Source: Prosthecobacter debontii (GTDB taxonomy: Bacteria; Verrucomicrobiota; Verrucomicrobiia; Verrucomicrobiales; Akkermansiaceae). From it: a stretch of DNA of 64,000 nt. The notes beneath the pieces are model-generated. The model was not told the DNA's origin. It worked only from the letters and a program-made list of their open reading frames with translations, and did no database searches. The translations under genes were made by a program, and so were the position numbers. The stretch spans positions 1 through 64,000 of the forward strand of contig CAMAXN010000009.1 of the NCBI GenBank assembly GCA_945862245.1, given 5' to 3'. This document shows positions 1-64,000 of the stretch, one piece after another; position 1 is the first letter of the stretch; every line of letters begins with the position of its first letter.

Positions 1-120
1 GCAGCAATTTGTACGAAACTGCTACGGCAGAACAGCAGCAAACTGTTATGTTAAAAATAAATCGAATAGATCTTATCTACCAAATCAGTGTTATTGCTGG
101 CAGTGGTTTAATCGCCGTTT

Positions 121-182
121 CCGCCTCTCTCTAGGATTCCCCTAGCCAATTTGGGGTCAGGTGTCGCATTTCAACATTTCCC
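121..182. repeat. REP-like/IS200-associated repeat remnant
   Basis: A short stretch contains TTGGGGTCAGGTGTCGCATT followed by TCAACATTTC. The same kind of sequence occurs as an inverted pair near 5802-5993. In many genomes GGGGTCAGG...CATTT ends flank REP elements or RAYT/IS200-type single-strand transposition units; that link is from general knowledge. No transposase is next to it. Apart from this and the repeat at 256, bases 1-255 hold no gene that I can support. Confidence 0.4.
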
Positions 183-255
183 TTGATCGCTGTTTCAAAC
201 TGCGGATGCTCGCGGCATGCCGAGGGCGTTGCGATACGAATATCCGGGGGCGGCC

Positions 256-331
256 AACCCCCTTTTCCCCTTCCCAGACCGGCTCCCCAGTGTATTCTCC
301 TCCTTAGGTGAAAAAGCAAATTCCTAGCATT
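256..331 (+). repeat. 76-bp cassette-type repeat, copy 1
   Basis: This is the first well-conserved copy of the window's repeat family. It starts AACCCCCTTTTCCCCTTCCC, has a middle block GGCTCCCCAGTGTATTC, and ends GCAAATTCCTAGCATT. The methyltransferase reading frame at 308 begins inside its last 24 bases, so this gene probably lost its natural 5' end here. Confidence 0.85.
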
Positions 332-1033
332 AGCTTATTCAAAAAGATTTTTTCCGCCATGGGTTACGTTCCCAAGCCGCGCGTCGGATCAGTGGGCGCT
401 CTTTTTGTCCTGCACTCCTACAAAAAGGCGGACGGCTCATTCGACTACGAGCGCTACCGCAAAATTCAGGAGGAGGGGAACGTCCGCAAGATTGAAAACG
501 TCTGGGTCATCGAGGAAAACATCGCGTTCCTCGCCGATTACTTGAAAAAGAATCTATCCTCCCTGCGCTTCGGCATTTGCCACGGCACGCGGCGCGGCAA
601 GGAGCAGGAATGGTTTCGGAAATATCTGGGCATTGATGTCATCGGCACGGAAATTTCCAGCACGGCCACGACCTTCCCGAACACGATCCAGTGGGATTTC
701 CATAACGTGAAAACGGAGTGGATTGATGCGGTCGATTTCATTTACAGCAATTCCTTCGACCACAGTTTCGACCCCGAAAAATGCCTGAACGCCTGGATGA
801 GTTGCGTGCGGCCCGGCGGCTTCTGCATCCTGGAGCACAGCACAGCGCATGAAGCCAGCGGAGCTTCGGAATTGGACCCCTTCGGCGCCAGCGTGGTGGC
901 GATGCCTTACCTCATTGGCACATGGTCCAAGGGGAAATACGCGGTGCGCGAAGTGCTCGCCGCGCCCGCCACGACTCCGGCCAACTTGCGCAAGCTCACG
1001 CACATCAGCTTCATCGTCATCCAGCGGCTTTGA
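308..1033 (+). CDS. SAM-dependent methyltransferase-like protein, 5' end formed by a repeat
   Basis: The 241-residue product resembles class I methyltransferases. It has FGICHGTRRGKEQEWF around residue 90, where motif I would lie, then an acidic stretch IDVIGTE, AVDFIYSNSFDHSFDPEKCL, and RPGGFCILEHS, which is typical of the post-motif region. The GTG start at 308 and the first eight codons lie in the repeat ending at 331, so the original N-terminus was probably replaced or lost. No ribosome binding site is evident. An N-terminally truncated FkbM-type methyltransferase converges on it, so the fragment may come from a glycan or polysaccharide methylation locus. The substrate is unknown. Confidence 0.6.
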   Translation: MKKQIPSISLFKKIFSAMGYVPKPRVGSVGALFVLHSYKKADGSFDYERYRKIQEEGNVRKIENVWVIEENIAFLADYLKKNLSSLRFGICHGTRRGKEQEWFRKYLGIDVIGTEISSTATTFPNTIQWDFHNVKTEWIDAVDFIYSNSFDHSFDPEKCLNAWMSCVRPGGFCILEHSTAHEASGASELDPFGASVVAMPYLIGTWSKGKYAVREVLAAPATTPANLRKLTHISFIVIQRL

Positions 1034-1045
1034 GGCGCGCAAAAA

Positions 1046-1343
1046 CTAAAGCGCGCGCACGAAGCAGTAGCTTTTGTGAATCGCTTTGTCTTCGCGGAAA
1101 CCAAGGCGCGCGAAATGGTCCTTGAGCTTTTGGATGGGCGCCTCACCGACGATGTGCGGGTGGAGTTCGAGGATTATTTTGGAAAGGCCGGGCAGTTGCG
1201 ACTGGCCGAGAATCTCGACCTCGGCGCCCTCGGCATCCATTACCAAGGCTGTCGGTTTCCATTCGGCAAGCACGGCGTCGAGCGCGTCGGCGGGAATGGT
1301 TTGCGCCTTGCCGCCTTCGCGTTCAATGAGGCTCGACGAAATC
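1046..1343 (-). pseudogene. FkbM-family methyltransferase, C-terminal fragment
   Basis: Read on the minus strand, about 98 residues match the C-terminal half of FkbM methyltransferases: a stretch starting IEREGG, then ALDAVLAEW, the diagnostic LVMDAEGAEVEIL, and KIILELHPHIVGE. The N-terminal half with the SAM-binding motif I is missing. The similarity stops at the edge of the repeat at 1344-1420, and upstream codons are repeat sequence. This is a gene cut exactly at a repeat boundary. It is convergent with the methyltransferase at 308. Confidence 0.75.
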
Positions 1344-1420
1344 ACCCCCCCTTTTCCCCTTCTCAGACCGGCTCCCCAGTGTATCCTCCTCCTTAGGCGA
1401 AAAAGCAAATTCCTAGCATT
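1344..1420 (+). repeat. 76-bp cassette-type repeat, copy 2
   Basis: This copy is nearly identical to copy 1 (CTTCTCAGACCGGCTCCCCA in the middle, GCAAATTCCTAGCATT at the end), with a C-run of seven at its start. It truncates the FkbM fragment on its left. The PEP-CTERM gene on the right ends 39 bp away. Confidence 0.85.
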
Positions 1421-1458
1421 AAGAAAAGGGCAGAGAACCAAAGGATAAAGGGAAGATA

Positions 1459-2385
1459 TCAGCGTCTTCTTCTCATCACAAAGCCCATCATACCCAGAAG
1501 CGATAGGATGATTGCGGACGGCTCAGGAACAGCTGCGACGCGGAACCCCACATCGTAGTACTCTAGCTTCGGGCCGATCTCGTAGCGGTGCGACGCGGCG
1601 AGGATGCCGAAACCATCGTTCCAGAAGCCGCTGCGGAGGACCCGTGAGTCGACAGCCGAGACGTTCTGAGCTGTAAAAATGGATTCGCCCCACTCCCACA
1701 CGTTTCCGTTCTGCGCCATCGTGCCATACGCACTCAGCCCGCCCGCGTTGGTGATGTCCGCAGGGCCAACCTGTCCGTTGTAAACCGCCGTGCCGCTCGT
1801 CATTCCTCCCGCCACTTCAGTGGGTGCCGAATCGCTGCCTGTGGCATAATCATAGTAACCTGCTCCGCCGCTCTTGTTCGGATCATAATAGGCCGCCTTA
1901 TACCACTCGTCCTCGCTCGGAAGGTAATAGTGCGCGTTGGCATTGCGGAAGGGATTGGCCGCGTTGTAGCCAGCATCTCCTGATTCCCACAGCGCGATGT
2001 CGTCGTTATAACCGTCCGTGGTGAACTTGTAGGCCGGGCTGAAACTATTACTGATATTCAGCCAGTTCACAAAGCGCGCGGCTTCGTTCCAACTGATTCC
2101 GGTGGCAGGGCGATTCACCCCGTTGCCGCCGTAGGAAGTCATGTCGCTCATCGTCAGATCCGGACTGCTTAGGCTATTGTAGGTATCGATCATACCCCGG
2201 CTCACCTCGTTCACACCCATCCGGTAGTCGTAGCCTACATCGCCGTAACCAGTATCATCGTTCGCGTTCTCGGCATTGCCGATGGTCACGAAGTTCATGG
2301 TGAAAGTGTTCGCCCCACTGCCAAAAATATCGGCAAAAGCGGGCGTGGCAAGAAGGGAGAGGATGGCGAGGAGTTTAAGAACCAT
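1459..2385 (-). CDS. Exported SUMF1/formylglycine-type PEP-CTERM protein
   Basis: The 308-residue product has a signal peptide (MVLKLLAILSLLATPAFA) and then a sulfatase-modifying-factor (FGE-sulfatase, C-lectin-like) fold. Visible family features are NEVSRGM, RPATGISWNEAARFVNWLN, YLPSEDEWYKAAYYDP, GTMAQNGNVWEW and VLRSGFWNDG. The C-terminus is VPEPSA, a hydrophobic helix and RRRR, a PEP-CTERM exosortase signal. It is therefore probably a surface-processed protein and not a true sulfatase activator. The start was placed at the ATG that opens the signal peptide; an ATG eight codons upstream is also open. Confidence 0.85.
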   Translation of the reverse strand: MVLKLLAILSLLATPAFADIFGSGANTFTMNFVTIGNAENANDDTGYGDVGYDYRMGVNEVSRGMIDTYNSLSSPDLTMSDMTSYGGNGVNRPATGISWNEAARFVNWLNISNSFSPAYKFTTDGYNDDIALWESGDAGYNAANPFRNANAHYYLPSEDEWYKAAYYDPNKSGGAGYYDYATGSDSAPTEVAGGMTSGTAVYNGQVGPADITNAGGLSAYGTMAQNGNVWEWGESIFTAQNVSAVDSRVLRSGFWNDGFGILAASHRYEIGPKLEYYDVGFRVAAVPEPSAIILSLLGMMGFVMRRRR

Positions 2386-2502
2386 GATATCACACAAAAA
2401 ACTAATCACCTGCGGGCCGCAAATATTTTTTTGTGACGATTTGTAAATGGTTTGGGTGAACGAAGATCGCCCCCACTGGGGTCAGCGGGAGTAGAGCTCG
2501 AT

Positions 2503-2580
2503 AACCCCTATTTCCCCCGCCCTCCGGTTCGGCCCAATGCCTCTTTCAGGGGGCCTGCGGCAGAAAGCAAATTTCTAGCA
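2503..2580 (+). repeat. Divergent cassette-type repeat (second subfamily), copy 3
   Basis: It keeps the two ends of the family (AACCCCTATTTCCCCC; GCAGAAAGCAAATTTCTAGCA) but has a different centre (GCCCTCCGGTTCGGCCCAAT). The copies at 9583 and 10287 share this centre and the AGAAAG end, so there are at least two subfamilies. Confidence 0.6.
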
Positions 2581-2636
2581 ACCGCCATGTTGAACCACTT
2601 CCCCGGTTCCATGGCGGCCTAATCTTCTCTAAAAAT

Positions 2637-2725
2637 TTAGCTGTAATAGCGTGATACCTTCTCAAACTGCGTGTAAATATTGTCGTCGATTTCGCACTCA
2701 ACGGCGAGCTTTTCGAAGACAGCTC
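2637..2725 (-). pseudogene. C-terminal gene scrap next to a repeat remnant
   Basis: On the minus strand, about 28 residues read WGAVFEKLAVECEIDD and then NIYTQFEKVSRYYS before a TAA stop. This looks like a genuine amphipathic C-terminus. It is open upstream only into the repeat remnant at 2721-2743, so it would be another gene tail cut at a repeat. The family is not recognised. Confidence 0.35.
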
Positions 2726-2743
2726 CCCAGGAATCCTAGCATT
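2721..2743 (+). repeat. Partial cassette-type repeat, internally deleted
   Basis: AGCTCCCCAG, matching the middle of the 76-bp repeat, is joined directly to GAATCCTAGCATT, matching its 3' end. About 30 bp that separate these blocks in full copies are missing. From 2744 to 2853 two short similar units (ending AGGGCGGTCC and AGGGCGGTTCC) follow, with no gene visible. Confidence 0.45.
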
Positions 2744-2853
2744 ATTCCACCCTACTCACGCTCCGTACAGGGCGGTCCCACACCACCCTGCTTACGACTC
2801 CGTAAAGGGCGGTTCCAATCAAACTAGGCAGCCTGGCCCGCCCAGAAACGGCC

Positions 2854-3006
2854 TTCACCCCAACCACATCTCCAAATCCGCCATCGCCGCCCTGACATTG
2901 CCTTGAGCCCCGGCTGCGATCATGCGGGAGGTGGCGATAGGAGCGCCCCAGCGCCTGGCGAGGAATGCCGCGAGAGCCTCGTTTTCCTGGGGGTGGAGTC
3001 GGAGTG
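2854..3006 (-). repeat. Left ~150-bp direct repeat flanking hipBA (gene remnant)
   Basis: This stretch is about 80% identical to 4649-4802, in the same orientation, on either side of hipBA. In minus-strand translation both copies give a similar C-terminus: ENEALAAFLARRWGAPIA, then GNVRAAMADLEMWLG and a stop (second copy NEALAAFLARRWGAPIS, ending EMCLG). They therefore look like two tails of related genes. The parent family is not recognised. Confidence 0.65.
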
Positions 3007-3075
3007 ATCTTGAAAAGTTACCGTTCGGGAGTTTTATTATGTATCACCTTCGAAAATCTTAGAATAATTACTTAT

Positions 3076-3122
3076 CGGGAATTTTCTACTTGATCGATGC
3101 TAATTTCATAAGGATATTCCCG
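3076..3122. promoter_or_regulatory. Candidate HipB operator (inverted repeat)
   Basis: CGGGAAT at 3076-3082 and ATTCCCG at 3116-3122 form a perfect 7-bp inverted repeat about 33 bp apart. They lie in the AT-rich stretch just before hipB. HipB-type antitoxins autoregulate by binding inverted repeats upstream of their operon. The assignment comes from position and symmetry only. Confidence 0.45.
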
Positions 3123-3132
3123 CTCAGTAACT

Positions 3133-3342
3133 ATGAAGATTCAGGATGCACAGAGCCTTGGCCAGGCGATTCGCCAGCAGAGACGCCACTTGAAGGTGAC
3201 ACAGAGAGATTTAGCCATGACGTCGGGAACCGGGTTGCGGTTCATAATTGATTTGGAAAAGGGCAAGCCGACCTGCCAACTGGGTAAAGCCTTGGAGATT
3301 GTCCGCGCACTGGGTTTGAAACTGGAAATTGGAGAGCCATGA
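3133..3342 (+). CDS. hipB: HipB-type antitoxin, XRE helix-turn-helix
   Basis: This 69-residue protein is mostly a lambda-repressor-like HTH: LGQAIRQQRRHLKVTQRDLA, then GLRFIIDLEKGKPTCQLGKA and ALEIVRALGLKLEI. The helix pattern and length match HipB/Y4mF antitoxins that repress their own operon and hold HipA inactive. Its stop overlaps the hipA start by four bases (ATGA), so translation is coupled. The operator-like inverted repeat upstream (3076-3122) supports autoregulation. Confidence 0.9.
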   Translation: MKIQDAQSLGQAIRQQRRHLKVTQRDLAMTSGTGLRFIIDLEKGKPTCQLGKALEIVRALGLKLEIGEP

Positions 3343-4598
3343 ATCCATTGATTGTTCACTTGCATGGGAAGCGGGTCGGTATGCTCGGCGATGACGGCCA
3401 ACAATTGGTGTTTCAGTATGACGAAGCTTGGTTGGCGGATACGGGTGCGTTGCCGTTGTCTCGCCAGTTGCCGCTGCAAGCCGAGCCTTTTGTTGGTCAA
3501 CGGGTAAATGTCTTCTTTGGCGGTTTGCTTCCGGAAGCCGACTCGCGGAATCAGATCGCCAGAAACTTGGGCATCAGCGCGAACAACGATTTTGCGATGC
3601 TGGAGAGGATAGGCGGTGAATGCGCGGGGGCGATCGCGCTTGTGCCTGAGGAAATGGAAGGGCGGGCACCGTCCGATAGCGGAGTGCGTTGGCTCAGCGA
3701 GGGGGAGGTCATCGAGATCATGGATCGACTCCCCCATCAACCGTTGCTTGCCGGGGAGCAGGGCCTGCGACTCTCGCTCGCAGGAGCACAAGTCAAATTG
3801 CCCGTGGTGATCGATTCCACCTTCGGCGGTGCAACCCGCTTGGCATTGCCGCTGGGAGATACCCCGAGCACCCACATCATCAAACCCGAGCCACCGCGGT
3901 TTCCAGGTCTCGCCGAAAACGAGGCATGGTGCATGGCACTCGCCCGCCACATTGGACTGGACGCCGCCGAAGCATGGACACAACGAATTGGCAATGTGCC
4001 ATGCCTGATCAGCAAACGATACGACCGGGTGCAAGAGGCGTCCCGCGAGAACGTCCGGCGACTGCATCAAGAAGATTTCTGCCAAGCCCTGGGATATCCA
4101 TCATCACGCAAATACCAGCAGGAAGGCGGACCTTCGCTGCGCGAGTGCTTTCAGATGATCCGTGATTGGTCCACCACACCGGTGCTGGACATCAGGCACA
4201 TGCTCGATGCGGTGATCTTCGCGGCGGTGACAGGCAATGCCGATGCCCATGGAAAAAACCACTCTTTTCTCTACACACAGGTCACCCGCAGAATGGCACC
4301 GCTCTACGATCAGGTCTGCACTCTGGCTTGGCCGGAGCTTTCAACCACGCTTTCGATGAAAATCGGCAGTGCAGCGACGCTGGCTGAAATCTCCCCCGAG
4401 CACTTCAAGCAACTTTGCGGCATCGCAAAACTCGGATGGCCCATGGCTCGCGAGCGAATCAAGACCATGTGTCGGCAGATTCTGGATGCAACCTGCGATC
4501 CGCAAGTTCTGCCCGAGTTAAGGGACGCAACGGTTCGTGAGATCGTCACCAAGTATGCGGAGAGAATGCTGAGCTTGATGAAGAAGACAGCAGATTGA
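3339..4598 (+). CDS. hipA: HipA-type serine/threonine kinase toxin
   Basis: The 419-residue product has the HipA N-terminal (Couple_hipA) domain in residues 1-105 and the kinase-like HipA_C domain after about 140. Recognisable kinase features are LSLAGAQVKLP, where the nucleotide-binding loop lies, PSTHIIKPE with the ATP-contacting lysine, GNADAHGKNHSFL as the catalytic Asp/Asn loop, and MAPLYDQVCT with the metal-binding Asp. All key residues are present, so it may be active. Known HipA proteins phosphorylate glutamyl-tRNA synthetase and induce dormancy; the target here is unknown. The module lies between two direct copies of a gene remnant, as if inserted as a unit. Confidence 0.93.
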   Translation: MNPLIVHLHGKRVGMLGDDGQQLVFQYDEAWLADTGALPLSRQLPLQAEPFVGQRVNVFFGGLLPEADSRNQIARNLGISANNDFAMLERIGGECAGAIALVPEEMEGRAPSDSGVRWLSEGEVIEIMDRLPHQPLLAGEQGLRLSLAGAQVKLPVVIDSTFGGATRLALPLGDTPSTHIIKPEPPRFPGLAENEAWCMALARHIGLDAAEAWTQRIGNVPCLISKRYDRVQEASRENVRRLHQEDFCQALGYPSSRKYQQEGGPSLRECFQMIRDWSTTPVLDIRHMLDAVIFAAVTGNADAHGKNHSFLYTQVTRRMAPLYDQVCTLAWPELSTTLSMKIGSAATLAEISPEHFKQLCGIAKLGWPMARERIKTMCRQILDATCDPQVLPELRDATVREIVTKYAERMLSLMKKTAD

Positions 4599-4648
4599 TC
4601 CAGCAGGGCAACAAGCCACCGCACCATCACTTTGACGTTGCTACAAAA

Positions 4649-4802
4649 GTTCACCCCAAACACATCTCAAAATACGCCATCGCCGCCCTGACATTTCCTG
4701 CTGCCCCGTCGGCGATCATCCGGGTGGTGGAGATGGGAGCGCCCCAGCGCCTAGCGAGGAATGCCGCGAGAGCCTCGTTATCGGGGGGCTGGAGTCGGAC
4801 TG
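4649..4802 (-). repeat. Right ~150-bp direct repeat flanking hipBA (gene remnant)
   Basis: This is the partner of 2854-3006. Its minus-strand translation ends EMCLG and a stop, with LQPPDNEALAAFLARRWG upstream, but it continues only into the 3' end of the winged-helix gene in another frame. It is therefore a tail and not a gene. It marks the right edge of the hipBA module. Confidence 0.65.
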
Positions 4803-4819
4803 AATGCGGCGCTAATTGC

Positions 4820-5167
4820 CTATCGAATGACTGGCTTATCTTTAGCTCTAGGCTGCCTGCGTTGAAGGAAAATCGACTCTTTGGCCTCCGCACTCAATCC
4901 CTCATGAACCACACCGATCAACTCACGCAGACGTGTGGCAAGCCGGGACTTTGGATTCCATGAGTAAATCAACATTTGCCCTTGGCGCTTACAAACCAAA
5001 GTGCCGGCGCGCTCGAACCGATCCAGTTGGCGCTGGACGGAATCCAAGGAAACGGCAAAATCCCGGGACACCGCCCGACCGTACGTTTCACCGTAGTGGA
5101 ACAGATGAAGCAGGACCGCCTCAGCCGCTCTTCCACCAAACAAATCCGCCAGCGCCGTAGAAATCAT
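4820..5167 (-). CDS. Small winged-helix regulator, likely antitoxin/repressor of the divergent nucleotidyltransferase
   Basis: The 115-residue protein has an N-terminal winged-helix domain: LFGGRAAEAVLLHLFHYGET, GRAVSRDFAVSLDSVQRQLD as the recognition helix, and GTLVCKRQGQMLIYSWNP as the wing. A basic tail follows. It is transcribed away from the nucleotidyltransferase at 5217 across a 49-bp gap holding a perfect palindrome (5181-5192). Winged-helix/nucleotidyltransferase pairs are a common toxin-antitoxin-like arrangement, so autorepression is a reasonable inference. Confidence 0.75.
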   Translation of the reverse strand: MISTALADLFGGRAAEAVLLHLFHYGETYGRAVSRDFAVSLDSVQRQLDRFERAGTLVCKRQGQMLIYSWNPKSRLATRLRELIGVVHEGLSAEAKESIFLQRRQPRAKDKPVIR

Positions 5168-5180
5168 GACCCAACATTCA

Positions 5181-5192
5181 GGTCAGATGACC
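5181..5192. promoter_or_regulatory. Palindromic operator candidate in the divergent promoter
   Basis: GGTCAGATGACC is a perfect 5-bp inverted repeat with a 2-base spacer, centred between the two divergent starts. It overlaps two related direct repeats, ATTCAGGTCAGA and ATTCAAGTCAAA. It is a plausible binding site for the winged-helix protein. Confidence 0.45.
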
Positions 5193-5216
5193 GCATATTC
5201 AAGTCAAATTTACTAA

Positions 5217-5774
5217 ATGATGAAACCACCCGATTGGCCTCGATGCACCGAGGGGGAACTTTGGCGTTATGTGGCGTGGCACCTTGAAGGGGCCGGAATC
5301 CGTTCGGTTCTTGTCGGAGGCGCGGTCGTTGCAATCTATACCGAAGGGCTTTACCGATCCGGCGATCTCGACATGGTCCCTGATGATTTCCATCGGGATC
5401 GAATCGAGGATGTCTTGCGTGGCCTGGGCTTTGAGCCAAGCAAGTCCCGGTATTTCCGACATCCTTCGTGCCCCCATCTCTTTCTTGAGTTCCCAAGGGG
5501 CCCGGTGGAAATCGGCGGGGAATTTCCCGTGACTCCGGAAGAAATCGAAGTCGAAGGCCGGAAACTTCGCCTACTTTCGCCGACCGACAGCGTGAAGGAT
5601 CGACTTGCCGGATATATCCATTGGAGATCCCGTGCCAATTTCGACCAAGCGGTTCTCATCTGCAGGTGTCAGTCAGCGCGGGTCAATCTGGAACACGTTC
5701 AAAGCTGGTGCGAGAAGGAAGGGGGCGCTGCGGCATTCGAAGAACTGACGCGCAGCCTTGGGCAGGGAGAATGA
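5217..5774 (+). CDS. Nucleotidyltransferase, AbiEii/MNT-like
   Basis: The 185-residue protein has the start of a polymerase-beta-type nucleotidyltransferase fold: GIRSVLVGGAVVAIYTEG, then YRSGDLDMV carrying the Asp pair of the metal site, and later FLEFPRGPVEIGG with a further acidic strand. The GG...S.DLD arrangement matches nucleotidyltransferases of AbiEii or antitoxin-linked type that transfer nucleotides to RNA or protein targets. The C-terminal segment (TDSVKDRLAGYIHWRSRANFD) is typical of this group. It is paired with the divergent winged-helix gene. Whether it is a toxin or a housekeeping enzyme is not settled. Confidence 0.75.
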   Translation: MMKPPDWPRCTEGELWRYVAWHLEGAGIRSVLVGGAVVAIYTEGLYRSGDLDMVPDDFHRDRIEDVLRGLGFEPSKSRYFRHPSCPHLFLEFPRGPVEIGGEFPVTPEEIEVEGRKLRLLSPTDSVKDRLAGYIHWRSRANFDQAVLICRCQSARVNLEHVQSWCEKEGGAAAFEELTRSLGQGE

Positions 5775-5801
5775 AGAACCGCTTCTTTTTGGGGTCTTTT
5801 T

Positions 5802-5993
5802 GGGGTCAGATGCTTCATCGCAACATTTTCTTTTCGGGTTTGCAAATTCATTAAAACGTTTTCCGCAATTTTGTTACAATGAAGCACCTAGTATACCTAA
5901 AATACCACAAAGGGTCCCTTAGCGCTATGTCCATTAGGGCTACGCGACGGCAGAAAAAAACTTGAGAAAATGTCACAATGAAGCATCTGACCC
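5802..5993. mobile_element. ~190-bp inverted-repeat element (REP/RAYT-like MITE)
   Basis: The ends are near-perfect inverted repeats of about 28 bp: GGGGTCAGATGCTTCATCGC at 5802 and the complementary TCACAATGAAGCATCTGACC ending near 5992. A third, shorter copy of the core (ACAATGAAGCACCTAG) lies in the middle. No protein is encoded. The termini resemble those at 152-180. It fits a non-autonomous element moved by a Y1 (RAYT/IS200-type) transposase that is not in this window. Confidence 0.6.
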
Positions 5994-6012
5994 GAAATAC
6001 AATATTCGGAGA

Positions 6013-6759
6013 TTAGAAGCCGAAGCGAAGGCCGAGACCTGCGAGCCAATCCTTTTCGATCATGCTGTCGCCAGTCACTTGTGTTTCGATGGAGGCCACT
6101 GCCGAAAGCTTTTCTGTGAGACGATAGCCAACGTTTGCTTCCAAGTAGCCGACGTCGATTTCGTCCATCGAAGTGCTCGTACCCAAAAGATTCATTGTTG
6201 CTGAAGTGGTAAATGCGTGAGTGTAGACTGCTGAGCCAAAAAATTGGCCGCTGGTGAACGAAATCCCGACATTTGCCAAGATTGCCTGAGAATTTAGGTC
6301 AATGATAAGCATTTCTGATTGCTCAGCTCCGTATCCAACTCCAGCGAAAGCTGAAACGCCTGGTGCAATTTCCTGCGTGTAGTTGAGGAGGACGCGGGCT
6401 TGTTGAAGATTGATGCCGCTCTCAGAGTCGACATTTTCAAAACGGCCATCGAGAGAGAGACCATTGCCAAACAAGAGGCCGCCGTTTACGCGGGCACCTG
6501 ACACGTCTTCGCTTACTTCGCTTACATCGGTTGCGCTGCCGTCGCCGCCGAGTAAGCCGCCACCCAAGCCACCCAAGCCACCCAAGCCACCTGCATTGAG
6601 AGTCCCTGAGCCAGTAACTCCGGAAACTTCGACATAGCCAGTAATACCTGAGGTTGCTGCGGGTTGCGCAGCCGCCGTGGTGGATGGTCCTGCAATTGCG
6701 AAACCGCTGAGCACTAAGGAAGCAACGGTGGAACTGATAATTGGATTATTTATTTTCAT
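6013..6759 (-). CDS. Outer-membrane beta-barrel protein with glycine-rich linker
   Basis: The 248-residue product has a signal peptide (KINNPIISSTVASLVLSGFA..AGPS), a GYVEVSGVTGSGTLNAG strand and then GGLGGLGGLGGGLLGG, encoded by a short tandem DNA repeat. It continues with about eight alternating amphipathic strands such as VNGGLLFGNGLSLDGRFENV and FFGSAVYTHAFTTSATMNL, and ends in the aromatic LGLRFGF expected of barrels recognised by BamA. Only 54 bp separate its start from the repeat at 6814, so its promoter is short or supplied from elsewhere. Confidence 0.7.
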   Translation of the reverse strand: MKINNPIISSTVASLVLSGFAIAGPSTTAAAQPAATSGITGYVEVSGVTGSGTLNAGGLGGLGGLGGGLLGGDGSATDVSEVSEDVSGARVNGGLLFGNGLSLDGRFENVDSESGINLQQARVLLNYTQEIAPGVSAFAGVGYGAEQSEMLIIDLNSQAILANVGISFTSGQFFGSAVYTHAFTTSATMNLLGTSTSMDEIDVGYLEANVGYRLTEKLSAVASIETQVTGDSMIEKDWLAGLGLRFGF

Positions 6760-6813
6760 AGTAGTTAGTTTGCCTGAGGCGATTCCGTTAGTAACCTTAA
6801 ATATCAAGGTGTC

Positions 6814-6889
6814 AACCCCCTTTTCCCCTTCCCAGAACGACTCCCCAGTGTATTCTCCTCCTTAGGTGAAAAAGCAAATTCCTAGCATT
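6814..6889 (+). repeat. 76-bp cassette-type repeat, copy 4
   Basis: This is a full, well-conserved copy, from AACCCCCTTTTCCCCTTCCC to GCAAATTCCTAGCATT. The HEPN-type gene reads into it from the right on the minus strand and takes its last eight codons and stop from it. Confidence 0.88.
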
Positions 6890-7842
6890 TGTTCCAATGT
6901 CTCGCCTTTGTCGTAAAAGTAAAAGTCAGTGCAGTAGGGTAGCCCAATAATAACTGGCGTAATAACATCATAGCCAGCCGAGGGATAAAACAGTGCTCCA
7001 TCAGGTCCCTGTTCAACTGTTTTATCAGATAGCCATCGCCGAGCCCATGCGATCAATCTTGAATCTTCCGGTTTAATTAAATTGTTTACAACAAGCTCAA
7101 GGATCCCACTAGCAGGTATGATTCTTGATTCCCCCGACAGCGTCGGGATTGCTACCTGGCTTTGCACGTGATCGGCGGCGACTGGCTTGCGACCGGCGGC
7201 AAGAAAAAATAACGAAACTAGCGACTGGAGGAAGAGGTGGTAAACCTCGATTCGCCTTCCTTGGTTATCGTCATATAAATCCGCCAAGGATTTGGAACCA
7301 TGGAAGATATTATTTCGAACGTTATAGACGAAATATCGGCACTCGCCAATCAATTCAAAAACGGAACGTGTGGGAAGTAGCTCGCCAGAGTTAACGGGAT
7401 TTCGGAGTTCGGTGATCCGTTTAAAAAACTGCTCGCCCTCCTCGGCCTTGGCGGGATCTTCGGTTCGGATTCGGGTCCATGGCGCGTCCAAATCTGGCAA
7501 TTGCCCGAGTGGCGCAAAAGCACGCTGAAGGAGAGTCGTGTCATGTTGACACTTCTTCCGAAGGTGCTTTTCCAGCGCCTTCTGTTGTTTGCCCTCAGAC
7601 AATCTAATAGGCCTCCCATTTTCATCCAAGCCCACCGGAAACTCGGTCTTGTGGCCATTCGTCTCGGTGTTTTCCCAATCAACCTGATAAATCGAATTGT
7701 AGAGAAAAAACTCAAAAATGAATGGTGTCGCGGGCATGATCGCACGCGATGGCCCCCTTCGTTGTTTGACCAAATAAAGCTGCCTTGAATTATCAAGATG
7801 GATTTGGTGCAGCGTATCAATCATTCTTGCTGGGTTTTCCAT
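6862..7842 (-). CDS. HEPN-domain-like protein, C-terminus formed by a repeat
   Basis: The protein has about 326 residues and no close family that I recognise. Residues near 163-185 read ELIGECRYFVYNVRNNIFHG, which contains RNNIFH, an R-x4-H motif of the type that forms the RNase site in HEPN domains. It is flanked by helices as in HEPN (EVYHLFLQSLVSLFFLA). HEPN proteins occur widely in abortive-infection and toxin systems. The last residues (MLGICFFT) and the stop are encoded by the cassette repeat, so the natural C-terminus was probably lost. The start is the ATG of MENPARMI; a TTG five codons upstream is also open. Confidence 0.6.
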   Translation of the reverse strand: MENPARMIDTLHQIHLDNSRQLYLVKQRRGPSRAIMPATPFIFEFFLYNSIYQVDWENTETNGHKTEFPVGLDENGRPIRLSEGKQQKALEKHLRKKCQHDTTLLQRAFAPLGQLPDLDAPWTRIRTEDPAKAEEGEQFFKRITELRNPVNSGELLPTRSVFELIGECRYFVYNVRNNIFHGSKSLADLYDDNQGRRIEVYHLFLQSLVSLFFLAAGRKPVAADHVQSQVAIPTLSGESRIIPASGILELVVNNLIKPEDSRLIAWARRWLSDKTVEQGPDGALFYPSAGYDVITPVIIGLPYCTDFYFYDKGETLEQMLGICFFT

Positions 7843-7876
7843 GGCTTGAATCGGCAAGGTGAAGTGAAATCAGAGT

Positions 7877-8353
7877 TCATTGGTCGCCCCCGCAAACCCG
7901 CCGCCCGAGCCATAGCTGTGAGTGCGGCACGCGTCTTTCGAGACGATCTATCAGGTGGTCGCCGATGCCGCGGATCGTTTCGGGTTGGAGGCGTTGGCGG
8001 GCCTTGGTGTTGGCTGCGGTGGAAGAGGATCCGGCGCTGGACTTCGGCGCGCGCAGCAGCCACCAGGCCTGCACTTTGCGCACGACGTCCCGGCAGGATG
8101 TTTCAGGAGCGAGGGTTTGGGCAAGGAAGGCCCAGAAAGTCACATGCAGGGTGAAGCGTCGTTGGCGGCTGTTCGCTCCCGCTGAACGCCGGCGGAGAAG
8201 CGCGTCGGGGATGAGAAAGCCGAAAGTCTCGAAGAAATCCGAAAGGGTGTTGAGGGCGGCGACTTCCCGGAGTTTTTCCTGAAGTCCTGAGAGAGCGGGA
8301 CGGCCGAAGAGAATCGAGGAGAATCCTTGGAAAAACGGGGTGCTGTTGGGCAT
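7877..8353 (-). pseudogene. IS4-family transposase, N-terminal fragment
   Basis: About 150 residues match the N-terminal region of IS4-type transposases: LREVAALNTLSDFFETFG, a short gap with LRRRSAGANSRQRRF, and TLHVTFWAFLAQTLAPE with SCRDVVRKVQAWW. The DDE catalytic domain is missing. Similarity ends near 7900, close to the promoter side of the HEPN-like gene. It is therefore a remnant that cannot transpose on its own. Confidence 0.7.
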
Positions 8354-8422
8354 TACAATAGGTATCACTACCTACGGAATGAAGCGAGTAAAATCTGTTC
8401 AAAAGTAAAGCACTCCGCCACC

Positions 8423-8743
8423 ATGGCGGCCATGAAATCGCGACTCACCCGCCGCTACGCCACCTTGCAAAAGCAGCTCGCCGGCATCGGCCCCGTGAGC
8501 CAAGGCAGCGTCGCCTTCCAACCGCCGGGGTCATGGCGGTGGACGTTCAAGGTGAAAGGCAAGACCGCCTGTGTCGCGCTGTCCGCGGAGCAGGCGACCG
8601 AGATGCTCCAAGCCATCGAGAACCACAAGCGGGTGGAGGAGATTGTGAGGGAAATGAGGGAAATCACCCAGACCTTGATCCTCGAAACGGTTCCCGGAAT
8701 CCGGCGGCAAAAGCCGCTCTCCGCCATCCCAAAAGCACGTTAA
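8423..8743 (+). CDS. DUF6788-like small protein next to transposase remnant
   Basis: The 106-residue product is basic: MAAMKSRLTRRYATLQKQLA, then WRWTFKVKGKTACVALSAEQ and a long helix IENHKRVEEIVREMREI. It resembles small DUF6788-type proteins that often sit beside IS elements in Verrucomicrobiota and Planctomycetota; this match is from memory and tentative. It is divergent from the IS4 fragment, with about 70 bp between them, so both may derive from one mobile unit. The ATG at 8423 was preferred over upstream starts because the protein-like sequence begins there. Confidence 0.5.
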   Translation: MAAMKSRLTRRYATLQKQLAGIGPVSQGSVAFQPPGSWRWTFKVKGKTACVALSAEQATEMLQAIENHKRVEEIVREMREITQTLILETVPGIRRQKPLSAIPKAR

Positions 8744-8795
8744 GTTAGCGCCATTCCCATCTGACCCCGAACAGACCCCGAACAAGATTGGACAG

Positions 8796-8830
8796 GAAAA
8801 AGCCCGGCTCGCAATCGCGCAAGCCGGGCT
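8796..8830 (-). terminator. Rho-independent terminator for the PEP-CTERM gene
   Basis: AGCCCGGCT and AGCCGGGCT pair around a 12-base loop. On the minus strand the stem is followed by a T-run (TTTTT). It lies about 30 bp after the stop of the gene at 8861-9424. Confidence 0.85.
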
Positions 8831-8860
8831 CTCGTAAGTCGAATGGTTGGGACCGCTACC

Positions 8861-9424
8861 TTAGCGGCGGCGACGGATGAACAATGCGAGGCCGCCCAGA
8901 CCCAGAAGTGCCATCGCTGACGATTCCGGCACGGGCGTCAGTGCCGCGCCTGTAATCACAGGCAAGGGCGAGATACCATCTAGATTGAACGCGCCAGAAC
9001 CGGTGCCGAAATTTATAGGCACATATGTGCCAGCGTTATCTGTTGCACATGTGAAGAAAAAAGATGAACCAAAATCCATGTCGATACCAAGCGATAACGG
9101 CGTATCGTTCGCGGTGGACATCTTAAGTTCAAATTTAGTGCGCGCAGTATTGCTTTCAGTGAATGTAACCCCACCAGCATTGATCGAAAATGCCTGTATG
9201 GCGAAAGCTGCGCCCACCGAGTTGTAAGTGTCTACTCCCCCACTGGAACTAAATGGGGCAAAGTCGGTGTCAAAGGTTATCGAACCTCCGAACCCAGCTG
9301 GTGCGGTCGCGGTAAGCTTATACACAACGCTGGCGGCGTTTGAGACCGAAGCCGATGCGAACATTGCCACGGCGGCGAGGGGCAAAATGGTTCCGACACT
9401 ATGTTTCTTGATTATCGCACTCAT
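8861..9424 (-). CDS. PEP-CTERM sorted surface protein
   Basis: The 187-residue exported protein has a signal peptide (GTILPLAAVAMFASASVSNA), a beta-rich middle with no recognised enzyme motif, and a classic PEP-CTERM tail: LTPVPESSAMALLGLGGLAL and then FIRRRR. The tail directs exosortase/EpsH-type processing. A strong hairpin terminator follows. The leader before the start is an A/C-rich strand (complement of TTTGTTTTGGTTGG repeats) instead of a Shine-Dalgarno site. Confidence 0.88.
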   Translation of the reverse strand: MSAIIKKHSVGTILPLAAVAMFASASVSNAASVVYKLTATAPAGFGGSITFDTDFAPFSSSGGVDTYNSVGAAFAIQAFSINAGGVTFTESNTARTKFELKMSTANDTPLSLGIDMDFGSSFFFTCATDNAGTYVPINFGTGSGAFNLDGISPLPVITGAALTPVPESSAMALLGLGGLALFIRRRR

Positions 9425-9431
9425 TGTTTTT

Positions 9432-9469
9432 TTTGTTTTGGTTGGTTTGTTTTGGTTGGTTTGTTTTGG
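9432..9469. repeat. 14-bp tandem repeat in the PEP-CTERM leader
   Basis: TTTGTTTTGGTTGG occurs twice plus a 10-base partial third unit, directly upstream of the start codon at 9424. A similar GTTTGGTTTGGTTTG leader precedes the exported protein gene at 37141. It could affect translation or slip in length. Confidence 0.7.
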
Positions 9470-9582
9470 GGGTTCATAGACTTCAAAAAAAGCTGAAACA
9501 ACGCATGTTTCTTCGCTATGCAGTTAAGTTAGCGAAGATCGGGGGGGGGAGCAAGGCGGAAATGAAAAAAAATCGGCTCTTC

Positions 9583-9718
9583 TGCTAGGGATTTACTTTC
9601 TGCGTTAGGCCCTTGAAAGATCGATTGGATCGGACCGGCCTGCCAGTCGAAGCCTTCTTGGCCTTGGTAACTTGAGCGAACTAGGCGGCGAAGACTGGAG
9701 GGCGGGGAAAAGGGGGTT
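9583..9718 (-). repeat. Long divergent cassette-type repeat, inverted orientation
   Basis: In minus orientation it begins AACCCCCTTTTCCCCGCCCT and ends GCAGAAAGTAAATCCCTAGCA, with about 100 bp of unrelated sequence between. Conserved ends with a variable centre and length (136 bp) is the pattern of this family's second type. It directly follows the stop of the lipoprotein gene. Confidence 0.6.
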
Positions 9719-9720
9719 GG

Positions 9721-10275
9721 CTATCTTATGACGCGAAAATTCCAGGAGGACAATTCGCTATAATATTTGTCATTCGTAAGCAGGCTGAAGTCGAAATTAC
9801 CCACTTTCTGAATTTCATCAGGCACTAAAACAAAACCAAGTTTTTTATTTTTAATGCCGACGTTGACGATGTAGCAAAATTCTTCGTATCCAACGTATGC
9901 ACCGTATGAATTTTTACCGTTCACTTCGGCAGTCCAAATCCATCCACATGTAGAGGATGAAGATTCGGATCCAATTATGCCGATACTTTGTTTTCTCTCA
10001 CCCAATACAAGTGCACCTTTCGAAAGGTTGCGAATCTTGACGGCATCGGGATCTTTCATCGAATTCCGTATATAAGACTCAATTTGACTCGACGACTTTC
10101 CTAGCGTAGCCTTGCAGCGTTTTATCTCATCCGGGGTAAAAATGTAATATTTTTGATGTTCTTCCAATCTCTGCTAACTCGCTATCGCTTGAGCTTGAAT
10201 GTCAGCGGTGTTAGGGCCGCAAGCGGCGAAAAATAATGATGGTAATATGAAAAGAACCAATTTGCAATTAATCAT
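9721..10275 (-). pseudogene. Lipoprotein gene with in-frame amber stop, bracketed by two repeats
   Basis: From the ATG at 10275 the frame reads a lipoprotein signal, MINCKLVLFILPSLFFAACG, with an AAC-type lipobox. It then gives PNTADIQAQAIAS, a TAG at 10174-10176, and continues in the same frame for 150 residues (LEEHQKYYIFTPDEIKRCKA to SSWNFRVIR). The second part has CGWIWTAEVNGKNSYGAYVG and other beta-rich stretches. Without the TAG it would be a 184-residue lipoprotein, so it is a recent nonsense pseudogene or a suppressed stop. The gene exactly fills the space between the inverted repeats at 10287 (12 bp before its start) and 9718 (at its stop), like a one-gene cassette. Confidence 0.65.
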
Positions 10276-10286
10276 GTGAGAATTTA

Positions 10287-10355
10287 CTGCTAGGATTTTG
10301 CTTTCTGCGGGAGACCTCTAAAATAGCCATTGGAGCGGACCGGAGGGCGAAGGGG
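10287..10355 (-). repeat. Divergent cassette-type repeat, inverted orientation
   Basis: In minus orientation it reads CCCCTTCGCCCTCCGGTCCG and ends GCAGAAAGCAAAATCCTAGCA. It is closest to the copy at 2503. From 10356 to 10518 there is about 160 bp with no gene. Confidence 0.55.
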
Positions 10356-10518
10356 CCTCGAGGGATTCTCTTTACAGTGCGCTCGTGGAGGGCGAGCCCG
10401 CGCTACGCGCGCTTGGGGATCAGGGGGCACTTGTTGTCGAAGTGGTGAGCCGGGGGGCGATTCCAACCAAAGCGTGGAAAACGCCGAGAATTGTAGATGA
10501 GCGATCGCCGTGAGAGCC

Positions 10519-10592
10519 AACCCCCTTTTCCCCTTCCCAGACCGGCTCTCCAGTGTATTCTCCGCCAAAGATAAAAAATAAATTCCTAGCAT
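10519..10592 (+). repeat. 76-bp cassette-type repeat, copy 7
   Basis: The 5' half is perfect (AACCCCCTTTTCCCCTTCCC, GGCTCTCCAGTGTATTC). The usual CTTAGGTGAAAAAGC is changed to CAAAGATAAAAAAT, and the copy ends AAATTCCTAGCAT. Confidence 0.82.
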
Positions 10593-10728
10593 GCTGGGAT
10601 CAAAAGTAGGAGAATGAAGGGTGCTGCCGCCAGATCTTCGGCAATTGTCGGGGATTTTCCACAGCCTCCCTAATTTCGCGCAGCCTCCCGGCTTTATCCC
10701 GCAGCAACATCCAACCCCACCGTCCCAC

Positions 10729-12915
10729 ATGATCCCCACACCTCCGACCTCCTCCGCATCCCGAACCGCGCACCTGGCGTCCGCCGTTTTCAGTGCCGCC
10801 CTCTTTCTTGCCTCCGCCGGCACCCTGCTCGCGCAGGAAAATGAAGGCTGGAATCCCGACACGACCTTTCCTGCGATCACTCCGGCGGAGCAGATCAAGC
10901 TGATGGAAATCCCGAAGGGCTACCGGCTAGAGTGCATCGCGAGCGAGCCGATGGTCGAGGAGCCGGCGAGCTTCGCCTTCGATGGCAACGGGGCGATGTA
11001 TGTCTGCGAGTGGCGCACCTACATGCAGGACGAGCACGCCACGAAGCAGCTCGATCCCGTGAGCCGCGTGGTGAAGCTCGTGGACACGGACGGCGATGGG
11101 ATCATGGACAAGCGCACGGTGTTTATCGACAACGTCATCCTCCCGCGCACGGTGCTTGCGCTGCACGACCGGGTGCTGGTGAATTTCACGCAGTCGAACT
11201 CGGTGTACGCCTATTTCGATGACAACAAGGACGGCGTCGCGGACCGCCACGAGGTGGTCTTTGAGGGCAACAAGAACGGCGGGAACATCGAGCATCAAAA
11301 CACCGGTATGCTGTGGAATCTCGATAACACGATTTGCACGAATGATTTCCGCTTTCGCTACGCCGACGGCAAGCTGACGCCGGGCAAGCACGATGTCGCG
11401 CGCATCAGCCAGTGGGGTCTGGCGCGGGATGACGACGGGCGGCTTTTTTCATCGTGGGCGGGCGGGGCGAATCCCGCGCACTCCTTCCAGCTTCCGGCCG
11501 GGTATCCGATCCTGCAGGTTCCCGAGCACGCGCCGGGCTACCGCGTGCCGTATGCCACGTGCCCGGTGTGGGACGACTCCTCGGGTGGCTACCATTTTGA
11601 CGAAAAGCGCATCCTCAAGGATCTGTCGGCCTGCTGCGGGCAGACGGTGTTGCGCAGCCATTTGATGCCGGAGTTTTACGGTCGCGTGGTGACGTGCGAG
11701 CCGGTGGGCCGCTTTCTGCGCATGAGCACGATCGACTGGAAGGACGGCCTCGGCGTGGCGGACAACTCGTTTCCCAAGAGCGAATTCATCCGCAGCACCC
11801 ACGCCTATTTCCGGCCCGTATGGACCGAGACCGCGCCCGACGGCTCGTTCGTTTTCTCCGACATGTATCGCGGCATCATCCAGGAAAAGCAGTGGTTTCC
11901 GACCGAGGGGGGCAATAAGGCCTGGGTCGCCCGTTATCTTCGCGTGAAGAAGTGGGGGATGATCGACGTCGTCCGCCACGGGCGCATTTTCCGCTTCCTG
12001 CCCGAGGGCAAAAAGGCCGGCCCACAGCCCCGCATGCTGGATGAAACGCCGGTGCAACTCGTGGCCCATCTCGCGCATCCGAACGGCTGGTGGCGCGACA
12101 CCGCGCAGATGCTGATCGTCTCGCGCGCCGACAAATCGGCGGTGCCTGCGCTGACGGCGATGGCCACCAGCCACGCCGACGCCAACGCGCGCATTCACTC
12201 GCTCTGGGCGTTGCAGGGGCTCGGCGCGTTGACGAAGGAAACCATCCTCGCCGCCACCAAGCACGCCCACCCGCGGGTGCGCCGCGCCGCGGTGCAGCTC
12301 GCCGAGCCGTTGCTCGTGAGTAAGGACGCGGACGCCGCCAAGGCGCTCACCGCACTCACCGCCGACCCGGACGCGCATGTGCGCACGCAGTTGGTCCTCG
12401 CGAACCACGCCGCCGGGCTGAACCAGCCGGAGGCGCTCACCGCGACCGCCAGCCCGATCATCACGCCGCTGCTGAACAAATTGGAAGCTGGGAAAAACGT
12501 GGCCGCCCTCGGCGAGTCCGCGCGGCAGGGCAAACAGATCTACGAAACCCTCTGCACCACTTGTCACGGCGCCGACGGCAAGGGCGTGCAGCAGGGCGAC
12601 AAGTTGCTCGCGCCGGCATTTACGATGTCGCCGTGGTTCGCGGGCAGCGGCAACGTGAACGCCCTCGCCCGCATCATTCTGAAAGGCCAGACCGGACCCA
12701 TCGCCGGCGTGGCCTACGGTGAAGGGCTGATGCTCCCGCTGGAGGGAACCTACAACGACGAGCAGATCGCCAGCGTCATCAACTTCATCGGCCAAAGCTG
12801 GCATAAGTGGCTCAAGCCCGTGGCCGCCGCCGACATCGCCGCCGTGCGCAAAGCCACCGTCGACCGCAAGACGCCGTGGACGCACGAGGAGTTGCTCGAG
12901 GTTTCGGAAAAGTAG
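10729..12915 (+). CDS. PVC-type heme-binding CxxCH protein (propeller + HEAT + cytochrome c)
   Basis: The 728-residue exported protein belongs to a family common in Verrucomicrobiota and Planctomycetota. After a signal segment (LASAVFSAALFLASAGTLLA) comes a glucose-dehydrogenase-like propeller (LECIASEPMVEEPASFAFDG, KLVDTDGDGIMDKRTVFID). A HEAT-like region with PRVRRAAVQLAE and a C-terminal c-type cytochrome domain with ETLCTTCHGADGKG, whose CTTCH is the heme site, follow. It is likely a periplasmic electron-transfer protein linked to sugar or polymer oxidation. The start was taken at the ATG before the signal peptide, since the upstream GTG at 10621 reads proline-rich non-family sequence. 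No terminator was seen. Confidence 0.88.
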   Translation: MIPTPPTSSASRTAHLASAVFSAALFLASAGTLLAQENEGWNPDTTFPAITPAEQIKLMEIPKGYRLECIASEPMVEEPASFAFDGNGAMYVCEWRTYMQDEHATKQLDPVSRVVKLVDTDGDGIMDKRTVFIDNVILPRTVLALHDRVLVNFTQSNSVYAYFDDNKDGVADRHEVVFEGNKNGGNIEHQNTGMLWNLDNTICTNDFRFRYADGKLTPGKHDVARISQWGLARDDDGRLFSSWAGGANPAHSFQLPAGYPILQVPEHAPGYRVPYATCPVWDDSSGGYHFDEKRILKDLSACCGQTVLRSHLMPEFYGRVVTCEPVGRFLRMSTIDWKDGLGVADNSFPKSEFIRSTHAYFRPVWTETAPDGSFVFSDMYRGIIQEKQWFPTEGGNKAWVARYLRVKKWGMIDVVRHGRIFRFLPEGKKAGPQPRMLDETPVQLVAHLAHPNGWWRDTAQMLIVSRADKSAVPALTAMATSHADANARIHSLWALQGLGALTKETILAATKHAHPRVRRAAVQLAEPLLVSKDADAAKALTALTADPDAHVRTQLVLANHAAGLNQPEALTATASPIITPLLNKLEAGKNVAALGESARQGKQIYETLCTTCHGADGKGVQQGDKLLAPAFTMSPWFAGSGNVNALARIILKGQTGPIAGVAYGEGLMLPLEGTYNDEQIASVINFIGQSWHKWLKPVAAADIAAVRKATVDRKTPWTHEELLEVSEK

Positions 12916-12960
12916 GCTGGCTGTTGCGGGACATTTGATAATGTCTCACGCAAAGGTCGC

Positions 12961-13419
12961 AATGTGAAGTGGAGCGTGCCGCTGGGAACCCATGCCCATG
13001 CCACGCCGATCCTCGCGGCGAGCGCCGGGGCGAGGGAGGCGGTCGGGCCGAAGATCTTTCACTCGACGTGGTCCTCGCCCGCGCTGGGCCAGCTCGGCGG
13101 GCGCGACGCGATCATCTTCTGCGGTGGCGACGGGATCGTGCGCGCCTTTGAGCCGCTGGCGAAAGCGCCGCCCGCGGGGGAGGTCGCGAAGCTGCAGTCG
13201 GTGTGGCGCTACGACCCCGATTCCACCGCGCCGAAGGAAGACGTGCAGCGCTTTCTCAGCAACCGCCTGCAGGGTCCGAGCAATATCTACGGGATGCCGG
13301 TGCTGCTCGGCGACCGCCTGTTTGTCGGCGGAGGCGTGGACATTTACTGGGGCAAAAACGAAGCGTGGCTCCAATGCGTGCGCACCGCCGGCGCGGGCGA
13401 CATCACCAGCCAGCCTGAC
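12961..13419 (+). pseudogene. PQQ-type beta-propeller protein, internal fragment
   Basis: About 153 residues read like part of a PQQ-binding or outer-membrane assembly propeller: SVPLGTHAHATPILAAS, DAIIFCGGDGIVRAFEPLA, YGMPVLLGDRLFVGGGVDIY and WGKNEAWLQCV. Neither a signal peptide nor the remaining blades are present. The left edge is abrupt just after the heme gene. The right edge runs into the repeat at 13420, which supplies the final codons. The GTG at 12964 is open but is not a credible native start. Confidence 0.7.
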
Positions 13420-13495
13420 AACCCCCTTTACCCCTTCCCAGAGCGGCTCTCCAGTGTATTCACCGCCCTAGGTGAAACAGCAAATTCCTAGCATT
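13420..13495 (+). repeat. 76-bp cassette-type repeat, copy 8
   Basis: Conserved copy with the variant centre CACCGCCCTAGGTGAAACAG shared with the copy at 16509. It cuts the PQQ-propeller fragment on its left. Confidence 0.88.
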
Positions 13496-13511
13496 TTTCA
13501 TGTGTGGAAAA

Positions 13512-13577
13512 TGACACCCGCCGCCCCGCTCCGTGACACCCGCCCCGCCGCTCCGTGACACTCGCCCCCCCGCTCCG
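13512..13577. repeat. Three 22-bp GC-rich tandem repeats
   Basis: Three consecutive units beginning TGACACCCGCC (third TGACACTCGCC) and ending GCTCCG fill 66 bp just after the repeat. The rest of 13496-13666 holds no gene. Confidence 0.75.
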
Positions 13578-13666
13578 CAACCGCCAATTCCAGTACACCC
13601 ATACACCCGACGGAATCCGTTCCTTTCTTGCCCGCTCGCGGTTCCGCTTCGTAACGCGGAGCAGGA

Positions 13667-15238
13667 TCAAACCCTGATTTCCCAGCGCGACGGATTAGGA
13701 AACCTTGCAGTCATCCATTGGCTCCATATTTCCCCCACCTCTGCCGGATCCTGGACATTCAGCCACCGTTTGCCTGGCAAATCCCGGGTTTCGAAGGTGG
13801 CGTATTCATCCGCCGGGCGGGACATGGAACGGTGCAAGCCGTGATAGGCCAATTCCAGCGGATACTTGTGCCAGACACCGAAGTGATCGAAAGCTTGGCG
13901 GGCCTTTTCCCGTTCGTAAAGACACGGATAGTGGACCGAGAAATCCCGCAGGTGATCCAAACCCTGTTCATGGTGCAGGCGGCTAACGATGTGCCCACGG
14001 GAGCGGTTCCATATGTTATCGGAGGCTAGCAACTCAGGAATCTTTGGAATGAGATCCCCGGATGCAATTTGGATCAGGTGATCCTCAACGCTGGTATCCA
14101 TGAGGAAAAACATGTCGTCATTGACCCACAACACACGGTCGGCTTGGGAGAACGCGCGCAGGAGAGCCTGAGTATAGGAGGGTTCCAGCTGGAAGATACC
14201 CTCATCCAGCCATTCCGGCCGGGCGGTCCCATAAATGATGACAGGCCACGGATGCTGCCAGTGTTTTTGGATCGAGCGCAATGCATACCGCAGGGACTCG
14301 CCCTTCATGGGATCACCCTCAAGGTGAAACGGAATAGCGATGAGATCCGACAGTGGTGCTTTCTCAGTCCATTTCTTGATGGTCATTGAGGGACGAGGCA
14401 TGGGTAGGAAACCCTGAAGCTGCCAAGTCGCGAGAACCTTGCCCTTGTCCTCTCCGGAACAGTGGTAGAACCATGCGCGGTGCTTACGCCCCGGCTCACC
14501 TGCCGGAGGCAGGCGGTTCCAGACCGCAGGAAGCGGGCGCCATACGATTTTGCCGTCGCTTACCGCATCCCTCAGGCAAAGGTTGAAATGATCCTCAAGA
14601 GTCATTGCCGACATCAACGGGCGCCGCAGATACAGGAGAAAATTCTCGGCCGTGGCACGGTCCAGCAAAAACACGCCATCGTTGCAGCGGTTGTGGTTCG
14701 ATTCCGTGCCGCGCTGGAGGTGCTTTATCACCCCTGCCTGCCGATCTTCGCTTGAATGTAATTGCTCCGGCTCGGGCATGACCCACAGTCCCGGCTCGGA
14801 AAGATCATCCAGCGGGTGAGGTGCCAGGGGATGAACCATCACATCTGCATCTAGGTAAATCATCCAGTCGGCATCGCTGGCGAGAAACTCCGCAAGCATA
14901 CCGGCAAGGACGTCAGCGGTGGAAGCATCACCGGAAGGCGGCTGGCGCCAAACCCTCATTTCTATCAAATTCCGCTCCGCCCACGCGGCAATGGACGGAG
15001 CCATCCCCGCAATCCACGCATGCCCTCCATAGTGCCAGGTATAGGCGCGGAGCTTCCGCAACCTGGAGGGATCCGCTATGGACTTTGGTAAGCGGACGGG
15101 GCTTTTGCCACCCAGTGAAATTTGCAGCGAGAAGGGCTCGGCACCCTCGGTCGTTGTGTCCGTCCCCAACTCCTGGATTGACCAGCATGGAGCTGACCAA
15201 ATGGGGCTACTCCCAGGGTTCGTGTCTGATTTCCGCAT
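13667..15238 (-). CDS. Two-domain glycosyltransferase/phosphotransferase (GT plus Stealth-like)
   Basis: The 523-residue protein has no signal peptide. Residues about 60-260 look like a GT-A glycosyltransferase that edits galactose or hexosamine chains: LASDADWMIYLDADVMVHPL carries the DxD metal site, and NDGVFLLDRATAENFLLYL and EDHFNLCLRDA follow. Residues about 300-510 resemble Stealth capsule phosphotransferases: IPFHLEGDPMKGESLRYALR, ADRVLWVNDDMFFLMDTS with the conserved NDD, and later HYPCLYEREKARQAF. Both active-site motifs are intact. It is probably cytosolic and makes a surface glycan; no other glycan genes are nearby except the truncated methyltransferases at 0.3-1.3 kb. Confidence 0.75.
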   Translation of the reverse strand: MRKSDTNPGSSPIWSAPCWSIQELGTDTTTEGAEPFSLQISLGGKSPVRLPKSIADPSRLRKLRAYTWHYGGHAWIAGMAPSIAAWAERNLIEMRVWRQPPSGDASTADVLAGMLAEFLASDADWMIYLDADVMVHPLAPHPLDDLSEPGLWVMPEPEQLHSSEDRQAGVIKHLQRGTESNHNRCNDGVFLLDRATAENFLLYLRRPLMSAMTLEDHFNLCLRDAVSDGKIVWRPLPAVWNRLPPAGEPGRKHRAWFYHCSGEDKGKVLATWQLQGFLPMPRPSMTIKKWTEKAPLSDLIAIPFHLEGDPMKGESLRYALRSIQKHWQHPWPVIIYGTARPEWLDEGIFQLEPSYTQALLRAFSQADRVLWVNDDMFFLMDTSVEDHLIQIASGDLIPKIPELLASDNIWNRSRGHIVSRLHHEQGLDHLRDFSVHYPCLYEREKARQAFDHFGVWHKYPLELAYHGLHRSMSRPADEYATFETRDLPGKRWLNVQDPAEVGEIWSQWMTARFPNPSRWEIRV

Positions 15239-15393
15239 GGTCGAATTGCCAAGCCTGGCTTCGGATATGTCAAACTCTTTTCATCCTGCCAGACCCGTCA
15301 AATCCCGCATGCCGCTCGCGGCAATCCGGTCAGCTGCGATCTTGACGATTTTTCCATCGCCAGAACCACGGGCAGCGATTACGAAGAGCCATC

Positions 15394-16086
15394 ATGAAAG
15401 TAATCACATATATTACCACCGCACTGTCCGTGACTGCCACCGCCTTTGCCGGCGACTCAAAGGAAGCCATCGCACCGGACTCAACTCCATCACCAGATGT
15501 CTGGTTCTTTGGCGGCTCATTCGGCCAATTCGAATCAGGGATAGGTTCCGAGGATTTCGTCCCATCGGATTTTGACCTAGAGGGGCTCGGCGGTGTCAGC
15601 GATGTCGAAGATGCCGAGTTTGACATGTACACCCTACACATCGGCCGTAACCTCAACCAGCTCCTAGGCTGCGATACGGCCGCCTATCTTGAGGTCGGTT
15701 ACCTCGATGGGAACATGGATGTCGATGTGTTCGGACCCGAGTCTGTTTCTTACTCATTTGATGATTCATTGCAGGAAGTTGATCTGGAAGTTGTTCCCGT
15801 CACCTTGAACGTCAAGCTCGAGCGTCGGCTGTTCAATCCTGTGAGCGGCTACCTGACCGCCGGTGTCGGTTATGCTTTTACCAACATAAGCGTCCCTACC
15901 GGAAGTGAGCGAGATGGCGGGTTCTACGCGCAGGCCTCATTCGGCCTGATCTACAATATCAACGAGGATTACGAAATCTATGCGGGCAGCCGCTGGATGT
16001 ATCTCGACAGCGTCGATTTTGGTGTCGGTGATTTGGAATTGGATAGCGCGCTCACGTGGGAAGTCGGCCTGCGTTACAACTTCTGA
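15394..16086 (+). CDS. Outer-membrane beta-barrel protein
   Basis: The 230-residue product starts with a signal peptide (MKVITYITTALSVTATAFA), then WFFGGSFGQFESGIGSEDF and alternating strands (TLHIGRNLNQLLGCDTAAYL, GYLTAGVGYAFTNISV, FYAQASFGLIYNINEDYEIY). It ends WEVGLRYNF with a C-terminal aromatic residue. This fits an OmpA/OprF-like or adhesin-type 8-stranded barrel. It is divergent from the glycosyltransferase, and a terminator follows. Confidence 0.8.
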   Translation: MKVITYITTALSVTATAFAGDSKEAIAPDSTPSPDVWFFGGSFGQFESGIGSEDFVPSDFDLEGLGGVSDVEDAEFDMYTLHIGRNLNQLLGCDTAAYLEVGYLDGNMDVDVFGPESVSYSFDDSLQEVDLEVVPVTLNVKLERRLFNPVSGYLTAGVGYAFTNISVPTGSERDGGFYAQASFGLIYNINEDYEIYAGSRWMYLDSVDFGVGDLELDSALTWEVGLRYNF

Positions 16087-16113
16087 CCCCCTGCGTCCGC
16101 GCATACGAATCTG

Positions 16114-16146
16114 AAGGGCACACACCGCAAGGCGCGTGCCCTTTCC
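16114..16146 (+). terminator. Hairpin terminator after the barrel gene
   Basis: AAGGGCA pairs with TGCCCTT, with a GC-rich interior between them and TT following. It lies 28 bp past the stop at 16086. From 16147 to 16337 no gene is seen. Confidence 0.6.
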
Positions 16147-16337
16147 GCGTGGTTCTTCCAAAGCCATCGGCCGCCCTCGCCTCATAGCCCCATCGCCAGG
16201 CATAATGCGTTTTTCATCGGCCTGGGCCGATCTGGTAGGGGCTGTTTACCAAGCGTGAACCATGGCGGGGAGGCTCACAATCCCTCCCTTGACCCCGCCA
16301 AACGCTTCCCATACGCAAAGCTCCGCCACTAACCGAC

Positions 16338-16508
16338 ATGTCCAGCACCATCATCTACACCAAGACCGACAAGGCACCCGCGCTCGCGACCTATTCTTTC
16401 CTCCCCATTGTGCAGGCCTTCGCGAAACCGGCCGGTGTCACCGTGGAAACCCGCGATATCTCCCTCGCTGGTCGCATCCTTTCCCAATTTCCCGATCTCC
16501 TTACCGCC
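16338..16508 (+). pseudogene. Monomeric isocitrate dehydrogenase, N-terminal fragment only
   Basis: The first about 57 residues match NADP-dependent monomeric isocitrate dehydrogenase closely: [20 protein letters not shown], then [20 protein letters not shown] and [16 protein letters not shown]. After this the frame enters the cassette repeat at 16509. The remaining ~680 residues of this ~740-residue TCA enzyme are absent beyond the repeat. This is a housekeeping gene piece captured or left behind at a repeat edge. It keeps its own start codon and 5' region. Confidence 0.88.
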
Positions 16509-16584
16509 AACCCCCTTTTCCCCTTCCCAGAACGGCTCTCCAGTGTATTCACCGCCCTAGGTGAAACAGCAAATTCCTAGCATT
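16509..16584 (+). repeat. 76-bp cassette-type repeat, copy 9
   Basis: Almost identical to the copy at 13420. It replaces the rest of the isocitrate dehydrogenase gene. Confidence 0.88.
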
Positions 16585-16670
16585 CGATCACTCCCAGTCC
16601 TCCGCCGCTGACAGCAGGTTGACGGCAGATTGGAATTTTAGGCCGTCCATCTCCGCTTCGCTACGGTTGC

Positions 16671-16707
16671 CTCGCGGAAAGCTACAGCAGGCTGTAGCAG
16701 CCCAAGG
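16671..16707. repeat. Dispersed palindromic repeat, copy A
   Basis: It contains CTACAGC-AG-GCTGTAG, a perfect 7-bp stem, inside a 37-bp block that recurs with few changes at 22336-22371. Both copies are preceded by CGCTGACAGCAGG. It is a REP-like dispersed unit. Confidence 0.7.
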
Positions 16708-16712
16708 TCGCA

Positions 16713-17387
16713 TCAACCCCTCCGGCGCTCCAGCAGGACGAGCATCATGAAGGAGAGAATCAGGTTAAGTTCCTCGCGAGGAGTCATCTCTCCGAGCTTG
16801 ATGATCTTAAAACGGCCTTCGAAAAACGCCGCCTTTTTCTCAATTCTCATCGCGGGCTGGCCGTTGGCGCGGCTTGCGAGATAGCGGGGATGGAAAAGGA
16901 AGCCGGTGGCCAATCCCACAAGCGGGATCTCGCCCAGCAGGCTATCCATCACCTTCGCGCCGGGATTTTCCTCACGGATGGCGAAATCCGGTACCTGATC
17001 GCCGGGGTTGAAAACCTCGTAGTGCGTGCGCCAAAGCGAGCGCCAGCCCTTGCGTCCCACCGAGCCGATCGGCAAGCCGGAGGCGTCAGTCGAGTCGTAG
17101 CGTGCAGACCAATCGATCACTTTGTTTGCCTTGATCTCAGCCAACCGCGTGGCGCGGTTGTTGTCGGTGAAAATCTCCACGTGCTCGCGGAACTTGAACA
17201 TCTTCTGCTTCGTATGGAGCAGGATTTTCCCGACCGCGTCGGTTACGTTCGCCTGGCTAGCCAGCGCGAGAATCTTGAAGCTCAATTGCAGCGGATACTG
17301 GATGCCGGAAAGGTGACGGGCGATGTCATCGGTGGCGGGGATGCCCGCGAATTTCTGCGCCGCCGTCTGGTGGGAGTTCTCTTGCAT
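16713..17387 (-). CDS. LURP-one-related/Tubby-like (LOR) family protein
   Basis: The 224-residue product has the LOR fold outline: YPLQLSFKILALASQANVTD, AVGKILLHTKQKMFKFREHV, EIFTDNNRATRLAEIKANKV and WSARYDSTDASGLPIGSVGR. It then has a predicted membrane-binding helix region and RIEKKAAFFEGRFKI. It resembles bacterial scramblase-like or LURP1 proteins with unknown ligands, possibly lipids. The C-terminus carries a hydrophobic stretch (LNLILSFMMLVLLERRRG) that could anchor it. It is complete, about 130 bp beyond the repeat on its left. Confidence 0.7.
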   Translation of the reverse strand: MQENSHQTAAQKFAGIPATDDIARHLSGIQYPLQLSFKILALASQANVTDAVGKILLHTKQKMFKFREHVEIFTDNNRATRLAEIKANKVIDWSARYDSTDASGLPIGSVGRKGWRSLWRTHYEVFNPGDQVPDFAIREENPGAKVMDSLLGEIPLVGLATGFLFHPRYLASRANGQPAMRIEKKAAFFEGRFKIIKLGEMTPREELNLILSFMMLVLLERRRG

Positions 17388-17440
17388 GGCGCTTTAAAGC
17401 CGATGCGCCGCGCCAAGCCAAGCGCGGAATGGTTTGCAAC

Positions 17441-17557
17441 TTATTCCGAGATGGCGACGCGGTAGAACGCGGCGGCGTTTTTCGAGAAAAGCTTTTCGGA
17501 AACGCCACGGCCTTTCGCATCGAAATAGGCGCGGTTCAGCTTCAGCACGGACGCGTC
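17441..17557 (-). pseudogene. Amidohydrolase, C-terminal fragment
   Basis: The last 38 residues read KLNRAYFDAKGRGVSEKLFS and then KNAAAFYRVAISE. This resembles the tail of TIM-barrel amidohydrolases, where KILGGNAARVY-type ends are typical. Upstream the frame enters the repeat at 17558, so the catalytic part is gone. It lies immediately upstream of the LOR gene and on the same strand, so the two were probably neighbours in the source genome. Confidence 0.65.
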
Positions 17558-17634
17558 ACCCCCTTTCTGCCCCTCTCCGATCTCTCCAACAACGTCCTCA
17601 GAGACACCCCGCAAAAACCAAATTCCTAGCAATT
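17558..17634 (+). repeat. Divergent cassette-type repeat, copy 10
   Basis: It starts ACCCCCTTTCTGCCCC and ends CAAATTCCTAGCAATT. The centre differs from both other subfamilies (GATCTCTCCAACAACGTCCT). Confidence 0.6.
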
Positions 17635-17733
17635 AAGTGAAACGAAGTCAATTAGGAGGCATGGGGAAAATCGTATTGGAGTTTGTGCAGCAGAAGCGTA
17701 GACGCAGGAGCCGTTTTTTGTCATCTTTGGCTC

Positions 17734-18669
17734 ATGATTAAATTAGCCCTTGTTGCTATCGCCATCTTTATCACCTCTCTCACCGCCCATGCTGATGAGC
17801 CCGTGCCCTTTGGTGAGCAGCGCAGTGCCACGGGAATTAAACATTCCTTCCTCCTCTGCGGCCCTCTCACCGGGATCGTAGACGAAGAGAGTCGCCTTGG
17901 GTGGGAATCAAAAGGCGCCTCGCGGGACGGATACGTTCTTCCCGACGGAAACATCCTCATTTCGCAAAATAACCGCGCGAGAGAGTTGACGCGTGAGGGG
18001 AATGAAGTCTGGACCTACGTCCTCAGCCCGGAAAATAAAGAACTCGGCACCGTCGTGCGCCTTGAGAATGGGAACACTCTCGTCGTCGAACGAGGAGTGA
18101 AACCTCAACTCCTTGAAGTAGCGCCTGACGGAACTGTCGCCCTACGGATCCCCCTCCAGCCCGAGACCGACAATGCACACATGCAGACCCGCATGGCGAG
18201 GAAGCTTGCGAACGGCAACTACCTCGTGCCGCATCTGCTCGCCTTCGCGGTGAAAGAGTATGGCCCCGATGGCAACGTCGTTAGCACGATCCGAACCGAT
18301 CTGCCCGAGCTAGGTGGACGCGAAGCGAAAGTGTGGCCTTTTACCGCGATCCGTCTCGAGGATGGGAACACGCTCGTCACGCTCACGAACGGCAATCGCG
18401 TCGTCGAATTCGATGCCGCCGGCAAAGTCGTCTGGAAACTTACCAACGACGATGTCGGCGGGCGCTTCGCCGATCCCTGCGGTGCCCAGCGATTGCAAAA
18501 CGGGAATACCATCGTCTGCTGCTATGGTCAAAAAGACCCTGCCAAACCCAAACTCCTCGAAGTGACTCGTGCCGGGAAAGTCGTCTGGGAATATTTTCAC
18601 CCTGAAGCCATAGCCCACGAAGTCCATGTGCTGACGAGCAACGGCGCGCCCGAGGGCGTGATGAAGTGA
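17734..18669 (+). CDS. Exported beta-propeller protein
   Basis: The 311-residue protein has a signal peptide (MIKLALVAIAIFITSLTAHA) and six or so repeats ending in (L/D)GNTLV-type strands: DGYVLPDGNILISQNNRA, GTVVRLENGNTLVVERGV, ARKLANGNYLVPHLLAF, TAIRLEDGNTLVTLTNGN and AQRLQNGNTIVCCYGQ. This is a PQQ-like or arylsulfotransferase-like propeller without recognisable catalytic residues. The ATG at the signal peptide was chosen over the upstream open frame. It is complete, with about 350 bp of non-coding sequence after it. Confidence 0.75.
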   Translation: MIKLALVAIAIFITSLTAHADEPVPFGEQRSATGIKHSFLLCGPLTGIVDEESRLGWESKGASRDGYVLPDGNILISQNNRARELTREGNEVWTYVLSPENKELGTVVRLENGNTLVVERGVKPQLLEVAPDGTVALRIPLQPETDNAHMQTRMARKLANGNYLVPHLLAFAVKEYGPDGNVVSTIRTDLPELGGREAKVWPFTAIRLEDGNTLVTLTNGNRVVEFDAAGKVVWKLTNDDVGGRFADPCGAQRLQNGNTIVCCYGQKDPAKPKLLEVTRAGKVVWEYFHPEAIAHEVHVLTSNGAPEGVMK

Positions 18670-19016
18670 CTTCGCTCAAGCGGGGTGAATCTCGAGGTGA
18701 TGGCGGCCACAGTTGGATTCCCTCGGAAAAGGGGGACGGGTTGGAAGCGGGGTGCAAATTTCGTTATATAAACTCGGTTCGCATTCGTGTTGACCGATTC
18801 ATCCACGACCATCGGTGGCGGGAAATCGGAGGCATGCTCAAATTCATAATCCCAGCCAAAAGAAATCTTGGCAAACATATCGCTGACCTATGGTGCAGGA
18901 ATATGATTTCCCAACCGAAATCTATTCATTCAGCCGGGTTTCAGCTTAATTCAAACTCCCCTTCTTCCCCGTCCTCGGGTATGGCCCAGCGGCTGTTTTA
19001 GAAGTCTTCCGTAAAA

Positions 19017-19211
19017 ATGCAAATCCTTGGCAGTCTTGGCAAATGGCTCCTTCTCTGGCTGCTCGGCAGCACGATCGCTAGCGGCGGCCCCGACCGTCAC
19101 CACCAAAGCGGCGATATCCGTGACCGACCTCCAGGCGACGCTCAAAGGCACGTTCAATGCCAACGGCGTGGGTTACTGGACCTGCACGTTCCAGTATGGG
19201 AAAACGACGTC
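19017..19211 (+). pseudogene. Start of an exported Ig-like/fibronectin-type protein, frameshifted and cut
   Basis: A signal peptide reads MQILGSLGKWLLLWLLGSTI in one frame. A second frame then gives APTVTTKAAISVTDLQAT and LKGTFNANGVGYWTCTFQYG, which matches the repeated Ig-like domain of large verrucomicrobial surface proteins. The frame change near 19085 and the cut at the repeat at 19212 make it a broken fragment. Between 18670 and 19016 no other gene is supported. Confidence 0.6.
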
Positions 19212-19287
19212 AACCCCCTTTTCCCCTTCCCAGACCGGCTCTCCAGTCTATTCTCCGCCCTAGGTGAAAAAGCAAATTCCTAGCATT
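19212..19287 (+). repeat. 76-bp cassette-type repeat, copy 11
   Basis: Full copy, AACCCCCTTTTCCCCTTCCC to GCAAATTCCTAGCATT. The hydroxylase/propeller gene starts nine bases after it. Confidence 0.88.
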
Positions 19288-19295
19288 AAATAAAT

Positions 19296-20576
19296 ATGTC
19301 GGACTTCAATTTCAAGTTTATTGGGCCCGCTCCGGAGCTCGAAACTGGTAATCTTAATTGGAGCGAGTACACTTTCAGACAGGACAATTTTGGGGTCCAC
19401 AAAGAGACTTTGACCGTGCCGCTGCTATGGAACGAGAACAACAACGAGTACCCTCCCAAAATAATCAGGCACAAGAACTACGAAGCGTTCAAAGGGTACT
19501 TGGATCAGCTCGAATTTTTTTTAGGTGACGGGCACATCCAGACCGCCATCCTGATCAAACTGCCGGCGGGGAAAAGTGTATCGCCACATGTAGACTCAGC
19601 TCCCTTTTTCAGGTACTTTCACCGCATCCACATCCCGATCGTGACGAACCCGCAGTGCCTGTTCACGGTCGGAGATGAGACCATCCACATGAAAAAAGGG
19701 GAGATGTGGGAAATCGACAACGACAACAAAGTGCACTCAGTCGATAACGGCGGAGCGGAGGACCGCGTCCACCTGCTCATCGATTTCTACTCTCTCAAAC
19801 TGCGTGTGAGCACCGCGAACCGATTCCTTGTGTTTGACACATTCGACAAATCTACCAAGATTGTTCACGAAGGGTCGGGAGTGTACTACGGGTCGGTGGA
19901 AGAGTGGACCGTGTCCCGCCCGGACGTAAATGGCAAAGACTGCCTGCTGAGCATCCGAACAAACCAAACGGTTCCTATACCGAGCGGGTTCACTCACGAT
20001 TTCTGCCGGTTCGGGGACAAACTGTACATCACCGACTGCGCGAACGGGGGCGTGGTGGTTCTCAGTTACCCCGAGATGAAACTGCTCAAGCACCTGATAC
20101 CTTTCACTGCAAGGGACCACGTAAACACTCTGATGTGCGAAGAGGAAGGCAAACTGTGGTGCCTTCTGCACAGTTTAGGGAAATCGAAGCTGGTCCAAAT
20201 CTCAGCGGAGACGGGCGAGTGGCTGCAGGTTTTAACAGATGTAGGAGACCAGTCGCACGGGATCGTCCGCTACGGGGAAGAAGAAAATTTCTTAGTCCTG
20301 AGCTCGGGGACGAGCGAGCTGCTGTTATTGTGTGGTGGTGCCTCCCCGCCAAAAGTCCTGTGGAAGGATTCGTCGAAAACTTACCTGAAAGGTTTGTGTG
20401 TTTCTTCAAGTCGTGACGTAGCGTATTTCGGCATAGCGCCTCTCACCGAGCGGACGGACAGACGGTCTCTGGACCTCCAGTGTGAGATAGCGGCGTTCGA
20501 TTTAAGAACAAACACGCTTCTGTGGCGGCACAAAATCGCTACAAACGGACTGCTGAACTCCATTGTCTGCGCATAA
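19296..20576 (+). CDS. Aspartyl/asparaginyl beta-hydroxylase-like domain fused to a beta-propeller
   Basis: This 426-residue fusion starts nine bases after a repeat, with no clear ribosome binding site. Residues about 90-165 carry the Asp/Asn hydroxylase (cupin) signature: PHVDSAPFFRYFHRIHIPI, followed by FTVGDETIHMKKGEMWEID and NKVHSVDNGGAEDRVHLLID. These supply the two His and the Arg that bind Fe(II) and 2-oxoglutarate in this family. Residues about 190-426 form WD or NHL-like blades (CRFGDKLYITDCANGGVVVL, QVLTDVGDQSHGIVRYGEEE). Such fusions are unusual in bacteria and may have eukaryotic or algal relatives. The 2-oxoglutarate role is from the family; the protein substrate is unknown. Confidence 0.72.
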   Translation: MSDFNFKFIGPAPELETGNLNWSEYTFRQDNFGVHKETLTVPLLWNENNNEYPPKIIRHKNYEAFKGYLDQLEFFLGDGHIQTAILIKLPAGKSVSPHVDSAPFFRYFHRIHIPIVTNPQCLFTVGDETIHMKKGEMWEIDNDNKVHSVDNGGAEDRVHLLIDFYSLKLRVSTANRFLVFDTFDKSTKIVHEGSGVYYGSVEEWTVSRPDVNGKDCLLSIRTNQTVPIPSGFTHDFCRFGDKLYITDCANGGVVVLSYPEMKLLKHLIPFTARDHVNTLMCEEEGKLWCLLHSLGKSKLVQISAETGEWLQVLTDVGDQSHGIVRYGEEENFLVLSSGTSELLLLCGGASPPKVLWKDSSKTYLKGLCVSSSRDVAYFGIAPLTERTDRRSLDLQCEIAAFDLRTNTLLWRHKIATNGLLNSIVCA

Positions 20577-20669
20577 AAAGTATCACAGCTGTCCCACAGG
20601 GATGCTTAACTGAGGGAGTAAAAGCGGGTTGATGTTGAATCGAAATCCCTGCCACTCGGTAGGTGGTGG

Positions 20670-21259
20670 GTGAAGAAAACAACACCAACCCGGGCCGATG
20701 TGGTCGTTCTCAAACAAATGCTCAACCTGATTCCTCGCGGGTTAATCAACCGCCACGCCCTTGAAACCGGTGTGGAGTCAAAGGCCCGGAGTTTTAGTCT
20801 GCGGAGCCATCTTTCGTCGATGCTCTTCGCCCAGCTCTCCCATGCCACGGGACTCAACGATGTTTGCGACTGGCTGCGGCTCAAAGCTCCCGTCCTGTCG
20901 CGTTTTGGGGTTACTCCGCCATCCAACAACGGCCTCTCCAATGCTAACCTTCGAGCGTAAGGCGGAGTTTGCCGAGAAGTTCTTCTGGTCCGTGCTTGGC
21001 AACCTTCAGCACGCCAGCCCGGATTTTCGCCGCGGGCCGCAAGGGCATGGCATTGCTGCGGCGCTTCAAGGTCAGGAATCCACGCTGTGGATTCCACAGT
21101 CATCCAGTTGGTGGCCAACTGCATGGACAGGGCGAAGCACCGCACGCGAAAGGCCGCTGCCAAGATGCACCTGCGGCTCGACCTCCGCAGCTTCCTGCCG
21201 TCCTTCGCCATCGTAGATACCGCCGGGCAGCACGACAACAAGCGCGCCCGCAGTGGCGA
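20670..21259 (+). pseudogene. IS4-family transposase remnant, frameshifted and truncated
   Basis: Three frames together show an IS4/DUF4372 transposase. The first part is ADVVVLKQMLNLIPRGLINR with LRSHLSSMLFAQLSHATGL, followed by a shift with RKAEFAEKFFWSVLGNLQHA. The last part is VDSTVIQLVANCMDRAKHR with KMHLRLDLRSFLPSFAIVDT, which holds the first catalytic Asp (VDST) and the second region. The C-terminal catalytic Glu region is missing, so it is inactive. It ends where a partial duplication of a PEP-CTERM gene begins. Confidence 0.75.
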
Positions 21260-21357
21260 GTGACCCACGGTGAAGCGTAGCAATTCGTTCGACGTATGTC
21301 GTTTAATCTACGATATCATGTTTTTGTTTTTGTGTTATTTTAGCACGCCACGCCACA
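21247..21357 (-). pseudogene. 5' end of a second PEP-CTERM gene, duplicated
   Basis: About 110 bp match the start region and leader of the PEP-CTERM gene at 21372-22088, especially the 22018-22127 segment (CATGTTTTTGTTTTTGTGTT and the CACGCC tail). In translation ELLRFTVGHSPLRA parallels ELQHFIVGALATAG. The copy is cut by the IS4 remnant on its left, so a tandem duplication preceded the insertion. Confidence 0.55.
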
Positions 21358-21371
21358 CGCTCTCCAAAAAG

Positions 21372-22088
21372 TTAAATCCAACTTACGGGCCACTCTCCCC
21401 TGTGAGCAGCGATATAGCCGGCGCGGCGGCGGCGGATGAGCAGGCCCCCGGCACCCAGCGCGAGCAAGGCTAGGCTGCTTGGCTCAGGTACTGCATTCCA
21501 TTCCGCGATGCCGCTGCTTGAGGACGACAGGCCGGTGGGGGCTGACGTGCTCGCGTCGTCGAAGATTAGCCGGTGAATTTGCACACTCGCCTCGTTGCTA
21601 CTCAACGTGGCCGACATATCTAACCATCCATTCGTCTCCGCCCCACCGTTTATTCTAGAGTCTGTGAATTTAATTGTAGCGAGAGCGCGAGTTGTGCCGA
21701 CCGCATCATCGTATGGACCCAATCCAACATTACCCACAATCCTGATCGGGTTATTCCCACCCCTCACATCCGCCACCACGGCCGCCTGGTACCCTAGGGT
21801 TTTTACTGACGCACGCATATCTATTCCCGGGATCGCATAACCACCAGTACCTTGTGGAGGAGCTGCGGCAGCCCATATCCCCGCGACTTCGGGATTGTAG
21901 GTGCTGTCACCCGTTAAATCACCTGTGAACTGCTGCACTCCGGTCGTAGAACTCACCAAATTATTGGCAAACGTGATCTGCACCGTCGCCCCGTTGGCCG
22001 CGGACGTGCCCGCGGTGGCGAGTGCCCCCACGATGAAGTGTTGTAATTCTGTGTGTCCCTGTTTTTTTATTTTTATTTTCGATTCCAT
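21372..22088 (-). CDS. PEP-CTERM surface protein with C-terminal extension
   Basis: The 238-residue product has a hydrophobic start (LQHFIVGALATAGTSAANGA), a beta-rich body (VGNVGLGPYDDAVGTTRALA), and the sorting tail VPEPSSLALLALGAGGLLIRRRR. The tail is followed by 15 further residues (AGYIAAHRGEWPVSWI) instead of a stop at the Arg run. The extension probably arose by rearrangement near the duplication on its left. Whether exosortase still handles it is unclear. Confidence 0.75.
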   Translation of the reverse strand: MESKIKIKKQGHTELQHFIVGALATAGTSAANGATVQITFANNLVSSTTGVQQFTGDLTGDSTYNPEVAGIWAAAAPPQGTGGYAIPGIDMRASVKTLGYQAAVVADVRGGNNPIRIVGNVGLGPYDDAVGTTRALATIKFTDSRINGGAETNGWLDMSATLSSNEASVQIHRLIFDDASTSAPTGLSSSSSGIAEWNAVPEPSSLALLALGAGGLLIRRRRAGYIAAHRGEWPVSWI

Positions 22089-22406
22089 GTTTTTGTTTTT
22101 GTTTTTGTGTTGTTACAGCACGCCCCGCCCGCACGAATCGCGGAGGGGGAGAAGGGTGTGACGGGGACCGCACAGGCGTGGAGGGCGGCCATGGCGGAGT
22201 CAAGCGGGGCGAGAGGAACCAAGCGGAGGTCTTGGACTGCGTGCAGCCCGAGACGCGGCCGGCTGGGATGCCAGCAGCATTGGTATCTTTCAGCGCTGTT
22301 GCGGCCGAATCCTTTGCTCGCTGACAGCAGGCCGTCTCGCGAAAAGCTACAGCAGGCTGTAGCAGTCCAAGGGCAGCTGCCGGAGCGACGGAAAGCGCGG
22401 GGAAAA
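22089..22406. other. Intergenic region with duplicated leader and palindromic repeat
   Basis: No gene is supported here. It contains the leader shared with 21247-21357 (up to 22127) and the second copy of the palindromic repeat at 22336-22371, whose stem is CTACAGC/GCTGTAG. Confidence 0.7.
22336..22371. repeat. Dispersed palindromic repeat, copy B
   Basis: CTACAGC-AG-GCTGTAG sits inside a 36-bp block shared with 16671-16707, in the same orientation. It may be a REP-type element or bidirectional terminator used downstream of the PEP-CTERM and sulfotransferase genes. Confidence 0.7.
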
Positions 22407-25352
22407 TCATGCCTTTTTTTCATGACGGGCGCGGTGGAGGGTGGGGTCGATGAGGGCACGCATGGCAGCGAGTTTGTGAGGCACGCCGATGAAGGCGGCG
22501 AGCGGCGGCAGCGCTTCATCCGGGCGGTGGACGAGGTCGGCGTAGGAGACGCTCATCGCCGGGATGCCGCGGCCCGTGAGCCAGGTCTTGGCGTGGCGAA
22601 CCTGTTGGCGGTAGGCCTTGGCGATGTCCGCTCCGGGCTGGGTGGGCTTGCCGAGGCGAGTGAGCATGCTATCCTGGCTGTCGAGAATTTCCTCCATCTC
22701 GCGCTCCATGAAGAGGATGCGGTAATGGAGATTTTGGATTTTGGATTCTGAATTTTTGATTTTCAGAGGGAGGGCGGCGAGCAGGGGTGCGACGACTTTA
22801 AGGGTGTGGCCGCGGGCTCCGGCGAGCCAGGATTTGTCAGGGCTGGTGAGCAGGCCGGCGACTTGGTCGTGCTCGTAGTAGCCTTTTTCATTGGAGGCAT
22901 CGGCCGCGCGGCGGCCGTCGGTGAAGGCGGGTAGGCCGGCGGCCTCCAGCAACTGCATCATGAGCGAGGTACCGGAACGCGGCAGGCCGGAGATGAGGGT
23001 AATGATTTCCTCCGGAGCGACGGCGGCGAGGGCTTCGGGGCGCGGCTGGAGCTCGGGCATCGGGCGGTTTTCCGGATCATCGCCGCCGTGCAGCGGGCGG
23101 GCGGTGAGCTGCTGGAGCTCGGCGAATTTGGAATCCCGCAGCGCGGCGAGCTGCTGGCGGGAATGGCGCGTGCGCAGCACGTATTCGGTCTGGCCGGGGG
23201 CATCGTGCTCGAAGCGGGCGATCTGGCCGAGCATCCGGAAGCCGGCGGCGAACAGGGGCGCCATGGTGACGGAGGTGAGGAAGGCGTCCTTGGCCGCCGC
23301 CAACTCACCGAGGCGGTAGTGGGCGAGTCCGAGCAGGTAGTGACCCTTCGGCTGGAAGTAGAGCAGGCCGAGCGATCTGCGGGCGTGCTGGATGGCTCCC
23401 TCGAAGTCGCGTGCGGCGAGCGCTGCACGGGCCATGCCGAGCAAGGGGCCGGGTGCTTCCGCATCGATGGCGAGGGCTTCCTCGAAGGCGGCGCGAGATT
23501 CATCCCAGCGCTGGAGCCGCTGCAGCACCTCGCCGCGCAGGGTGAGGGCGTTGCGGCGCGCGCCGAAGTCGCTATCGAGCTGTTCGAGCTTGGCGAGGGC
23601 GTCTTCGTAGCGCTTCTCGGCGAGGTCGGCGCAGGCCTCCATGTGGCGCAGGACAAAGAGGTTCGGGCGGGACTTGGCGATCAACTCGCGGCGCTCGCGG
23701 CCGAACTTTTCCTTTTCCTTTTGATCCATCCCCTCGATCCGCTCCTTTTGCGCCTGCAGGGCTTCCTCGGTGTCGAGCTTGAGCTCCTGGAGGGTGGCGA
23801 TGGCCTCGTTGGCTTCCTGCATGCGGCGCTCGCAGACGGTGGTGACCAGCGCGCGCAGCTCCGCGGTGCGGCCTTGGCTCTGATAGCAGGTGGCGAGCTT
23901 GAAGCCGAAGCGGTGCTCCATCGGCCAAGTTTGGTAGAGGCGCTCGAGAATAGTCACGGCCTCGGCGTAATAGCCACCGTCGATCCAGGCCTGGGCGAGA
24001 TTGTAGTCGAGCTCGCGGACGGTTTGCTCGATGGCTTTTGATTGATCCGCATCCGGCTCGTCGATGTAGCCGAGGGCGACGAGCTGCTCGAGCGCAGCCT
24101 TGGAGTCGGCTGCGGAAATCTGTTTGTCCGGCGGGTGCATGCCGTGGTCGCCGGGCACCGCGTCCCAGCTGGGGATGCGCGCGATTTCCGTGGGCGGGTT
24201 TTCGTAAATGTCCAGCAGCACCTTGCCATCCATGTCCTCGCCGACCGGCAGGCCGAAGAGGTGGAGCAGGGTCGGGCAGATATCGATGAGGCTGGCGCGG
24301 TAGATCCGCTCGTCCTGGCGGATGCCGGGGCCCTTGGCGACGAAGATGCCGAACTGGCGGTGCTCGGCGGCCGGGCCGACGGGTTCGCGCGGGATGTTGC
24401 TCAGGCGCAGGTCGTCGGGGTGGAAGCCGTGGTCCGACATGAGGATGACGGTAGTGTCCTCGCCAGCCAGATCGAGCAGGCTGCCGAGCATGGCATCGTG
24501 ATAGAGGTAGCCCATTTCGACGCAGTGGTTGAAGACTTGGAAGTCCCAGTCGCTCACCTGCGGCCGCTGCGGCGGGTGGTATTTCATGAAGGTGTGACCG
24601 AAGTGGTCGATGGCGTCGTAGTAAACGCACATCAGGTCCCAAGGCTCGTTCTGGATCAGCGCGGTGGCGGCGGAGTGGATGCTGGTGCAGTCGGCGATGA
24701 TCTTGGCAAGCGACTGGACGCGCGGCTCCTTCTCCGCCTTGTCGAGGTCCTCGCGGCTCATCCCGTCGAGGCCGGGGAGGAAGGGCCGCAGGTCGTCCTC
24801 GGTCAGCTCCGCCGGGTGGAAACGCAGGTCCTTGAGGTGGCGGACGAGGCGCTCGGGGTGGATGGTTTCCGGCTTGAGCGGCCATTTTTCCGGCTCGTAG
24901 CTGCTGCCGTGGGCTTGCTGATAGTCGTTGGAAACCATCACGCCCTTGGACAGCGGCTCGGCGGGGTTGGACGGCCACCAGCCGACGGTGATGGTGTTTT
25001 TCCCCTCTTGGTTGAGGATGTTCCAGATCGCCTTGGTCTTGCGCGAGAGATTGGTGATGGGGCGGATGCCGCCGGTGACGGGGTCGGGCTCGGAAAAGCC
25101 GAGGATACCGTGCTTGTAAGGGCGCTTGCCGGTGGCGATAGAGGTCCACAGCGTGGGGCTGAGCGCGGGCTGGAGGGTGGCGATGTTGCCCATCACGCCT
25201 TTTTCAAGGAAGCGGGCGAGGTGAGGCATTTTCCCGGCGTCAAGCAGCGGGTGGATGACCTTCCAATCGGCGGCGTCCCAACCGACGAGGAGAACTTTGC
25301 GGGATGCGGTCTGGGAGGCGGCGGACGAAAGCGCGGGCAGATCGTTGGACAT
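22407..25352 (-). CDS. Type I phosphodiesterase/alkaline-phosphatase-superfamily enzyme fused to TPR and sulfotransferase
   Basis: The 981-residue protein starts at MSNDLPALSS. Residues about 20-400 form a nucleotide pyrophosphatase/phosphodiesterase domain: RKVLLVGWDAADWKVIHPLL with the metal Asp, SPTLWTSIATGKRPYKHGIL with the nucleophile Thr, YYDAIDHFGHTF, and VILMSDHGFHPDDLRL. Residues 430-780 are TPR helices. From about 800 a sulfotransferase domain follows: IITLISGLPRSGTSLMMQLL is the PAPS 5'-phosphosulfate loop and LEAAGLPAFTDGRRAAD continues it. The combination suggests modification of a sulfated or phosphorylated surface polymer. Between the loop and the end lies a small AT-rich insert (KIKNSESKIQN). 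Confidence 0.85.
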   Translation of the reverse strand: MSNDLPALSSAASQTASRKVLLVGWDAADWKVIHPLLDAGKMPHLARFLEKGVMGNIATLQPALSPTLWTSIATGKRPYKHGILGFSEPDPVTGGIRPITNLSRKTKAIWNILNQEGKNTITVGWWPSNPAEPLSKGVMVSNDYQQAHGSSYEPEKWPLKPETIHPERLVRHLKDLRFHPAELTEDDLRPFLPGLDGMSREDLDKAEKEPRVQSLAKIIADCTSIHSAATALIQNEPWDLMCVYYDAIDHFGHTFMKYHPPQRPQVSDWDFQVFNHCVEMGYLYHDAMLGSLLDLAGEDTTVILMSDHGFHPDDLRLSNIPREPVGPAAEHRQFGIFVAKGPGIRQDERIYRASLIDICPTLLHLFGLPVGEDMDGKVLLDIYENPPTEIARIPSWDAVPGDHGMHPPDKQISAADSKAALEQLVALGYIDEPDADQSKAIEQTVRELDYNLAQAWIDGGYYAEAVTILERLYQTWPMEHRFGFKLATCYQSQGRTAELRALVTTVCERRMQEANEAIATLQELKLDTEEALQAQKERIEGMDQKEKEKFGRERRELIAKSRPNLFVLRHMEACADLAEKRYEDALAKLEQLDSDFGARRNALTLRGEVLQRLQRWDESRAAFEEALAIDAEAPGPLLGMARAALAARDFEGAIQHARRSLGLLYFQPKGHYLLGLAHYRLGELAAAKDAFLTSVTMAPLFAAGFRMLGQIARFEHDAPGQTEYVLRTRHSRQQLAALRDSKFAELQQLTARPLHGGDDPENRPMPELQPRPEALAAVAPEEIITLISGLPRSGTSLMMQLLEAAGLPAFTDGRRAADASNEKGYYEHDQVAGLLTSPDKSWLAGARGHTLKVVAPLLAALPLKIKNSESKIQNLHYRILFMEREMEEILDSQDSMLTRLGKPTQPGADIAKAYRQQVRHAKTWLTGRGIPAMSVSYADLVHRPDEALPPLAAFIGVPHKLAAMRALIDPTLHRARHEKKA

Positions 25353-25500
25353 GAACGTGATGGCAAATTTTACACCTTGAAATCGAATGCGAGTTGGAAC
25401 GGACGAAGTGGTGGAATTAGATGCAAATTCTAGTATAGATTTGCTTTGGCTTAACACGAACTATGTTAATGTCTTTTTAAGATACATTTAGCTGACGGCT

Positions 25501-25584
25501 ACCCCCGAGTGCAAGGAAAGAAGTGTGGTTTTGTGAGTTTTTAGTCATATTAATGCGGGAATGGTTCCAGAAATTCCTAGCATT
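25501..25584 (+). repeat. Last, degenerate cassette-type repeat copy
   Basis: Only the 3' end is clear (AGAAATTCCTAGCATTAA at 25569-25586). The upstream 60 bp are weakly related (TACCCCCGAG...GTTTTTAG). To the right the repeat family is no longer seen, so this may mark the edge of the mosaic region. Confidence 0.4.
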
Positions 25585-25643
25585 AATTCATAACATTTTA
25601 CCGGAAGTCGCCCAGTGTACTGACTAATTGCTACGTCTTCCCC

Positions 25644-25676
25644 ATAAAATCCTTCCTCGCAAAGGGGAAGGATTGG
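25644..25676 (-). terminator. Terminator of the metal-uptake operon
   Basis: AATCCTTCC pairs with GGAAGGATT around a short loop at 25648-25674, and on the minus strand the stem is followed by TTTTAT. It lies about 40 bp after the stop of the porin gene. Confidence 0.75.
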
Positions 25677-25714
25677 AGTTTCGATGTAGTGACGGTTAGA
25701 AAGGATTTCAGCCC

Positions 25715-26893
25715 CTATCTAACTTCCTGATTGGTGCCAAGTGAGACGTTGAGCTGGAACCAGAGTGAGTGCTCTTCCGGCCCGCCAGCGAAACGATCAT
25801 AATTGTATTGGGTGCGCACACCGACTCGGCGCTGCTCGTCGAGCCAGTATGTTACCGCAGGTGAGACGCGGAAACGCTCCTCAAGCCCGAGGTCTTCGAC
25901 CCCCTCTAACCAAGAAACACGGAGGCTGGTATCGAAGTGGTTGTTCCATGTGTAGGTGGCAGTGCTGTAGAAACCGATCTCTTCAAAAGTCCCGCGATCA
26001 ACAGGCGGACCTTCATCTTCCGCGTTCACGCGACGCCAGATGAGCTCGTTGGCCCAACGCAACGCGCGCCCACCGGCTTCGAGTCCGTTTTCACGCCATT
26101 GGTATTCTGCATCCAAACCGACAAGAGAGGTGCCACGGCCGAATTTATTATCACCTCCCGCATAGGACAAACCGCCAGTGACGGTGTGGAAGTCCGTGAA
26201 TCTTTTACGCGCTATCAAACGAGCAGTGAGAATATTCTCGGAGAGATTCCCCTCCTCACCCTCGAAACGACTACCCCCGCCGCCGTGGCCGTCTTCTTCA
26301 TGAGGACGAACTTTGCCATACCCAAGCGAGGCAATGGAGGTAAGACCTGGATCAAAATCCAAAGGTAGCGTCCAGCTTAACTCGACGCCGCGTATAAAAA
26401 GTCCTTCGTCGCCAAGAAAACGCGAGATCGGCATTTCCACATCCACGAAGTCCCATCTATGGATGTGCTTGTCATTGATCGAGCCAAAGCGGGCGAGATA
26501 TTGACCGCCTTTAATTTCAAAACCTCCAGGGATGTTGACGATTTTTCCGAATAATTCCTCAAGCTCGCTATCCCAATTCGCATCCTCGTCTTGGAAAAAG
26601 ATGTAATTAGAAAATGCCTCGAAGTATTCGGTTCTCAGCGAAAGCGATGGTTCGATAGATTGCGCGGAGAATTCCTTACGAAGCGGGTCGTGACCCCCGG
26701 TTGCGAGTTCATCTAGATGCCCAGTGGAAAATCCTCCGACGCCGTGCAGATTGAGGTTAGGGAAGATTGTGTCGGCTATGGTCCAGTCGTTGAAGCGATC
26801 CCACTCATCGGAAGGGGCGCTGGTTTCCGCATAGGCGGCCGTCAATGTCAGCATAGAGATGCTCACGTGTTGATATACTTTTCTTAGTTTCAT
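25715..26893 (-). CDS. Outer-membrane porin-like protein of the metal-uptake operon
   Basis: The 392-residue product has a signal peptide (VSISMLTLTAAYAETSA) and a long beta-barrel body with aspartate- and histidine-rich strands, such as PNLNLHGVGGFSTGHLDELA and PHEEDGHGGGGSRFEGEEGN. It ends SLWFQLNVSLGTNQEVR. It is the last gene of the znu-like operon, 16 bp after the permease. A metal-binding loop rich in His and Asp/Glu suggests facilitated Zn2+ or Mn2+ entry across the outer membrane, though this is an inference from context. Confidence 0.75.
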   Translation of the reverse strand: MKLRKVYQHVSISMLTLTAAYAETSAPSDEWDRFNDWTIADTIFPNLNLHGVGGFSTGHLDELATGGHDPLRKEFSAQSIEPSLSLRTEYFEAFSNYIFFQDEDANWDSELEELFGKIVNIPGGFEIKGGQYLARFGSINDKHIHRWDFVDVEMPISRFLGDEGLFIRGVELSWTLPLDFDPGLTSIASLGYGKVRPHEEDGHGGGGSRFEGEEGNLSENILTARLIARKRFTDFHTVTGGLSYAGGDNKFGRGTSLVGLDAEYQWRENGLEAGGRALRWANELIWRRVNAEDEGPPVDRGTFEEIGFYSTATYTWNNHFDTSLRVSWLEGVEDLGLEERFRVSPAVTYWLDEQRRVGVRTQYNYDRFAGGPEEHSLWFQLNVSLGTNQEVR

Positions 26894-26909
26894 GGTGTGT
26901 TGTTGGTTA

Positions 26910-27770
26910 TTATGAGTTCACAGGTTTACCGAAAAAGTGGCGGATAAGCCCGTATTTTGGGCTGAAAACGAAGGCCGCGAGGAAGATCGCGCCGAGCACG
27001 AGGACGATCGTTGGTCCTTGTTCGAGGTTGAGCCACCAGCCGATCAGCACGGCGGCCGCCGAAGCGAGTCCGCCTAACAGCGAACCTCCCCAGAAAAGAG
27101 TATTGGTGGAATCGGTAAGCAAATAGATCGTCGCCGCGGGAGTGACTAATAACCCAAGTGCAAGCATACATCCCACCGCTTGGAGTGAGGAGATCAGCAC
27201 CACGATGAGAATAGCCAGCAGCAGGTAGTTAAGCAAACGAACCGGCACGCCAAGCGTGGCCGCCACTTCTGCATCAAAAAGGGTCATCAGCAGTGGGCGA
27301 TGCAGCGCAGTGAGAAGGCCGAGCGAGCCGAGCGAGATCCAAAAGTTTGTCCAAAGATCGCCATCGCGCATGCCCATGATGTTTCCGAACAGCCACTCAT
27401 CCATTTCCTGAGCCACCTGGAGCCGTCGCAGTAGAATGATGCCTCCGCTGAAGGCGGCGGTGTAGAGAATGGCGAGCGCTGAATCCTGATCGATGCGTGA
27501 GCCGCGCGAAACCGCGAGCGAGCCGAGACCAATGAGCAACGCAGCGATCAGCGCGCCAAGAAACGCGCTCCAATCCTGCAAGCCTGCGACAAGAATCGCA
27601 ACTGCGATGCCAGGCAACAAGGCGTGCGAAAGAGACCCGACCTTGAGTGCCGATTTCTTCAGCACCACAAAGGCGCTAGCATAGCCATTGGTGAATCCGA
27701 TCAACAACGCGGCGAGCAGAGCGCGCTGGTTGAACTCATGACGAAGGGGTTCCAACAACCAATCGATCAT
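26910..27770 (-). CDS. ABC-3 family metal transporter permease (ZnuB/MntB-like)
   Basis: The 286-residue membrane protein has eight or so hydrophobic segments typical of ABC-3 permeases: LIGFTNGYASAFVVLKKSAL, LSHALLPGIAVAILVAG, GIILLRRLQVAQEMDEWLFG and LISSLQAVGCMLALGLLVTP. The last is the region that meets the ATPase. Its start overlaps the ATPase stop by four bases (ATGA), so the two are translated together. Zinc versus manganese cannot be told from the sequence. Confidence 0.88.
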   Translation of the reverse strand: MIDWLLEPLRHEFNQRALLAALLIGFTNGYASAFVVLKKSALKVGSLSHALLPGIAVAILVAGLQDWSAFLGALIAALLIGLGSLAVSRGSRIDQDSALAILYTAAFSGGIILLRRLQVAQEMDEWLFGNIMGMRDGDLWTNFWISLGSLGLLTALHRPLLMTLFDAEVAATLGVPVRLLNYLLLAILIVVLISSLQAVGCMLALGLLVTPAATIYLLTDSTNTLFWGGSLLGGLASAAAVLIGWWLNLEQGPTIVLVLGAIFLAAFVFSPKYGLIRHFFGKPVNS

Positions 27771-28540
27771 GCAACCTCCTTTCCGTCTCCAGCAAGGGAA
27801 CCGAAGGTCTTATTGAGGTTTTCCTCGGTGAAAACCTCAGAAACTGAACCGAAACCGATGGTCTTACGTTTCAGCAGGAGCACCTCATCGTATACATCTT
27901 TTACCGTATCGAGATCGTGGTGTGAGGCAACGACCAAGCGGCCTTGCGCGGCCAGCTCACGCAAAACAGTGGCAAGTGCAGCTTTGGATGTGCGATCAAG
28001 TCCAGTGAACGGCTCATCCAATAAAAGTGCGTGAGCCTCCTGTGCGAGAGCGCGGGCGAGGAAAACTCGTTGCTGCTGACCTCCACTGAGCTGGCTAATC
28101 TGACGATTTTCCAGATCCGTCAGATCCATCGCAACGAGTGCCTTGTCCACAGCAGCCTCATCGACTTTTGAAAACGGACGCCACCAGCCGGCATTCGGAT
28201 ACCGTCCCATGCGGACCACACCTCTTACTGTGATCGGGAATTTCCAATCGACATCCTCGCGCTGAGGAAGGTAAGCGATCTCCCTGCTCCATTTGCTGAC
28301 CTTAGTGCCGCGCCAGAGGATGCGTCCACATTCGATAGGCAAGAGGCCGGCGATGGCTTTCAGCAAAGTGCTTTTGCCCGCACCATTCGAACCAACAAGC
28401 GCAACACAGGCACCACAGGATGTGGAAAAACTAACATCCTCGAGAGCTCGCACGGCACGATAGCGGACGCCGAGGCTTTCAACCACCAACTCGTGGTGAT
28501 GGTTGCAATGCCCATTGGTATCGTGAGTCTCGTGGATCAT
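27767..28540 (-). CDS. ABC-type metal transporter ATPase (ZnuC-like)
   Basis: The 257-residue ATP-binding subunit has Walker A (GSNGAGKSTLLKAIAG), the signature LSGGQQQRVFLARALAQ, Walker B with ALLLDEPFTGLD, and the switch His in VVASHHDLDTV. Its N-terminus, MIHETHDTNGHCNHHHELV, is unusually rich in histidine and may sense or buffer the metal. Ten bases separate it from the preceding small gene. Confidence 0.92.
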   Translation of the reverse strand: MIHETHDTNGHCNHHHELVVESLGVRYRAVRALEDVSFSTSCGACVALVGSNGAGKSTLLKAIAGLLPIECGRILWRGTKVSKWSREIAYLPQREDVDWKFPITVRGVVRMGRYPNAGWWRPFSKVDEAAVDKALVAMDLTDLENRQISQLSGGQQQRVFLARALAQEAHALLLDEPFTGLDRTSKAALATVLRELAAQGRLVVASHHDLDTVKDVYDEVLLLKRKTIGFGSVSEVFTEENLNKTFGSLAGDGKEVA

Positions 28541-28549
28541 GGATAGAGG

Positions 28550-29005
28550 TTAATGTAAGTCCCACTCGTAATGGAGGATTTCATCCAAGCTTCCTGAGCC
28601 GATGAGATAATGGGTCTGCTCTTCAATACCGTCGGGCAAAACTGTTAGAAAAAGAGCGGTCTCATGGCTCTCGTCGCCAAAGTCTGCCTCAACACGTAGC
28701 TCCAGCGCGTCATCCAAGAGAAGTAGTTGGACATCGGCTTCCTCTTCGCCAACCATAAGGTTTTCGGCTTCCCAGAGCAGTTCGCCATCAGATGTGGAAA
28801 TGCGCAGAGATTCCAGCGGAGCCAATAGCTTAATTCTGAGAATACCTGGTATTTCGTGAATGTGTTCATCATCGAAAGAAGACTGCGCAACACTGATTTT
28901 AGGCAGGTTTTTCTCAGATGTGAGCCGACGCAGCGGCACGGAAATCATCGTGATCCCGGCACAGACTACGATCGTCGCCATCAGAGGTGAGGAAAACCAA
29001 GACAT
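28550..29005 (-). CDS. Membrane-anchored acidic/histidine-containing protein of the metal operon
   Basis: The 151-residue protein has one N-terminal membrane segment (LMATIVVCAGITMISVPLRR). An acidic outer domain follows with scattered histidines, such as QSSFDDEHIHEIPGILRIKL and ADFGDESHETALFLTVLPDG. It resembles no family I can name. Its place between the binding-protein gene and the ATPase, with gaps of 6 and 9 bp, indicates a role in uptake, for example as a metal chaperone or copurifying partner. That role is inference. Confidence 0.7.
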   Translation of the reverse strand: MSWFSSPLMATIVVCAGITMISVPLRRLTSEKNLPKISVAQSSFDDEHIHEIPGILRIKLLAPLESLRISTSDGELLWEAENLMVGEEEADVQLLLLDDALELRVEADFGDESHETALFLTVLPDGIEEQTHYLIGSGSLDEILHYEWDLH

Positions 29006-29011
29006 CGGAAT

Positions 29012-29914
29012 TTAATTCGCAGCGAGTGCGCGGGTGATGGAATTGATATTGTGGTGGATCATGCCTTCGAATCCGGCGCTATTTCCTAACCCATTGCCAT
29101 CTGCGATAAGAGGCGAAGCGATCTCCGTGCCAGTGGTGCGGGCGATCGATTCCAGGGTTTTCCCGTTCGTCCCCAGCTCGGGGAAAATGGCGGGGACACC
29201 TGATTTTTTAACCGATTCAATCGTCCGCGCTAGGGCTTGCGGCGTGTTTTCCTGCTCCTGGTTGAGTCCCGCCACGGCAATTACCTCGAATCCGAATTCC
29301 TTGGCAAAGTATCCAAATGCATTGTGTGCGGTCACCAGTTTGCGCTGCCTGCGTGGCACTCTCGAGAGTTCGCTTTTCGCCCAACTCTTTAATACGCTGA
29401 GGCGATTGCGATATTCCTCTGCCCGGTTCTGGTAATGATCTTTCCCCTCTGGATCTTTTTCCGATAGGGCATTAGCCACGATCTTCGCGGCGCGGCGCAT
29501 GTTATCGATGCCGTGCCACCAATGCGGATCCAGCGAACCGGCATGCGAATGATTCGGGCAGCAGGTATAGACCGCGTCCTTGCCGACAGTTAGTGAGGGA
29601 ATCGTGCGCCCCACCTCCACGATGGGTACGTTGGGAAGGCTGGCCCGAATACGGTCGAGATAGGTTTCGAGATTTTTACCTCCTGCGAGTATTAGCCAAG
29701 AAGCCTGCATTTTTTTCATATCAGACGGCCGAGGCTCGAAGCGGTGTGGATTCCCGCCAGCGCCAACGAGGTCAAAAACCTCGACGCGCTCACCGCCAAC
29801 CTGCTTTGCCAAATCCGCCATCAGTGGATGAAGCGCGGAAACCTTGATCTGCGCGCCAGACAAAGGTGTTACAAGCACCGCAACCTTCAAGAGGAGGCTA
29901 ATAAATGGCTTCAT
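29012..29914 (-). CDS. Zinc/manganese-binding periplasmic protein (ZnuA/TroA-like)
   Basis: The 300-residue product is a cluster-9 metal-binding protein. It has a signal peptide (MKPFISLLLKVAVLVTPLSGA). Metal ligands appear in NPHRFEPRPSDMKKM, in the His-rich loop CCPNHSHAGSLDPHWWHGI, in LVTAHNAFGYFAKEFGFEVI, and in the acidic PAIFPELGTNGKTLESIA. It is the first gene of the operon, followed by the anchored acidic protein, the ATPase, the permease and the porin. Its upstream region (29915-30000) is AT-rich but shows no confident Zur or MntR site. Confidence 0.9.
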   Translation of the reverse strand: MKPFISLLLKVAVLVTPLSGAQIKVSALHPLMADLAKQVGGERVEVFDLVGAGGNPHRFEPRPSDMKKMQASWLILAGGKNLETYLDRIRASLPNVPIVEVGRTIPSLTVGKDAVYTCCPNHSHAGSLDPHWWHGIDNMRRAAKIVANALSEKDPEGKDHYQNRAEEYRNRLSVLKSWAKSELSRVPRRQRKLVTAHNAFGYFAKEFGFEVIAVAGLNQEQENTPQALARTIESVKKSGVPAIFPELGTNGKTLESIARTTGTEIASPLIADGNGLGNSAGFEGMIHHNINSITRALAAN

Positions 29915-30085
29915 TGAGCGAGGCTACCTCAATTCAGGATATTAATGCAAGTAATTTGTTTTAGTAAATTTTAGACGTGTGGTGCTATTTATTTCTGGAT
30001 TATGAACTTACTGATATCAATAGGACCCGCTGAACCTTCGGCCCAAACGGTTGACTTGATGGCCCCGCTGCCTAGAATTTTTTTA

Positions 30086-31324
30086 GTGAAACTCCGTTAC
30101 CTCTACATCGCAGGGCTTTTGGTATGTACCGCAGTGGCTAATGATGATTGGCCACAATTTCGCGGGCCTAGCGGCCAAGGCATTGCTAGTGGTTCCGGGC
30201 CGCTGAAATGGGGCAAGGATACCGGGATCGCATGGAAAATTCCGATGACTACACAAGGCTGGTCGTCGCCCGTCATCGTCGATGGGAAACTCGTACTTAC
30301 CGGCGCGCGTAAAGACGCCAACGCCACGCGTCTGTCTGCTTTCGCCCTAGATATTGCAACCGGCAAAACACTTTGGAACATCGATCTGTTCGCCCCCACT
30401 GCAGAGGAAACGGCTGCACTCCACGGTAAGAACAGCTTGGCCAGCTCCACTCCGATCATAGCGGACAGCATCGTTTACGTGCATTTCGGCCACATGGGCA
30501 CCGCCGCATTGAAGCTCGATAACGGCGAAGTAGTTTGGAAAACAAAGGTTTCCTACAAGCCGATGCACGGTAACGGAAGCTCGCCTGTCATTGTCGGGGA
30601 TCTTCTCGTGGTAAACGCGGATGCCGAGATCGACCCCACCATCCTTGCCTTCCACCGCAAGGATGGCTCCATCGCCTGGCGCACGCCGCGCGGACAGGAA
30701 GTCCGTAGCAAATTCTCCTTCAGCACCCCGCTCGTGGTCGAAACGGATGGTCGCACGGAAATCCTCAGCGCCGCCAGCGGTATGATTGGAGCCTACGCTC
30801 CCAAGGATGGACGCCTGCTTTGGAAAGCGACTTACGGCGAAGGCTATTCGGTGGTGCCCCGACCCATCGTCGCCGATGGCATAGCCTACGTCGCCACCGG
30901 TTATAATGTCCCAAAGCTCATCGCGATCCGCCTCGGCAAGGCCACCGGCGATGTCACGAAAACCCACATCGAATGGGAAGTGACACGTCGCATGCCGAAA
31001 ACACCTTCCTTGATCGCCACCAACGGACAGGTTCTAGCACTCGATGACACCGGCACGCTCACCGCCCTCGAAGCGAAATCCGGCAAGCCTGTCTGGAACG
31101 AAAAACTACCCGGTAATTTCTCCGCTTCGCCGATTCTGACAGGCGACACCCTCTACGCCGTCACGGAGGACGGGGTGTGTTACGTCGTGAAAATCTCGCC
31201 CAAAGGGGCGAAGATTCACTTCGAAACCGACCTCGCCGAGCGCTCTCTTGCCTCTCCCATCCTGCTCGATGGAGCGCTCTATATTCGCACCGAGAATCAC
31301 CTCTGGAAAATCACCAGCGAATAA
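30086..31324 (+). CDS. PQQ-binding-like beta-propeller protein
   Basis: The 412-residue exported protein has a signal peptide (VKLRYLYIAGLLVCTAVAND) and starts DDWPQFRGPSGQG, a hallmark of verrucomicrobial and planctomycetal propellers. Blade motifs AWKIPMTTQGWSSPVIVDGK, VWKTKVSYKPMHGNGSSPVI and LWKATYGEGYSVVPRPIVAD follow. The family is often called outer-membrane assembly or quinoprotein-like, but catalytic residues are not conserved. A GTG start gives the clean signal peptide; ATGs upstream at 30002 and 30059 add a non-signal lead. Confidence 0.8.
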   Translation: MKLRYLYIAGLLVCTAVANDDWPQFRGPSGQGIASGSGPLKWGKDTGIAWKIPMTTQGWSSPVIVDGKLVLTGARKDANATRLSAFALDIATGKTLWNIDLFAPTAEETAALHGKNSLASSTPIIADSIVYVHFGHMGTAALKLDNGEVVWKTKVSYKPMHGNGSSPVIVGDLLVVNADAEIDPTILAFHRKDGSIAWRTPRGQEVRSKFSFSTPLVVETDGRTEILSAASGMIGAYAPKDGRLLWKATYGEGYSVVPRPIVADGIAYVATGYNVPKLIAIRLGKATGDVTKTHIEWEVTRRMPKTPSLIATNGQVLALDDTGTLTALEAKSGKPVWNEKLPGNFSASPILTGDTLYAVTEDGVCYVVKISPKGAKIHFETDLAERSLASPILLDGALYIRTENHLWKITSE

Positions 31325-31341
31325 TTTCCCAATCGCATTGC

Positions 31342-31794
31342 ATGATGAAATTCGTACTCTTCCCTCTCGCCGCCGCGATCGCGCTGCTTTCCTCCTGCGC
31401 CAGTTCCTACAACCGTGAGTTCGCCGATGCTTCCGTCACACTTCCACGCTCACCTAGAAACGCTGAAGGCCCGTGGATCGGCAGTTGGAAAAGCGATGGC
31501 AACGGCCACACCGGGCCCCTCTGGTGCATCGTAGAGCCATCCGCGAGTCACCTAGGCAGCTACGATTTCCGCTACCGCGCCGGCTGGGGTTTTCTGAAAT
31601 TCGGCAGCTACGTCCACACCGTGCCATCCAAGCGCAATGCCGATGGCTCCATGAAACTCAGCGGTGAAATGGTGCTCCCCGGCGGTTTGGGAACCTATCA
31701 AGTCGAAGGACTTCTCACCCGCAACTCGTTTTCCGCAACCTACCGTTCCACAGGAGACCACGGCACTTTTACACTGAAACGTCCCGCTACCTGA
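31342..31794 (+). CDS. Small lipoprotein
   Basis: The 150-residue product begins MMKFVLFPLAAAIALLSSCA, a lipobox with the Cys at position 19. Its body, GPWIGSWKSDGNGHTGPLWC with SYDFRYRAGWGFLKFGSYVH, looks like a small beta-sandwich. No family is recognised. It lies 17 bp after the propeller gene and may be co-transcribed with it. Confidence 0.75.
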   Translation: MMKFVLFPLAAAIALLSSCASSYNREFADASVTLPRSPRNAEGPWIGSWKSDGNGHTGPLWCIVEPSASHLGSYDFRYRAGWGFLKFGSYVHTVPSKRNADGSMKLSGEMVLPGGLGTYQVEGLLTRNSFSATYRSTGDHGTFTLKRPAT

Positions 31795-31905
31795 TGATGG
31801 TCATATTGCCGGAAAGATTGCCGCTCCGGATCTCAGTATGAAACCTGCCGTTATCCCGAACCGTTTCCCGAACATCTCTTCATTCATCACTAAACCGAAT
31901 TTCCC

Positions 31906-33351
31906 ATGTCCGCCCTCAAACTCACCCGCACCCAATGGCTGATCTGCGTCATCGCCGCATTAGGTTTCGCCTTCGACATCTACGAACTCCTAATGCTACC
32001 GCTGATCGTTGGTCCCGCATTGCAGGAACTCATCGGCGCCGCGCCTGGGACGCCGGAGTTCAATAGTTGGATCGGGAAACTGTTCTTCATCCCGGCCATC
32101 GCGGGTGGCATCTTCGGCCTTCTTGGCGGCTATCTAACAGATCGATTAGGCCGCCGGCGGGTGCTCACGTGGAGTATCCTTCTCTATGCGTTCTCGGCCT
32201 TTGCGGCTGGTTATTCAACAAGCGTGGAGATGCTGTTGTTCTTTCGCTGCCTGGTATTCATCGGCGTGTGCGTGGAGTTCGTCGCGGCGGTGGCGTGGCT
32301 TGCCGAGCTTTTCCCCGATCCGAAACAGCGCGAAAAAGTGCTCGGCTTCACGCAGGCGTTTTCATCTATCGGCGGTCTACTGGTGGCGGTGGCTTACGGC
32401 ATTTGCGTAAAATATTCAGGTAGCTTTCCTGCGATCCATCTTCCCGATTTCCTTAGCGGTCTGTTTGGCGGGGGAACGGTAGGAGACGAGCAGGCCGCAT
32501 GGCGCTATACCTTGATGTCCGGCGTGATTCCGGCCATTCCCCTGATTATCATCCGACCCTTCCTGCCCGAGTCGCCAGCTTGGGCGAAAAAGAAGGCCGC
32601 CGGGACACTCAAGCGCCCCAGCATTCGCGAACTCTTCACTCCGGAACTGCGCCGCACCACCTTGGTGACCACGGCGATGTTCGCGATGGCCTACGGTGCC
32701 GCCTTCGGAGCCATCCAGCACATTCCCCGCATCATTCCGGGCTTGCCGGAAGTGAAGGCCGCTTCGCAGGCGGCATCGGCCGCCGCTGCCAAAGCGAATG
32801 TCGGCAAGCCCGCGGATGTAATCAAGAAAGTCTCCATCATCGCCGGGAAAAAAGCGGAGCAAGCCATCGCTGCGAACACCACAAAGATTCAGGAAGTCGG
32901 CGGCTTGGTCGGCCGTTTCATGCTTGCCTATCTGGCCATCATCATCATCAGCCGCCGCAAGCTCCTGCGGCTGTTCATTGTTCCGGGATTGATCGTTATG
33001 CCTATCGTGTTCGCTTACTGCGGCGTTACCGGACTGCTGCCCTTGCAAATCGGCATCTTCTTCGCGGGCCTACTCACGGTTGGACAGTTCAGCTTTTGGG
33101 GAAATTACCTACCACGCGTCTATCCCATGCATCTCCGTGGCACGGGGGAAAGCTTCGCCGCGAACATCGGCGGTCGCCTGATCGGCACTTCCTTCGCCTG
33201 GATCACCACGACCCTAGCAACCACCAGCGATCCAGCCGCGGCCCCAGCCAAGCTTGCCTACACGGCGGCAGCCGTCGGTTGCGGAGTGTATCTGGTCAGC
33301 CTGATTCTTTCCTTCTACCTTCCTGAGCCGAAGGAGGAGCTGCTGGACTGA
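31906..33351 (+). CDS. MFS transporter, sugar-porter/metabolite-H+ type
   Basis: The 481-residue protein has 12 predicted helices. It carries the MFS signature in loop 2-3, GGYLTDRLGRRRVLTW, a TM1 acidic residue (GFAFDIYELLMLPLIV), and a second-half counterpart. A long cytoplasmic loop (residues about 280-320, with AASQAASAAAAKANVGKPAD) is unusual. The substrate is not evident. Confidence 0.85.
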   Translation: MSALKLTRTQWLICVIAALGFAFDIYELLMLPLIVGPALQELIGAAPGTPEFNSWIGKLFFIPAIAGGIFGLLGGYLTDRLGRRRVLTWSILLYAFSAFAAGYSTSVEMLLFFRCLVFIGVCVEFVAAVAWLAELFPDPKQREKVLGFTQAFSSIGGLLVAVAYGICVKYSGSFPAIHLPDFLSGLFGGGTVGDEQAAWRYTLMSGVIPAIPLIIIRPFLPESPAWAKKKAAGTLKRPSIRELFTPELRRTTLVTTAMFAMAYGAAFGAIQHIPRIIPGLPEVKAASQAASAAAAKANVGKPADVIKKVSIIAGKKAEQAIAANTTKIQEVGGLVGRFMLAYLAIIIISRRKLLRLFIVPGLIVMPIVFAYCGVTGLLPLQIGIFFAGLLTVGQFSFWGNYLPRVYPMHLRGTGESFAANIGGRLIGTSFAWITTTLATTSDPAAAPAKLAYTAAAVGCGVYLVSLILSFYLPEPKEELLD

Positions 33352-33533
33352 TCCGGGGAGCTGTCGCCACAAGCGGCGGCTTGATTACCTTCGCCACACA
33401 CGGGTTCGGTGTAGTTGAGGAGCTGCGCGCTTTTTTCCGTAAACTCGGGGCTGGAATACTGGGAACTGACATGCAGCAGCATCAGGTTGCAGTTGTCTCC
33501 TGCTCGGTGTCGCGGAATAGGTTTGTCGGCGGG

Positions 33534-33860
33534 ATGATGCGATCGGCATGGACGGCGAGCGTGCCGGATGAGGAGCGTGCGAATCCGCAGACGCTTTGGA
33601 TCACCATCCGGATGCGGCCATCGCAAGGTTTTCACGGACTTCAAGACAAGGTCGAAAACACCGTGGACTATTACGAGGTATCCCGTAGATTGATCGCCCT
33701 CGCAGCGGAAAAACCGAGGAATCTCATCGAAACGCTCGCCACCGAGATCGCGGACTTTCTGCTATCAGGTTATCCCCTAACCTGCGTGGACTTGGAGGTC
33801 GAAAAGCGCATCCTCCCGGACGCGGATTTCGTCTCCGTAAGGGACAGGCGGGAGAGTTAG
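33534..33860 (+). CDS. folB: Dihydroneopterin aldolase-like (FolB) protein
   Basis: The 108-residue product has the tunnel-fold signature: VPDEERANPQTLWITIRM, GFHGLQDKVENTVDYYEVS, RRLIALAAEKPRNLIETLAT, EIADFLLSGYPLTCVDLEVE and KRILPDADFVSVR. These match bacterial FolB, which converts dihydroneopterin in folate synthesis. The usual N-terminal strand is short (MMRSAWTAS), so the start at 33534 is uncertain. An upstream in-frame ATG at 33381 would add 51 residues that do not look FolB-like. The 33352-33533 stretch holds no gene I can support. Confidence 0.8.
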   Translation: MMRSAWTASVPDEERANPQTLWITIRMRPSQGFHGLQDKVENTVDYYEVSRRLIALAAEKPRNLIETLATEIADFLLSGYPLTCVDLEVEKRILPDADFVSVRDRRES

Positions 33861-33877
33861 CAGCCAATGTTACGCAT

Positions 33878-33909
33878 AAAAAAGGGTCGTTGGTGACAAC
33901 CGACGACCC
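33878..33909 (-). terminator. Strong terminator of the exported-protein gene
   Basis: GGGTCGTTGGT and ACCGACGACCC form an 11-bp stem with loop GACA. The stem is followed by TTTTTT on the minus strand, just past the stop at 33932. It may serve the converging folB side as well. Confidence 0.88.
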
Positions 33910-33931
33910 GTCTTCAGGTTTTACCAAATGC

Positions 33932-35170
33932 TCAAGGAGCGACGGCAGCGCCGCCGCGGATGAAGCCTCTGCCGCTGAGACCTGCCGAGGCGTTAAGGCG
34001 GAAGGTTTTGAAGACGTAGCCGGCTTTCGGAGTGCCGGTGCCGAGGGTCGGGGTGACTTCGGATACGGCGCTTTCGAAGGTGACCAGGTCGAGGGAACCC
34101 TCGATGGTGTAGATGACACCGTCCCGGTTGGCGGTAAGCTTGTTGCCGGAAGTCGTGAAGGTGGCACCGGAGCGGACTTCGACAGTCAGAGTCAGGTCGC
34201 CTTGGGAATCTCCGTTCGCATCGACGGTGCGGAGCTGCTGTTGGCCGTTGTCCGAGGCCGAGACGGGGCTGCCTCCGAAGGCGAACTCGCGGATGTTCGG
34301 GATACCGTCCTTGTCGAAGTCTCCGGCCGGGGTGCGGTCGGCCGCGTTGGGGGAACTTACGAGGGCGGGGAAGGTGGCGACCCATGTCTCGATGGGGGTG
34401 GCTGTGGGTGTGGGCTCCAGAGCTCGGATCGAACCATCGTTACCGATCACAATCGAAGTCACATAGGTGCCGATCTGCCCGCCGACCATGCGATGCACAT
34501 CGAGCACCACCTGGCTGCCGCTCTGGCCGAAAGTGGCCTGCACACCGCCGGTGAACTGTGTGAATGCAGTGGAATCGTCCGATGCGGGAACAAGCTGAGA
34601 CCAGCTCGTCTTCCAGCGGGTGGGCTGCTCGCTTTCTTTCAATATGGCCGCGCCGGAGGCAGTCTTCTGGAGGGTAGTTTCAAGGAATGAACCCTGTTCG
34701 AATATCCCCTTCAAACCGCCATAGTTGGTCGCGGCGAAACCCAGCGAATTCCCCGTCATTAACGCGCGCAGCGTGGCGGCACCCGGAGACGCGGCGGCAT
34801 GTCCGATATACCAAACACGTCCCGGATCCTCGCCGATTAAGGTGTCTGGCGGATCTACTTGGGTGGTGAGGTTCGTGCGGTTGCCGGCTACACCAAAACG
34901 GAGATCGGTCCGCTCATACCAGTTGTTATCGAATTCGGCCTTCAGATCCGCGTCGATGTTCCCGAGGTTGGTGGGATTGGTGCCATCGCGGAAACTCATG
35001 ACGGAACCAAGGTTGAAGTAGATGTTCGTGGTCGTGCCTGAACCGCTCGTCGCACGCACCGCGAGCAGCAGATCATTTTTTGTGAACGCGAAATCTTCGG
35101 CGTTCAGAAGGGTGGCGGAGGAAGACAGGCTGTATAGGGCAATGGAAAGCAGTTTTTTGTGAATATTCAT
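33932..35170 (-). CDS. Exported protein, paralogue of the PEP-CTERM protein at 37184 but with a different C-terminus
   Basis: The 412-residue protein has a signal peptide (NIHKKLLSIALYSLSSSATLL). Its N-terminal domain is shared with the protein at 37184: FNLGSVMSFRDGTNPTNLGN, WYERTDLRFGVAGNRTNLTT and GRVWYIGHAAASPGAATLRA. Here the PEP-CTERM tail is replaced by a Ca-binding-like DFDKDGIPNIREFAFGGSPV and a beta domain ending FRLNASAGLSGRGFIRGG. The two genes lie in the same cluster on one strand, so one was probably copied and given a different surface anchor. Start at MNIHKK; an earlier ATG is non-signal. Confidence 0.8.
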   Translation of the reverse strand: MNIHKKLLSIALYSLSSSATLLNAEDFAFTKNDLLLAVRATSGSGTTTNIYFNLGSVMSFRDGTNPTNLGNIDADLKAEFDNNWYERTDLRFGVAGNRTNLTTQVDPPDTLIGEDPGRVWYIGHAAASPGAATLRALMTGNSLGFAATNYGGLKGIFEQGSFLETTLQKTASGAAILKESEQPTRWKTSWSQLVPASDDSTAFTQFTGGVQATFGQSGSQVVLDVHRMVGGQIGTYVTSIVIGNDGSIRALEPTPTATPIETWVATFPALVSSPNAADRTPAGDFDKDGIPNIREFAFGGSPVSASDNGQQQLRTVDANGDSQGDLTLTVEVRSGATFTTSGNKLTANRDGVIYTIEGSLDLVTFESAVSEVTPTLGTGTPKAGYVFKTFRLNASAGLSGRGFIRGGAAVAP

Positions 35171-35246
35171 GGGTGTTGGATGATTTGAATGGTGGATCAA
35201 TGTCAATTTTGAATTTACGAGTGGTGGAATATAATAGGATTTCTTT

Positions 35247-35873
35247 TCAGTCTTCCGAGGATTTTCCAGCATTCATGTGATGCGCCTCGATGTGATGGCG
35301 CATCCACAGCTGGTCTCCGTATCGGGTTTGGAAACGGATATCATTGAGGCGCGCTTCATCCTGGTATGCTCGGGCGTATTCTTCGGGAGAAGATTGCTCC
35401 ACAGGCTCCGGCAGGTTTTTTTTGAATTCCTCGGCGAGTTGCTGGATGGCCGAATCCTGTTCGGTGGTCAATCCGTCGATCCATACCAAGGAGGCGGGAG
35501 GCTTCGGAACTTCTAGAGGGTGGGAGAGAGGGAAGGAAAATTTCCGGGAATTCCGGAAAGGCGAAGCCTGGGAGGCATCGGCGAAATCTTCGGCTTTGGC
35601 GGAAATCGGCATATCCGATGTCGCCTGCAGGCGTCGATTCGACTTGGTTTGGTGAGGCACGGAGCCAACCGCTACGGAAGGGTCGGTGGATGCGTTTTTT
35701 GGGTGAGATGGATGGCGGGCGGAACCTGCCGTTTTAGGGTGCGGATCTCCGGTTTGGCCGTTCCGAGAATCGGATGTGAACCCATTAAGCGTGGAGGGGG
35801 GGATTTTCGTGCCGAGAAAACAAACGATACCTATCGCAAAAAATGCCACTAGCAGTTTATGGGGTAGCGTCAT
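35247..35873 (-). CDS. Single-pass membrane protein of the exported-protein cluster
   Basis: The 208-residue protein has an N-terminal membrane segment (LPHKLLVAFFAIGIVCFLGT). A long polar linker rich in Ser, Pro and His follows (SSTSDSRNGQTG-type composition), and then a helical region (DSAIQQLAEEFKKNLPEPVE). No family was recognised. It lies between the exported gene at 33932 and the PstS-like gene at 35954. Confidence 0.65.
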   Translation of the reverse strand: MTLPHKLLVAFFAIGIVCFLGTKIPPSTLNGFTSDSRNGQTGDPHPKTAGSARHPSHPKNASTDPSVAVGSVPHQTKSNRRLQATSDMPISAKAEDFADASQASPFRNSRKFSFPLSHPLEVPKPPASLVWIDGLTTEQDSAIQQLAEEFKKNLPEPVEQSSPEEYARAYQDEARLNDIRFQTRYGDQLWMRHHIEAHHMNAGKSSED

Positions 35874-35895
35874 GATCGGAGGATTAGGTGAAAAT

Positions 35896-35925
35896 GGGTG
35901 CCGGCATGTTTCCATGCCGGCACCC
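35896..35925 (-). terminator. Perfect hairpin terminator after the PstS-like gene
   Basis: GGGTGCCGGCATG and its exact complement CATGCCGGCACCC form a 13-bp stem around TTTC, followed by ATTTT on the minus strand. It lies about 30 bp after the stop at 35954 and 20 bp before the next gene starts. Confidence 0.85.
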
Positions 35926-35953
35926 TGGATTTCATATACAATTGAGTTTCAGA

Positions 35954-37141
35954 TCACTCAAGTGGGAGGATGGTGCCGCCGTCGCCGCCGGTGCGCTCAA
36001 CCGCAAGGCCGGAAGTCGGAAGGCCGGCTGTGCCAAGGTAGGTTGCATTCTGAAGCCCGGCTTTGAGATCTATGTAGAAATCATTCACGTCTTGGGAAGC
36101 TCCATTCTTGATGTAGAGCTGCTGGGCGCCCCACAGGGTGTATGCACCTCTGTTGACATTGTCAGGCGAGTAGCGCACACCGTTGTAGGTAAGGGCTTTT
36201 GCACCTTGGCCACCAGTCGAAACTCCGGTTGTGGCATCGTAACCCGTTGCTGTCAACGCATCCGATATAGTCAGGTAGCTGACAAACACTTGGTTAGCGG
36301 CAGGGGTGCGAGTCAACATGCTCTTGACGCCCGAATTGGAGGTGTGTCCGCTGTTGCCTGAACTTGCGAAAATGGTGGCAGAGCCTACGGTTCCGTTACC
36401 GTCAGTTCCGGCGCGGCTGCCATCGAACTGGACAATGTTGTTGAAGGATCCGTAGCGTGTTTCCGAAAGGATCGAAGCACGTGTTCCGGAACCGTTGCTA
36501 CGACCCGTTGCATACACGGTTGTGGTGGCATCGGCAGCAACGCCACTCAACAGCGAGGCAGGAGCGGAACCGAGAGACCAAAGGGTGTTGTGGATCTGGT
36601 CGGTCATGTTAGTGACACCGGCTGGGATGTTGACACCGCCGACGAACATGAACGGAACGACGCCGACAGGACCGCCGCCAAGCGTGGCAGTGGGACGAGC
36701 AGAAAGGAGCTTGTCCACATCAGAGAAGGCCATGTCTGGTGCCGCCGTTTCGGTGTTGGTGTTCAGGACGAGAGTCGAGTCGGTGTTGTTGTCAGCCGCC
36801 GTGGTCGTGTCCGTCTTGAGAAAGTGGATCGCGTTCTGGTCAGCCACGTCGAGGATGCCCTGGGTGGAACCGCTGAATGTGCAGCGGATGGTGTAAAGTA
36901 CGCCATCGATGGTTCCTTTGTAGATGCGGAGGTTCGATGCCGAGCTTCCGCCTGGCAAGGTGATGTCGGCGCGTTCGCGGAGGCAGGTGCCTGCATTTTC
37001 CTGCATCAGGGCGACGATGGTGTTGTGGGCGGCATCACGGAACGCGGTGGCTCCGGTGATGTTGACGACGACTTGTCCTTGAGTGAAAGACACGAGACCG
37101 GCTAAGAGAGCGCCGAATGCGATGTATTTGTTTAGTTTCAT
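35954..37141 (-). CDS. PstS-like exported substrate-binding protein
   Basis: The 395-residue product has a signal peptide (NKYIAFGALLAGLVSFTQGQ). It then resembles phosphate-binding proteins: VNITGATAFRDAAHNTIVAL, a ligand-loop segment TVYATGRSNGSGTRASILSE, and RYSPDNVNRGAYTLWGAQQL. The RxNGSGTR motif parallels the DxSGT phosphate site of PstS. No permease or ATPase is near. Its place next to the secretion operon suggests a surface or periplasmic role other than classical transport. The A/C-rich leader (complement of GTTTGGTTTGG) matches other exported genes here. Confidence 0.7.
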   Translation of the reverse strand: MKLNKYIAFGALLAGLVSFTQGQVVVNITGATAFRDAAHNTIVALMQENAGTCLRERADITLPGGSSASNLRIYKGTIDGVLYTIRCTFSGSTQGILDVADQNAIHFLKTDTTTAADNNTDSTLVLNTNTETAAPDMAFSDVDKLLSARPTATLGGGPVGVVPFMFVGGVNIPAGVTNMTDQIHNTLWSLGSAPASLLSGVAADATTTVYATGRSNGSGTRASILSETRYGSFNNIVQFDGSRAGTDGNGTVGSATIFASSGNSGHTSNSGVKSMLTRTPAANQVFVSYLTISDALTATGYDATTGVSTGGQGAKALTYNGVRYSPDNVNRGAYTLWGAQQLYIKNGASQDVNDFYIDLKAGLQNATYLGTAGLPTSGLAVERTGGDGGTILPLE

Positions 37142-37183
37142 ATTCTGATTTTCTAGTTTGGTTTGGTTTGTTGGATGATTAGA

Positions 37184-37996
37184 TTAGCGGCGGCGGCGTG
37201 TGATGAGCGCGAGGGCGGCAAGTCCCACGAGGGTCATGCTGCTTGGCTCGGGGATGACGGAGATATTTCCGGAGTTATCGATCTCAAGCGTCGCCACCGT
37301 TGTGTTTGTGTAAGCAATAGTTGAGGTAGAGCCGCCGAGGCGTTGGATGTCCGCATAACGGACTGTGCCGCCGGCACCGAAGGCTGTGCCGATGTTCTGG
37401 AAGCTTGTGAAGCTGGAAGCTGAGGCGGGAACGCGGGTGCTCCAGCTCGATTGATCCCATTGCGTTTGGGCAGCGGTACGGGCGAAAATGGCTGCTCCAT
37501 CTCCGTTTCCGGTTTCAGCGAGGGTCGCAAGGATGCCCTCAAGGGTTGAAACGCCAGTGAGTGCGCTGCCCAGTGAATTGCCTGTGATGGTGGAATGATC
37601 CGCTGCCGCCCCTGGAGTGGTGGTGGTTTGGGAAATGTAGGCAATCCTGCTTGGATCCTGTTGACCTACAGTGAAGTCGGACGCTACGGTCGGGCTGAGG
37701 GTTGATCTGTTGGCGATCGCACCGAAAGTTAGATCCGTGCGGGAGAACCAGTTGGAACCGTAGGTAGCCACTAAATCGTCGTTGATGTTACCGCGGAGGC
37801 CTGTGATCACACCATCGCGGATGCTGACGCTGCTTCCGAGGTTGAACATGAGGTCTTGTTGGAATCCAGTGCCAGCTGAAGCGCTGAAACCGAGCATCAT
37901 ATCGCCATCCGCGAAGGACCATGCTGCGGATGCGTTGCCTGCAAGGCAAAGCGCCACGGCAGAACCGAGACAATAATTTCTAATAGTTTTCTTCAT
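37184..37996 (-). CDS. PEP-CTERM surface protein
   Basis: The 270-residue protein has a signal peptide (RNYCLGSAVALCLAGNASAA). Its body matches the protein at 33932 (FNLGSSVSIRDGVITGLRGN, NWFSRTDLTFGAIANRSTLS, TPGAAADHSTITGNSLGSAL). It ends with VIPEPSSMTLVGLAALALIT and then RRRR, a complete PEP-CTERM tail. It is likely exosortase-processed on the outer surface. No exosortase is in the window. Confidence 0.88.
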   Translation of the reverse strand: MKKTIRNYCLGSAVALCLAGNASAAWSFADGDMMLGFSASAGTGFQQDLMFNLGSSVSIRDGVITGLRGNINDDLVATYGSNWFSRTDLTFGAIANRSTLSPTVASDFTVGQQDPSRIAYISQTTTTPGAAADHSTITGNSLGSALTGVSTLEGILATLAETGNGDGAAIFARTAAQTQWDQSSWSTRVPASASSFTSFQNIGTAFGAGGTVRYADIQRLGGSTSTIAYTNTTVATLEIDNSGNISVIPEPSSMTLVGLAALALITRRRR

Positions 37997-38101
37997 TTTA
38001 TTAATTTTGATTGCGTAGTAAAGCGGACAATTCGTCCCTTTCGGTAGATATATTAGACCCTTAATGAACAGCTAAAGGATGGAAAAAACGTTACAGTTTC
38101 G

Positions 38102-38764
38102 TCACTCATTAGTTGAACCGGGCTGTAAAGAATTCGTTGTGTTGATTCGTTTTCTGAGTTCTTTGAGAAGGTCATCGATCCTGCGGACATTTTCGGCGGG
38201 GATCTTCGCTTCGAAGAGCTGTAGAGTCCGCGAGCCGACACCATCCTTCAATTCCCTGGAAAGATAAAGCCATGCGCAGCCCTCGATGTGATCCTGGCTG
38301 TTGGCGGGGCGCGAAGTGAGAATCCTGCCAAGATTGGCCATCGCCCTGGGTTGGCCGCTGGTCGCCGCCAGCCGGTACCAGCTAAGCGCCAAACCGTCGT
38401 CCATTTCCGTCCCCTGGCCGAACTCGGTCATACTCGCGAAAGCGTTCATGGCCCACGGTTGGTTACGCAAGGCGGCAGCCTTGATGTAGGGGAATGCCCG
38501 CTTGTAGTCCTGCGGAACGACCTTACTACCCAGATAAAAGGTCTGTGCGAGTAGGAGTTCGGAGGGCGCGTGAGCCTTTGCTGCGTTATCCGCGAGTGCG
38601 GAGAGTGCCTTTTCGATTTCCGTGGCATCGGGCTTCGCCTTGAGGGTTGCGAGGTTTTCCCGGTAAACAATGTCCTGCGGATTTTCGGGCGTGGCCTGCT
38701 GCCCCCACGAAGCCACTGAAAGGCAGAATATGAAAAAAAACACGAATTGTAGCAGTTTAATCAT
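38102..38764 (-). CDS. Sel1-repeat protein
   Basis: The 220-residue exported protein has a signal peptide (IKLLQFVFFFIFCLSVASWG) and Sel1/TPR-like helices: YLGSKVVPQDYKRAFPYIKA, AWAMNAF-type units, SMTEFGQGTEMDDGLALSWY, RLAATSGQPRAMANLGRIL and EGCAWLYLSRELKDG. It follows the giant TpsA gene by 20 bp on the same strand and is probably the last gene of that operon. Sel1 proteins often act as scaffolds for surface or secretion complexes. Confidence 0.8.
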   Translation of the reverse strand: MIKLLQFVFFFIFCLSVASWGQQATPENPQDIVYRENLATLKAKPDATEIEKALSALADNAAKAHAPSELLLAQTFYLGSKVVPQDYKRAFPYIKAAALRNQPWAMNAFASMTEFGQGTEMDDGLALSWYRLAATSGQPRAMANLGRILTSRPANSQDHIEGCAWLYLSRELKDGVGSRTLQLFEAKIPAENVRRIDDLLKELRKRINTTNSLQPGSTNE

Positions 38765-38783
38765 GGCAGTGAGGTGGCTTTAA

Positions 38784-41700
38784 TTATGGATTTTCCTCTA
38801 CCGACTCCTCATCTTCTTCGTTTTCCTCGTTTTCATCATCCTCCACTTCTTCGACGGGGCCGCCACCGCCGTAGCCGATGACTTCAACGGAATAGATGGA
38901 AGGTTGGCCGGTGGTATCAATTTCCTCCTCGCGTTTGGCGGCTTCCTGAGTGGCGGCGGCGGTGTCATCGGAGGCGGTGTTGCCGGAGGCAGGCGGAGGC
39001 GGTGTGCTGACGGAAGGGGCGGCGACGGCCGGGGCTCCGCCTGAGCTGGTACCGCCCGCCGCGATATTGCCCGCGTTGACAACCTGGACGGCGGCGAGGT
39101 TGATGTTTCCGGAGACGCGGATACCGGCGTCGCCGGCGTCAATGATACCTGAGGGGGCGATGAGATCGACATCGCCGGGTTTGACGCCTTCGACGGTGGC
39201 AAGCACGCCGATACCGCCGCCAGTGGCGAGTCCAGCGAGGTCGGTCTGCACGGCAGCGGATTGGGGATCGATGACTACACGGGTGGGAGGAGCGGACTGG
39301 ACGGTACGGGAGGATGATCCGGCGGCGATGTCACCGTTGGTGGACCAGATGACGGCGTCTCCCCCGCGGAGGGTAAAGATACGACCGATGCCGATATCGA
39401 CGCTTTGATCGGTGAAGATGCTGATCGAGCCGCCGGCTTCCGTGATGACGCCAGGTGGTGCGAGCGGATTGCCAATGGTGGTGTTGGCGAGGGTGAGGCC
39501 GCCGCCCGGGGCAAGCAGGCGGATATCGCCACCCGAGCGGGTGCGGATGTCGCGGCCGCGGGCCAGAATTTCGCCATCCCATACGGATTCTTCTGATTCT
39601 TCGGGCTCGCCGAAGAGCGATTGAATGGCGGCCATGCCGAGTTCGTAGTTACCGTAGCCATAGGATTCGGGGTCGTTATAGCCACGTCCCGTGTCACGGA
39701 GAAGGCGGAAGAAGATTTCGGTGGCGAGGAGGCGCTGGTCGCTTTCCGTAAGAGAAGGGAAGTCGGTCCCGGGGCTGATTTCCTCGATGAGTTCCAGCCC
39801 TTCTTCAGTGGTGACGTAGGATTGGATGAAATCATTCCACTGCGGGGCGTTGATTCCGTCCGGGCCGAGGCCGGCCATCAGGATGATGTCGGCGCCTTGC
39901 GCACCAAGAAACGGGTTGCGGAGGTTTCCGATCGAAGTGAAACCCGAGCTTGTGCCATCAAGGCGTGCGGAACCAACACCGAGGTCAATGTCCCCCCCGG
40001 CAATGATCTGGAGCGCTCCCGGGCCGGAAATCTGGATGTCACCTGCGTTGACCAGCTCGCCGGAGGCGAGGGCGTTACCGGTTGCATTTGCAAGGTTGCG
40101 AAGCGGACTGCCGAGATCCGACGCGATGATACTACCCACGGCGGAGATGATGGAGAGGTTTTCGGAGGCTAGGTTCTGGATGTAGAAGGCGATGTCGGTG
40201 AGCGCCGCACCGGAGAGGATGCGAGCGAACTTGGGGGTGAAAAGGTTGAGCCCTGAGATATCACCATCCCCCGAATAGATGCGGACGGGTTCAGTATCGT
40301 ACCGATGGAGGAGGCCTGCGTCGTGACGATCCTGCTTCACCGATGAGACCGCGTTGGAACCTGTGAACGAGCCCGATTCGACGAACAGGCGGGTGATGGA
40401 TTGAAGAGAGCCTGACTGGGTCGAATTGTTGTTGGAAACGCCGCGGCCCAACAAGCCGAAGATGGAGAGAGGACGGTTGGTGGATGGGACGTTGTCGGGG
40501 TCAGCATCCGAGAGGTTGATCGTGGAGGATGTCCACACCTTGGATCTTTGCCCCGCAATGATGTTGTTTGAAACGCCGACAGGAGAGAGGGCGCTGATGC
40601 CTTGGGAAGCGACGAGTTCCAACTGTCCCGTGGGAGAAGGGAACAGGGTGAGGCTCCCCGCGAGATTCAGGTTTCCGGAAAGTGAAGTGGCATAGAGGGA
40701 GGGCGCAGTGAGATTGAGCAAGGAAACAAAGCCTTGGACATTGGTTTCCGTGAGGCGCAGCCATGGTTGGGAGAACGCTGTGGAGTTATTGCTCAGGGTA
40801 AGCAGGTTCTGGCTTTCCAGCCAGTTCGCCAGGATCGGGAGCGCAGCGGTCGCGTTCGGCAGCACGTTTGAGTTGCGCAGGGTGACATCGCCGCCGCTGG
40901 AGTTAACGGAGACGGAGCTGTCCGCAGCAAAGGTCGAGAAGTAGTTCTTATACCAGAATTTGTTGTTGAGGCCTTGCGGGAGGAGGAAGGAATTGACGGC
41001 GGGACCGAGGAGGATGTCTCCCGACGCGGAAATATCGAACGAGGATTTTCCGAGGAAAAGTGTGGTGGGCAACCATGTCAGGGGATCCAAGGTTGAGGCG
41101 GACGGGTTGTTCAGGTTGGTGATGATGCCGAAGGAGGGGGAGCGGGTAGAGTTGGTGGTGATCTCGGAACCAGCTAAAAGGGTGCCCTCGCCGCGCTCGA
41201 CATAATAGATGCCGGCATCGATGTTGCGGCCAGCGTTGACGATCAGATCTCCGCCACCGAGCTCATGGATCGTGGCGGCATCGGGAGTGCCGATGGGAGC
41301 GCGTGCATTGGTGGGGATGACGGCGTCGGTGTTGATGATGTCATTGCCTGCTGTGAGGGTGATGTTGCCGCCGCCGAGCGCCCCAATGGACATGAAGAAG
41401 TTGGAAAAATCGACCCACCACGATGTGGAGGCGGCGGGATCATTGAACTGGCGCGGCAGAGTTCCGATGGAGACGGCGCCGTATTCACCATCGGGGCCGA
41501 TGTGGCCGCGGCGGCTGAGCCAGTTGTTCGGGAGCTGGCGCGAAGAGTCGTCGATGAGACCGGAATTGTTACGAGTCTTACGCTCGGTGTTGAAGCCCGC
41601 GGTGATGGTGACGTCACCGCCCGCCATGCTGTATTGAGCGGGGTAAACCTGTTGAGCGACTCCCAGACTGCCTTGTTGCGGGGGTAGCGTGAGGCTTAGG

Positions 41701-44700
41701 ATGGGGGTGATGAAATCATCGGGGGTGCGAACCTGGTTGGGTGTGGCGACCTGGGTGCCGGCGGTGTAGATTGAGGAGAAGACATTGAGAAGCTGAAGCG
41801 AGCGGGCGGTGGTAATGTCTATGTCACCTGAGCCGGTGCGGATGACCTGGAAATTGTTTCCGATGATTGATGAGGTTAAGGCGTTCGCACCACCGGTGGC
41901 GGTGGCGCCGCCCGCGTTTTTGCCGAGCTGGAGGTTTCCTTTATCAGGGCTGAGCAAGCTGAAATCGACAACCTCGCGGAAGGAGGAGGCGGTGAAATCC
42001 GCTCCGGCTGTAAAGCGGTAGGACCAGGACTGGGAGTTGGCGGGGAGGAGCGGATTATGGACGGCGAGGGGAGCTAGCCAGAGGCTGGATCCGCCGGAGA
42101 AGCCGTCCGAGATCGCATTAAAGAGGGCGATGTTATTGGCGGCTCGGAGGGTCAGGACGCCGGGAGCCGAGCGGGGACCGAAACGGAGGGTGGAGAAATC
42201 CCAATCGGCGGAGGTGTTTGAGGAAGTGGAGCCAAGGGTTAGATCGCCGCTGCGGTTGATGATTTCCACCCCAGGGGCGAGGATTAGGTCGAGCTCTGGA
42301 TTGGTGGCGGTGAGGCGGGATAGGATGGCGTTGTAATTGGGGGCGGAGAGGTAGGCGTTGGCCTCGCTGCGAATGGTGCCGAGAAGGGCGGTGTTTAGGG
42401 TGCCGGTGCCGGTCAGGTCATGGAGTTTATAGCCTTCGACAAGGATGGCGGAGGCACCGCTGATGGCGGAGCCGATGGAGGCGAGCTGGAGGTCGTTGTT
42501 CGCAGCATTGCGCGGGGCGCGGAGGTGAAGGGTACCGGTGAATTTCCCGAGTGAAGCGGAAGTGGGGGTGTTTTCGGCGACGGTGAGATTGATGGCGGAA
42601 CCCGTCCGTAGGTCAAGGCTCGCCCCGGCCAAGCTCTGGCCGTTTCTGAGTGTTCCGGCTTCAAGGGTAATGGAGCCGCCTTTACCCGCCGCGTCGAAGG
42701 TTTGGGCGGAGGCATTGAGAGTGGAGCCGCTCAGTGTGGTGAGGGAGCTGTTAGCCTTGATGTCAATCGTGCCGCCGCGGTTCCCGGAGGCGTTAATGAG
42801 GCCGGAAAGGGTTATGTTTCCTTGGTCGGCGGCGAGTCGGTAGGTGGAGGAGATGGCGCTGGAATTGATCAGGACATCCCCGGAACGGATACGGTAGTCG
42901 CGGAGATGCGTGAAAGAGCCGATGTTCAGGGTGTTGTCGAGAGCGGCGAGCGAAGGCAGGGAGGACGTGTCGAGGGTGAACCGGCCGGTGGTGCCAGAGG
43001 AACCGGCGTAGGCGGTGATCGTGCCCAGGATTTCGAGTGAGCCGTTGGGCGTGGCGACATTGAGCTGACCCGCATCGCCGGCGGCGGCGGGTGCAGAGAG
43101 ATTGATGATGGCGTTTTCAAGGATGCGGATCGATGCGTTTTCCGAGGCAAGATTGATGGTGCCTCCGGAGGTTTGGCGGGAGACGTCCGAGAACTGACGG
43201 GAGATACCGGAGAGATCGAGCGAGCCGGATATGAGGAGATCGCCAGCGGTGGAGGTGATTCCTAGGCGTCCGCTGGGAAGGGCGATGTTTCCCGAAAAGT
43301 TGACGGCGGAACCTATGAGTGAGAGATCCGCGCCGAGGCCGCCTTCGAAAGAGGTGGCGGCGGAGGGGGAAGCATAGGTGAGGGTTCCCAGCGACCGGAG
43401 GGAATATTTGGAAGCTTGCAAGCCTGACAGGGAGGGAGTGTTGAGGGATAGGGCGGCAGAAACATTCAGCGACCCTGCCGAGGAGGTGAGGATGCGGGTG
43501 GTGGCGTTGAGGGAAACAAGGGATAACCCTGAGATGGAGATGTCACCGCCAGAGAGGTTGAGTTTCTCCGAGTTGAAGGTGAGGGTGCCGTCGTTGGCGA
43601 TGGCGGGAGCGGAGGTGGGAGGGGCGACGGGGTTTTCGAGAGTAAGATTCCTAGCAGTGAAGTTGACTGAGCCGGAAGCCTGATTGATGCCGCGGAGGTT
43701 GGCGGTCTGTAAAGTGAGGTTTTGGAAACTAGACGAGCCGATTTGTCCTGTGCCGTAGATGTTGAGGTTGGAGTAGCTGCGGAGGGTTAGCGCGCTGGTG
43801 TTGGACAGAAGAGTGTCCAGTGCGTTTCCTCCAAGGACGAGTCCGGAGGTGGGCTTGATGGTGCCGGGGTTTTCGAGAGCGATGGAGAGTTCGCCGGAGC
43901 TAAGGGTGATGGAAGTGCCGAGGAGAACGGTGGTAGGGTCGAGGGAGGTGGCGGCGGTCGAGTCGAGGGTAACGGATGCTCCGCTCATGCTGGCAGCGGA
44001 TTGAGTGGTGAGGATGGCGAGACTGCCGGGGGTGACTCCGAGGCGATTGACTGTGTTCTGGGAAGAAGATGAAACGCGGACGAGGGCACCGTTTCCACTG
44101 CCGGACGAGGAAGCGGAGCCGAGGGTAATGGAACCGATGGGGCGGGTTCCGCTGGCAATAATGGCTGAGTCCTCTCCGAGTGTGAGGTTTTCACGGGCAG
44201 TGAGAATGATGTCGTTGCCGATTAGTGGGGCGTCTTCGTTATCGAGGGTGAGGTTTTTGGTGGAGGTGGAGACGGTGATGCCGCCTTGACTCTGGGTGCG
44301 GATACCGCCTATGAGAAGCGAATCAGCTCCGAAGCTATTGAGGAGGGAGGATGATAGGGTGAGAGTGCCGGGGGTTACTCCGGTGCCTGAGTCGTTGATC
44401 ATAATATCAACGGGACTGTTGATATCGATGAGGGCTCCGCTCGCGGTGGTGAGCCTGGCGGCGGTGACGTTGCCTGCTAGTGAGAATCCGGTGGAAGCGG
44501 TGAATGAAAGGATGCCGGCGTCCGAGGGGAGGCGCGGAACGGGGATGTTGCGGGAGGAAGCGACATCGGAGAAGAATATGTTAGCGGTGAATTCTTGGTA
44601 TTCGGCGCGCTGGCGGAATATTTCCGAGGGGGCGACTTCAAAGTTGGCAATGGTGGTGGGGCCGCTGCGCGAGGGGGCGAGGTTGTTGGACCGGTAGCCG

Positions 44701-47700
44701 GTGACGATGGAGGAGCCGTCGGGCTGTTGAAGGGGGGTGGTCGGGGTGCCGGAGCGGGGTGACACGAGGAAGGAGCCGGGGAGCAGCGCGTAGCTCGCGG
44801 GCAGCAGGGTGTAGGTGCCCGCAGGTAGGCCGGATCCGTCTGCGAGGGTTATTTGGTCGCCGGGACGGAGGGAGTTGTTGACGTATCCGGGTTGACCCTG
44901 AAGGGACTGAGCCTGGGGATTGAACGGTGCGTAGGGCGCGTAATCGAATCCGTAGCCGGGGACGATGGCGAAAATCGTGTCCGAGGCGAGGAGGTCAGTA
45001 CGGCCGCCGTTTCCTGAGATGAAACGGTATGCAAGGAGGTCGCCGCCGCCGGAAATGTCGATGACGGAACCCTCGTCGGTGGCGAGGGTTAGGGCGGAAA
45101 GTTTGATATCCTTGTCCTCTGGGCCGATGGTGGTGATATCAAGGCCGGAAGGATCGAGCCATGAGTTGCCATCAAAGCTGATTCCGTATGGGAGGAGTGA
45201 GGCTTTCCCGGTGAAAGGATCGAGTGCCGAGGTGGAGGTGATGCTGTCGGAACCGAGGGTGAGGGCCGTTGTGACGGGAGTGGCAGCGAGGTTGCCAACG
45301 ACGGAATTCCGCGGAGCGGTTCCCGTGCCGTTCCAACCGAGATTGATGTTGCCGAGCGGGGCGCGGAGGGTGCCGTTTTGTGCGATGGTGGCGGCGTGTA
45401 TGTTCAGCGTGCCGCCAGCGGAAAAGGGTAGCGGCCGTGCCGCTACGCCCGAGAAGGAAATACCAGTATTGCCGTAGGAAAAAACATTGAAGGTAGATCC
45501 CGTGGTGGGATGGATCTGGCCGGCGTTGAAGCTGAGGTTTGCGGCGGCCTGGAGGGTTCCGTTGCCGCGAATGTCGCCCAAAGGGGCGTTGAAGCTGGCG
45601 GCGCCGATGTTGTGGAGCGAGAGGGTGCCGATGTCGATCAGGTTGGCGTTGATGGTGACATTTCCGTCACCAGTAGTTGGGAGTAGGCCGATGGGGGTTT
45701 GGCCGACGCCGGGGATGTTGGCGCTGAAGTAATTGATTACTTGGCCCGGTAGGGACGGGGGCAGGAAACTTTGCCCCGCGTAAAGATGTGCGGCATTGAG
45801 GGTGAGATTTCCGCCGGTTTCGAGGACACCGCCTGTGGCAAGGCGTATGGTACCGGGCATGTTGAGGCTCACTTCCCCCTCGAAGCGGATGTTTCCGCCC
45901 AAGCTCAGTGAGTGGAAACCGCCTTGCCCGAAGGAATCCACGGCGATGCGACCGAAACCAACGACCTGGTTCCCGTTTTCATCCAGCGGAGTAGTGCCGA
46001 TGGTTTCAGGGTTGGAGGAAGACGTAACGGGCCCGTTCTGTGTCAGGATGAGGTTGATGTCGGCGGATGAGGAACCACTGTTGAGGGGGATAAATCGTGA
46101 GGAGGAGAGGCTGAGGTTTCCACCGTTCGCGGAAGCGCCGCCGGAGCTGGCCGTCAGGGTTGCATCGCTATGGAGGAATGATTGGCCGGTTAGCGTGATG
46201 GAGCCTCCATTCGTCTGGATGGTAATGGGGACGGTGATGCGTCCGCCAAGAGAGGCGAGTGTGGAAGGTAAAAGGGTGGAGGCTGCGGGCGTGAGATCGA
46301 GAACGCCGGAGGTTCCGTTTGAGCTGATCAGCGCACCCTGGTGAGCGAGGATGTTTCCCGAAACGGAGATGGAGCCGCCTCCGAGAACCTCGCCGACACG
46401 AAGGCCCATCGGATCAGGCAGGAGCAGCGTTTTCCCAGAAGCATCCAACACGCTGCCGGAGCCGATTAGGACTGTGGTGAAGAGCGGTGGATCAGAGATC
46501 GCAGGAAAAGAGGTCGCGCCGGTGATGGATATCGAACCCCCGGGCGTTTTGATCGAGCCGAGAACAGTGGTGGTCTGACCATTCAAGGAGACGGAGCCTT
46601 TGGCGTCGGTCTCGATGGATGAACCTGCCGCAAGGATGATCTCGCCGCGGGCGAGGATGCTGGAAGTGAACCGGCTGGTCGCTCCCGTGGCGGAGAATCT
46701 GAGGGAAGAGGTGGGGCGAAGGCCTTCCGGCTGGATGACGGGTTCCAGTAAGGACAGAGGTTGGTCGTTGGCTGCCAGGGCGAGGCGGTTCTGGACGATG
46801 GGACGGATCGCGGTGTTTTCCGAAACCAGTATGCCGGGGATGAAATTGTTGTTATCCGGTGTGGCGATACCGATACCGGAGAGGGCGAAGTTCGAGAAGC
46901 CGCCTTGCGAGAAAAAGGAAGGATCAAGGCGGGTGACTTGTGCGTTGGGGCTGACTCCGCCGATTTGGAAGGCGGGCGCAGTAAAGCTGATATTGCCGCC
47001 GTTTGTGCCGGAAAATCCTCTCAGGTTTGCGCCAAGCTGGAGCTTCCCTCCAAGGATGGCGCTTTCGACGAGATCGCGTCCTGCGGAAATGATTATGGAG
47101 CCGGCATTACCGTAGGAAATACGAGCGTAGGCATCAGCGCGGGCACCGCCTGAGACATCGATGCTACCGCCGGCATTGAGAATGGCGTCGAAGGCATTGA
47201 TCGTAAGGGAGCCTCCGATCAGAGGGAGAGCAAGGGAGCCGGAGGTAGGGCTAGTGAGCCGGTCGTCGATGAGCAAACCGGATATGTCGATCGTGGCTGT
47301 CGCGCCGAGTCTGAAGACGCCCTTGTTTGGGTTAGCGATGGGTGTGGAGGATAATGCCGAATTGGCGATAGTAGTGATCTGGGACAGGGAGAGATTCGGG
47401 GCAAAAAAGGAAAGCGTGGCGCTGGGGGCGATAATTGAACCATTTACCGTGAGGTTGGATCCGGTAAACCTTAGGCTGCCTCGGTTGAATGTGTTGAGCG
47501 TGGTTGTTTCCGGGATGGTGATGGAACCGTCGGGATTGTTGATGGTTAGGTTGGTGAAACCGCTGGTGGTGAGGAGTTCAGGGCTCAGGTAGACCTCCTG
47601 CAGGCGGTCGTTCCGCAGTTGCGCAGGGTTGCCGTTTATGTCTGTCGTGAAGGCCTCAGCAGGTGCCAGAGGGTTTTGGAATTGGAAAGTGATGGCAGGA

Positions 47701-49997
47701 GGGGTCGGCGCGAAAATTGGCAGGCTGGCAAAAGTGCGGTCGATGGAGGTGAAGTTAATCGCCAAGCCGCTGGCCGGCGGAGGGGAACTGCGCTGATAAT
47801 TTCCAGTGAAAGTGTTTCCGATAAGTGTGCCATCGAGTGCAGCGGCTGGGGTGGTGATGCCGAGTGTGCCACCGGCAGCGCCTTGGAGGTAGCCTTCCTC
47901 AAGCCTCGATACGCCGGGGACAAGCTGTGAGGTGTAGATTTCAGTGGTGCGGAATTTATTGTTCGATGCATCGAATGCGCCGTCGTAGATGCCCTCGTAG
48001 ATGATGTCCGGGCGGGCTGCGGCAATGTCGATCACGTTACCATCGACCGAGACCAGGCGTGTGGTGCGGACAGTGGCGGGTTGGTAGGCGATGGAGCCGC
48101 CCGAGACATCCACTTTCGCTCCGGATTGAATTACGGTGGATTGTCCTGCGGAAATGGTGACGCTGCCCCCTGCGGTGGTGAGCTGGCCGACGCCGCGCTG
48201 GATGAGGTTCGCGAAGCCCGCGACATCCGCAAGGGGCGTGCCGAGCCATGTGTTGGACTCGTAGATGCCGACGTCACGGATATCGACCAATACGGACTGG
48301 CCGCGGAGCGAGCCGTTGCGCTGGAGCGGGGAGTTGGCAAGTTCGGCGCCGCGAAGATCGACCTCGATGATGTTCTGTGCGACAGATACGGCAACGTCAA
48401 GCGAGCCTGCCACGTTAACGACCGAGTCTTCATCGAGATAAACCTGTCCCGCAGACTGGGTGAAAGTGGAGGCCGACGAAACGCCGCCTTGAAAAAACCA
48501 CTCTCCTGCAGCGATCCGGACAAGGGCGTTCGGGGACAAGAGTGTGGAGTTCTTGCCTAGGTGGATGGCAAACCCCTCCATGTTGATCTGGGATCTCAGG
48601 GCTAGCTGGGTGCCGATTGCGGTTTCATTGCTGCCATATTCCGGAAGGATCTCGATGGCCGAGCCTTCACTGAGAGTGATGATGCCCGAGCTGCGGTTGA
48701 GGAAAGGAGCTGAGGAAAGGCCAGCGGAACCCGAGGAGGGATTGGAGATGGCTCCATAATGGGCGAGCAGGTCGATGCGTCCGTTAAGGGAAACGGAGGT
48801 ACTGGCGGCAAGTGCGCCGGTGTTGGAAATATTTTTCCCCGTGATGGTGATTGCTCCGCGGGGTGCTGAAATGATCCCTGAATTAACCGCGGTTCCACCG
48901 TATAGTCCCACTTGCCCGACAAAAACATCGAGGCCGCGTAAAGAAGGATCCGCGGCGTTGTGGGCGGCGATGCCGACTTGGAGTCCGGCGGCGAGGATGG
49001 TTTGGCCGGCGGGTGTGAGGATGGTTCCGGAGTTGGTGACATTGGGACCGGCGAGGAGCACGCGGCCGCCGTTTCCATCTGCGGAGACGGGGGTGGTGAT
49101 AGTGGCACCAGCCTGGATGGAAATGTCGCCGTAGCTGCCTGTGGAAATCGGCGGCGCGTCCGGGGTAAAGGAGGGAGTGCCGTTGGGACCGGCCGGCAGG
49201 TTGAGGCCGGAGAAGAGGAACTGTGAGTCGGGGTTATTGAGGAGGCCGCGGTTGATAAGGTTGGTGTTGATGGGGAGCGAGGAAAGCGTGAGCGTGTTCA
49301 CGTTCACCTGGCTGGAACCGCCGAAAATGATGCCGTTGGGATTGATCACGTAAACCTGGCCCTTAGCCTTGATCTGGCCAAGGATCTGGGAGGGGTTTCC
49401 GGTGGGATCAGTGATCCTGTTGAAAGCGATCCATTGATTCGCGTTGGCTCCGGCGGCGGATTGGTCGAAGTTGAGGACGGTTTCCTTGCCGACGTTGAAG
49501 GTTTGCCAGTCGAGCAGGGCTTGCTGGGCGGTCTGGCGGACGCCGACGTTGATGAGGTTGTCGGTGTCGATGGTTTGTGTGGGAGCATCTGCCCCAGTCC
49601 ATCGGGTGGGATCGGCGGTGGGATTGAGGCCACCCACGCCAAGGCCGTTGGGGACGGCGGGAAGGCCGGGAGCGAGGTTGTTGGGCCCGGATGCCGCGGC
49701 GGCGCGGGCGGTTTCCTGCATGGCGCGGAGGGCGTTGAGCGTGTTGGTGGTGCGGGCGAGCGCGTCCTGGGCGTTGGTCCTGGCCTGTGCGGTGTCGGCG
49801 GGTGTGGCTCCGCCGATGGGAGCGCTGCCGGGAGCCGCAGGGGCGGATGAGCCGCCGCCGCTTCCACCACCACGGAGGATGTCGGCGTTGGCCGGCCCGA
49901 GCAGGGTGACAAAAGCCATCGAGCTAAAAACGAGGGATGCCGTCAGTTGGGTGCGCATGGGGTTGGTGTGCGCGGCGGGTTGGTGATCCGGTTTCAT
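38784..49997 (-). CDS. Giant TpsA/filamentous-haemagglutinin-like exoprotein
   Basis: This 3737-residue protein is the window's largest gene. After an N-terminal signal (TASLVFSSMAFVTLLGPANA) and a Gly/Ala/Pro linker comes the TPS secretion domain, with NVGKETVLNFDQSAAGANAN and KGQVYVINPNGIIFGGSSQV; the NPNGI motif is used for recognition by TpsB. The rest is beta-helical FHA-type repeats with many short strand motifs (LTLENP, NGGNISFTA, GDISI). It ends in an acidic tail, EDDENEENEEDEESVEENP. The start at 49997 overlaps the prolyl isomerase stop (ATGA), which fixes it. Surface adhesion or fibre formation is likely; the target is unknown. Confidence 0.93.
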   Translation of the reverse strand: MKPDHQPAAHTNPMRTQLTASLVFSSMAFVTLLGPANADILRGGGSGGGSSAPAAPGSAPIGGATPADTAQARTNAQDALARTTNTLNALRAMQETARAAAASGPNNLAPGLPAVPNGLGVGGLNPTADPTRWTGADAPTQTIDTDNLINVGVRQTAQQALLDWQTFNVGKETVLNFDQSAAGANANQWIAFNRITDPTGNPSQILGQIKAKGQVYVINPNGIIFGGSSQVNVNTLTLSSLPINTNLINRGLLNNPDSQFLFSGLNLPAGPNGTPSFTPDAPPISTGSYGDISIQAGATITTPVSADGNGGRVLLAGPNVTNSGTILTPAGQTILAAGLQVGIAAHNAADPSLRGLDVFVGQVGLYGGTAVNSGIISAPRGAITITGKNISNTGALAASTSVSLNGRIDLLAHYGAISNPSSGSAGLSSAPFLNRSSGIITLSEGSAIEILPEYGSNETAIGTQLALRSQINMEGFAIHLGKNSTLLSPNALVRIAAGEWFFQGGVSSASTFTQSAGQVYLDEDSVVNVAGSLDVAVSVAQNIIEVDLRGAELANSPLQRNGSLRGQSVLVDIRDVGIYESNTWLGTPLADVAGFANLIQRGVGQLTTAGGSVTISAGQSTVIQSGAKVDVSGGSIAYQPATVRTTRLVSVDGNVIDIAAARPDIIYEGIYDGAFDASNNKFRTTEIYTSQLVPGVSRLEEGYLQGAAGGTLGITTPAAALDGTLIGNTFTGNYQRSSPPPASGLAINFTSIDRTFASLPIFAPTPPAITFQFQNPLAPAEAFTTDINGNPAQLRNDRLQEVYLSPELLTTSGFTNLTINNPDGSITIPETTTLNTFNRGSLRFTGSNLTVNGSIIAPSATLSFFAPNLSLSQITTIANSALSSTPIANPNKGVFRLGATATIDISGLLIDDRLTSPTSGSLALPLIGGSLTINAFDAILNAGGSIDVSGGARADAYARISYGNAGSIIISAGRDLVESAILGGKLQLGANLRGFSGTNGGNISFTAPAFQIGGVSPNAQVTRLDPSFFSQGGFSNFALSGIGIATPDNNNFIPGILVSENTAIRPIVQNRLALAANDQPLSLLEPVIQPEGLRPTSSLRFSATGATSRFTSSILARGEIILAAGSSIETDAKGSVSLNGQTTTVLGSIKTPGGSISITGATSFPAISDPPLFTTVLIGSGSVLDASGKTLLLPDPMGLRVGEVLGGGSISVSGNILAHQGALISSNGTSGVLDLTPAASTLLPSTLASLGGRITVPITIQTNGGSITLTGQSFLHSDATLTASSGGASANGGNLSLSSSRFIPLNSGSSSADINLILTQNGPVTSSSNPETIGTTPLDENGNQVVGFGRIAVDSFGQGGFHSLSLGGNIRFEGEVSLNMPGTIRLATGGVLETGGNLTLNAAHLYAGQSFLPPSLPGQVINYFSANIPGVGQTPIGLLPTTGDGNVTINANLIDIGTLSLHNIGAASFNAPLGDIRGNGTLQAAANLSFNAGQIHPTTGSTFNVFSYGNTGISFSGVAARPLPFSAGGTLNIHAATIAQNGTLRAPLGNINLGWNGTGTAPRNSVVGNLAATPVTTALTLGSDSITSTSALDPFTGKASLLPYGISFDGNSWLDPSGLDITTIGPEDKDIKLSALTLATDEGSVIDISGGGDLLAYRFISGNGGRTDLLASDTIFAIVPGYGFDYAPYAPFNPQAQSLQGQPGYVNNSLRPGDQITLADGSGLPAGTYTLLPASYALLPGSFLVSPRSGTPTTPLQQPDGSSIVTGYRSNNLAPSRSGPTTIANFEVAPSEIFRQRAEYQEFTANIFFSDVASSRNIPVPRLPSDAGILSFTASTGFSLAGNVTAARLTTASGALIDINSPVDIMINDSGTGVTPGTLTLSSSLLNSFGADSLLIGGIRTQSQGGITVSTSTKNLTLDNEDAPLIGNDIILTARENLTLGEDSAIIASGTRPIGSITLGSASSSGSGNGALVRVSSSSQNTVNRLGVTPGSLAILTTQSAASMSGASVTLDSTAATSLDPTTVLLGTSITLSSGELSIALENPGTIKPTSGLVLGGNALDTLLSNTSALTLRSYSNLNIYGTGQIGSSSFQNLTLQTANLRGINQASGSVNFTARNLTLENPVAPPTSAPAIANDGTLTFNSEKLNLSGGDISISGLSLVSLNATTRILTSSAGSLNVSAALSLNTPSLSGLQASKYSLRSLGTLTYASPSAATSFEGGLGADLSLIGSAVNFSGNIALPSGRLGITSTAGDLLISGSLDLSGISRQFSDVSRQTSGGTINLASENASIRILENAIINLSAPAAAGDAGQLNVATPNGSLEILGTITAYAGSSGTTGRFTLDTSSLPSLAALDNTLNIGSFTHLRDYRIRSGDVLINSSAISSTYRLAADQGNITLSGLINASGNRGGTIDIKANSSLTTLSGSTLNASAQTFDAAGKGGSITLEAGTLRNGQSLAGASLDLRTGSAINLTVAENTPTSASLGKFTGTLHLRAPRNAANNDLQLASIGSAISGASAILVEGYKLHDLTGTGTLNTALLGTIRSEANAYLSAPNYNAILSRLTATNPELDLILAPGVEIINRSGDLTLGSTSSNTSADWDFSTLRFGPRSAPGVLTLRAANNIALFNAISDGFSGGSSLWLAPLAVHNPLLPANSQSWSYRFTAGADFTASSFREVVDFSLLSPDKGNLQLGKNAGGATATGGANALTSSIIGNNFQVIRTGSGDIDITTARSLQLLNVFSSIYTAGTQVATPNQVRTPDDFITPILSLTLPPQQGSLGVAQQVYPAQYSMAGGDVTITAGFNTERKTRNNSGLIDDSSRQLPNNWLSRRGHIGPDGEYGAVSIGTLPRQFNDPAASTSWWVDFSNFFMSIGALGGGNITLTAGNDIINTDAVIPTNARAPIGTPDAATIHELGGGDLIVNAGRNIDAGIYYVERGEGTLLAGSEITTNSTRSPSFGIITNLNNPSASTLDPLTWLPTTLFLGKSSFDISASGDILLGPAVNSFLLPQGLNNKFWYKNYFSTFAADSSVSVNSSGGDVTLRNSNVLPNATAALPILANWLESQNLLTLSNNSTAFSQPWLRLTETNVQGFVSLLNLTAPSLYATSLSGNLNLAGSLTLFPSPTGQLELVASQGISALSPVGVSNNIIAGQRSKVWTSSTINLSDADPDNVPSTNRPLSIFGLLGRGVSNNNSTQSGSLQSITRLFVESGSFTGSNAVSSVKQDRHDAGLLHRYDTEPVRIYSGDGDISGLNLFTPKFARILSGAALTDIAFYIQNLASENLSIISAVGSIIASDLGSPLRNLANATGNALASGELVNAGDIQISGPGALQIIAGGDIDLGVGSARLDGTSSGFTSIGNLRNPFLGAQGADIILMAGLGPDGINAPQWNDFIQSYVTTEEGLELIEEISPGTDFPSLTESDQRLLATEIFFRLLRDTGRGYNDPESYGYGNYELGMAAIQSLFGEPEESEESVWDGEILARGRDIRTRSGGDIRLLAPGGGLTLANTTIGNPLAPPGVITEAGGSISIFTDQSVDIGIGRIFTLRGGDAVIWSTNGDIAAGSSSRTVQSAPPTRVVIDPQSAAVQTDLAGLATGGGIGVLATVEGVKPGDVDLIAPSGIIDAGDAGIRVSGNINLAAVQVVNAGNIAAGGTSSGGAPAVAAPSVSTPPPPASGNTASDDTAAATQEAAKREEEIDTTGQPSIYSVEVIGYGGGGPVEEVEDDENEENEEDEESVEENP

Positions 49998-50857
49998 TTC
50001 AGCTTGAGAAGTTCGATTTCGTTGACGGCGGGCGGGCTGTCGCGGAGGAGTTCGGAAAGGTAGGCCTCGCGGTTTTCGCGGGCTTTGTTAGAACGGAGAA
50101 GCGCATAGATGCGCGGCGCGAGTTCCGCCAGGGGCGGCGTGTGGGGCTCGCGGGCGTCGATGAGGCGGAGGATGTGCCAGCCGTCATCGAGGCGCACGGG
50201 TTCCGAGATGCCGCTGACCTTTAGACCGGGGAGAGCTTCGCGGATGCCGGGCTGGATCAGGTCGTCGCGGATCCAGCCAAGATCGCCTCCGTCCGGGGCG
50301 CTGGTGAGGTCATCGGAAAACCGACGGGCGATGGAGGCAAAATCGGCGGCGGGTTCGGTGAGCGCCTCGCGCACCTTGGCGAGCTTTGCCTCGGCCTCGG
50401 CGCTGGCGGCGGGTTCGCGGTCGGAGATGAAGATCTGGGCGACGCGCCAGGTTTTCGGGACGAGGAAGGACTCCTTGTTTTTCGCGTAGAAGTCGGCGAC
50501 CTCGGCCTCAGCGGGGAAATCTTTGGGCGGCGCGGAGGAGATGCGGAGGAAACTCTCGACCAGAGCGGCGTCGCGGGCACGGGCGAGCTCCTTGGCAACG
50601 GCCGGGGAGTCGGCGTGGTCGGCTGTATTGGCGTGCTCGAGCACGAGCCGCTGGATGAGGGTCGCGCGGACGAATTGCTTGAGTGCCTCGGCGTCAGCTT
50701 GGAGAGGCTGGCCGGCGGCGGTGGCGGCTGATTCCAGCATTTCACGGGCTTCGGCTGCGGAGAGGTTGATGTCCCCGATGCTGCCGATGATGGGTTCGGC
50801 GTGAGCGGTGGGCGAAGCAAGCGCGAGGGCGGCGAGAATTAGTAGACGGAGCATCAT
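49994..50857 (-). CDS. Parvulin-type peptidyl-prolyl isomerase (SurA/PpiC-like) of the TPS operon
   Basis: The 287-residue exported protein has a signal peptide (RLLILAALALASPTAHAEP), an N-terminal SurA-like helical region (AREMLESAATAAGQPLQADA), and one parvulin domain: KTWRVAQIFISDREPAA, SFDDLTSAPDGGDLGWIRDD, LQVSGISEPVRLDDGWHILR and LIDAREPHTPPL. It is translationally coupled to TpsA by a 4-bp overlap. This suggests a dedicated periplasmic chaperone that keeps the 370-kDa TpsA unfolded until TpsB exports it. Confidence 0.88.
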   Translation of the reverse strand: MMLRLLILAALALASPTAHAEPIIGSIGDINLSAAEAREMLESAATAAGQPLQADAEALKQFVRATLIQRLVLEHANTADHADSPAVAKELARARDAALVESFLRISSAPPKDFPAEAEVADFYAKNKESFLVPKTWRVAQIFISDREPAASAEAEAKLAKVREALTEPAADFASIARRFSDDLTSAPDGGDLGWIRDDLIQPGIREALPGLKVSGISEPVRLDDGWHILRLIDAREPHTPPLAELAPRIYALLRSNKARENREAYLSELLRDSPPAVNEIELLKLK

Positions 50858-51528
50858 CAGCGGGTTGCTTTTTCAGGTTTGGCGACGTTTTCGAGGATGG
50901 CGCCCTTGTAGCCCTCGACTTGGTTTTCGATTTTGACGCGGGTTTTCTGGATGAAGGGTTCGCGCGCTGAGAGGGCGCGGCCAAGGGAGTAGTTCTCGTA
51001 GCGCTCGAGGATTTCCAGCGAGGTGCGGTAGAGGTCGAGGTTCTTGCGCTCGCGGTCGGCGATGCTGTGCTTAAGGCGGGCGTTCTCGACTTTCAGCGCT
51101 TCGGCGGATTCCTCGTTCTTCTTGGCGGTGCGTGCGGCGAGTTGCTGGGCGGCGCGCCATTTTTCGATGGCCTCGACGTATTCGGCGATGCGCTTATCAC
51201 GTTCCGCGAGGCGCTCGGTGAGCGATTCGATGGTCTGCTCGGAGGCGGTCTTGTCCTCGCTGGCGCGCTTGGTGAGGGTGGCGAGGCGGGTGTTGAGGTC
51301 GTCGATTTCCTTCTGGAGAGTTACGGTTTTGCCCTGCTCGGCGGCGAGAGTGGCGAGGGCGTTGGCTTTTTCCACCTCGGCGGCGCGGAGCTGGAGGGCG
51401 GTGTTGCGGAGCTGTTCGCGGAGTTGGGCTTCTGCGGATGCGGGTTCCTGGGCCATGGTGGACGCGATGGACGCGAAGACGGCGAGGAGCGTGAGGAGTT
51501 TAGTTTTCATGGTGCGGTTAAAAATCAA
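50857..51528 (-). CDS. Coiled-coil periplasmic protein of the TPS operon
   Basis: The 223-residue product has a signal peptide (LLTLLAVFASIASTMAQEP) and then continuous heptad-like charged helix: REQLRNTALQLRAAEVEKAN, LQKEIDDLNTRLATLTKRAS, EQTIESLTERLAERDKRIAE. Its stop and the isomerase start overlap by one base (TGATG). Length and place between the porin and the isomerase suggest a periplasmic spacer or chaperone. No family is named. Confidence 0.8.
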   Translation of the reverse strand: MIFNRTMKTKLLTLLAVFASIASTMAQEPASAEAQLREQLRNTALQLRAAEVEKANALATLAAEQGKTVTLQKEIDDLNTRLATLTKRASEDKTASEQTIESLTERLAERDKRIAEYVEAIEKWRAAQQLAARTAKKNEESAEALKVENARLKHSIADRERKNLDLYRTSLEILERYENYSLGRALSAREPFIQKTRVKIENQVEGYKGAILENVAKPEKATR

Positions 51529-51532
51529 GGGG

Positions 51533-53350
51533 TCAGAACTTGGCGTTGAGGTCGATCATGAAGGTGTCGGCCTTGAGGGGCGCACCGGCGATTTCATCGC
51601 TACTCATCCAGCGGAGGCCGGCGCGGACGTGGGGACTGAGGGCGTAAGCGCCGCCGAGGTGGAAGCCCTGGACGTTGGTGCCGCCGCCGCCGAAGTCGGA
51701 GTCGGTGAAGCCATCGACGATGGCATCGGATTCTACGTAACGATATCCGGTGGTGAGCATCCAGTCGCCGAGGGATTCGAGCTTGGGCCTTCCGAACATG
51801 ATGGCGAGGTTCCAGGCTACATCGCCGCCTTCGTAGTTGCCGAGCAGCGGACCAGAGGTGCCATCGGGATCCAGGCCGCGGTTGTTGACAGCATTGGCGT
51901 TGAGGGCGCTGCGGTCGAAGGCGACGTTCTTGGTGGCCTCGCCGAGGGCGGTGAGGCGGTAGGTGTCCCAGCCATCGTAGTTGACCTGGCCGGTGAGCGT
52001 GACGTTGCGGAACGGGGTGGCGAGGCCGAAGTATTGGAACTGGTTGATGGTGCCTAAGTTGTTGGCGGCGGTGGGGGTGATATTGCGGAGCGGAAAGTAG
52101 GTGTTGCCGCGCTGCGCGAAGCCGGGTCGGGTGGCATCCGTGTCGCCCGCGTCGCTGGCCGTCAAGGGTACGTAGGGAGAGGAGAGACGGCCTTCGATCT
52201 TGTCGAAATCGTAGTAGGAAAGGCCGGCTTTGGCCGACCACTCGTCGTCGATTTTCCAATCGATGCCGAACTGAGCGCCGGTGAGCCATTTGTCCTCGCT
52301 CTCGAATTTTGCGGGTTGGTTGGATGCGAAATTCAGGTCGGTGTTGAACACGGGGAAAATGCCGGCTGTTCCAAAGAGATGGAGGTCGTCCTGGAGGCGA
52401 ACGCGACCGCGGGCGGCGAGGCCGTCGAAGCCGATGTCATCGTCCCACTGGACTTCGGTTGAGAAGAACGGGTTGTCGAAGCGGCCGAGGAGGAAGGTGA
52501 GTTCCTCGCCATCGCCATTGCCCGGACCGGCATCATAGGAGAGAAAGGCGCGGTCCAGCCAGATGGCGAACTTCGAGAAATTCCCGCCCTGGGAACCGAG
52601 CGTCTGGTTCGTGGAGGTGGGTGAGTTGTTCTCGCCAGTGGCGACGCGGAAGCCGGCGTTGAAACCCTCGCCGAGCATAATTTCCGCACCTGCGCGTGCG
52701 CGGATGCGGAGGCGATGGCGATCCTGATCGACGTTGTATTGGGGGGAGAAGACATTACCGGTGGTGTCGAAGGGGGCACCGTTGTTGATGAAGTTAAAGT
52801 TGGGGAAGAAACCGGTGTTGGCGTTGCCGGAATCGAAGAAGAGGTTTTCCGAACGGAAGCGAAGGTCGCCGAACGGGATGACGCGGCGCGTCCAATCCGG
52901 GGCACCGGTTGCGCCCCAGTTTTCCTCGCGGGCCTGAGCCATGAGTTCCTGATGTATCTCGTCGCGGATTTCCTGGCGTACGACGGCTGGGACATACGGA
53001 ATGCTGTGGCCGCCATCGGCGGGCATGGATGGAGCGGCGACTGCTTCAAGTTGGGCCTGCGCGATGAGCGCGTCCTGCTCGGCCTGTGCGATGAGTTCCA
53101 GAGCTTCGGCCTGGGTTAGGACGCCCTTGCGCACGAGCGCAGCGATGAGGTTGACGGTAGCGTTGGTGGAGGGGGAGGGAAGGAGCTCGCCAACCGGCGC
53201 TTGCTCGGATGGAGGAAGCGGGATTTCGGAAGCGAGGTCGGGTTCAGGAGTAGCTGCATCCTGCGCGCTGATCATGCCGCACGAAAGGGCGAGCACGAGG
53301 GATGCGCGAAGCATGTGGGGACGGAGGCGGATGGCGGTTCGGGAGGTCAT
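51533..53350 (-). CDS. Putative porin of the TPS-Ton operon (Porin_5-like)
   Basis: The 605-residue protein has an N-terminal signal (RASLVLALSCGMISAQDAAT) and a short helical region (ALVRKGVLTQAEALELIAQA). A long barrel follows: WTRRVIPFGDLRFRSENLFF, YNVDQDRHRLRIRARAGAEI, GFDGLAARGRVRLQDDLHLF, and the end KADTFMIDLNAKF. It matches the 'putative porin' family found next to TonB-type and TPS genes in other bacteria; this is recalled, not searched. It could form the outer-membrane channel energised by the adjoining TonB system. Confidence 0.8.
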   Translation of the reverse strand: MTSRTAIRLRPHMLRASLVLALSCGMISAQDAATPEPDLASEIPLPPSEQAPVGELLPSPSTNATVNLIAALVRKGVLTQAEALELIAQAEQDALIAQAQLEAVAAPSMPADGGHSIPYVPAVVRQEIRDEIHQELMAQAREENWGATGAPDWTRRVIPFGDLRFRSENLFFDSGNANTGFFPNFNFINNGAPFDTTGNVFSPQYNVDQDRHRLRIRARAGAEIMLGEGFNAGFRVATGENNSPTSTNQTLGSQGGNFSKFAIWLDRAFLSYDAGPGNGDGEELTFLLGRFDNPFFSTEVQWDDDIGFDGLAARGRVRLQDDLHLFGTAGIFPVFNTDLNFASNQPAKFESEDKWLTGAQFGIDWKIDDEWSAKAGLSYYDFDKIEGRLSSPYVPLTASDAGDTDATRPGFAQRGNTYFPLRNITPTAANNLGTINQFQYFGLATPFRNVTLTGQVNYDGWDTYRLTALGEATKNVAFDRSALNANAVNNRGLDPDGTSGPLLGNYEGGDVAWNLAIMFGRPKLESLGDWMLTTGYRYVESDAIVDGFTDSDFGGGGTNVQGFHLGGAYALSPHVRAGLRWMSSDEIAGAPLKADTFMIDLNAKF

Positions 53351-53359
53351 GGGAGAAAA

Positions 53360-54028
53360 TTAAGGTTTACGGGCATTGATGCGGAGGTTGATAGGCATGG
53401 GCATGTCCTCCGGCGGCGGATCGGAAAGGACAAGTCCGGTGAGGATCTGATTGCGGATGATTTCATCGAGTGTGCGGTCGCCCGTGGAGTTGGTGATTTC
53501 GGCACGGGTGACGCGGCCTTTGCGATCCGCCCAGATGCGGACCTCGATGCTGAGCGTGGCGTTCCGCGTGGCGGAATGATTTCCAAGGGATTGGGTGATG
53601 GTGTTTTGCACACGGGAGGCGTACCAGCCCCAGCGGGATCCACCGGCACGGGCGCCGATCTGGCGGTTGCCGCCACGGTTACCTCCACCGGCGGTGAGGC
53701 CGAAGCTGTTGTCACCGTCGCCGATAAGTCCGGTTCCAAGATCGGCAGCAGGCTCATCGGGAGCGGGTGCGTCATCGGGCGGAGGCTCGTCCGCCGCCAC
53801 AGGATCCTGCTCGATCATTTCCGGTTCCTCTTCCGGCGGGGGTGGCGGGGGGGGTGGTGGCGGTGGTGGTGGTGGCGGCGGGGGCACGAAAACCTCGATG
53901 ATCCGGTCGTTCGCGGGCGCGGCGGTGGTTTCCTCCGGGCTATCGCTCCTCATGAAAAAAGAGACCACGCCGCCGATCAGCACGATGGCGAGGATGAATC
54001 CGATAATGACTCCTTTTTTTAACATCAC
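53360..54028 (-). CDS. tonB: TonB energy transducer
   Basis: The 222-residue product has an N-terminal membrane helix (KGVIIGFILAIVLIGGVVSF), a run of 17 prolines in the periplasmic spacer (VFVPPPPPPPPPPPPPP), and an acidic region. The C-terminal TonB domain reads SRWGWYASRVQNTITQSL, NATLSIEVRIWADRKGRVTR, AEITNSTGDRTLDEIIRNQI. Its start overlaps the exbD stop by four bases. It would contact the plug or periplasmic face of an outer-membrane partner, here perhaps the neighbouring porin or TpsB. Confidence 0.9.
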   Translation of the reverse strand: MMLKKGVIIGFILAIVLIGGVVSFFMRSDSPEETTAAPANDRIIEVFVPPPPPPPPPPPPPPPPPEEEPEMIEQDPVAADEPPPDDAPAPDEPAADLGTGLIGDGDNSFGLTAGGGNRGGNRQIGARAGGSRWGWYASRVQNTITQSLGNHSATRNATLSIEVRIWADRKGRVTRAEITNSTGDRTLDEIIRNQILTGLVLSDPPPEDMPMPINLRINARKP

Positions 54029-54429
54029 TTCTGGGTGGCTAAGCCGATTTTATCGATCTGGAGACGGCCTAGGACATCGAGCACGTCCATGATTCCTTGG
54101 TATTGAGATGCACGGTCGCCGCGGACTACGACGGGCACCTCGGGTTCCGCCGCCTTGATGGCTCCAAGCCGGCTTTCGAGTTCGGCCAAGGTGACGGGGA
54201 TGGTGTTGAGGAATATGTTTCCCTCTGGCGAAACGGTGATCGCTTGGGTTTTGGGTAGGGAAAGATCGGCGGTGGCCGGTTTGCTGGATGCGCGCGGGAG
54301 ATCTACCTTGAGGCCCTGTACGCCGGCGGTAGTCATGATGATGAAAATGAGAAGGAGAACCAGATAGAGGTCCACCATCGGGGTGACGTTGATGTCGTCG
54401 TAGGATTTATCGTCGTCTGAAACGTCCAT
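54025..54429 (-). CDS. exbD: ExbD-type proton channel subunit
   Basis: The 134-residue product has a cytosolic start (DVSDDDKSYDDINVTPMVDL), one membrane helix with the proton-binding Asp in MVDLYLVLLLIFIIMTTAGV, and a periplasmic ExbD domain (QAITVSPEGNIFLNTIPVTL, EVPVVVRGDRASQYQGIMDV). The stop overlaps the tonB start. It pairs with the ExbB-type fusion encoded upstream. Confidence 0.93.
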   Translation of the reverse strand: MDVSDDDKSYDDINVTPMVDLYLVLLLIFIIMTTAGVQGLKVDLPRASSKPATADLSLPKTQAITVSPEGNIFLNTIPVTLAELESRLGAIKAAEPEVPVVVRGDRASQYQGIMDVLDVLGRLQIDKIGLATQK

Positions 54430-54496
54430 GGGAAATTGTTAATTGAAGATTGGGGATTTCGGGCGGACTTGAGAGCCGTGCTCTGATGGCGGCGCT

Positions 54497-56431
54497 TCAG
54501 GTTGTGGCACCCGAGGCTGGGACGTGGTCAGAGAAAGAGAAATTGGGATTCTGGGTTGGGACGTCCGGGATGGGGGTCGGGGCATATGGGGAGATTTCGC
54601 CCTCCGGCGGATAGAACTCGGCCATCCTGGCAACGAACTCGTCGATGAAGACTTTCATTTCCGCGGTGACGTTCCTGATGCGACCGTTAAGGTAGGAGTA
54701 GATGAAGAGCGCAGGGATGGCGACAATGAGACCGGCAACGGTGGCGAGAAGGGCGGAGGCGATACCCGGAGCGATCGAGTTGACATCGACTTCGCCGGAT
54801 TTGGAAATGATGGCGAAGGTGATCATGACGCCGACGACGGTGCCGAGGAGTCCGACGTAAGGGCCGCCGGCGATGGAGACGGTGAGGAAGATTAGGCCGG
54901 AGGTAAGTTTCTGTTGGGCGCGGACGAGGCCGGTGTCGAGGGCGGCTCGAATCGCCTGGATGGAGCGGCCGGAGAGGCCTTTGGTGCGGGCTTTATCGCG
55001 GGAAAGGCGGTTGCGTATTTCCTCGGAGCCGATGCTGTAGATTTGGAAGAGCGGGGATTTTTCAACGAGCCTGATTTTTTCGGGGTCGGCATTTCCGCCG
55101 AGGGATTTGACGGAAGCTTCGTCGTCGTGATCGATGGCGGTCAGGTCGGTGGAGAGGTTTTTCCATTGTTTGACGAACTCGGCGGTGCCTTTTTCGATGG
55201 AATTGAGGTAGGCGAATTTCTGGACGGCGACGGTCCATCCGAAGATGATCATGAGGACGCAGACACCGACGGCGATCCAGCCATCGAACATCATATCCTG
55301 GGCAATGTCGCCGAAGAGCATGATGTGCTCGAGGGCTTCGTTGTGCCCGCCTGCGGCGGAGGCGGAGGATTCATTGGTTCCTAGGACGAGGGCGCGCGAG
55401 GAGGCTTCGGAAGCGCCTTGGTTGACGGCGGCGAACTTCATCCATGCGGCCGGGCGGGCGGTGGTCGAGACGGCTACGGCGTCGAGTTCGCCGTTGAGGT
55501 TGGCGAGCGCATCGGAGGGAGGTGTTGCGCCGCCGAGGACGAACTGGCCGCTGATGGCTGGAATAGCTGCGTTGAGGGTGCCGTATGCTTCGCCGTTGAG
55601 GTAAAGCGTGATAGTGTTGCCAGAGGCCACGAGGCCGAGGTGCGACCATGTGGCGGCGGGCGCGGCTTCGCCCGAGGCGGATGAGACCGTGCCGGTGGGT
55701 GTGACGACCTGCACCAGAGGCACGCCTTGGTTGAGCAGGAGGCGCAGGGTGTTGGTGCCGTCGGATTTCGAGAAAACAACCGCATTATCCTGCAGGGCGG
55801 CGGGCCTGACCCAGGTGGTGACGGTGAGTTCCTGGCCGGCGGTGAAGTCGAGCGTTTCCGAGGCGGGGATCACGAGCGGCACGTCGAGGACGCGGAGTCC
55901 GGGGCCGATGATGCCGCCGTCGGATGTGACGCCGGGGTTCTCGGCGTTGTTGGCGTTGCGGGTTGAGTCCTCAAAGGTCGTGCCCATTTTTCCGAAATGG
56001 TGGAACATGACCGTCGCGTCATCGAAGGTGTCGGTCGGGGCGGTGGCTCCCGCCGTTTCCGCGGAGCCGTAGTAGAGGTGGATGGTGGTGGATTCACCGG
56101 CGGGGACTTCGGGGAGTTTCACCCACACGAAGGCCTCGTTGATGAGGTTGTCGTAGCGCTCGATGGTATGGGGAAGCACCGTCTTGCCGTCCGCCGTGGT
56201 GAAGCGCAGGTCCTTGCCGTCGGCGGTGGCGGCCATGAAATTGAAATTTCCGTCGAAAAGCCGGACCAGCGCGGTGACTTCGTTGACGTTTTCTTGGATC
56301 GCTGCGCCGCTTGGGCCGGCGTCGATGGTGATGGCCTGGCGCTGGGACCAGGCGGGGTTCCACCAGTTTTCGGGTGCGGCGGCCAGGGAGGCACCGGTGA
56401 GCAAGGCGAATAATACGATGACGTGTTTCAT
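54497..56431 (-). CDS. ExbB/TolQ-type channel fused to DUF2341 and LamG-like domains
   Basis: The 644-residue fusion has a signal peptide (KHVIVLFALLTGASLAAAPE) and a DUF2341 domain (WWNPAWSQRQAITIDAGPSG). A LamG/concanavalin-like domain follows (LDFTAGQELTVTTWVRPAAL, SHLGLVASGNTITLYLNGEA, LDAVAVSTTARPAAWMKFAA). A MotA/TolQ/ExbB channel ends the protein, with three membrane helices (GWIAVGVCVLMIIFGWTVAV, TSGLIFLTVSIAGGPYVGLL, ASALLATVAGLIVAIPALFI) and a cytoplasmic helix region. ExbB proteins are normally about 240 residues and lack an outer domain, so the 350-residue periplasmic head is unusual. Start at MKHVIV; the upstream 13 codons overlap the TpsB end. Confidence 0.9.
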   Translation of the reverse strand: MKHVIVLFALLTGASLAAAPENWWNPAWSQRQAITIDAGPSGAAIQENVNEVTALVRLFDGNFNFMAATADGKDLRFTTADGKTVLPHTIERYDNLINEAFVWVKLPEVPAGESTTIHLYYGSAETAGATAPTDTFDDATVMFHHFGKMGTTFEDSTRNANNAENPGVTSDGGIIGPGLRVLDVPLVIPASETLDFTAGQELTVTTWVRPAALQDNAVVFSKSDGTNTLRLLLNQGVPLVQVVTPTGTVSSASGEAAPAATWSHLGLVASGNTITLYLNGEAYGTLNAAIPAISGQFVLGGATPPSDALANLNGELDAVAVSTTARPAAWMKFAAVNQGASEASSRALVLGTNESSASAAGGHNEALEHIMLFGDIAQDMMFDGWIAVGVCVLMIIFGWTVAVQKFAYLNSIEKGTAEFVKQWKNLSTDLTAIDHDDEASVKSLGGNADPEKIRLVEKSPLFQIYSIGSEEIRNRLSRDKARTKGLSGRSIQAIRAALDTGLVRAQQKLTSGLIFLTVSIAGGPYVGLLGTVVGVMITFAIISKSGEVDVNSIAPGIASALLATVAGLIVAIPALFIYSYLNGRIRNVTAEMKVFIDEFVARMAEFYPPEGEISPYAPTPIPDVPTQNPNFSFSDHVPASGATT

Positions 56432-56454
56432 TTTATTGGAGTTCGGAAGTGTGT

Positions 56455-58050
56455 TTAGAAATCGAGCCAACCACGGAATGTGACGCGTACATCGCCGCGC
56501 TCCGAGGACTCCACGGGAGTGAGCGGAAACGCCACGTCCACGGAGGAATTCATGTGATCTAGATATCGCGCGCGCGTGCCTAGGCCGACGGAGACAAAGG
56601 TTTCGGTGGGCATCTGGCCGGGCAGTGAGTCGTAGTTTCCGAGGACTCCAAGGTCGGTGAAAACGTGGAGCCTCAGCTCATCGCCGCGCTCCTTCCCGAT
56701 TTCGGATTTCCCGATGTATGAGGGGCTGCGGAGTTCGGCGGTGGCGAAAATCGCGTTGTCGCCGAGTGACGAAGATTCCAAGTATCCCCGCGTGGTACCT
56801 AGACCACCGCCGGAAAACTGCTCGGAGTTGATAAGCGGCTTGTTGGCCACCTGGCCCTGGAGTTTGGCGAACCACTGGGCGCCGGATTTCATGTCGCGGG
56901 TGTGGGAAACGTCGCCCTTAAGGACGATGAAGGAGCCGTCGGCGTTGAAGCGTTTATTGGCGTAGGAGGACGAGTCACTGCCCATGCCGCGAAGATTGAA
57001 GACCAGGGAAACGTTGGCCTCCGTGAAGGCGTCCTCACCGTGTAGTTTGGTCGCACCGTAACTGGCAGTGAAGGGATAATACTCGATGGGGGCGGAGATT
57101 ACCCCGCCGCCCATGAGGATATCCTCCTCGAAGCTCTTGCGGTCGATTCCGAAACTGAAAGTGGGAAAAAATCCTTCGCCGCCCGGCAGGTCGATGATTG
57201 CGCGGACTCCCGCCATGTCACCTTTACCGACGACCGATCCGCCGCCGAGGGTGGAGATGTCGGAGTCCTGGCGGGTAGCGGTGAACAGCAGGCTGGCCGT
57301 GTCCGAGACCCTCGCGAGGTAGTTTCCTGAAAACACCAGCGCGTCGTCCGTGTTCTCGGGCGCCACTTGGAAATTTATTCCCAGCGTATGGCCGAGTTGG
57401 AATAGGTTTCCATAGGAAAGCGAGCCGTTGAGACGCAGAGGGGTGGTGTTCGGGCTGTAGCGGTTGTTGAGTTCGAGCGATCCGTGAAGGGGTAGTTCGT
57501 CCTCGATGTTGAGATCAACCTCGAAGGTGCCGGGTTCCTCGCCGGGGCGGAGCTCTGGCTTGACGCGGCGGTCGGCGAGCCGGTTGAGGGCTAGGATTTC
57601 CCGACGGACATCGTTCATGTTCGGCACCGAGCCTTCCGCGAGCGAAGGCGCGCCCGCGCGGATCCGTGAAGGGAGATGGTGCTGCGAGCCGAGCACCCGA
57701 AGACGCGATACGGAGCCCTCGACCACCTGCAGCACGACCACGCCACGGGTTGGATCCTGCTGCGGGATTAATACCGACACTGTCTGGAAGCCGGCATCGC
57801 GGTAAGCGCTTTCAAGGGCGCCGCGCGCGGACTCCACATCCTCCGCCGTGCGGTGCGGACCGAGGTAGGGATAGACAGCTCTCTCAACCTCGACATTGTC
57901 CAGTGCTTTTGCTCCCGTTACCCGGTATTCCTTAATATAGAAGGTGTAATTCAACTCATTTCCCTGACCCTGTGAGGACACCACAAGCAAGCACCAAGCG
58001 ATGAAACACAGCGCGGTGCGGCAAGGGGAAGTTAGGGATCTCGGTGCCAT
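56455..58050 (-). CDS. TpsB/ShlB/FhaC-type outer-membrane transporter
   Basis: The 531-residue product has a signal segment (SPCRTALCFIAWCLLVVSSQ). Two POTRA domains follow (FYIKEYRVTGAKALDNVEVE, RAVYPYLGPHRTAEDVESAR; then QVVEGSVSRLRVLGSQHHLP), then a 16-stranded barrel with ELNNRYSPNTTPLRLNGSLS and a conserved loop near residue 425, FSGGGLGTTRGYLESSSLGD, containing the R-G-Y motif used to reach the TpsA substrate. The C-terminus ends VRVTFRGWLDF. It is the first gene of the operon. Start at MAPRSL. Confidence 0.93.
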   Translation of the reverse strand: MAPRSLTSPCRTALCFIAWCLLVVSSQGQGNELNYTFYIKEYRVTGAKALDNVEVERAVYPYLGPHRTAEDVESARGALESAYRDAGFQTVSVLIPQQDPTRGVVVLQVVEGSVSRLRVLGSQHHLPSRIRAGAPSLAEGSVPNMNDVRREILALNRLADRRVKPELRPGEEPGTFEVDLNIEDELPLHGSLELNNRYSPNTTPLRLNGSLSYGNLFQLGHTLGINFQVAPENTDDALVFSGNYLARVSDTASLLFTATRQDSDISTLGGGSVVGKGDMAGVRAIIDLPGGEGFFPTFSFGIDRKSFEEDILMGGGVISAPIEYYPFTASYGATKLHGEDAFTEANVSLVFNLRGMGSDSSSYANKRFNADGSFIVLKGDVSHTRDMKSGAQWFAKLQGQVANKPLINSEQFSGGGLGTTRGYLESSSLGDNAIFATAELRSPSYIGKSEIGKERGDELRLHVFTDLGVLGNYDSLPGQMPTETFVSVGLGTRARYLDHMNSSVDVAFPLTPVESSERGDVRVTFRGWLDF

Positions 58051-58205
58051 TGGGAAATGAAGTATGCATCTGCGGGTGCGTATTCCCGTGGAGCACACTA
58101 GTCATCATTGAAGCCCCCCCCGATCCGCAAAATATCTCGTGTGTCAAATCCGTCACATTGGCGGGCGATACGAAATTGTGGCAGCGATTCCGGCCGCTTC
58201 GGCCG

Positions 58206-58379
58206 TCACTTCCTTGGCTGCAGGGTGCGCTCGTCCACCGGGATGGCTTTCGGTGGTGAGCTTCCCGCGCCGTTTCCTAGAGGATTCACTAGGCTGCTCT
58301 TAATCAGAAACCAGATCGCGGTTGCCAGAAGGAGACAGAGGATCTTGGCGATCCAGCTTTTCGAGAGTTTCAGTTTCAT
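58206..58379 (-). CDS. 57-residue membrane microprotein resembling the N-terminus of CdaR/YbbR
   Basis: Starting within the 3' end of cdaA in another frame, it reads MKLKLSKSWIAKILCLLLAT, then AIWFLIKSSLVNPLGNGA and a proline-rich end. The basic start and the KIL-LLLA-IWF helix match the N-terminal segment of YbbR/CdaR proteins, which regulate the diadenylate cyclase CdaA and are usually encoded just after it. The YbbR repeat domains are missing. It overlaps cdaA by about 80 bases and is too short to be obvious. It could be a truncated remnant or a real small regulator. Confidence 0.5.
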   Translation of the reverse strand: MKLKLSKSWIAKILCLLLATAIWFLIKSSLVNPLGNGAGSSPPKAIPVDERTLQPRK

Positions 58380-59145
58380 TCGGTTCGGAGTTCGGGTTGG
58401 AGAAAAAGATCACGGAGAGCCGTTCGCGGAATTGTTTTTCGGTGAGGTTGCGCTCCAGCCTGCCGTTCTCGCAGATGGAGATGCTGCCCGTTTCCTCGCT
58501 GACGACGATCGCCATGGCATCGGTGCGCTCGGTGAGGCCGATGGCGGCGCGGTGGCGGAGGCCGGTGGAGCGATCCTGCATTTCCCTTTCCGTGACGGGA
58601 AACACACAGGCGGCGCCGGCCACGCGGTCTTCGGCGATGATCATGCCGCCGTCGTGGAGGGGTGATTTCGGGAAAAAGATGCTCATCGCCAGCTCGGGGG
58701 TGAACTGGGCGTCGAGAACGACTCCCGTCTCAAGCTGCTCTTTGAGCGAAATATCGCGCTGTATGGCGAAGAGTGCACCGATGCGTTTTTTGGAAAGCAT
58801 CACTACGGTATCCGCAAGACGCTCCACAAAGGCAAGGCGACGCTTGCTAGAGAACGAAAAGATGCGACTGCCACCAAGGCGGGCAAGGCCATTACGAAGC
58901 TCCGGCTGAAAGATCACAAGCAGTGCGAACGCCAGCACAGCCGCCGAGCGGGTGATGATCCAACCGATCACCTCGAATTCAAATAGGCGCGTTATCAATG
59001 CCAGAGCGACGAGGATAAACAACAGCCCCACAAGAATCTGGGCACCACGCGTGGCGCGAAACGTTTTGTAGAGTTGGTAGATACAGAACGCCAGCAACAG
59101 GATCTCGATCCCGTCCCGCCAATGATCTCCGATGAACTTCCACAT
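58300..59145 (-). CDS. cdaA: Diadenylate cyclase CdaA (c-di-AMP synthase)
   Basis: The 281-residue protein has three N-terminal membrane helices (WRDGIEILLLAFCIYQLY; GAQILVGLLFILVALALIT; ITRSAAVLAFALLVIFQPE). The DisA_N catalytic domain follows, with KSPLHDGGMIIAEDRVAGAA carrying the DGG motif and DRSTGLRHRAAIGLTERTDA carrying RHR, both needed for ATP binding and cyclisation. It makes the second messenger c-di-AMP, which controls osmolyte transport and wall balance. It is divergent from sufT, with 118 bp between them. Confidence 0.93.
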   Translation of the reverse strand: MWKFIGDHWRDGIEILLLAFCIYQLYKTFRATRGAQILVGLLFILVALALITRLFEFEVIGWIITRSAAVLAFALLVIFQPELRNGLARLGGSRIFSFSSKRRLAFVERLADTVVMLSKKRIGALFAIQRDISLKEQLETGVVLDAQFTPELAMSIFFPKSPLHDGGMIIAEDRVAGAACVFPVTEREMQDRSTGLRHRAAIGLTERTDAMAIVVSEETGSISICENGRLERNLTEKQFRERLSVIFFSNPNSEPNETETLEKLDRQDPLSPSGNRDLVSD

Positions 59146-59262
59146 GCTTGATGTGTAACCTAAGGCTATTAGAGGAATCTGTCACTTGGAAAGGTGATAC
59201 GCGCCTGTAAGCTCATGGGAATGCGACTTGCCGAGAGAGCAATGCTGGCATTTAATCGACCC

Positions 59263-59808
59263 ATGCACGATGAAATCAAACTTTCCCGCGAGGTCACCGC
59301 TGTCCAGATACCCAGCGGCGATTCGATGACTCTACCAGCCGGGACCCCAGTTTTCATCACCCAGCGCCTCGGCGGCACCTACACAGTCGCAACCACGCAG
59401 GGACTTGCTCGCATTTCAGCACAAGATGCCGATGCACTCGGCGTAGATGCAGAGGAGGAAAAGCAAAAGCATGCCGATGCCGTCCGCCTGAAGGATGCTC
59501 CGCTCGAGGAGCAGGTCTGGGCTCAACTAAAAGGCGTTTATGATCCGGAAATTCCAGTAGATATCGTCAATCTCGGACTCGTCTATGACTGTGCCATCGC
59601 GCAGTCTGGCGACAAGAAGATTGTGCAGGTGAAGATGACGCTTACTGCCCCGGGTTGCGGCATGGGCCCGGTCATTGCCGCGGACGCGCAAGCGAAGATC
59701 ATGACCATCGATGGAATCGACGAAGCGAACGTCGAGCTTGTATGGGATCCGGCATGGAATCAGGACATGATTACCGAGGAAGGGAAGATGAAGCTGGGGA
59801 TGGTTTAA
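59263..59808 (+). CDS. sufT: SufT-like iron-sulfur cluster assembly factor
   Basis: The 181-residue product has a SufT-type N-terminal domain (SREVTAVQIPSGDSMTLPAG, TPVFITQRLGGTYTVATTQG) and a DUF59/MIP18 domain. The latter reads LKGVYDPEIPVDIVNLGLVY and VKMTLTAPGCGMGPVIAADA, where the conserved Cys lies in APGCGM. It is thought to help Fe-S cluster loading. The ATG at 59263 (MHDEIKL) was chosen because family similarity begins there; an upstream ATG at 59194 adds 23 non-conserved residues. No other suf genes are in view. Confidence 0.88.
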   Translation: MHDEIKLSREVTAVQIPSGDSMTLPAGTPVFITQRLGGTYTVATTQGLARISAQDADALGVDAEEEKQKHADAVRLKDAPLEEQVWAQLKGVYDPEIPVDIVNLGLVYDCAIAQSGDKKIVQVKMTLTAPGCGMGPVIAADAQAKIMTIDGIDEANVELVWDPAWNQDMITEEGKMKLGMV

Positions 59809-59843
59809 GAGATTGATTATTGATTATTGGAGATTTCAGACTG

Positions 59844-59877
59844 TCTCTGGTCTCTGGTCTTTGGTCTTTGGTCTCTG
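59844..59877. repeat. Heptanucleotide tandem repeat
   Basis: TCTCTGG and TCTTTGG units repeat five times (the last partial) between sufT and the phosphatase gene, both of which end here. It could vary in length. Confidence 0.8.
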
Positions 59878-59878
59878 C

Positions 59879-60361
59879 CTAACGCTTATCTTGAGTGCCA
59901 TCGATATAGGCGGTGATCGCAGGGATTGCCCGATCTAGAATTTTCGAGACTTCTTCGTAAGCACGTTTTCCCATCCCGATGGGATCCGGCACGTCCGCGC
60001 CGATGCCTTTTCCTGGCAGATCGATGAATTCGCAAACGAGGTAGAATTTCTCAGCGTGCTCTGGGAAACGGTCTTCGAGAACTGCGAGATGCCCCTTGGT
60101 CATGGCAAAGACATGGGTCGCCTCCTCAAGCAAAGCGGCAGATACTGGCTGGCTAACAAAGCCTCCGAGCGGAACCTTCAATTGATCGCAAACCGCTTTT
60201 GTATCTCGACTGCAGGGGCTCCCTTTCGAAGCGGCAACACCGCAGGATTTTACCGCATAATCCCCCCTACCCTCCACCGCCTTGCGTAACATCGCCTCGG
60301 CCATTGGGCTGCGGCAAGTGTTTCCGGTGCAAACGAAGAGAACCCTTTTGGTGGTACACAT
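59879..60361 (-). CDS. Low-molecular-weight protein-tyrosine phosphatase
   Basis: The 160-residue product carries the P-loop near its start (VLFVCTGNTCRSPMAEAMLR), where CTGNTCR matches CX5R, and the later general-acid Asp in IGADVPDPIGMGKRAYEEV. This is the LMW-PTP/arsenate-reductase fold. In Gram-negatives such enzymes often control polysaccharide export kinases; no kinase is in view. It is divergent from the recombinase gene. Confidence 0.9.
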   Translation of the reverse strand: MCTTKRVLFVCTGNTCRSPMAEAMLRKAVEGRGDYAVKSCGVAASKGSPCSRDTKAVCDQLKVPLGGFVSQPVSAALLEEATHVFAMTKGHLAVLEDRFPEHAEKFYLVCEFIDLPGKGIGADVPDPIGMGKRAYEEVSKILDRAIPAITAYIDGTQDKR

Positions 60362-60442
60362 CTAATCAACTTGATTAGCGAACTAGCGAGGAGGAGTCAA
60401 ATCAAAGACCGCAAAGCATATGTTCCGATTCTAGATCTTTTG

Positions 60443-61393
60443 ATGCTTGGCGAGCGAGTGAGAAAAAACTATGCGGTGACTGTGAATTCAAGATTAAGCG
60501 GTGAAGACTTAAGCAGCGAGCTTGATGCCTTCCTACGGTATCTTGCCACAGAGCGGGGGCTCTCGGACGCCTACCAACTCTCTGTTTCACAAACTTTGGT
60601 GAGCTTGCTTGGCTGGTTTGCGGAATGCGGAATCGCTCCAGGAGAAACGGGAACCGAAGAACTCGCTACTTTCCTTTCCAAACGGAAAGAAGAAGGCCTC
60701 TGCTCATCTTCAATCAGGTTAGCTACAGTTCACCTTAAGATTTTTTACCGCTGGCTGGCCGCGACTGGAAAAGCTGCAATCGATCCCGCTGAACCGCTGG
60801 CGACATCGAAAGCGGATAAAAAGCTACCCGACACCCTCAGCGCCCGCCATATGGAGGCCTTACTAGGAAGTATTCTCACCGACAAAATACTGGGACGGCG
60901 AGACAAAGCGATCATCGAGCTATTCTACTCCGCTGGCCTGCGGCTTGCCGAGCTTTGTGCCGCACGATTAGAGTGGATGGATTCTGAGGAGGGCTTTCTC
61001 CGGGTCATCGGGAAAGGTAAAAAGACCCGACTGGTTAGGGTAGGAACAAAGGCTTTGGAAGCGATAGCCGATTATCTCGCAAACGAGAGACCAAAACTGG
61101 TTGGGCGGCAAACCTCGTCGCATATTTTTATCGGAGTGAGAGGTCTTCCACTCACACCGGAGCGCGTGCGACAGATCGTAAAACGACGGTCAGAAATGGC
61201 GGGCGTGCCGGTATCGGTTCATCCGCACATGCTGCGGCATTCGTTCGCCACGCATCTCCTTGAGGGCGGCGCAGATCTGCGTGTGATCCAAGAACTGCTT
61301 GGCCACGCCGATATCGCAACCACCCAGATTTACACCCATGTAAGCTCTAAAGGGCTGAAGGAAACGCATCGTAAATTTCATCCGCGAGCATAG
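60443..61393 (+). CDS. Tyrosine recombinase, XerC/XerD type
   Basis: The product has about 316 residues. The N-terminal core-binding (SAM-like) domain spans residues about 15-125 (ELDAFLRYLATERGLSDAYQ, TVHLKIFYRWLAATGKAAID). The catalytic domain has all active-site residues: Arg in LFYSAGLRLAEL, Lys in VIGKGKKTRLVR, the HxxR in HPHMLRHSFATHLLEGGADL, and His and Tyr in LGHADIATTQIYTHV. It closely resembles housekeeping XerD, which resolves chromosome dimers at dif. The exact start is uncertain: TTG at 60371, ATG at 60443 and GTG at 60482 are in frame. No dif site or cassette repeat was found beside it. Confidence 0.9.
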   Translation: MLGERVRKNYAVTVNSRLSGEDLSSELDAFLRYLATERGLSDAYQLSVSQTLVSLLGWFAECGIAPGETGTEELATFLSKRKEEGLCSSSIRLATVHLKIFYRWLAATGKAAIDPAEPLATSKADKKLPDTLSARHMEALLGSILTDKILGRRDKAIIELFYSAGLRLAELCAARLEWMDSEEGFLRVIGKGKKTRLVRVGTKALEAIADYLANERPKLVGRQTSSHIFIGVRGLPLTPERVRQIVKRRSEMAGVPVSVHPHMLRHSFATHLLEGGADLRVIQELLGHADIATTQIYTHVSSKGLKETHRKFHPRA

Positions 61394-61596
61394 TCGATAT
61401 AGGACGAGATAAAAATCCGCCGCCGGGAGACGATGTTGGCTTCGGGGTGGATAGGTGCGGTAATTCACACCGGATGGAGGACACTCGGCAGCCTTACCCG
61501 TGAGCACTTTTTAGCCAGCGAAAATCTCGCCCTGAAAAAACAACTACTGCATCCCCGTATTGTCCTTAGATTTAACGTGGCGTTTCGCACCGAAGG
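61394..61596. other. Intergenic region, nothing recognised
   Basis: About 200 bp between the recombinase gene and hprK show no coding sequence I can support. Several short inverted stretches, such as GGTGCGGTAATTCACACCGG, suggest possible RNA structure, but no known family is matched. Confidence 0.5.
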
Positions 61597-61612
61597 GGGT
61601 TAATCTTAACCC
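61597..61612. promoter_or_regulatory. Perfect palindrome directly before the hprK start
   Basis: GGGTTAA-TC-TTAACCC is a perfect 7-bp inverted repeat ending at the base before the ATG. It covers the place of a ribosome binding site, and no purine-rich site is left apart from the GGG half. It could be an operator or a hairpin that controls translation. Confidence 0.6.
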
Positions 61613-62575
61613 ATGGCACAACGAGTCAAGACGGTGGCGGCGATCACCGTGGAGAAATTTTTCGAAGCTTATGCGGAACACCTGAAACTCAGCCTGATTA
61701 GTGACAGGATCGGCTTCGACCGTCTGATCAGCGAGCCAGCCGTGAACCGGCCCGGCCTAGCACTTGCGGGGTTCTTCTCCTATTTTGCCAAGAAACGCGT
61801 GCAGGTACTTGGCAACTTGGAGATGGCCTATCTACGTAAGCTTCCCGAGGAAATGCGCATCGATCGCTTTCGCCGGATGTGTGAGCGGGAGATCCCTTGC
61901 ATCGTTGTTTCACGCGGCGCGAACCTTGGCACCGAGCTAATGACCGTCGCTATGGAGCACTCGATCCCCATTCTCGGGACTTCGCAGGTGACCATGAAAT
62001 TCCTGAACGCTGCCACGATCAGCCTAGAGAACGAATTCGCACCTACCGTGACGCTCCATGGCTGCATGGTCGATATGCGCGGGATAGGCGTGCTCATCAT
62101 CGGTAAGAGTGGTTCAGGAAAATCAGAAACAGCTATCGGCCTGCTCGAACGCGGCGCTTCGCTGGTGGCGGATGACATGGTGCGGATTAAGTATGTCGGT
62201 GCAGAGCTGATCGCTAATTCGCCCGACCTCTCGCGAGGATATATGGAGATACGCGGTATCGGTATCATCAACGTCGCCAACCTCTACGGCCTGGCCTCAA
62301 TCCGCCCGGACAAGCGCCTTGATCTAGTCGTCACGCTTAAGCCCGCCACCGACCTCAACGAGGTGGACAGGATTGGCCTAGAATCGAAAACCTATGAGCT
62401 GCTTGGCCAAAAGATTGCCCATGTCGAGGTGCCCGTCGGCCCTGGCCGCGACACCGCCCGCATGGTGGCCATCGCCGCCCTCGACCAGCAGTTACGGCGA
62501 CTCGGCTACAACATGGCCGATGAATTCAACGAGAAACTTCTACATCACATGTCTGCCAGTAACCGTCCGCTGTGA
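61613..62575 (+). CDS. hprK: HPr kinase/phosphorylase
   Basis: The 320-residue product has the HprK N-terminal domain (VAAITVEKFFEAYAEHLKLS, NLGTELMTVAMEHSIPILGT) and the kinase domain with P-loop VLIIGKSGSGKSETAIGLLE, LVADDMVRIKYVG, and the signature YMEIRGIGIINVANLYGLAS. It phosphorylates and dephosphorylates HPr at Ser46 in response to energy and phosphate state. No ptsH or EI gene lies in the window. The start is set by the ATG right after a palindrome. Confidence 0.93.
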   Translation: MAQRVKTVAAITVEKFFEAYAEHLKLSLISDRIGFDRLISEPAVNRPGLALAGFFSYFAKKRVQVLGNLEMAYLRKLPEEMRIDRFRRMCEREIPCIVVSRGANLGTELMTVAMEHSIPILGTSQVTMKFLNAATISLENEFAPTVTLHGCMVDMRGIGVLIIGKSGSGKSETAIGLLERGASLVADDMVRIKYVGAELIANSPDLSRGYMEIRGIGIINVANLYGLASIRPDKRLDLVVTLKPATDLNEVDRIGLESKTYELLGQKIAHVEVPVGPGRDTARMVAIAALDQQLRRLGYNMADEFNEKLLHHMSASNRPL

Positions 62576-62635
62576 GGTACTTATTGCCCCTTAATTGACA
62601 CAAGAATTTGCTTCGCGGAAAAAAGCAGCCACATT

Positions 62636-63367
62636 ATGGCAATGAGTTATTCGCTGCTATTCTGGCTCTCACTCACCACTTTGGTTTGTAAAGGTTTTGA
62701 GCTACCATACGAATCAAGCCAGTGTGTGGTCGGGGTGGCAGATAGCTGGAATAGCTCGTATGTCACCATCTCGTTTTTCGAAAAAAAGCAGGGGGTCTGG
62801 CGCGGGGTCGGGGACGATTGGAAAGGGCGACTGGGCAACAAGGGTCTGGTTTGGGGGCGGGGTCTGCATCCGAACACAGCCAGTACCATATTAAAAAAGG
62901 AGGGCGATGCTCGCTCACCAGCCGGGGTTTTCGATCTCGGTGGAGTCTGGGGCATCCATGAGAGCGTTAAAAAGCAGCCGAAAACTTTTTACCGCAAGGT
63001 CAGCTCCCGCGACCTGTGGGTGGAGGATCCGACCTCGGAGCATTACAATCGCTTCCTCACCCTGCCGCACGAGCCTGCGACTACTTGGGAAAAGAAGGCG
63101 CAGATGAAGCAAAACGATTACCCGCACTCACTGAAAATGTTCATTGCCCACAACGCGCCGCCCAAGGTGACTGCGGGTGGCGGATCCTCAATTTTCTTCC
63201 ATATTTGGCGGCGCGACGGCGCGTCGGCTACCGCCGGGTGCACTACGATGAAAGAAGACAAGCTAAGATGGCTCATCGCGGCAGTTGACCCGGGCCGTCG
63301 CCCGCTTTACGTGCTATTGCCGCACACCGAATACGAGAAACTCAAGCCCCTCTGGAAATTACCATGA
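62636..63367 (+). CDS. L,D-transpeptidase-like (YkuD family) protein
   Basis: The 243-residue protein has an N-terminal hydrophobic signal ([18 protein letters not shown]). A YkuD-type catalytic region follows, with [20 protein letters not shown], where the SATAGCT stretch matches the S-x-G-C active site. His residues lie in HIW. It would cross-link peptidoglycan or attach proteins to it, acting in the periplasm. Its last codon overlaps the trpB start by four bases (ATGA), an unusual pairing of a wall enzyme with a tryptophan gene. Confidence 0.85.
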
Positions 63368-64000
63368 TTGCAGCACCCACACTACCCGACTCGAAGGGTC
63401 ACTTCGGACAATTCGGAGGAATGTTCGTCCCGGAGACTCTGATGACTCCGCTCCAAGATCTCGCCAAGGCTTATGAGGAAGCTAAGGCCGACCCCACGTT
63501 CCAAGCGGAGCTCGACGACTTACTGAAAAACTACGTCGGCCGCCCTACACCACTGTATTTCGCGGAGCGCTGGACGAAGCAACTCGGCGGCGCAAAAATC
63601 TACCTTAAGCGCGAGGACTTACTCCACACCGGTGCGCACAAGATAAACAACGCACTCGGGCAAATCTTGCTCGCGATACGTCTCGGAAAAACCCGCATCA
63701 TCGCGGAAACGGGAGCCGGCCAACACGGCGTCGCCACCGCCACGGTGTGCGCGCGCTTCGGGATGGAGTGCGTAGTTTACATGGGCAAGGTCGATATGGA
63801 AAGGCAGGCGCTAAACGTCGCGCGCATGCGACTGATGGGTGCAGAAGTCCGCGCCGTCACCGCCGGGCAGGCCACGCTCAAGGAGGCGGTGAATGAAGCC
63901 ATGCGCGACTGGGTCGCCAGCGTGGAGAACACGCATTACATCATCGGCTCCGCCCTCGGCTCGCATCCTTTTCCCATGATCGTCCGCGATTTCCACCGCG
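63364..64000 (+). CDS. trpB: Tryptophan synthase beta chain, 5' part (runs off the window)
   Basis: About 212 of some 400 residues are present: the start [20 protein letters not shown], the PLP-lysine motif [40 protein letters not shown], and [18 protein letters not shown]. It condenses indole with serine in the alpha2beta2 synthase. It is translationally coupled to the transpeptidase gene upstream. trpA would be expected beyond the end of the window. Confidence 0.95.

What the first reader, a model, noticed from the sequence alone, without database searches (positions are those of the whole stretch)
54497..56431. ExbB-type channel with a 350-residue periplasmic DUF2341/LamG head
Normal ExbB has no such head. 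LamG domains bind glycans or proteins, so the proton channel may be gated by, or bound to, the periplasmic TpsA chain.
Basis: partly seen in the sequence, partly recalled or inferred. Interest (0 to 1): 0.6.

Follow-up and report, generated by a model that had tools for sequence, protein, structure and literature searches.

The report
Headed ExbB powering giant-adhesin secretion system
A proton-driven motor protein carrying a large extra domain outside the inner membrane is inherited strictly together with one class of giant surface adhesin, whose tail end carries a short conserved motif that looks like a handle for that motor, which suggests that a secretion route thought to need no energy source has one here.

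Summary
Window 54497-56431 (-) encodes a 644-aa protein: signal peptide, DUF2341, LamG, then an ExbB/TolQ channel. The head is modelled confidently (AlphaFold2), and the same order occurs in about 109 relatives in Verrucomicrobiota and Pseudomonadota. It belongs to a conserved gene set: TpsB, headed ExbB, ExbD, TonB, Porin_5, coiled coil, PPIase, TpsA. P. aeruginosa PA0690-PA0699 has a similar published layout; I could not check its ExbB2 for a head. DUF2341 on such channels is also published.

New here:
(1) Across 444 sampled genomes of two phyla, headed ExbB occurs in exactly the 14 genomes with a TpsA ending in DUF3739. In one of them the two parts lie on different contigs.
(2) All 41 such TpsA C-termini examined carry a conserved motif (PSxxxVEV[IL]GYGG), predicted disordered, near the end. 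It resembles the SusC/RagA TonB box. It is absent from 12 other TPS proteins and from the other operon proteins.
(3) The channel lacks the TM3 glutamate of ExbB/TolQ (0 of 109).
(4) A sister channel, 68-72% identical, carries a DUF3450-like (TtpC-like) head instead.

Best reading: a dedicated Ton motor acts on the periplasmic tail of TpsA; the head is a docking adaptor. Gating by TpsA is untested.

The parts
54497..56431 (-). Headed ExbB (644 aa)
56021..56221 (-). DUF2341 Pfam match (residues 71-137)
55445..55852 (-). Laminin_G_3 Pfam match (residues 194-329)
   Evidence: LamG-type PDB relatives
54614..55288 (-). Channel helices (residues 382-606); the position of the TM3 glutamate of ExbB/TolQ is Ser 559 here
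54025..54429 (-). ExbD (134 aa) with the TM aspartate
   Evidence: Pfam ExbD 1.6e-24; Asp in 145 of 146 relatives
53360..54028 (-). TonB-like protein (222 aa), proline-rich stalk and TonB_2 C-terminal domain
   Evidence: 29.4 bits, cut-off 22
51533..53350 (-). Porin_5 outer-membrane barrel (605 aa)
   Evidence: 5.2e-187
50857..51513 (-). Coiled-coil periplasmic protein
   Evidence: conserved at this place in the operon; coiled-coil matches only
49994..50857 (-). SurA-like parvulin PPIase (287 aa)
   Evidence: Rotamase 4.7e-18
56455..58098 (-). TpsB (POTRA_2 + ShlB barrel); POTRA follows the signal peptide with no room for plug helix H1
38784..49997 (-). TpsA, 3737 aa, TPS domain at 127-251
39039..39365 (-). 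DUF3739 domain of TpsA (residues 3545-3653)
38868..38903 (-). TpsA tail motif PSIYSVEVIGYG (residues 3699-3710), TonB-box-like
   Evidence: controls; SusC comparison

Best explanation
The protein is the scaffold subunit of a dedicated Ton-type (proton-driven) motor that serves one class of two-partner secretion, the class whose giant TpsA ends in DUF3739. SHOWN by computation: the head and channel are one conserved protein; it is the only ExbB in its operon; it co-occurs with DUF3739-TpsA in every sampled genome of two phyla; TpsA carries a conserved motif in a predicted-disordered C-terminal tail. INFERRED: five headed ExbB surround two ExbD, as in E. coli and Serratia, so five heads form a crown on the periplasmic side. 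TpsA is threaded N-terminus first through TpsB by the usual folding-driven route, and its tail stays in the periplasm. The operon's TonB grips the TonB-box-like motif in that tail by beta-augmentation, and ExbB/ExbD transmit proton-motive force to it, so as to finish export, hold or tension the adhesin, or release it from TpsB. The DUF2341-LamG head is a docking or spacing adaptor that positions this motor against its periplasmic partners (TonB, the coiled-coil protein, or the TpsB POTRA domains). It is probably not a glycan sensor or channel gate.
For: Gene order TpsB-headed ExbB-ExbD-TonB-Porin_5-CC-(PPIase)-TpsA is conserved. TpsB lies upstream in every one of the 80 best loci that has upstream sequence, in about 22 close relatives, and in Methylosinus, Cupriavidus, Burkholderia, Variovorax and Klebsiella records. 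Co-occurrence: Pseudomonadota sample 9 genomes with DUF3739 = the same 9 with headed ExbB, of 299; Verrucomicrobiota 5 = the same 5, of 145; pooled Fisher p about 1e-26, without correction for phylogeny. In G474 the motor genes are on contig C17 and TpsA, Porin_5 and TpsB on C29. G202 has one headed ExbB and four DUF3739 TpsAs; the tail motif is in all four. Motif: 41 of 41 tails, allowing variants; an island of 0.2-1.9 bits entropy between flanks mostly near 3 bits; modelled without secondary structure; 0 of 12 complete TPS proteins without DUF3739; strict form absent from all other operon proteins. SusC boxes in the PDB read DEVVV(V/T)GY(G), with box D82-G88 directly before Y89 in PMC7618045. 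Precedents: Ton-dependent export of PopC via Oar (PMC6434023); periplasmic C-termini of HMW1, HxuA and CdrA (PMC5422565); Serratia ExbB extension contacts the HasB C-terminal domain (PMC9008036). Head exchange with a TtpC-like head in a different Ton operon.
Against: The motif is short, and TonB boxes vary too much for a sequence test to be decisive: profile searches with the tail found no TonB-dependent transporter. Known TonB boxes sit N-terminally in plugged barrels, not at the C-terminus of cargo. Textbook TPS needs no energy source (PMC5422565). Porin_5 is also present in every genome checked for it, so TonB might act on it. The missing TM3 glutamate leaves it open how, or whether, this channel conducts protons. 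The mirror-tree signal for the head (strongest with TpsB and the coiled coil) is weak and uncontrolled for phylogeny.
Confidence: 0.45

Rival explanations
1. The Ton motor energises the Porin_5 barrel (or TpsB) for uptake of something captured by surface TpsA, so TpsA, Porin_5 and the motor form a capture-and-import machine, like HxuA with HxuC. The tail motif then serves only to anchor TpsA in TpsB.
For: Porin_5 occurs in all four genomes checked for it and in nearly all loci. In P. aeruginosa the related cluster is controlled by phosphate starvation and PUMA3 (PMC2729926, PMC5422565). Ton systems usually import. A conserved hydrophobic stretch (NVTINLI) lies near the Porin_5 N-terminus.
Against: Pfam finds no plug domain in Porin_5 or TpsB, and the tail motif is found only in TpsA. 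HMW1-type tail anchors work by a disulphide loop (PMC5422565), and the window tail has no cysteine.
Confidence: 0.25
2. One reading: the LamG head binds TpsA (or a glycan) directly and gates the proton channel.
For: The head is part of the only ExbB of the operon and strictly accompanies DUF3739-TpsA. LamG domains are often binding modules (general knowledge).
Against: LamG relatives include arabinanase, S-layer and neurexin domains with different ligands. The head joins TM1 by a flexible, variable linker, and TM1 is peripheral in ExbB pentamers (general knowledge), which is poor geometry for gating. The sister protein does without a LamG head while keeping the channel.
Confidence: 0.12
3. The head is cleaved off and acts as a free periplasmic chaperone; fusion to the channel is only a way of co-producing it.
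For: The linker is low-confidence and variable. Residues 5-350 have relatives in about 1000-aa proteins without a channel.
Against: Head and channel are encoded as one frame in about 109 distinct relatives of two phyla; no locus was seen with the two as separate neighbouring genes.
Confidence: 0.08

Closest known systems
P. aeruginosa TPS cluster PA0690-PA0699 (PdtA/PdtB, ExbB2, ExbD2, PPIase; PMC2729926)
   Same: TpsA, TpsB, ExbB, ExbD and a PpiC-type PPIase next to each other, with hypothetical genes between; co-regulated by VreI; PUMA3-type sigma/FecR genes also lie beside the Methylosinus operon.
   Different: The head on PA0693 and the tail motif on PdtA could not be checked here; no role for ExbB2/ExbD2 in secretion was found in the papers read.
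Generic ion transporters with DUF2341 or DUF3450 N-terminal appendages (mBio 2025, PMC12505986)
   Same: The same domain architecture of the A subunit.
   Different: That paper leaves the function open ('lineage-specific functions') and the passages read do not link DUF2341 to two-partner secretion.
Vibrio TonB2 system (TtpB/TtpC/TtpD; PMC6957404)
   Same: Ton operon with extra essential parts; a similar layout (DUF3450 protein, cc-headed ExbB, ExbD, TonB, TPR) carries the sister channel in the window's genus.
   Different: Different head fold, TonB-dependent iron uptake, a separate plain ExbB2, and no TpsA/TpsB.
Serratia ExbB with a 50-residue periplasmic extension (PMC9008036)
   Same: Signal peptide plus periplasmic N-terminal extension on ExbB; the extension contacts the C-terminal domain of a TonB paralogue.
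   Different: Short, unfolded, Ala/Pro-rich; haem uptake.
Oar/PopC secretion in Myxococcus (PMC6434023)
   Same: The Ton system is needed to export a protein.
   Different: The TonB box is on the barrel plug of a TonB-dependent transporter, not on the cargo.

Membership tests
MotA/TolQ/ExbB proton channel family (PF01618) | Family domain with three TM helices | tested here: met
   4.2e-28, 98 bits against cut-off 22.9; helices
MotA/TolQ/ExbB proton channel family (PF01618) | Partner ExbD/TolR with TM aspartate | tested here: met
   ExbD 1.6e-24; Asp in 145 of 146
Canonical ExbB or TolQ | TM3 glutamate in PGIAEAL | tested here: not met
   Ser 49, Ala 36, Gly 24, Glu 0 of 109 (of the 5 that the pattern missed, 3 print as PGMAAAL and 2 were counted with them without being read through); Glu in TolQ chains and in L152, L153
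Canonical ExbB or TolQ | NCBIfam equivalog cut-off | tested here: not met
   tolQ 113 of 221, exbB 69 of 206 bits
Two-partner secretion (type Vb) | TPS domain in TpsA and POTRA_2/ShlB barrel in TpsB | tested here: met
   PF05860 68 bits, POTRA_2 2e-15, ShlB 1.4e-13
Two-partner secretion (type Vb) | N-terminal plug helix H1 of TpsB | tested here: not met
   POTRA starts about 5-15 residues after the apparent signal peptide in the window and its close relatives; cleavage site judged by eye
Two-partner secretion (type Vb) | Export without an energy source | not testable with these tools
   Needs mutants
TonB-dependent transporter system | TonB C-terminal domain | tested here: met
   TonB_2 29.4 bits, cut-off 22
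TonB-dependent transporter system | Plugged 22-strand barrel with N-terminal TonB box in the operon | tested here: not met
   No plug or receptor domain in Porin_5 or TpsB
TonB box | Short beta-forming motif accessible to TonB | tested here: inconclusive
   Conserved, disordered, resembles SusC box; profile searches empty; binding not tested
TtpC | DUF3450-like coiled-coil head | tested here: not met
   Head is DUF2341-LamG

The most novel reading that the evidence does not exclude
Probability: 0.38. Interest if true: 0.85.

Novelty: new variant of a known kind. Interest (0 to 1): 0.62.

Why it matters
Type V secretion is taught as needing no energy source at the outer membrane. A dedicated Ton motor that always accompanies one TpsA class, with a candidate TonB box on the cargo, makes that claim directly testable in environmental bacteria. 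It also assigns a likely pathway to three orphan items (DUF2341 on ExbB, DUF3739, and the unexplained exbBD genes of the P. aeruginosa-type TPS cluster), and offers a natural ExbB family that lacks the TM3 glutamate for studies of how the channel works.

Tried and rejected
No P. aeruginosa chromosome could be reached by name. Mirror-tree correlations: head highest with TpsB and CC, TpsA values failed; treated as exploratory. Profile of the tail motif against the PDB and tail sequences against NCBIfam: nothing useful. Literature on ExbB Glu176: no hits. No paper found for DUF3739 (zero occurrences in the listed papers). Considered and rejected: chance fusion or assembly error (same architecture in many independent genomes); Tol-Pal system (no TolA/TolB/Pal in the operon). 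Four of 16 control TPS C-termini were truncated or off-frame and not counted. One genome of the Pseudomonadota nine (G490) shows only the channel part, at a contig start, so its head is not verified.

Full report
OBSERVATION. The ORF at 54497-56431 (-) encodes 644 residues. Pfam gives DUF2341, Laminin_G_3 and MotA_ExbB, all above cut-off. AlphaFold2 with 26 homologues predicts a confident beta-rich head (30-355), a weak linker, and the three-helix channel. The signal peptide and N-out topology of ExbB TM1 place the head in the periplasm (inference). The finding is confirmed.

OPERON. On the minus strand the order is TpsB, headed ExbB, ExbD, TonB, Porin_5, coiled coil, SurA-like PPIase, TpsA. 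There is only one ExbB, so the headed protein must itself form the ExbB pentamer (inference from ExbB5ExbD2 in PMC9008036). The order is kept in about 22 relatives of the same genus and order. In the 80 best loci of a named-genome scan, TpsB lies upstream of the headed ExbB in every locus that has upstream sequence; these include Bradyrhizobium, Tardiphaga and a MAG named Acidocella. Proteobacterial plasmids carry it as well. Llamas et al. 2009 list a similar set in P. aeruginosa: tpsA, tpsB, exbB2, exbD2, hypothetical genes and a PpiC-type isomerase (PMC2729926). I could not verify a head on that ExbB2.

CO-OCCURRENCE. The window TpsA ends with DUF3739 (PF12545, residues 3545-3653). In 299 Pseudomonadota genomes, nine have DUF3739 and the same nine have the headed ExbB; in one of the nine (G490) the ExbB match lies at a contig start and shows only the channel. 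In 145 Verrucomicrobiota genomes, five have DUF3739 and the same five have the headed ExbB. Pooled Fisher p is about 1e-26; this ignores phylogeny. In 59 close relatives, 18 have both, seven have only the head and one only DUF3739; most of these are incomplete genomes, and for the two that are at least 90% complete (G031, G052) the contig ends inside or just before tpsA. In G474 the motor genes and the TpsA-Porin_5-TpsB genes lie on different contigs, and G202 has one headed ExbB but four DUF3739 TpsAs. The link is therefore functional rather than only positional.

TAIL MOTIF. Forty-one DUF3739-type C-termini were read, counting the window and L024. All show a short motif PSxxxVEV[IL]GYGG or a recognisable variant near the end; the regular expression matched 36 and the other five (VEILGYGG, VEIIGYGS, VQILGFGS, VRVLSTGG, GSVVSFGI) were assigned by eye. 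The weakest, GSVVSFGI, is a poor match. In a 34-row alignment S168, V172, V174, G176 and G178 are at least 90% conserved, while flanking columns are near random. AlphaFold2 gives the DUF3739 end beta structure and the tail none. The strict pattern is absent from all TpsB, ExbD, TonB, Porin_5, coiled-coil and PPIase sequences in hand, and a relaxed pattern is absent from 12 complete TPS proteins without DUF3739. It resembles the SusC TonB box: PDB chains read DEVVVVGYG and DEVVVTGY, and PMC7618045 places the box at D82-G88 directly before Y89.

CHANNEL. At the position of the TM3 glutamate of ExbB/TolQ (PGIAEAL) 109 distinct headed proteins have Ser (49), Ala (36) or Gly (24) and none was seen with Glu; two of the Ala entries were counted with their siblings without being read through. 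The sister family also has Ser. ExbD keeps its aspartate (145 of 146). The consequence for proton transfer is unknown.

HEAD EXCHANGE. Five same-genus genomes hold a channel 68-72% identical over residues 354-620 with a different, coiled-coil head. Its operon is a DUF3450 protein, headed ExbB, ExbD, TonB, TPR protein and an OprP-like porin, like the Vibrio TonB2 system with TtpB, TtpC and TtpD (PMC6957404). The head match to DUF3450 is below cut-off. Head type thus follows the outer-membrane task, which fits an adaptor role. DUF2341-LamG pairs also occur in about 1000-aa proteins without a channel, many per genome.

MECHANISM. I favour a Ton motor dedicated to TpsA, with TonB gripping the tail motif. 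Shown: architecture, conservation, co-occurrence, motif. Inferred: periplasmic tail (precedents HMW1, HxuA, CdrA in PMC5422565), TonB binding, force on TpsA, adaptor role of the head (precedent: Serratia ExbB extension and HasB). Ton-dependent protein export has a precedent in Oar/PopC (PMC6434023). TpsB here has no room for a plug helix H1, which would be consistent with another means of control.

NOVELTY. The fusion itself is in databases (NCBI names such proteins DUF2341 or MotA/TolQ/ExbB) and DUF2341 appendages were noted in 2025 (PMC12505986). TPS-exbBD linkage dates from 2009. The strict pairing with DUF3739, the tail motif, the glutamate loss and the head exchange were not found in the papers read, but the library is limited to open-licence papers.

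Noticed in passing
L021 12446-14002, L022 9819-11351, L023 9291-10853, L024 1780-3342, L025: Same-genus ExbB with a DUF3450-like coiled-coil head and a channel 68-72% identical to the window's, in a TtpB/TtpC/TtpD-like operon with an OprP-like porin.
   Followed up: partly
window 54614-55288 and about 109 relatives: The TM3 glutamate of ExbB/TolQ is Ser, Ala or Gly in this family.
   Followed up: partly
window 56455-58098: TpsB lacks the N-terminal plug helix; POTRA starts right after the signal peptide in close relatives too.
   Followed up: partly
G019, G026, G029 (for example L168, L169); L167: Up to about 20 proteins per genome, often about 1000 aa, carrying a DUF2341-LamG pair without a channel; function unknown.
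   Followed up: no
G009 contigs C8, C9, C11, C13: Four identical-scoring copies of the headed ExbB, all near contig ends, in a 10-contig genome: either two genomic copies or an assembly overlap.
   Followed up: no
L134 3584-12357: A Klebsiella plasmid (IncFIB, IncHI1B) carries the operon with tpsB and the PPIase split between frames, and no TpsA in the stretch.
   Followed up: no
L131 15475-16017, L133 15452-15979, L134 10822-11322: A YbjN-domain protein joins the operon in Proteobacteria; none was seen in the window's operon.
   Followed up: no
L131 3571-6827: ECF sigma factor, FecR and STN/TonB genes (PUMA3-like) precede tpsB in Methylosinus.
   Followed up: no
window 58300-59145: CdaA-type di-adenylate cyclase lies just upstream of tpsB on the same strand.
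   Followed up: no
window 33932-37996: Three ORFs (446, 395 and 270 aa, minus strand) without any Pfam match.
   Followed up: no
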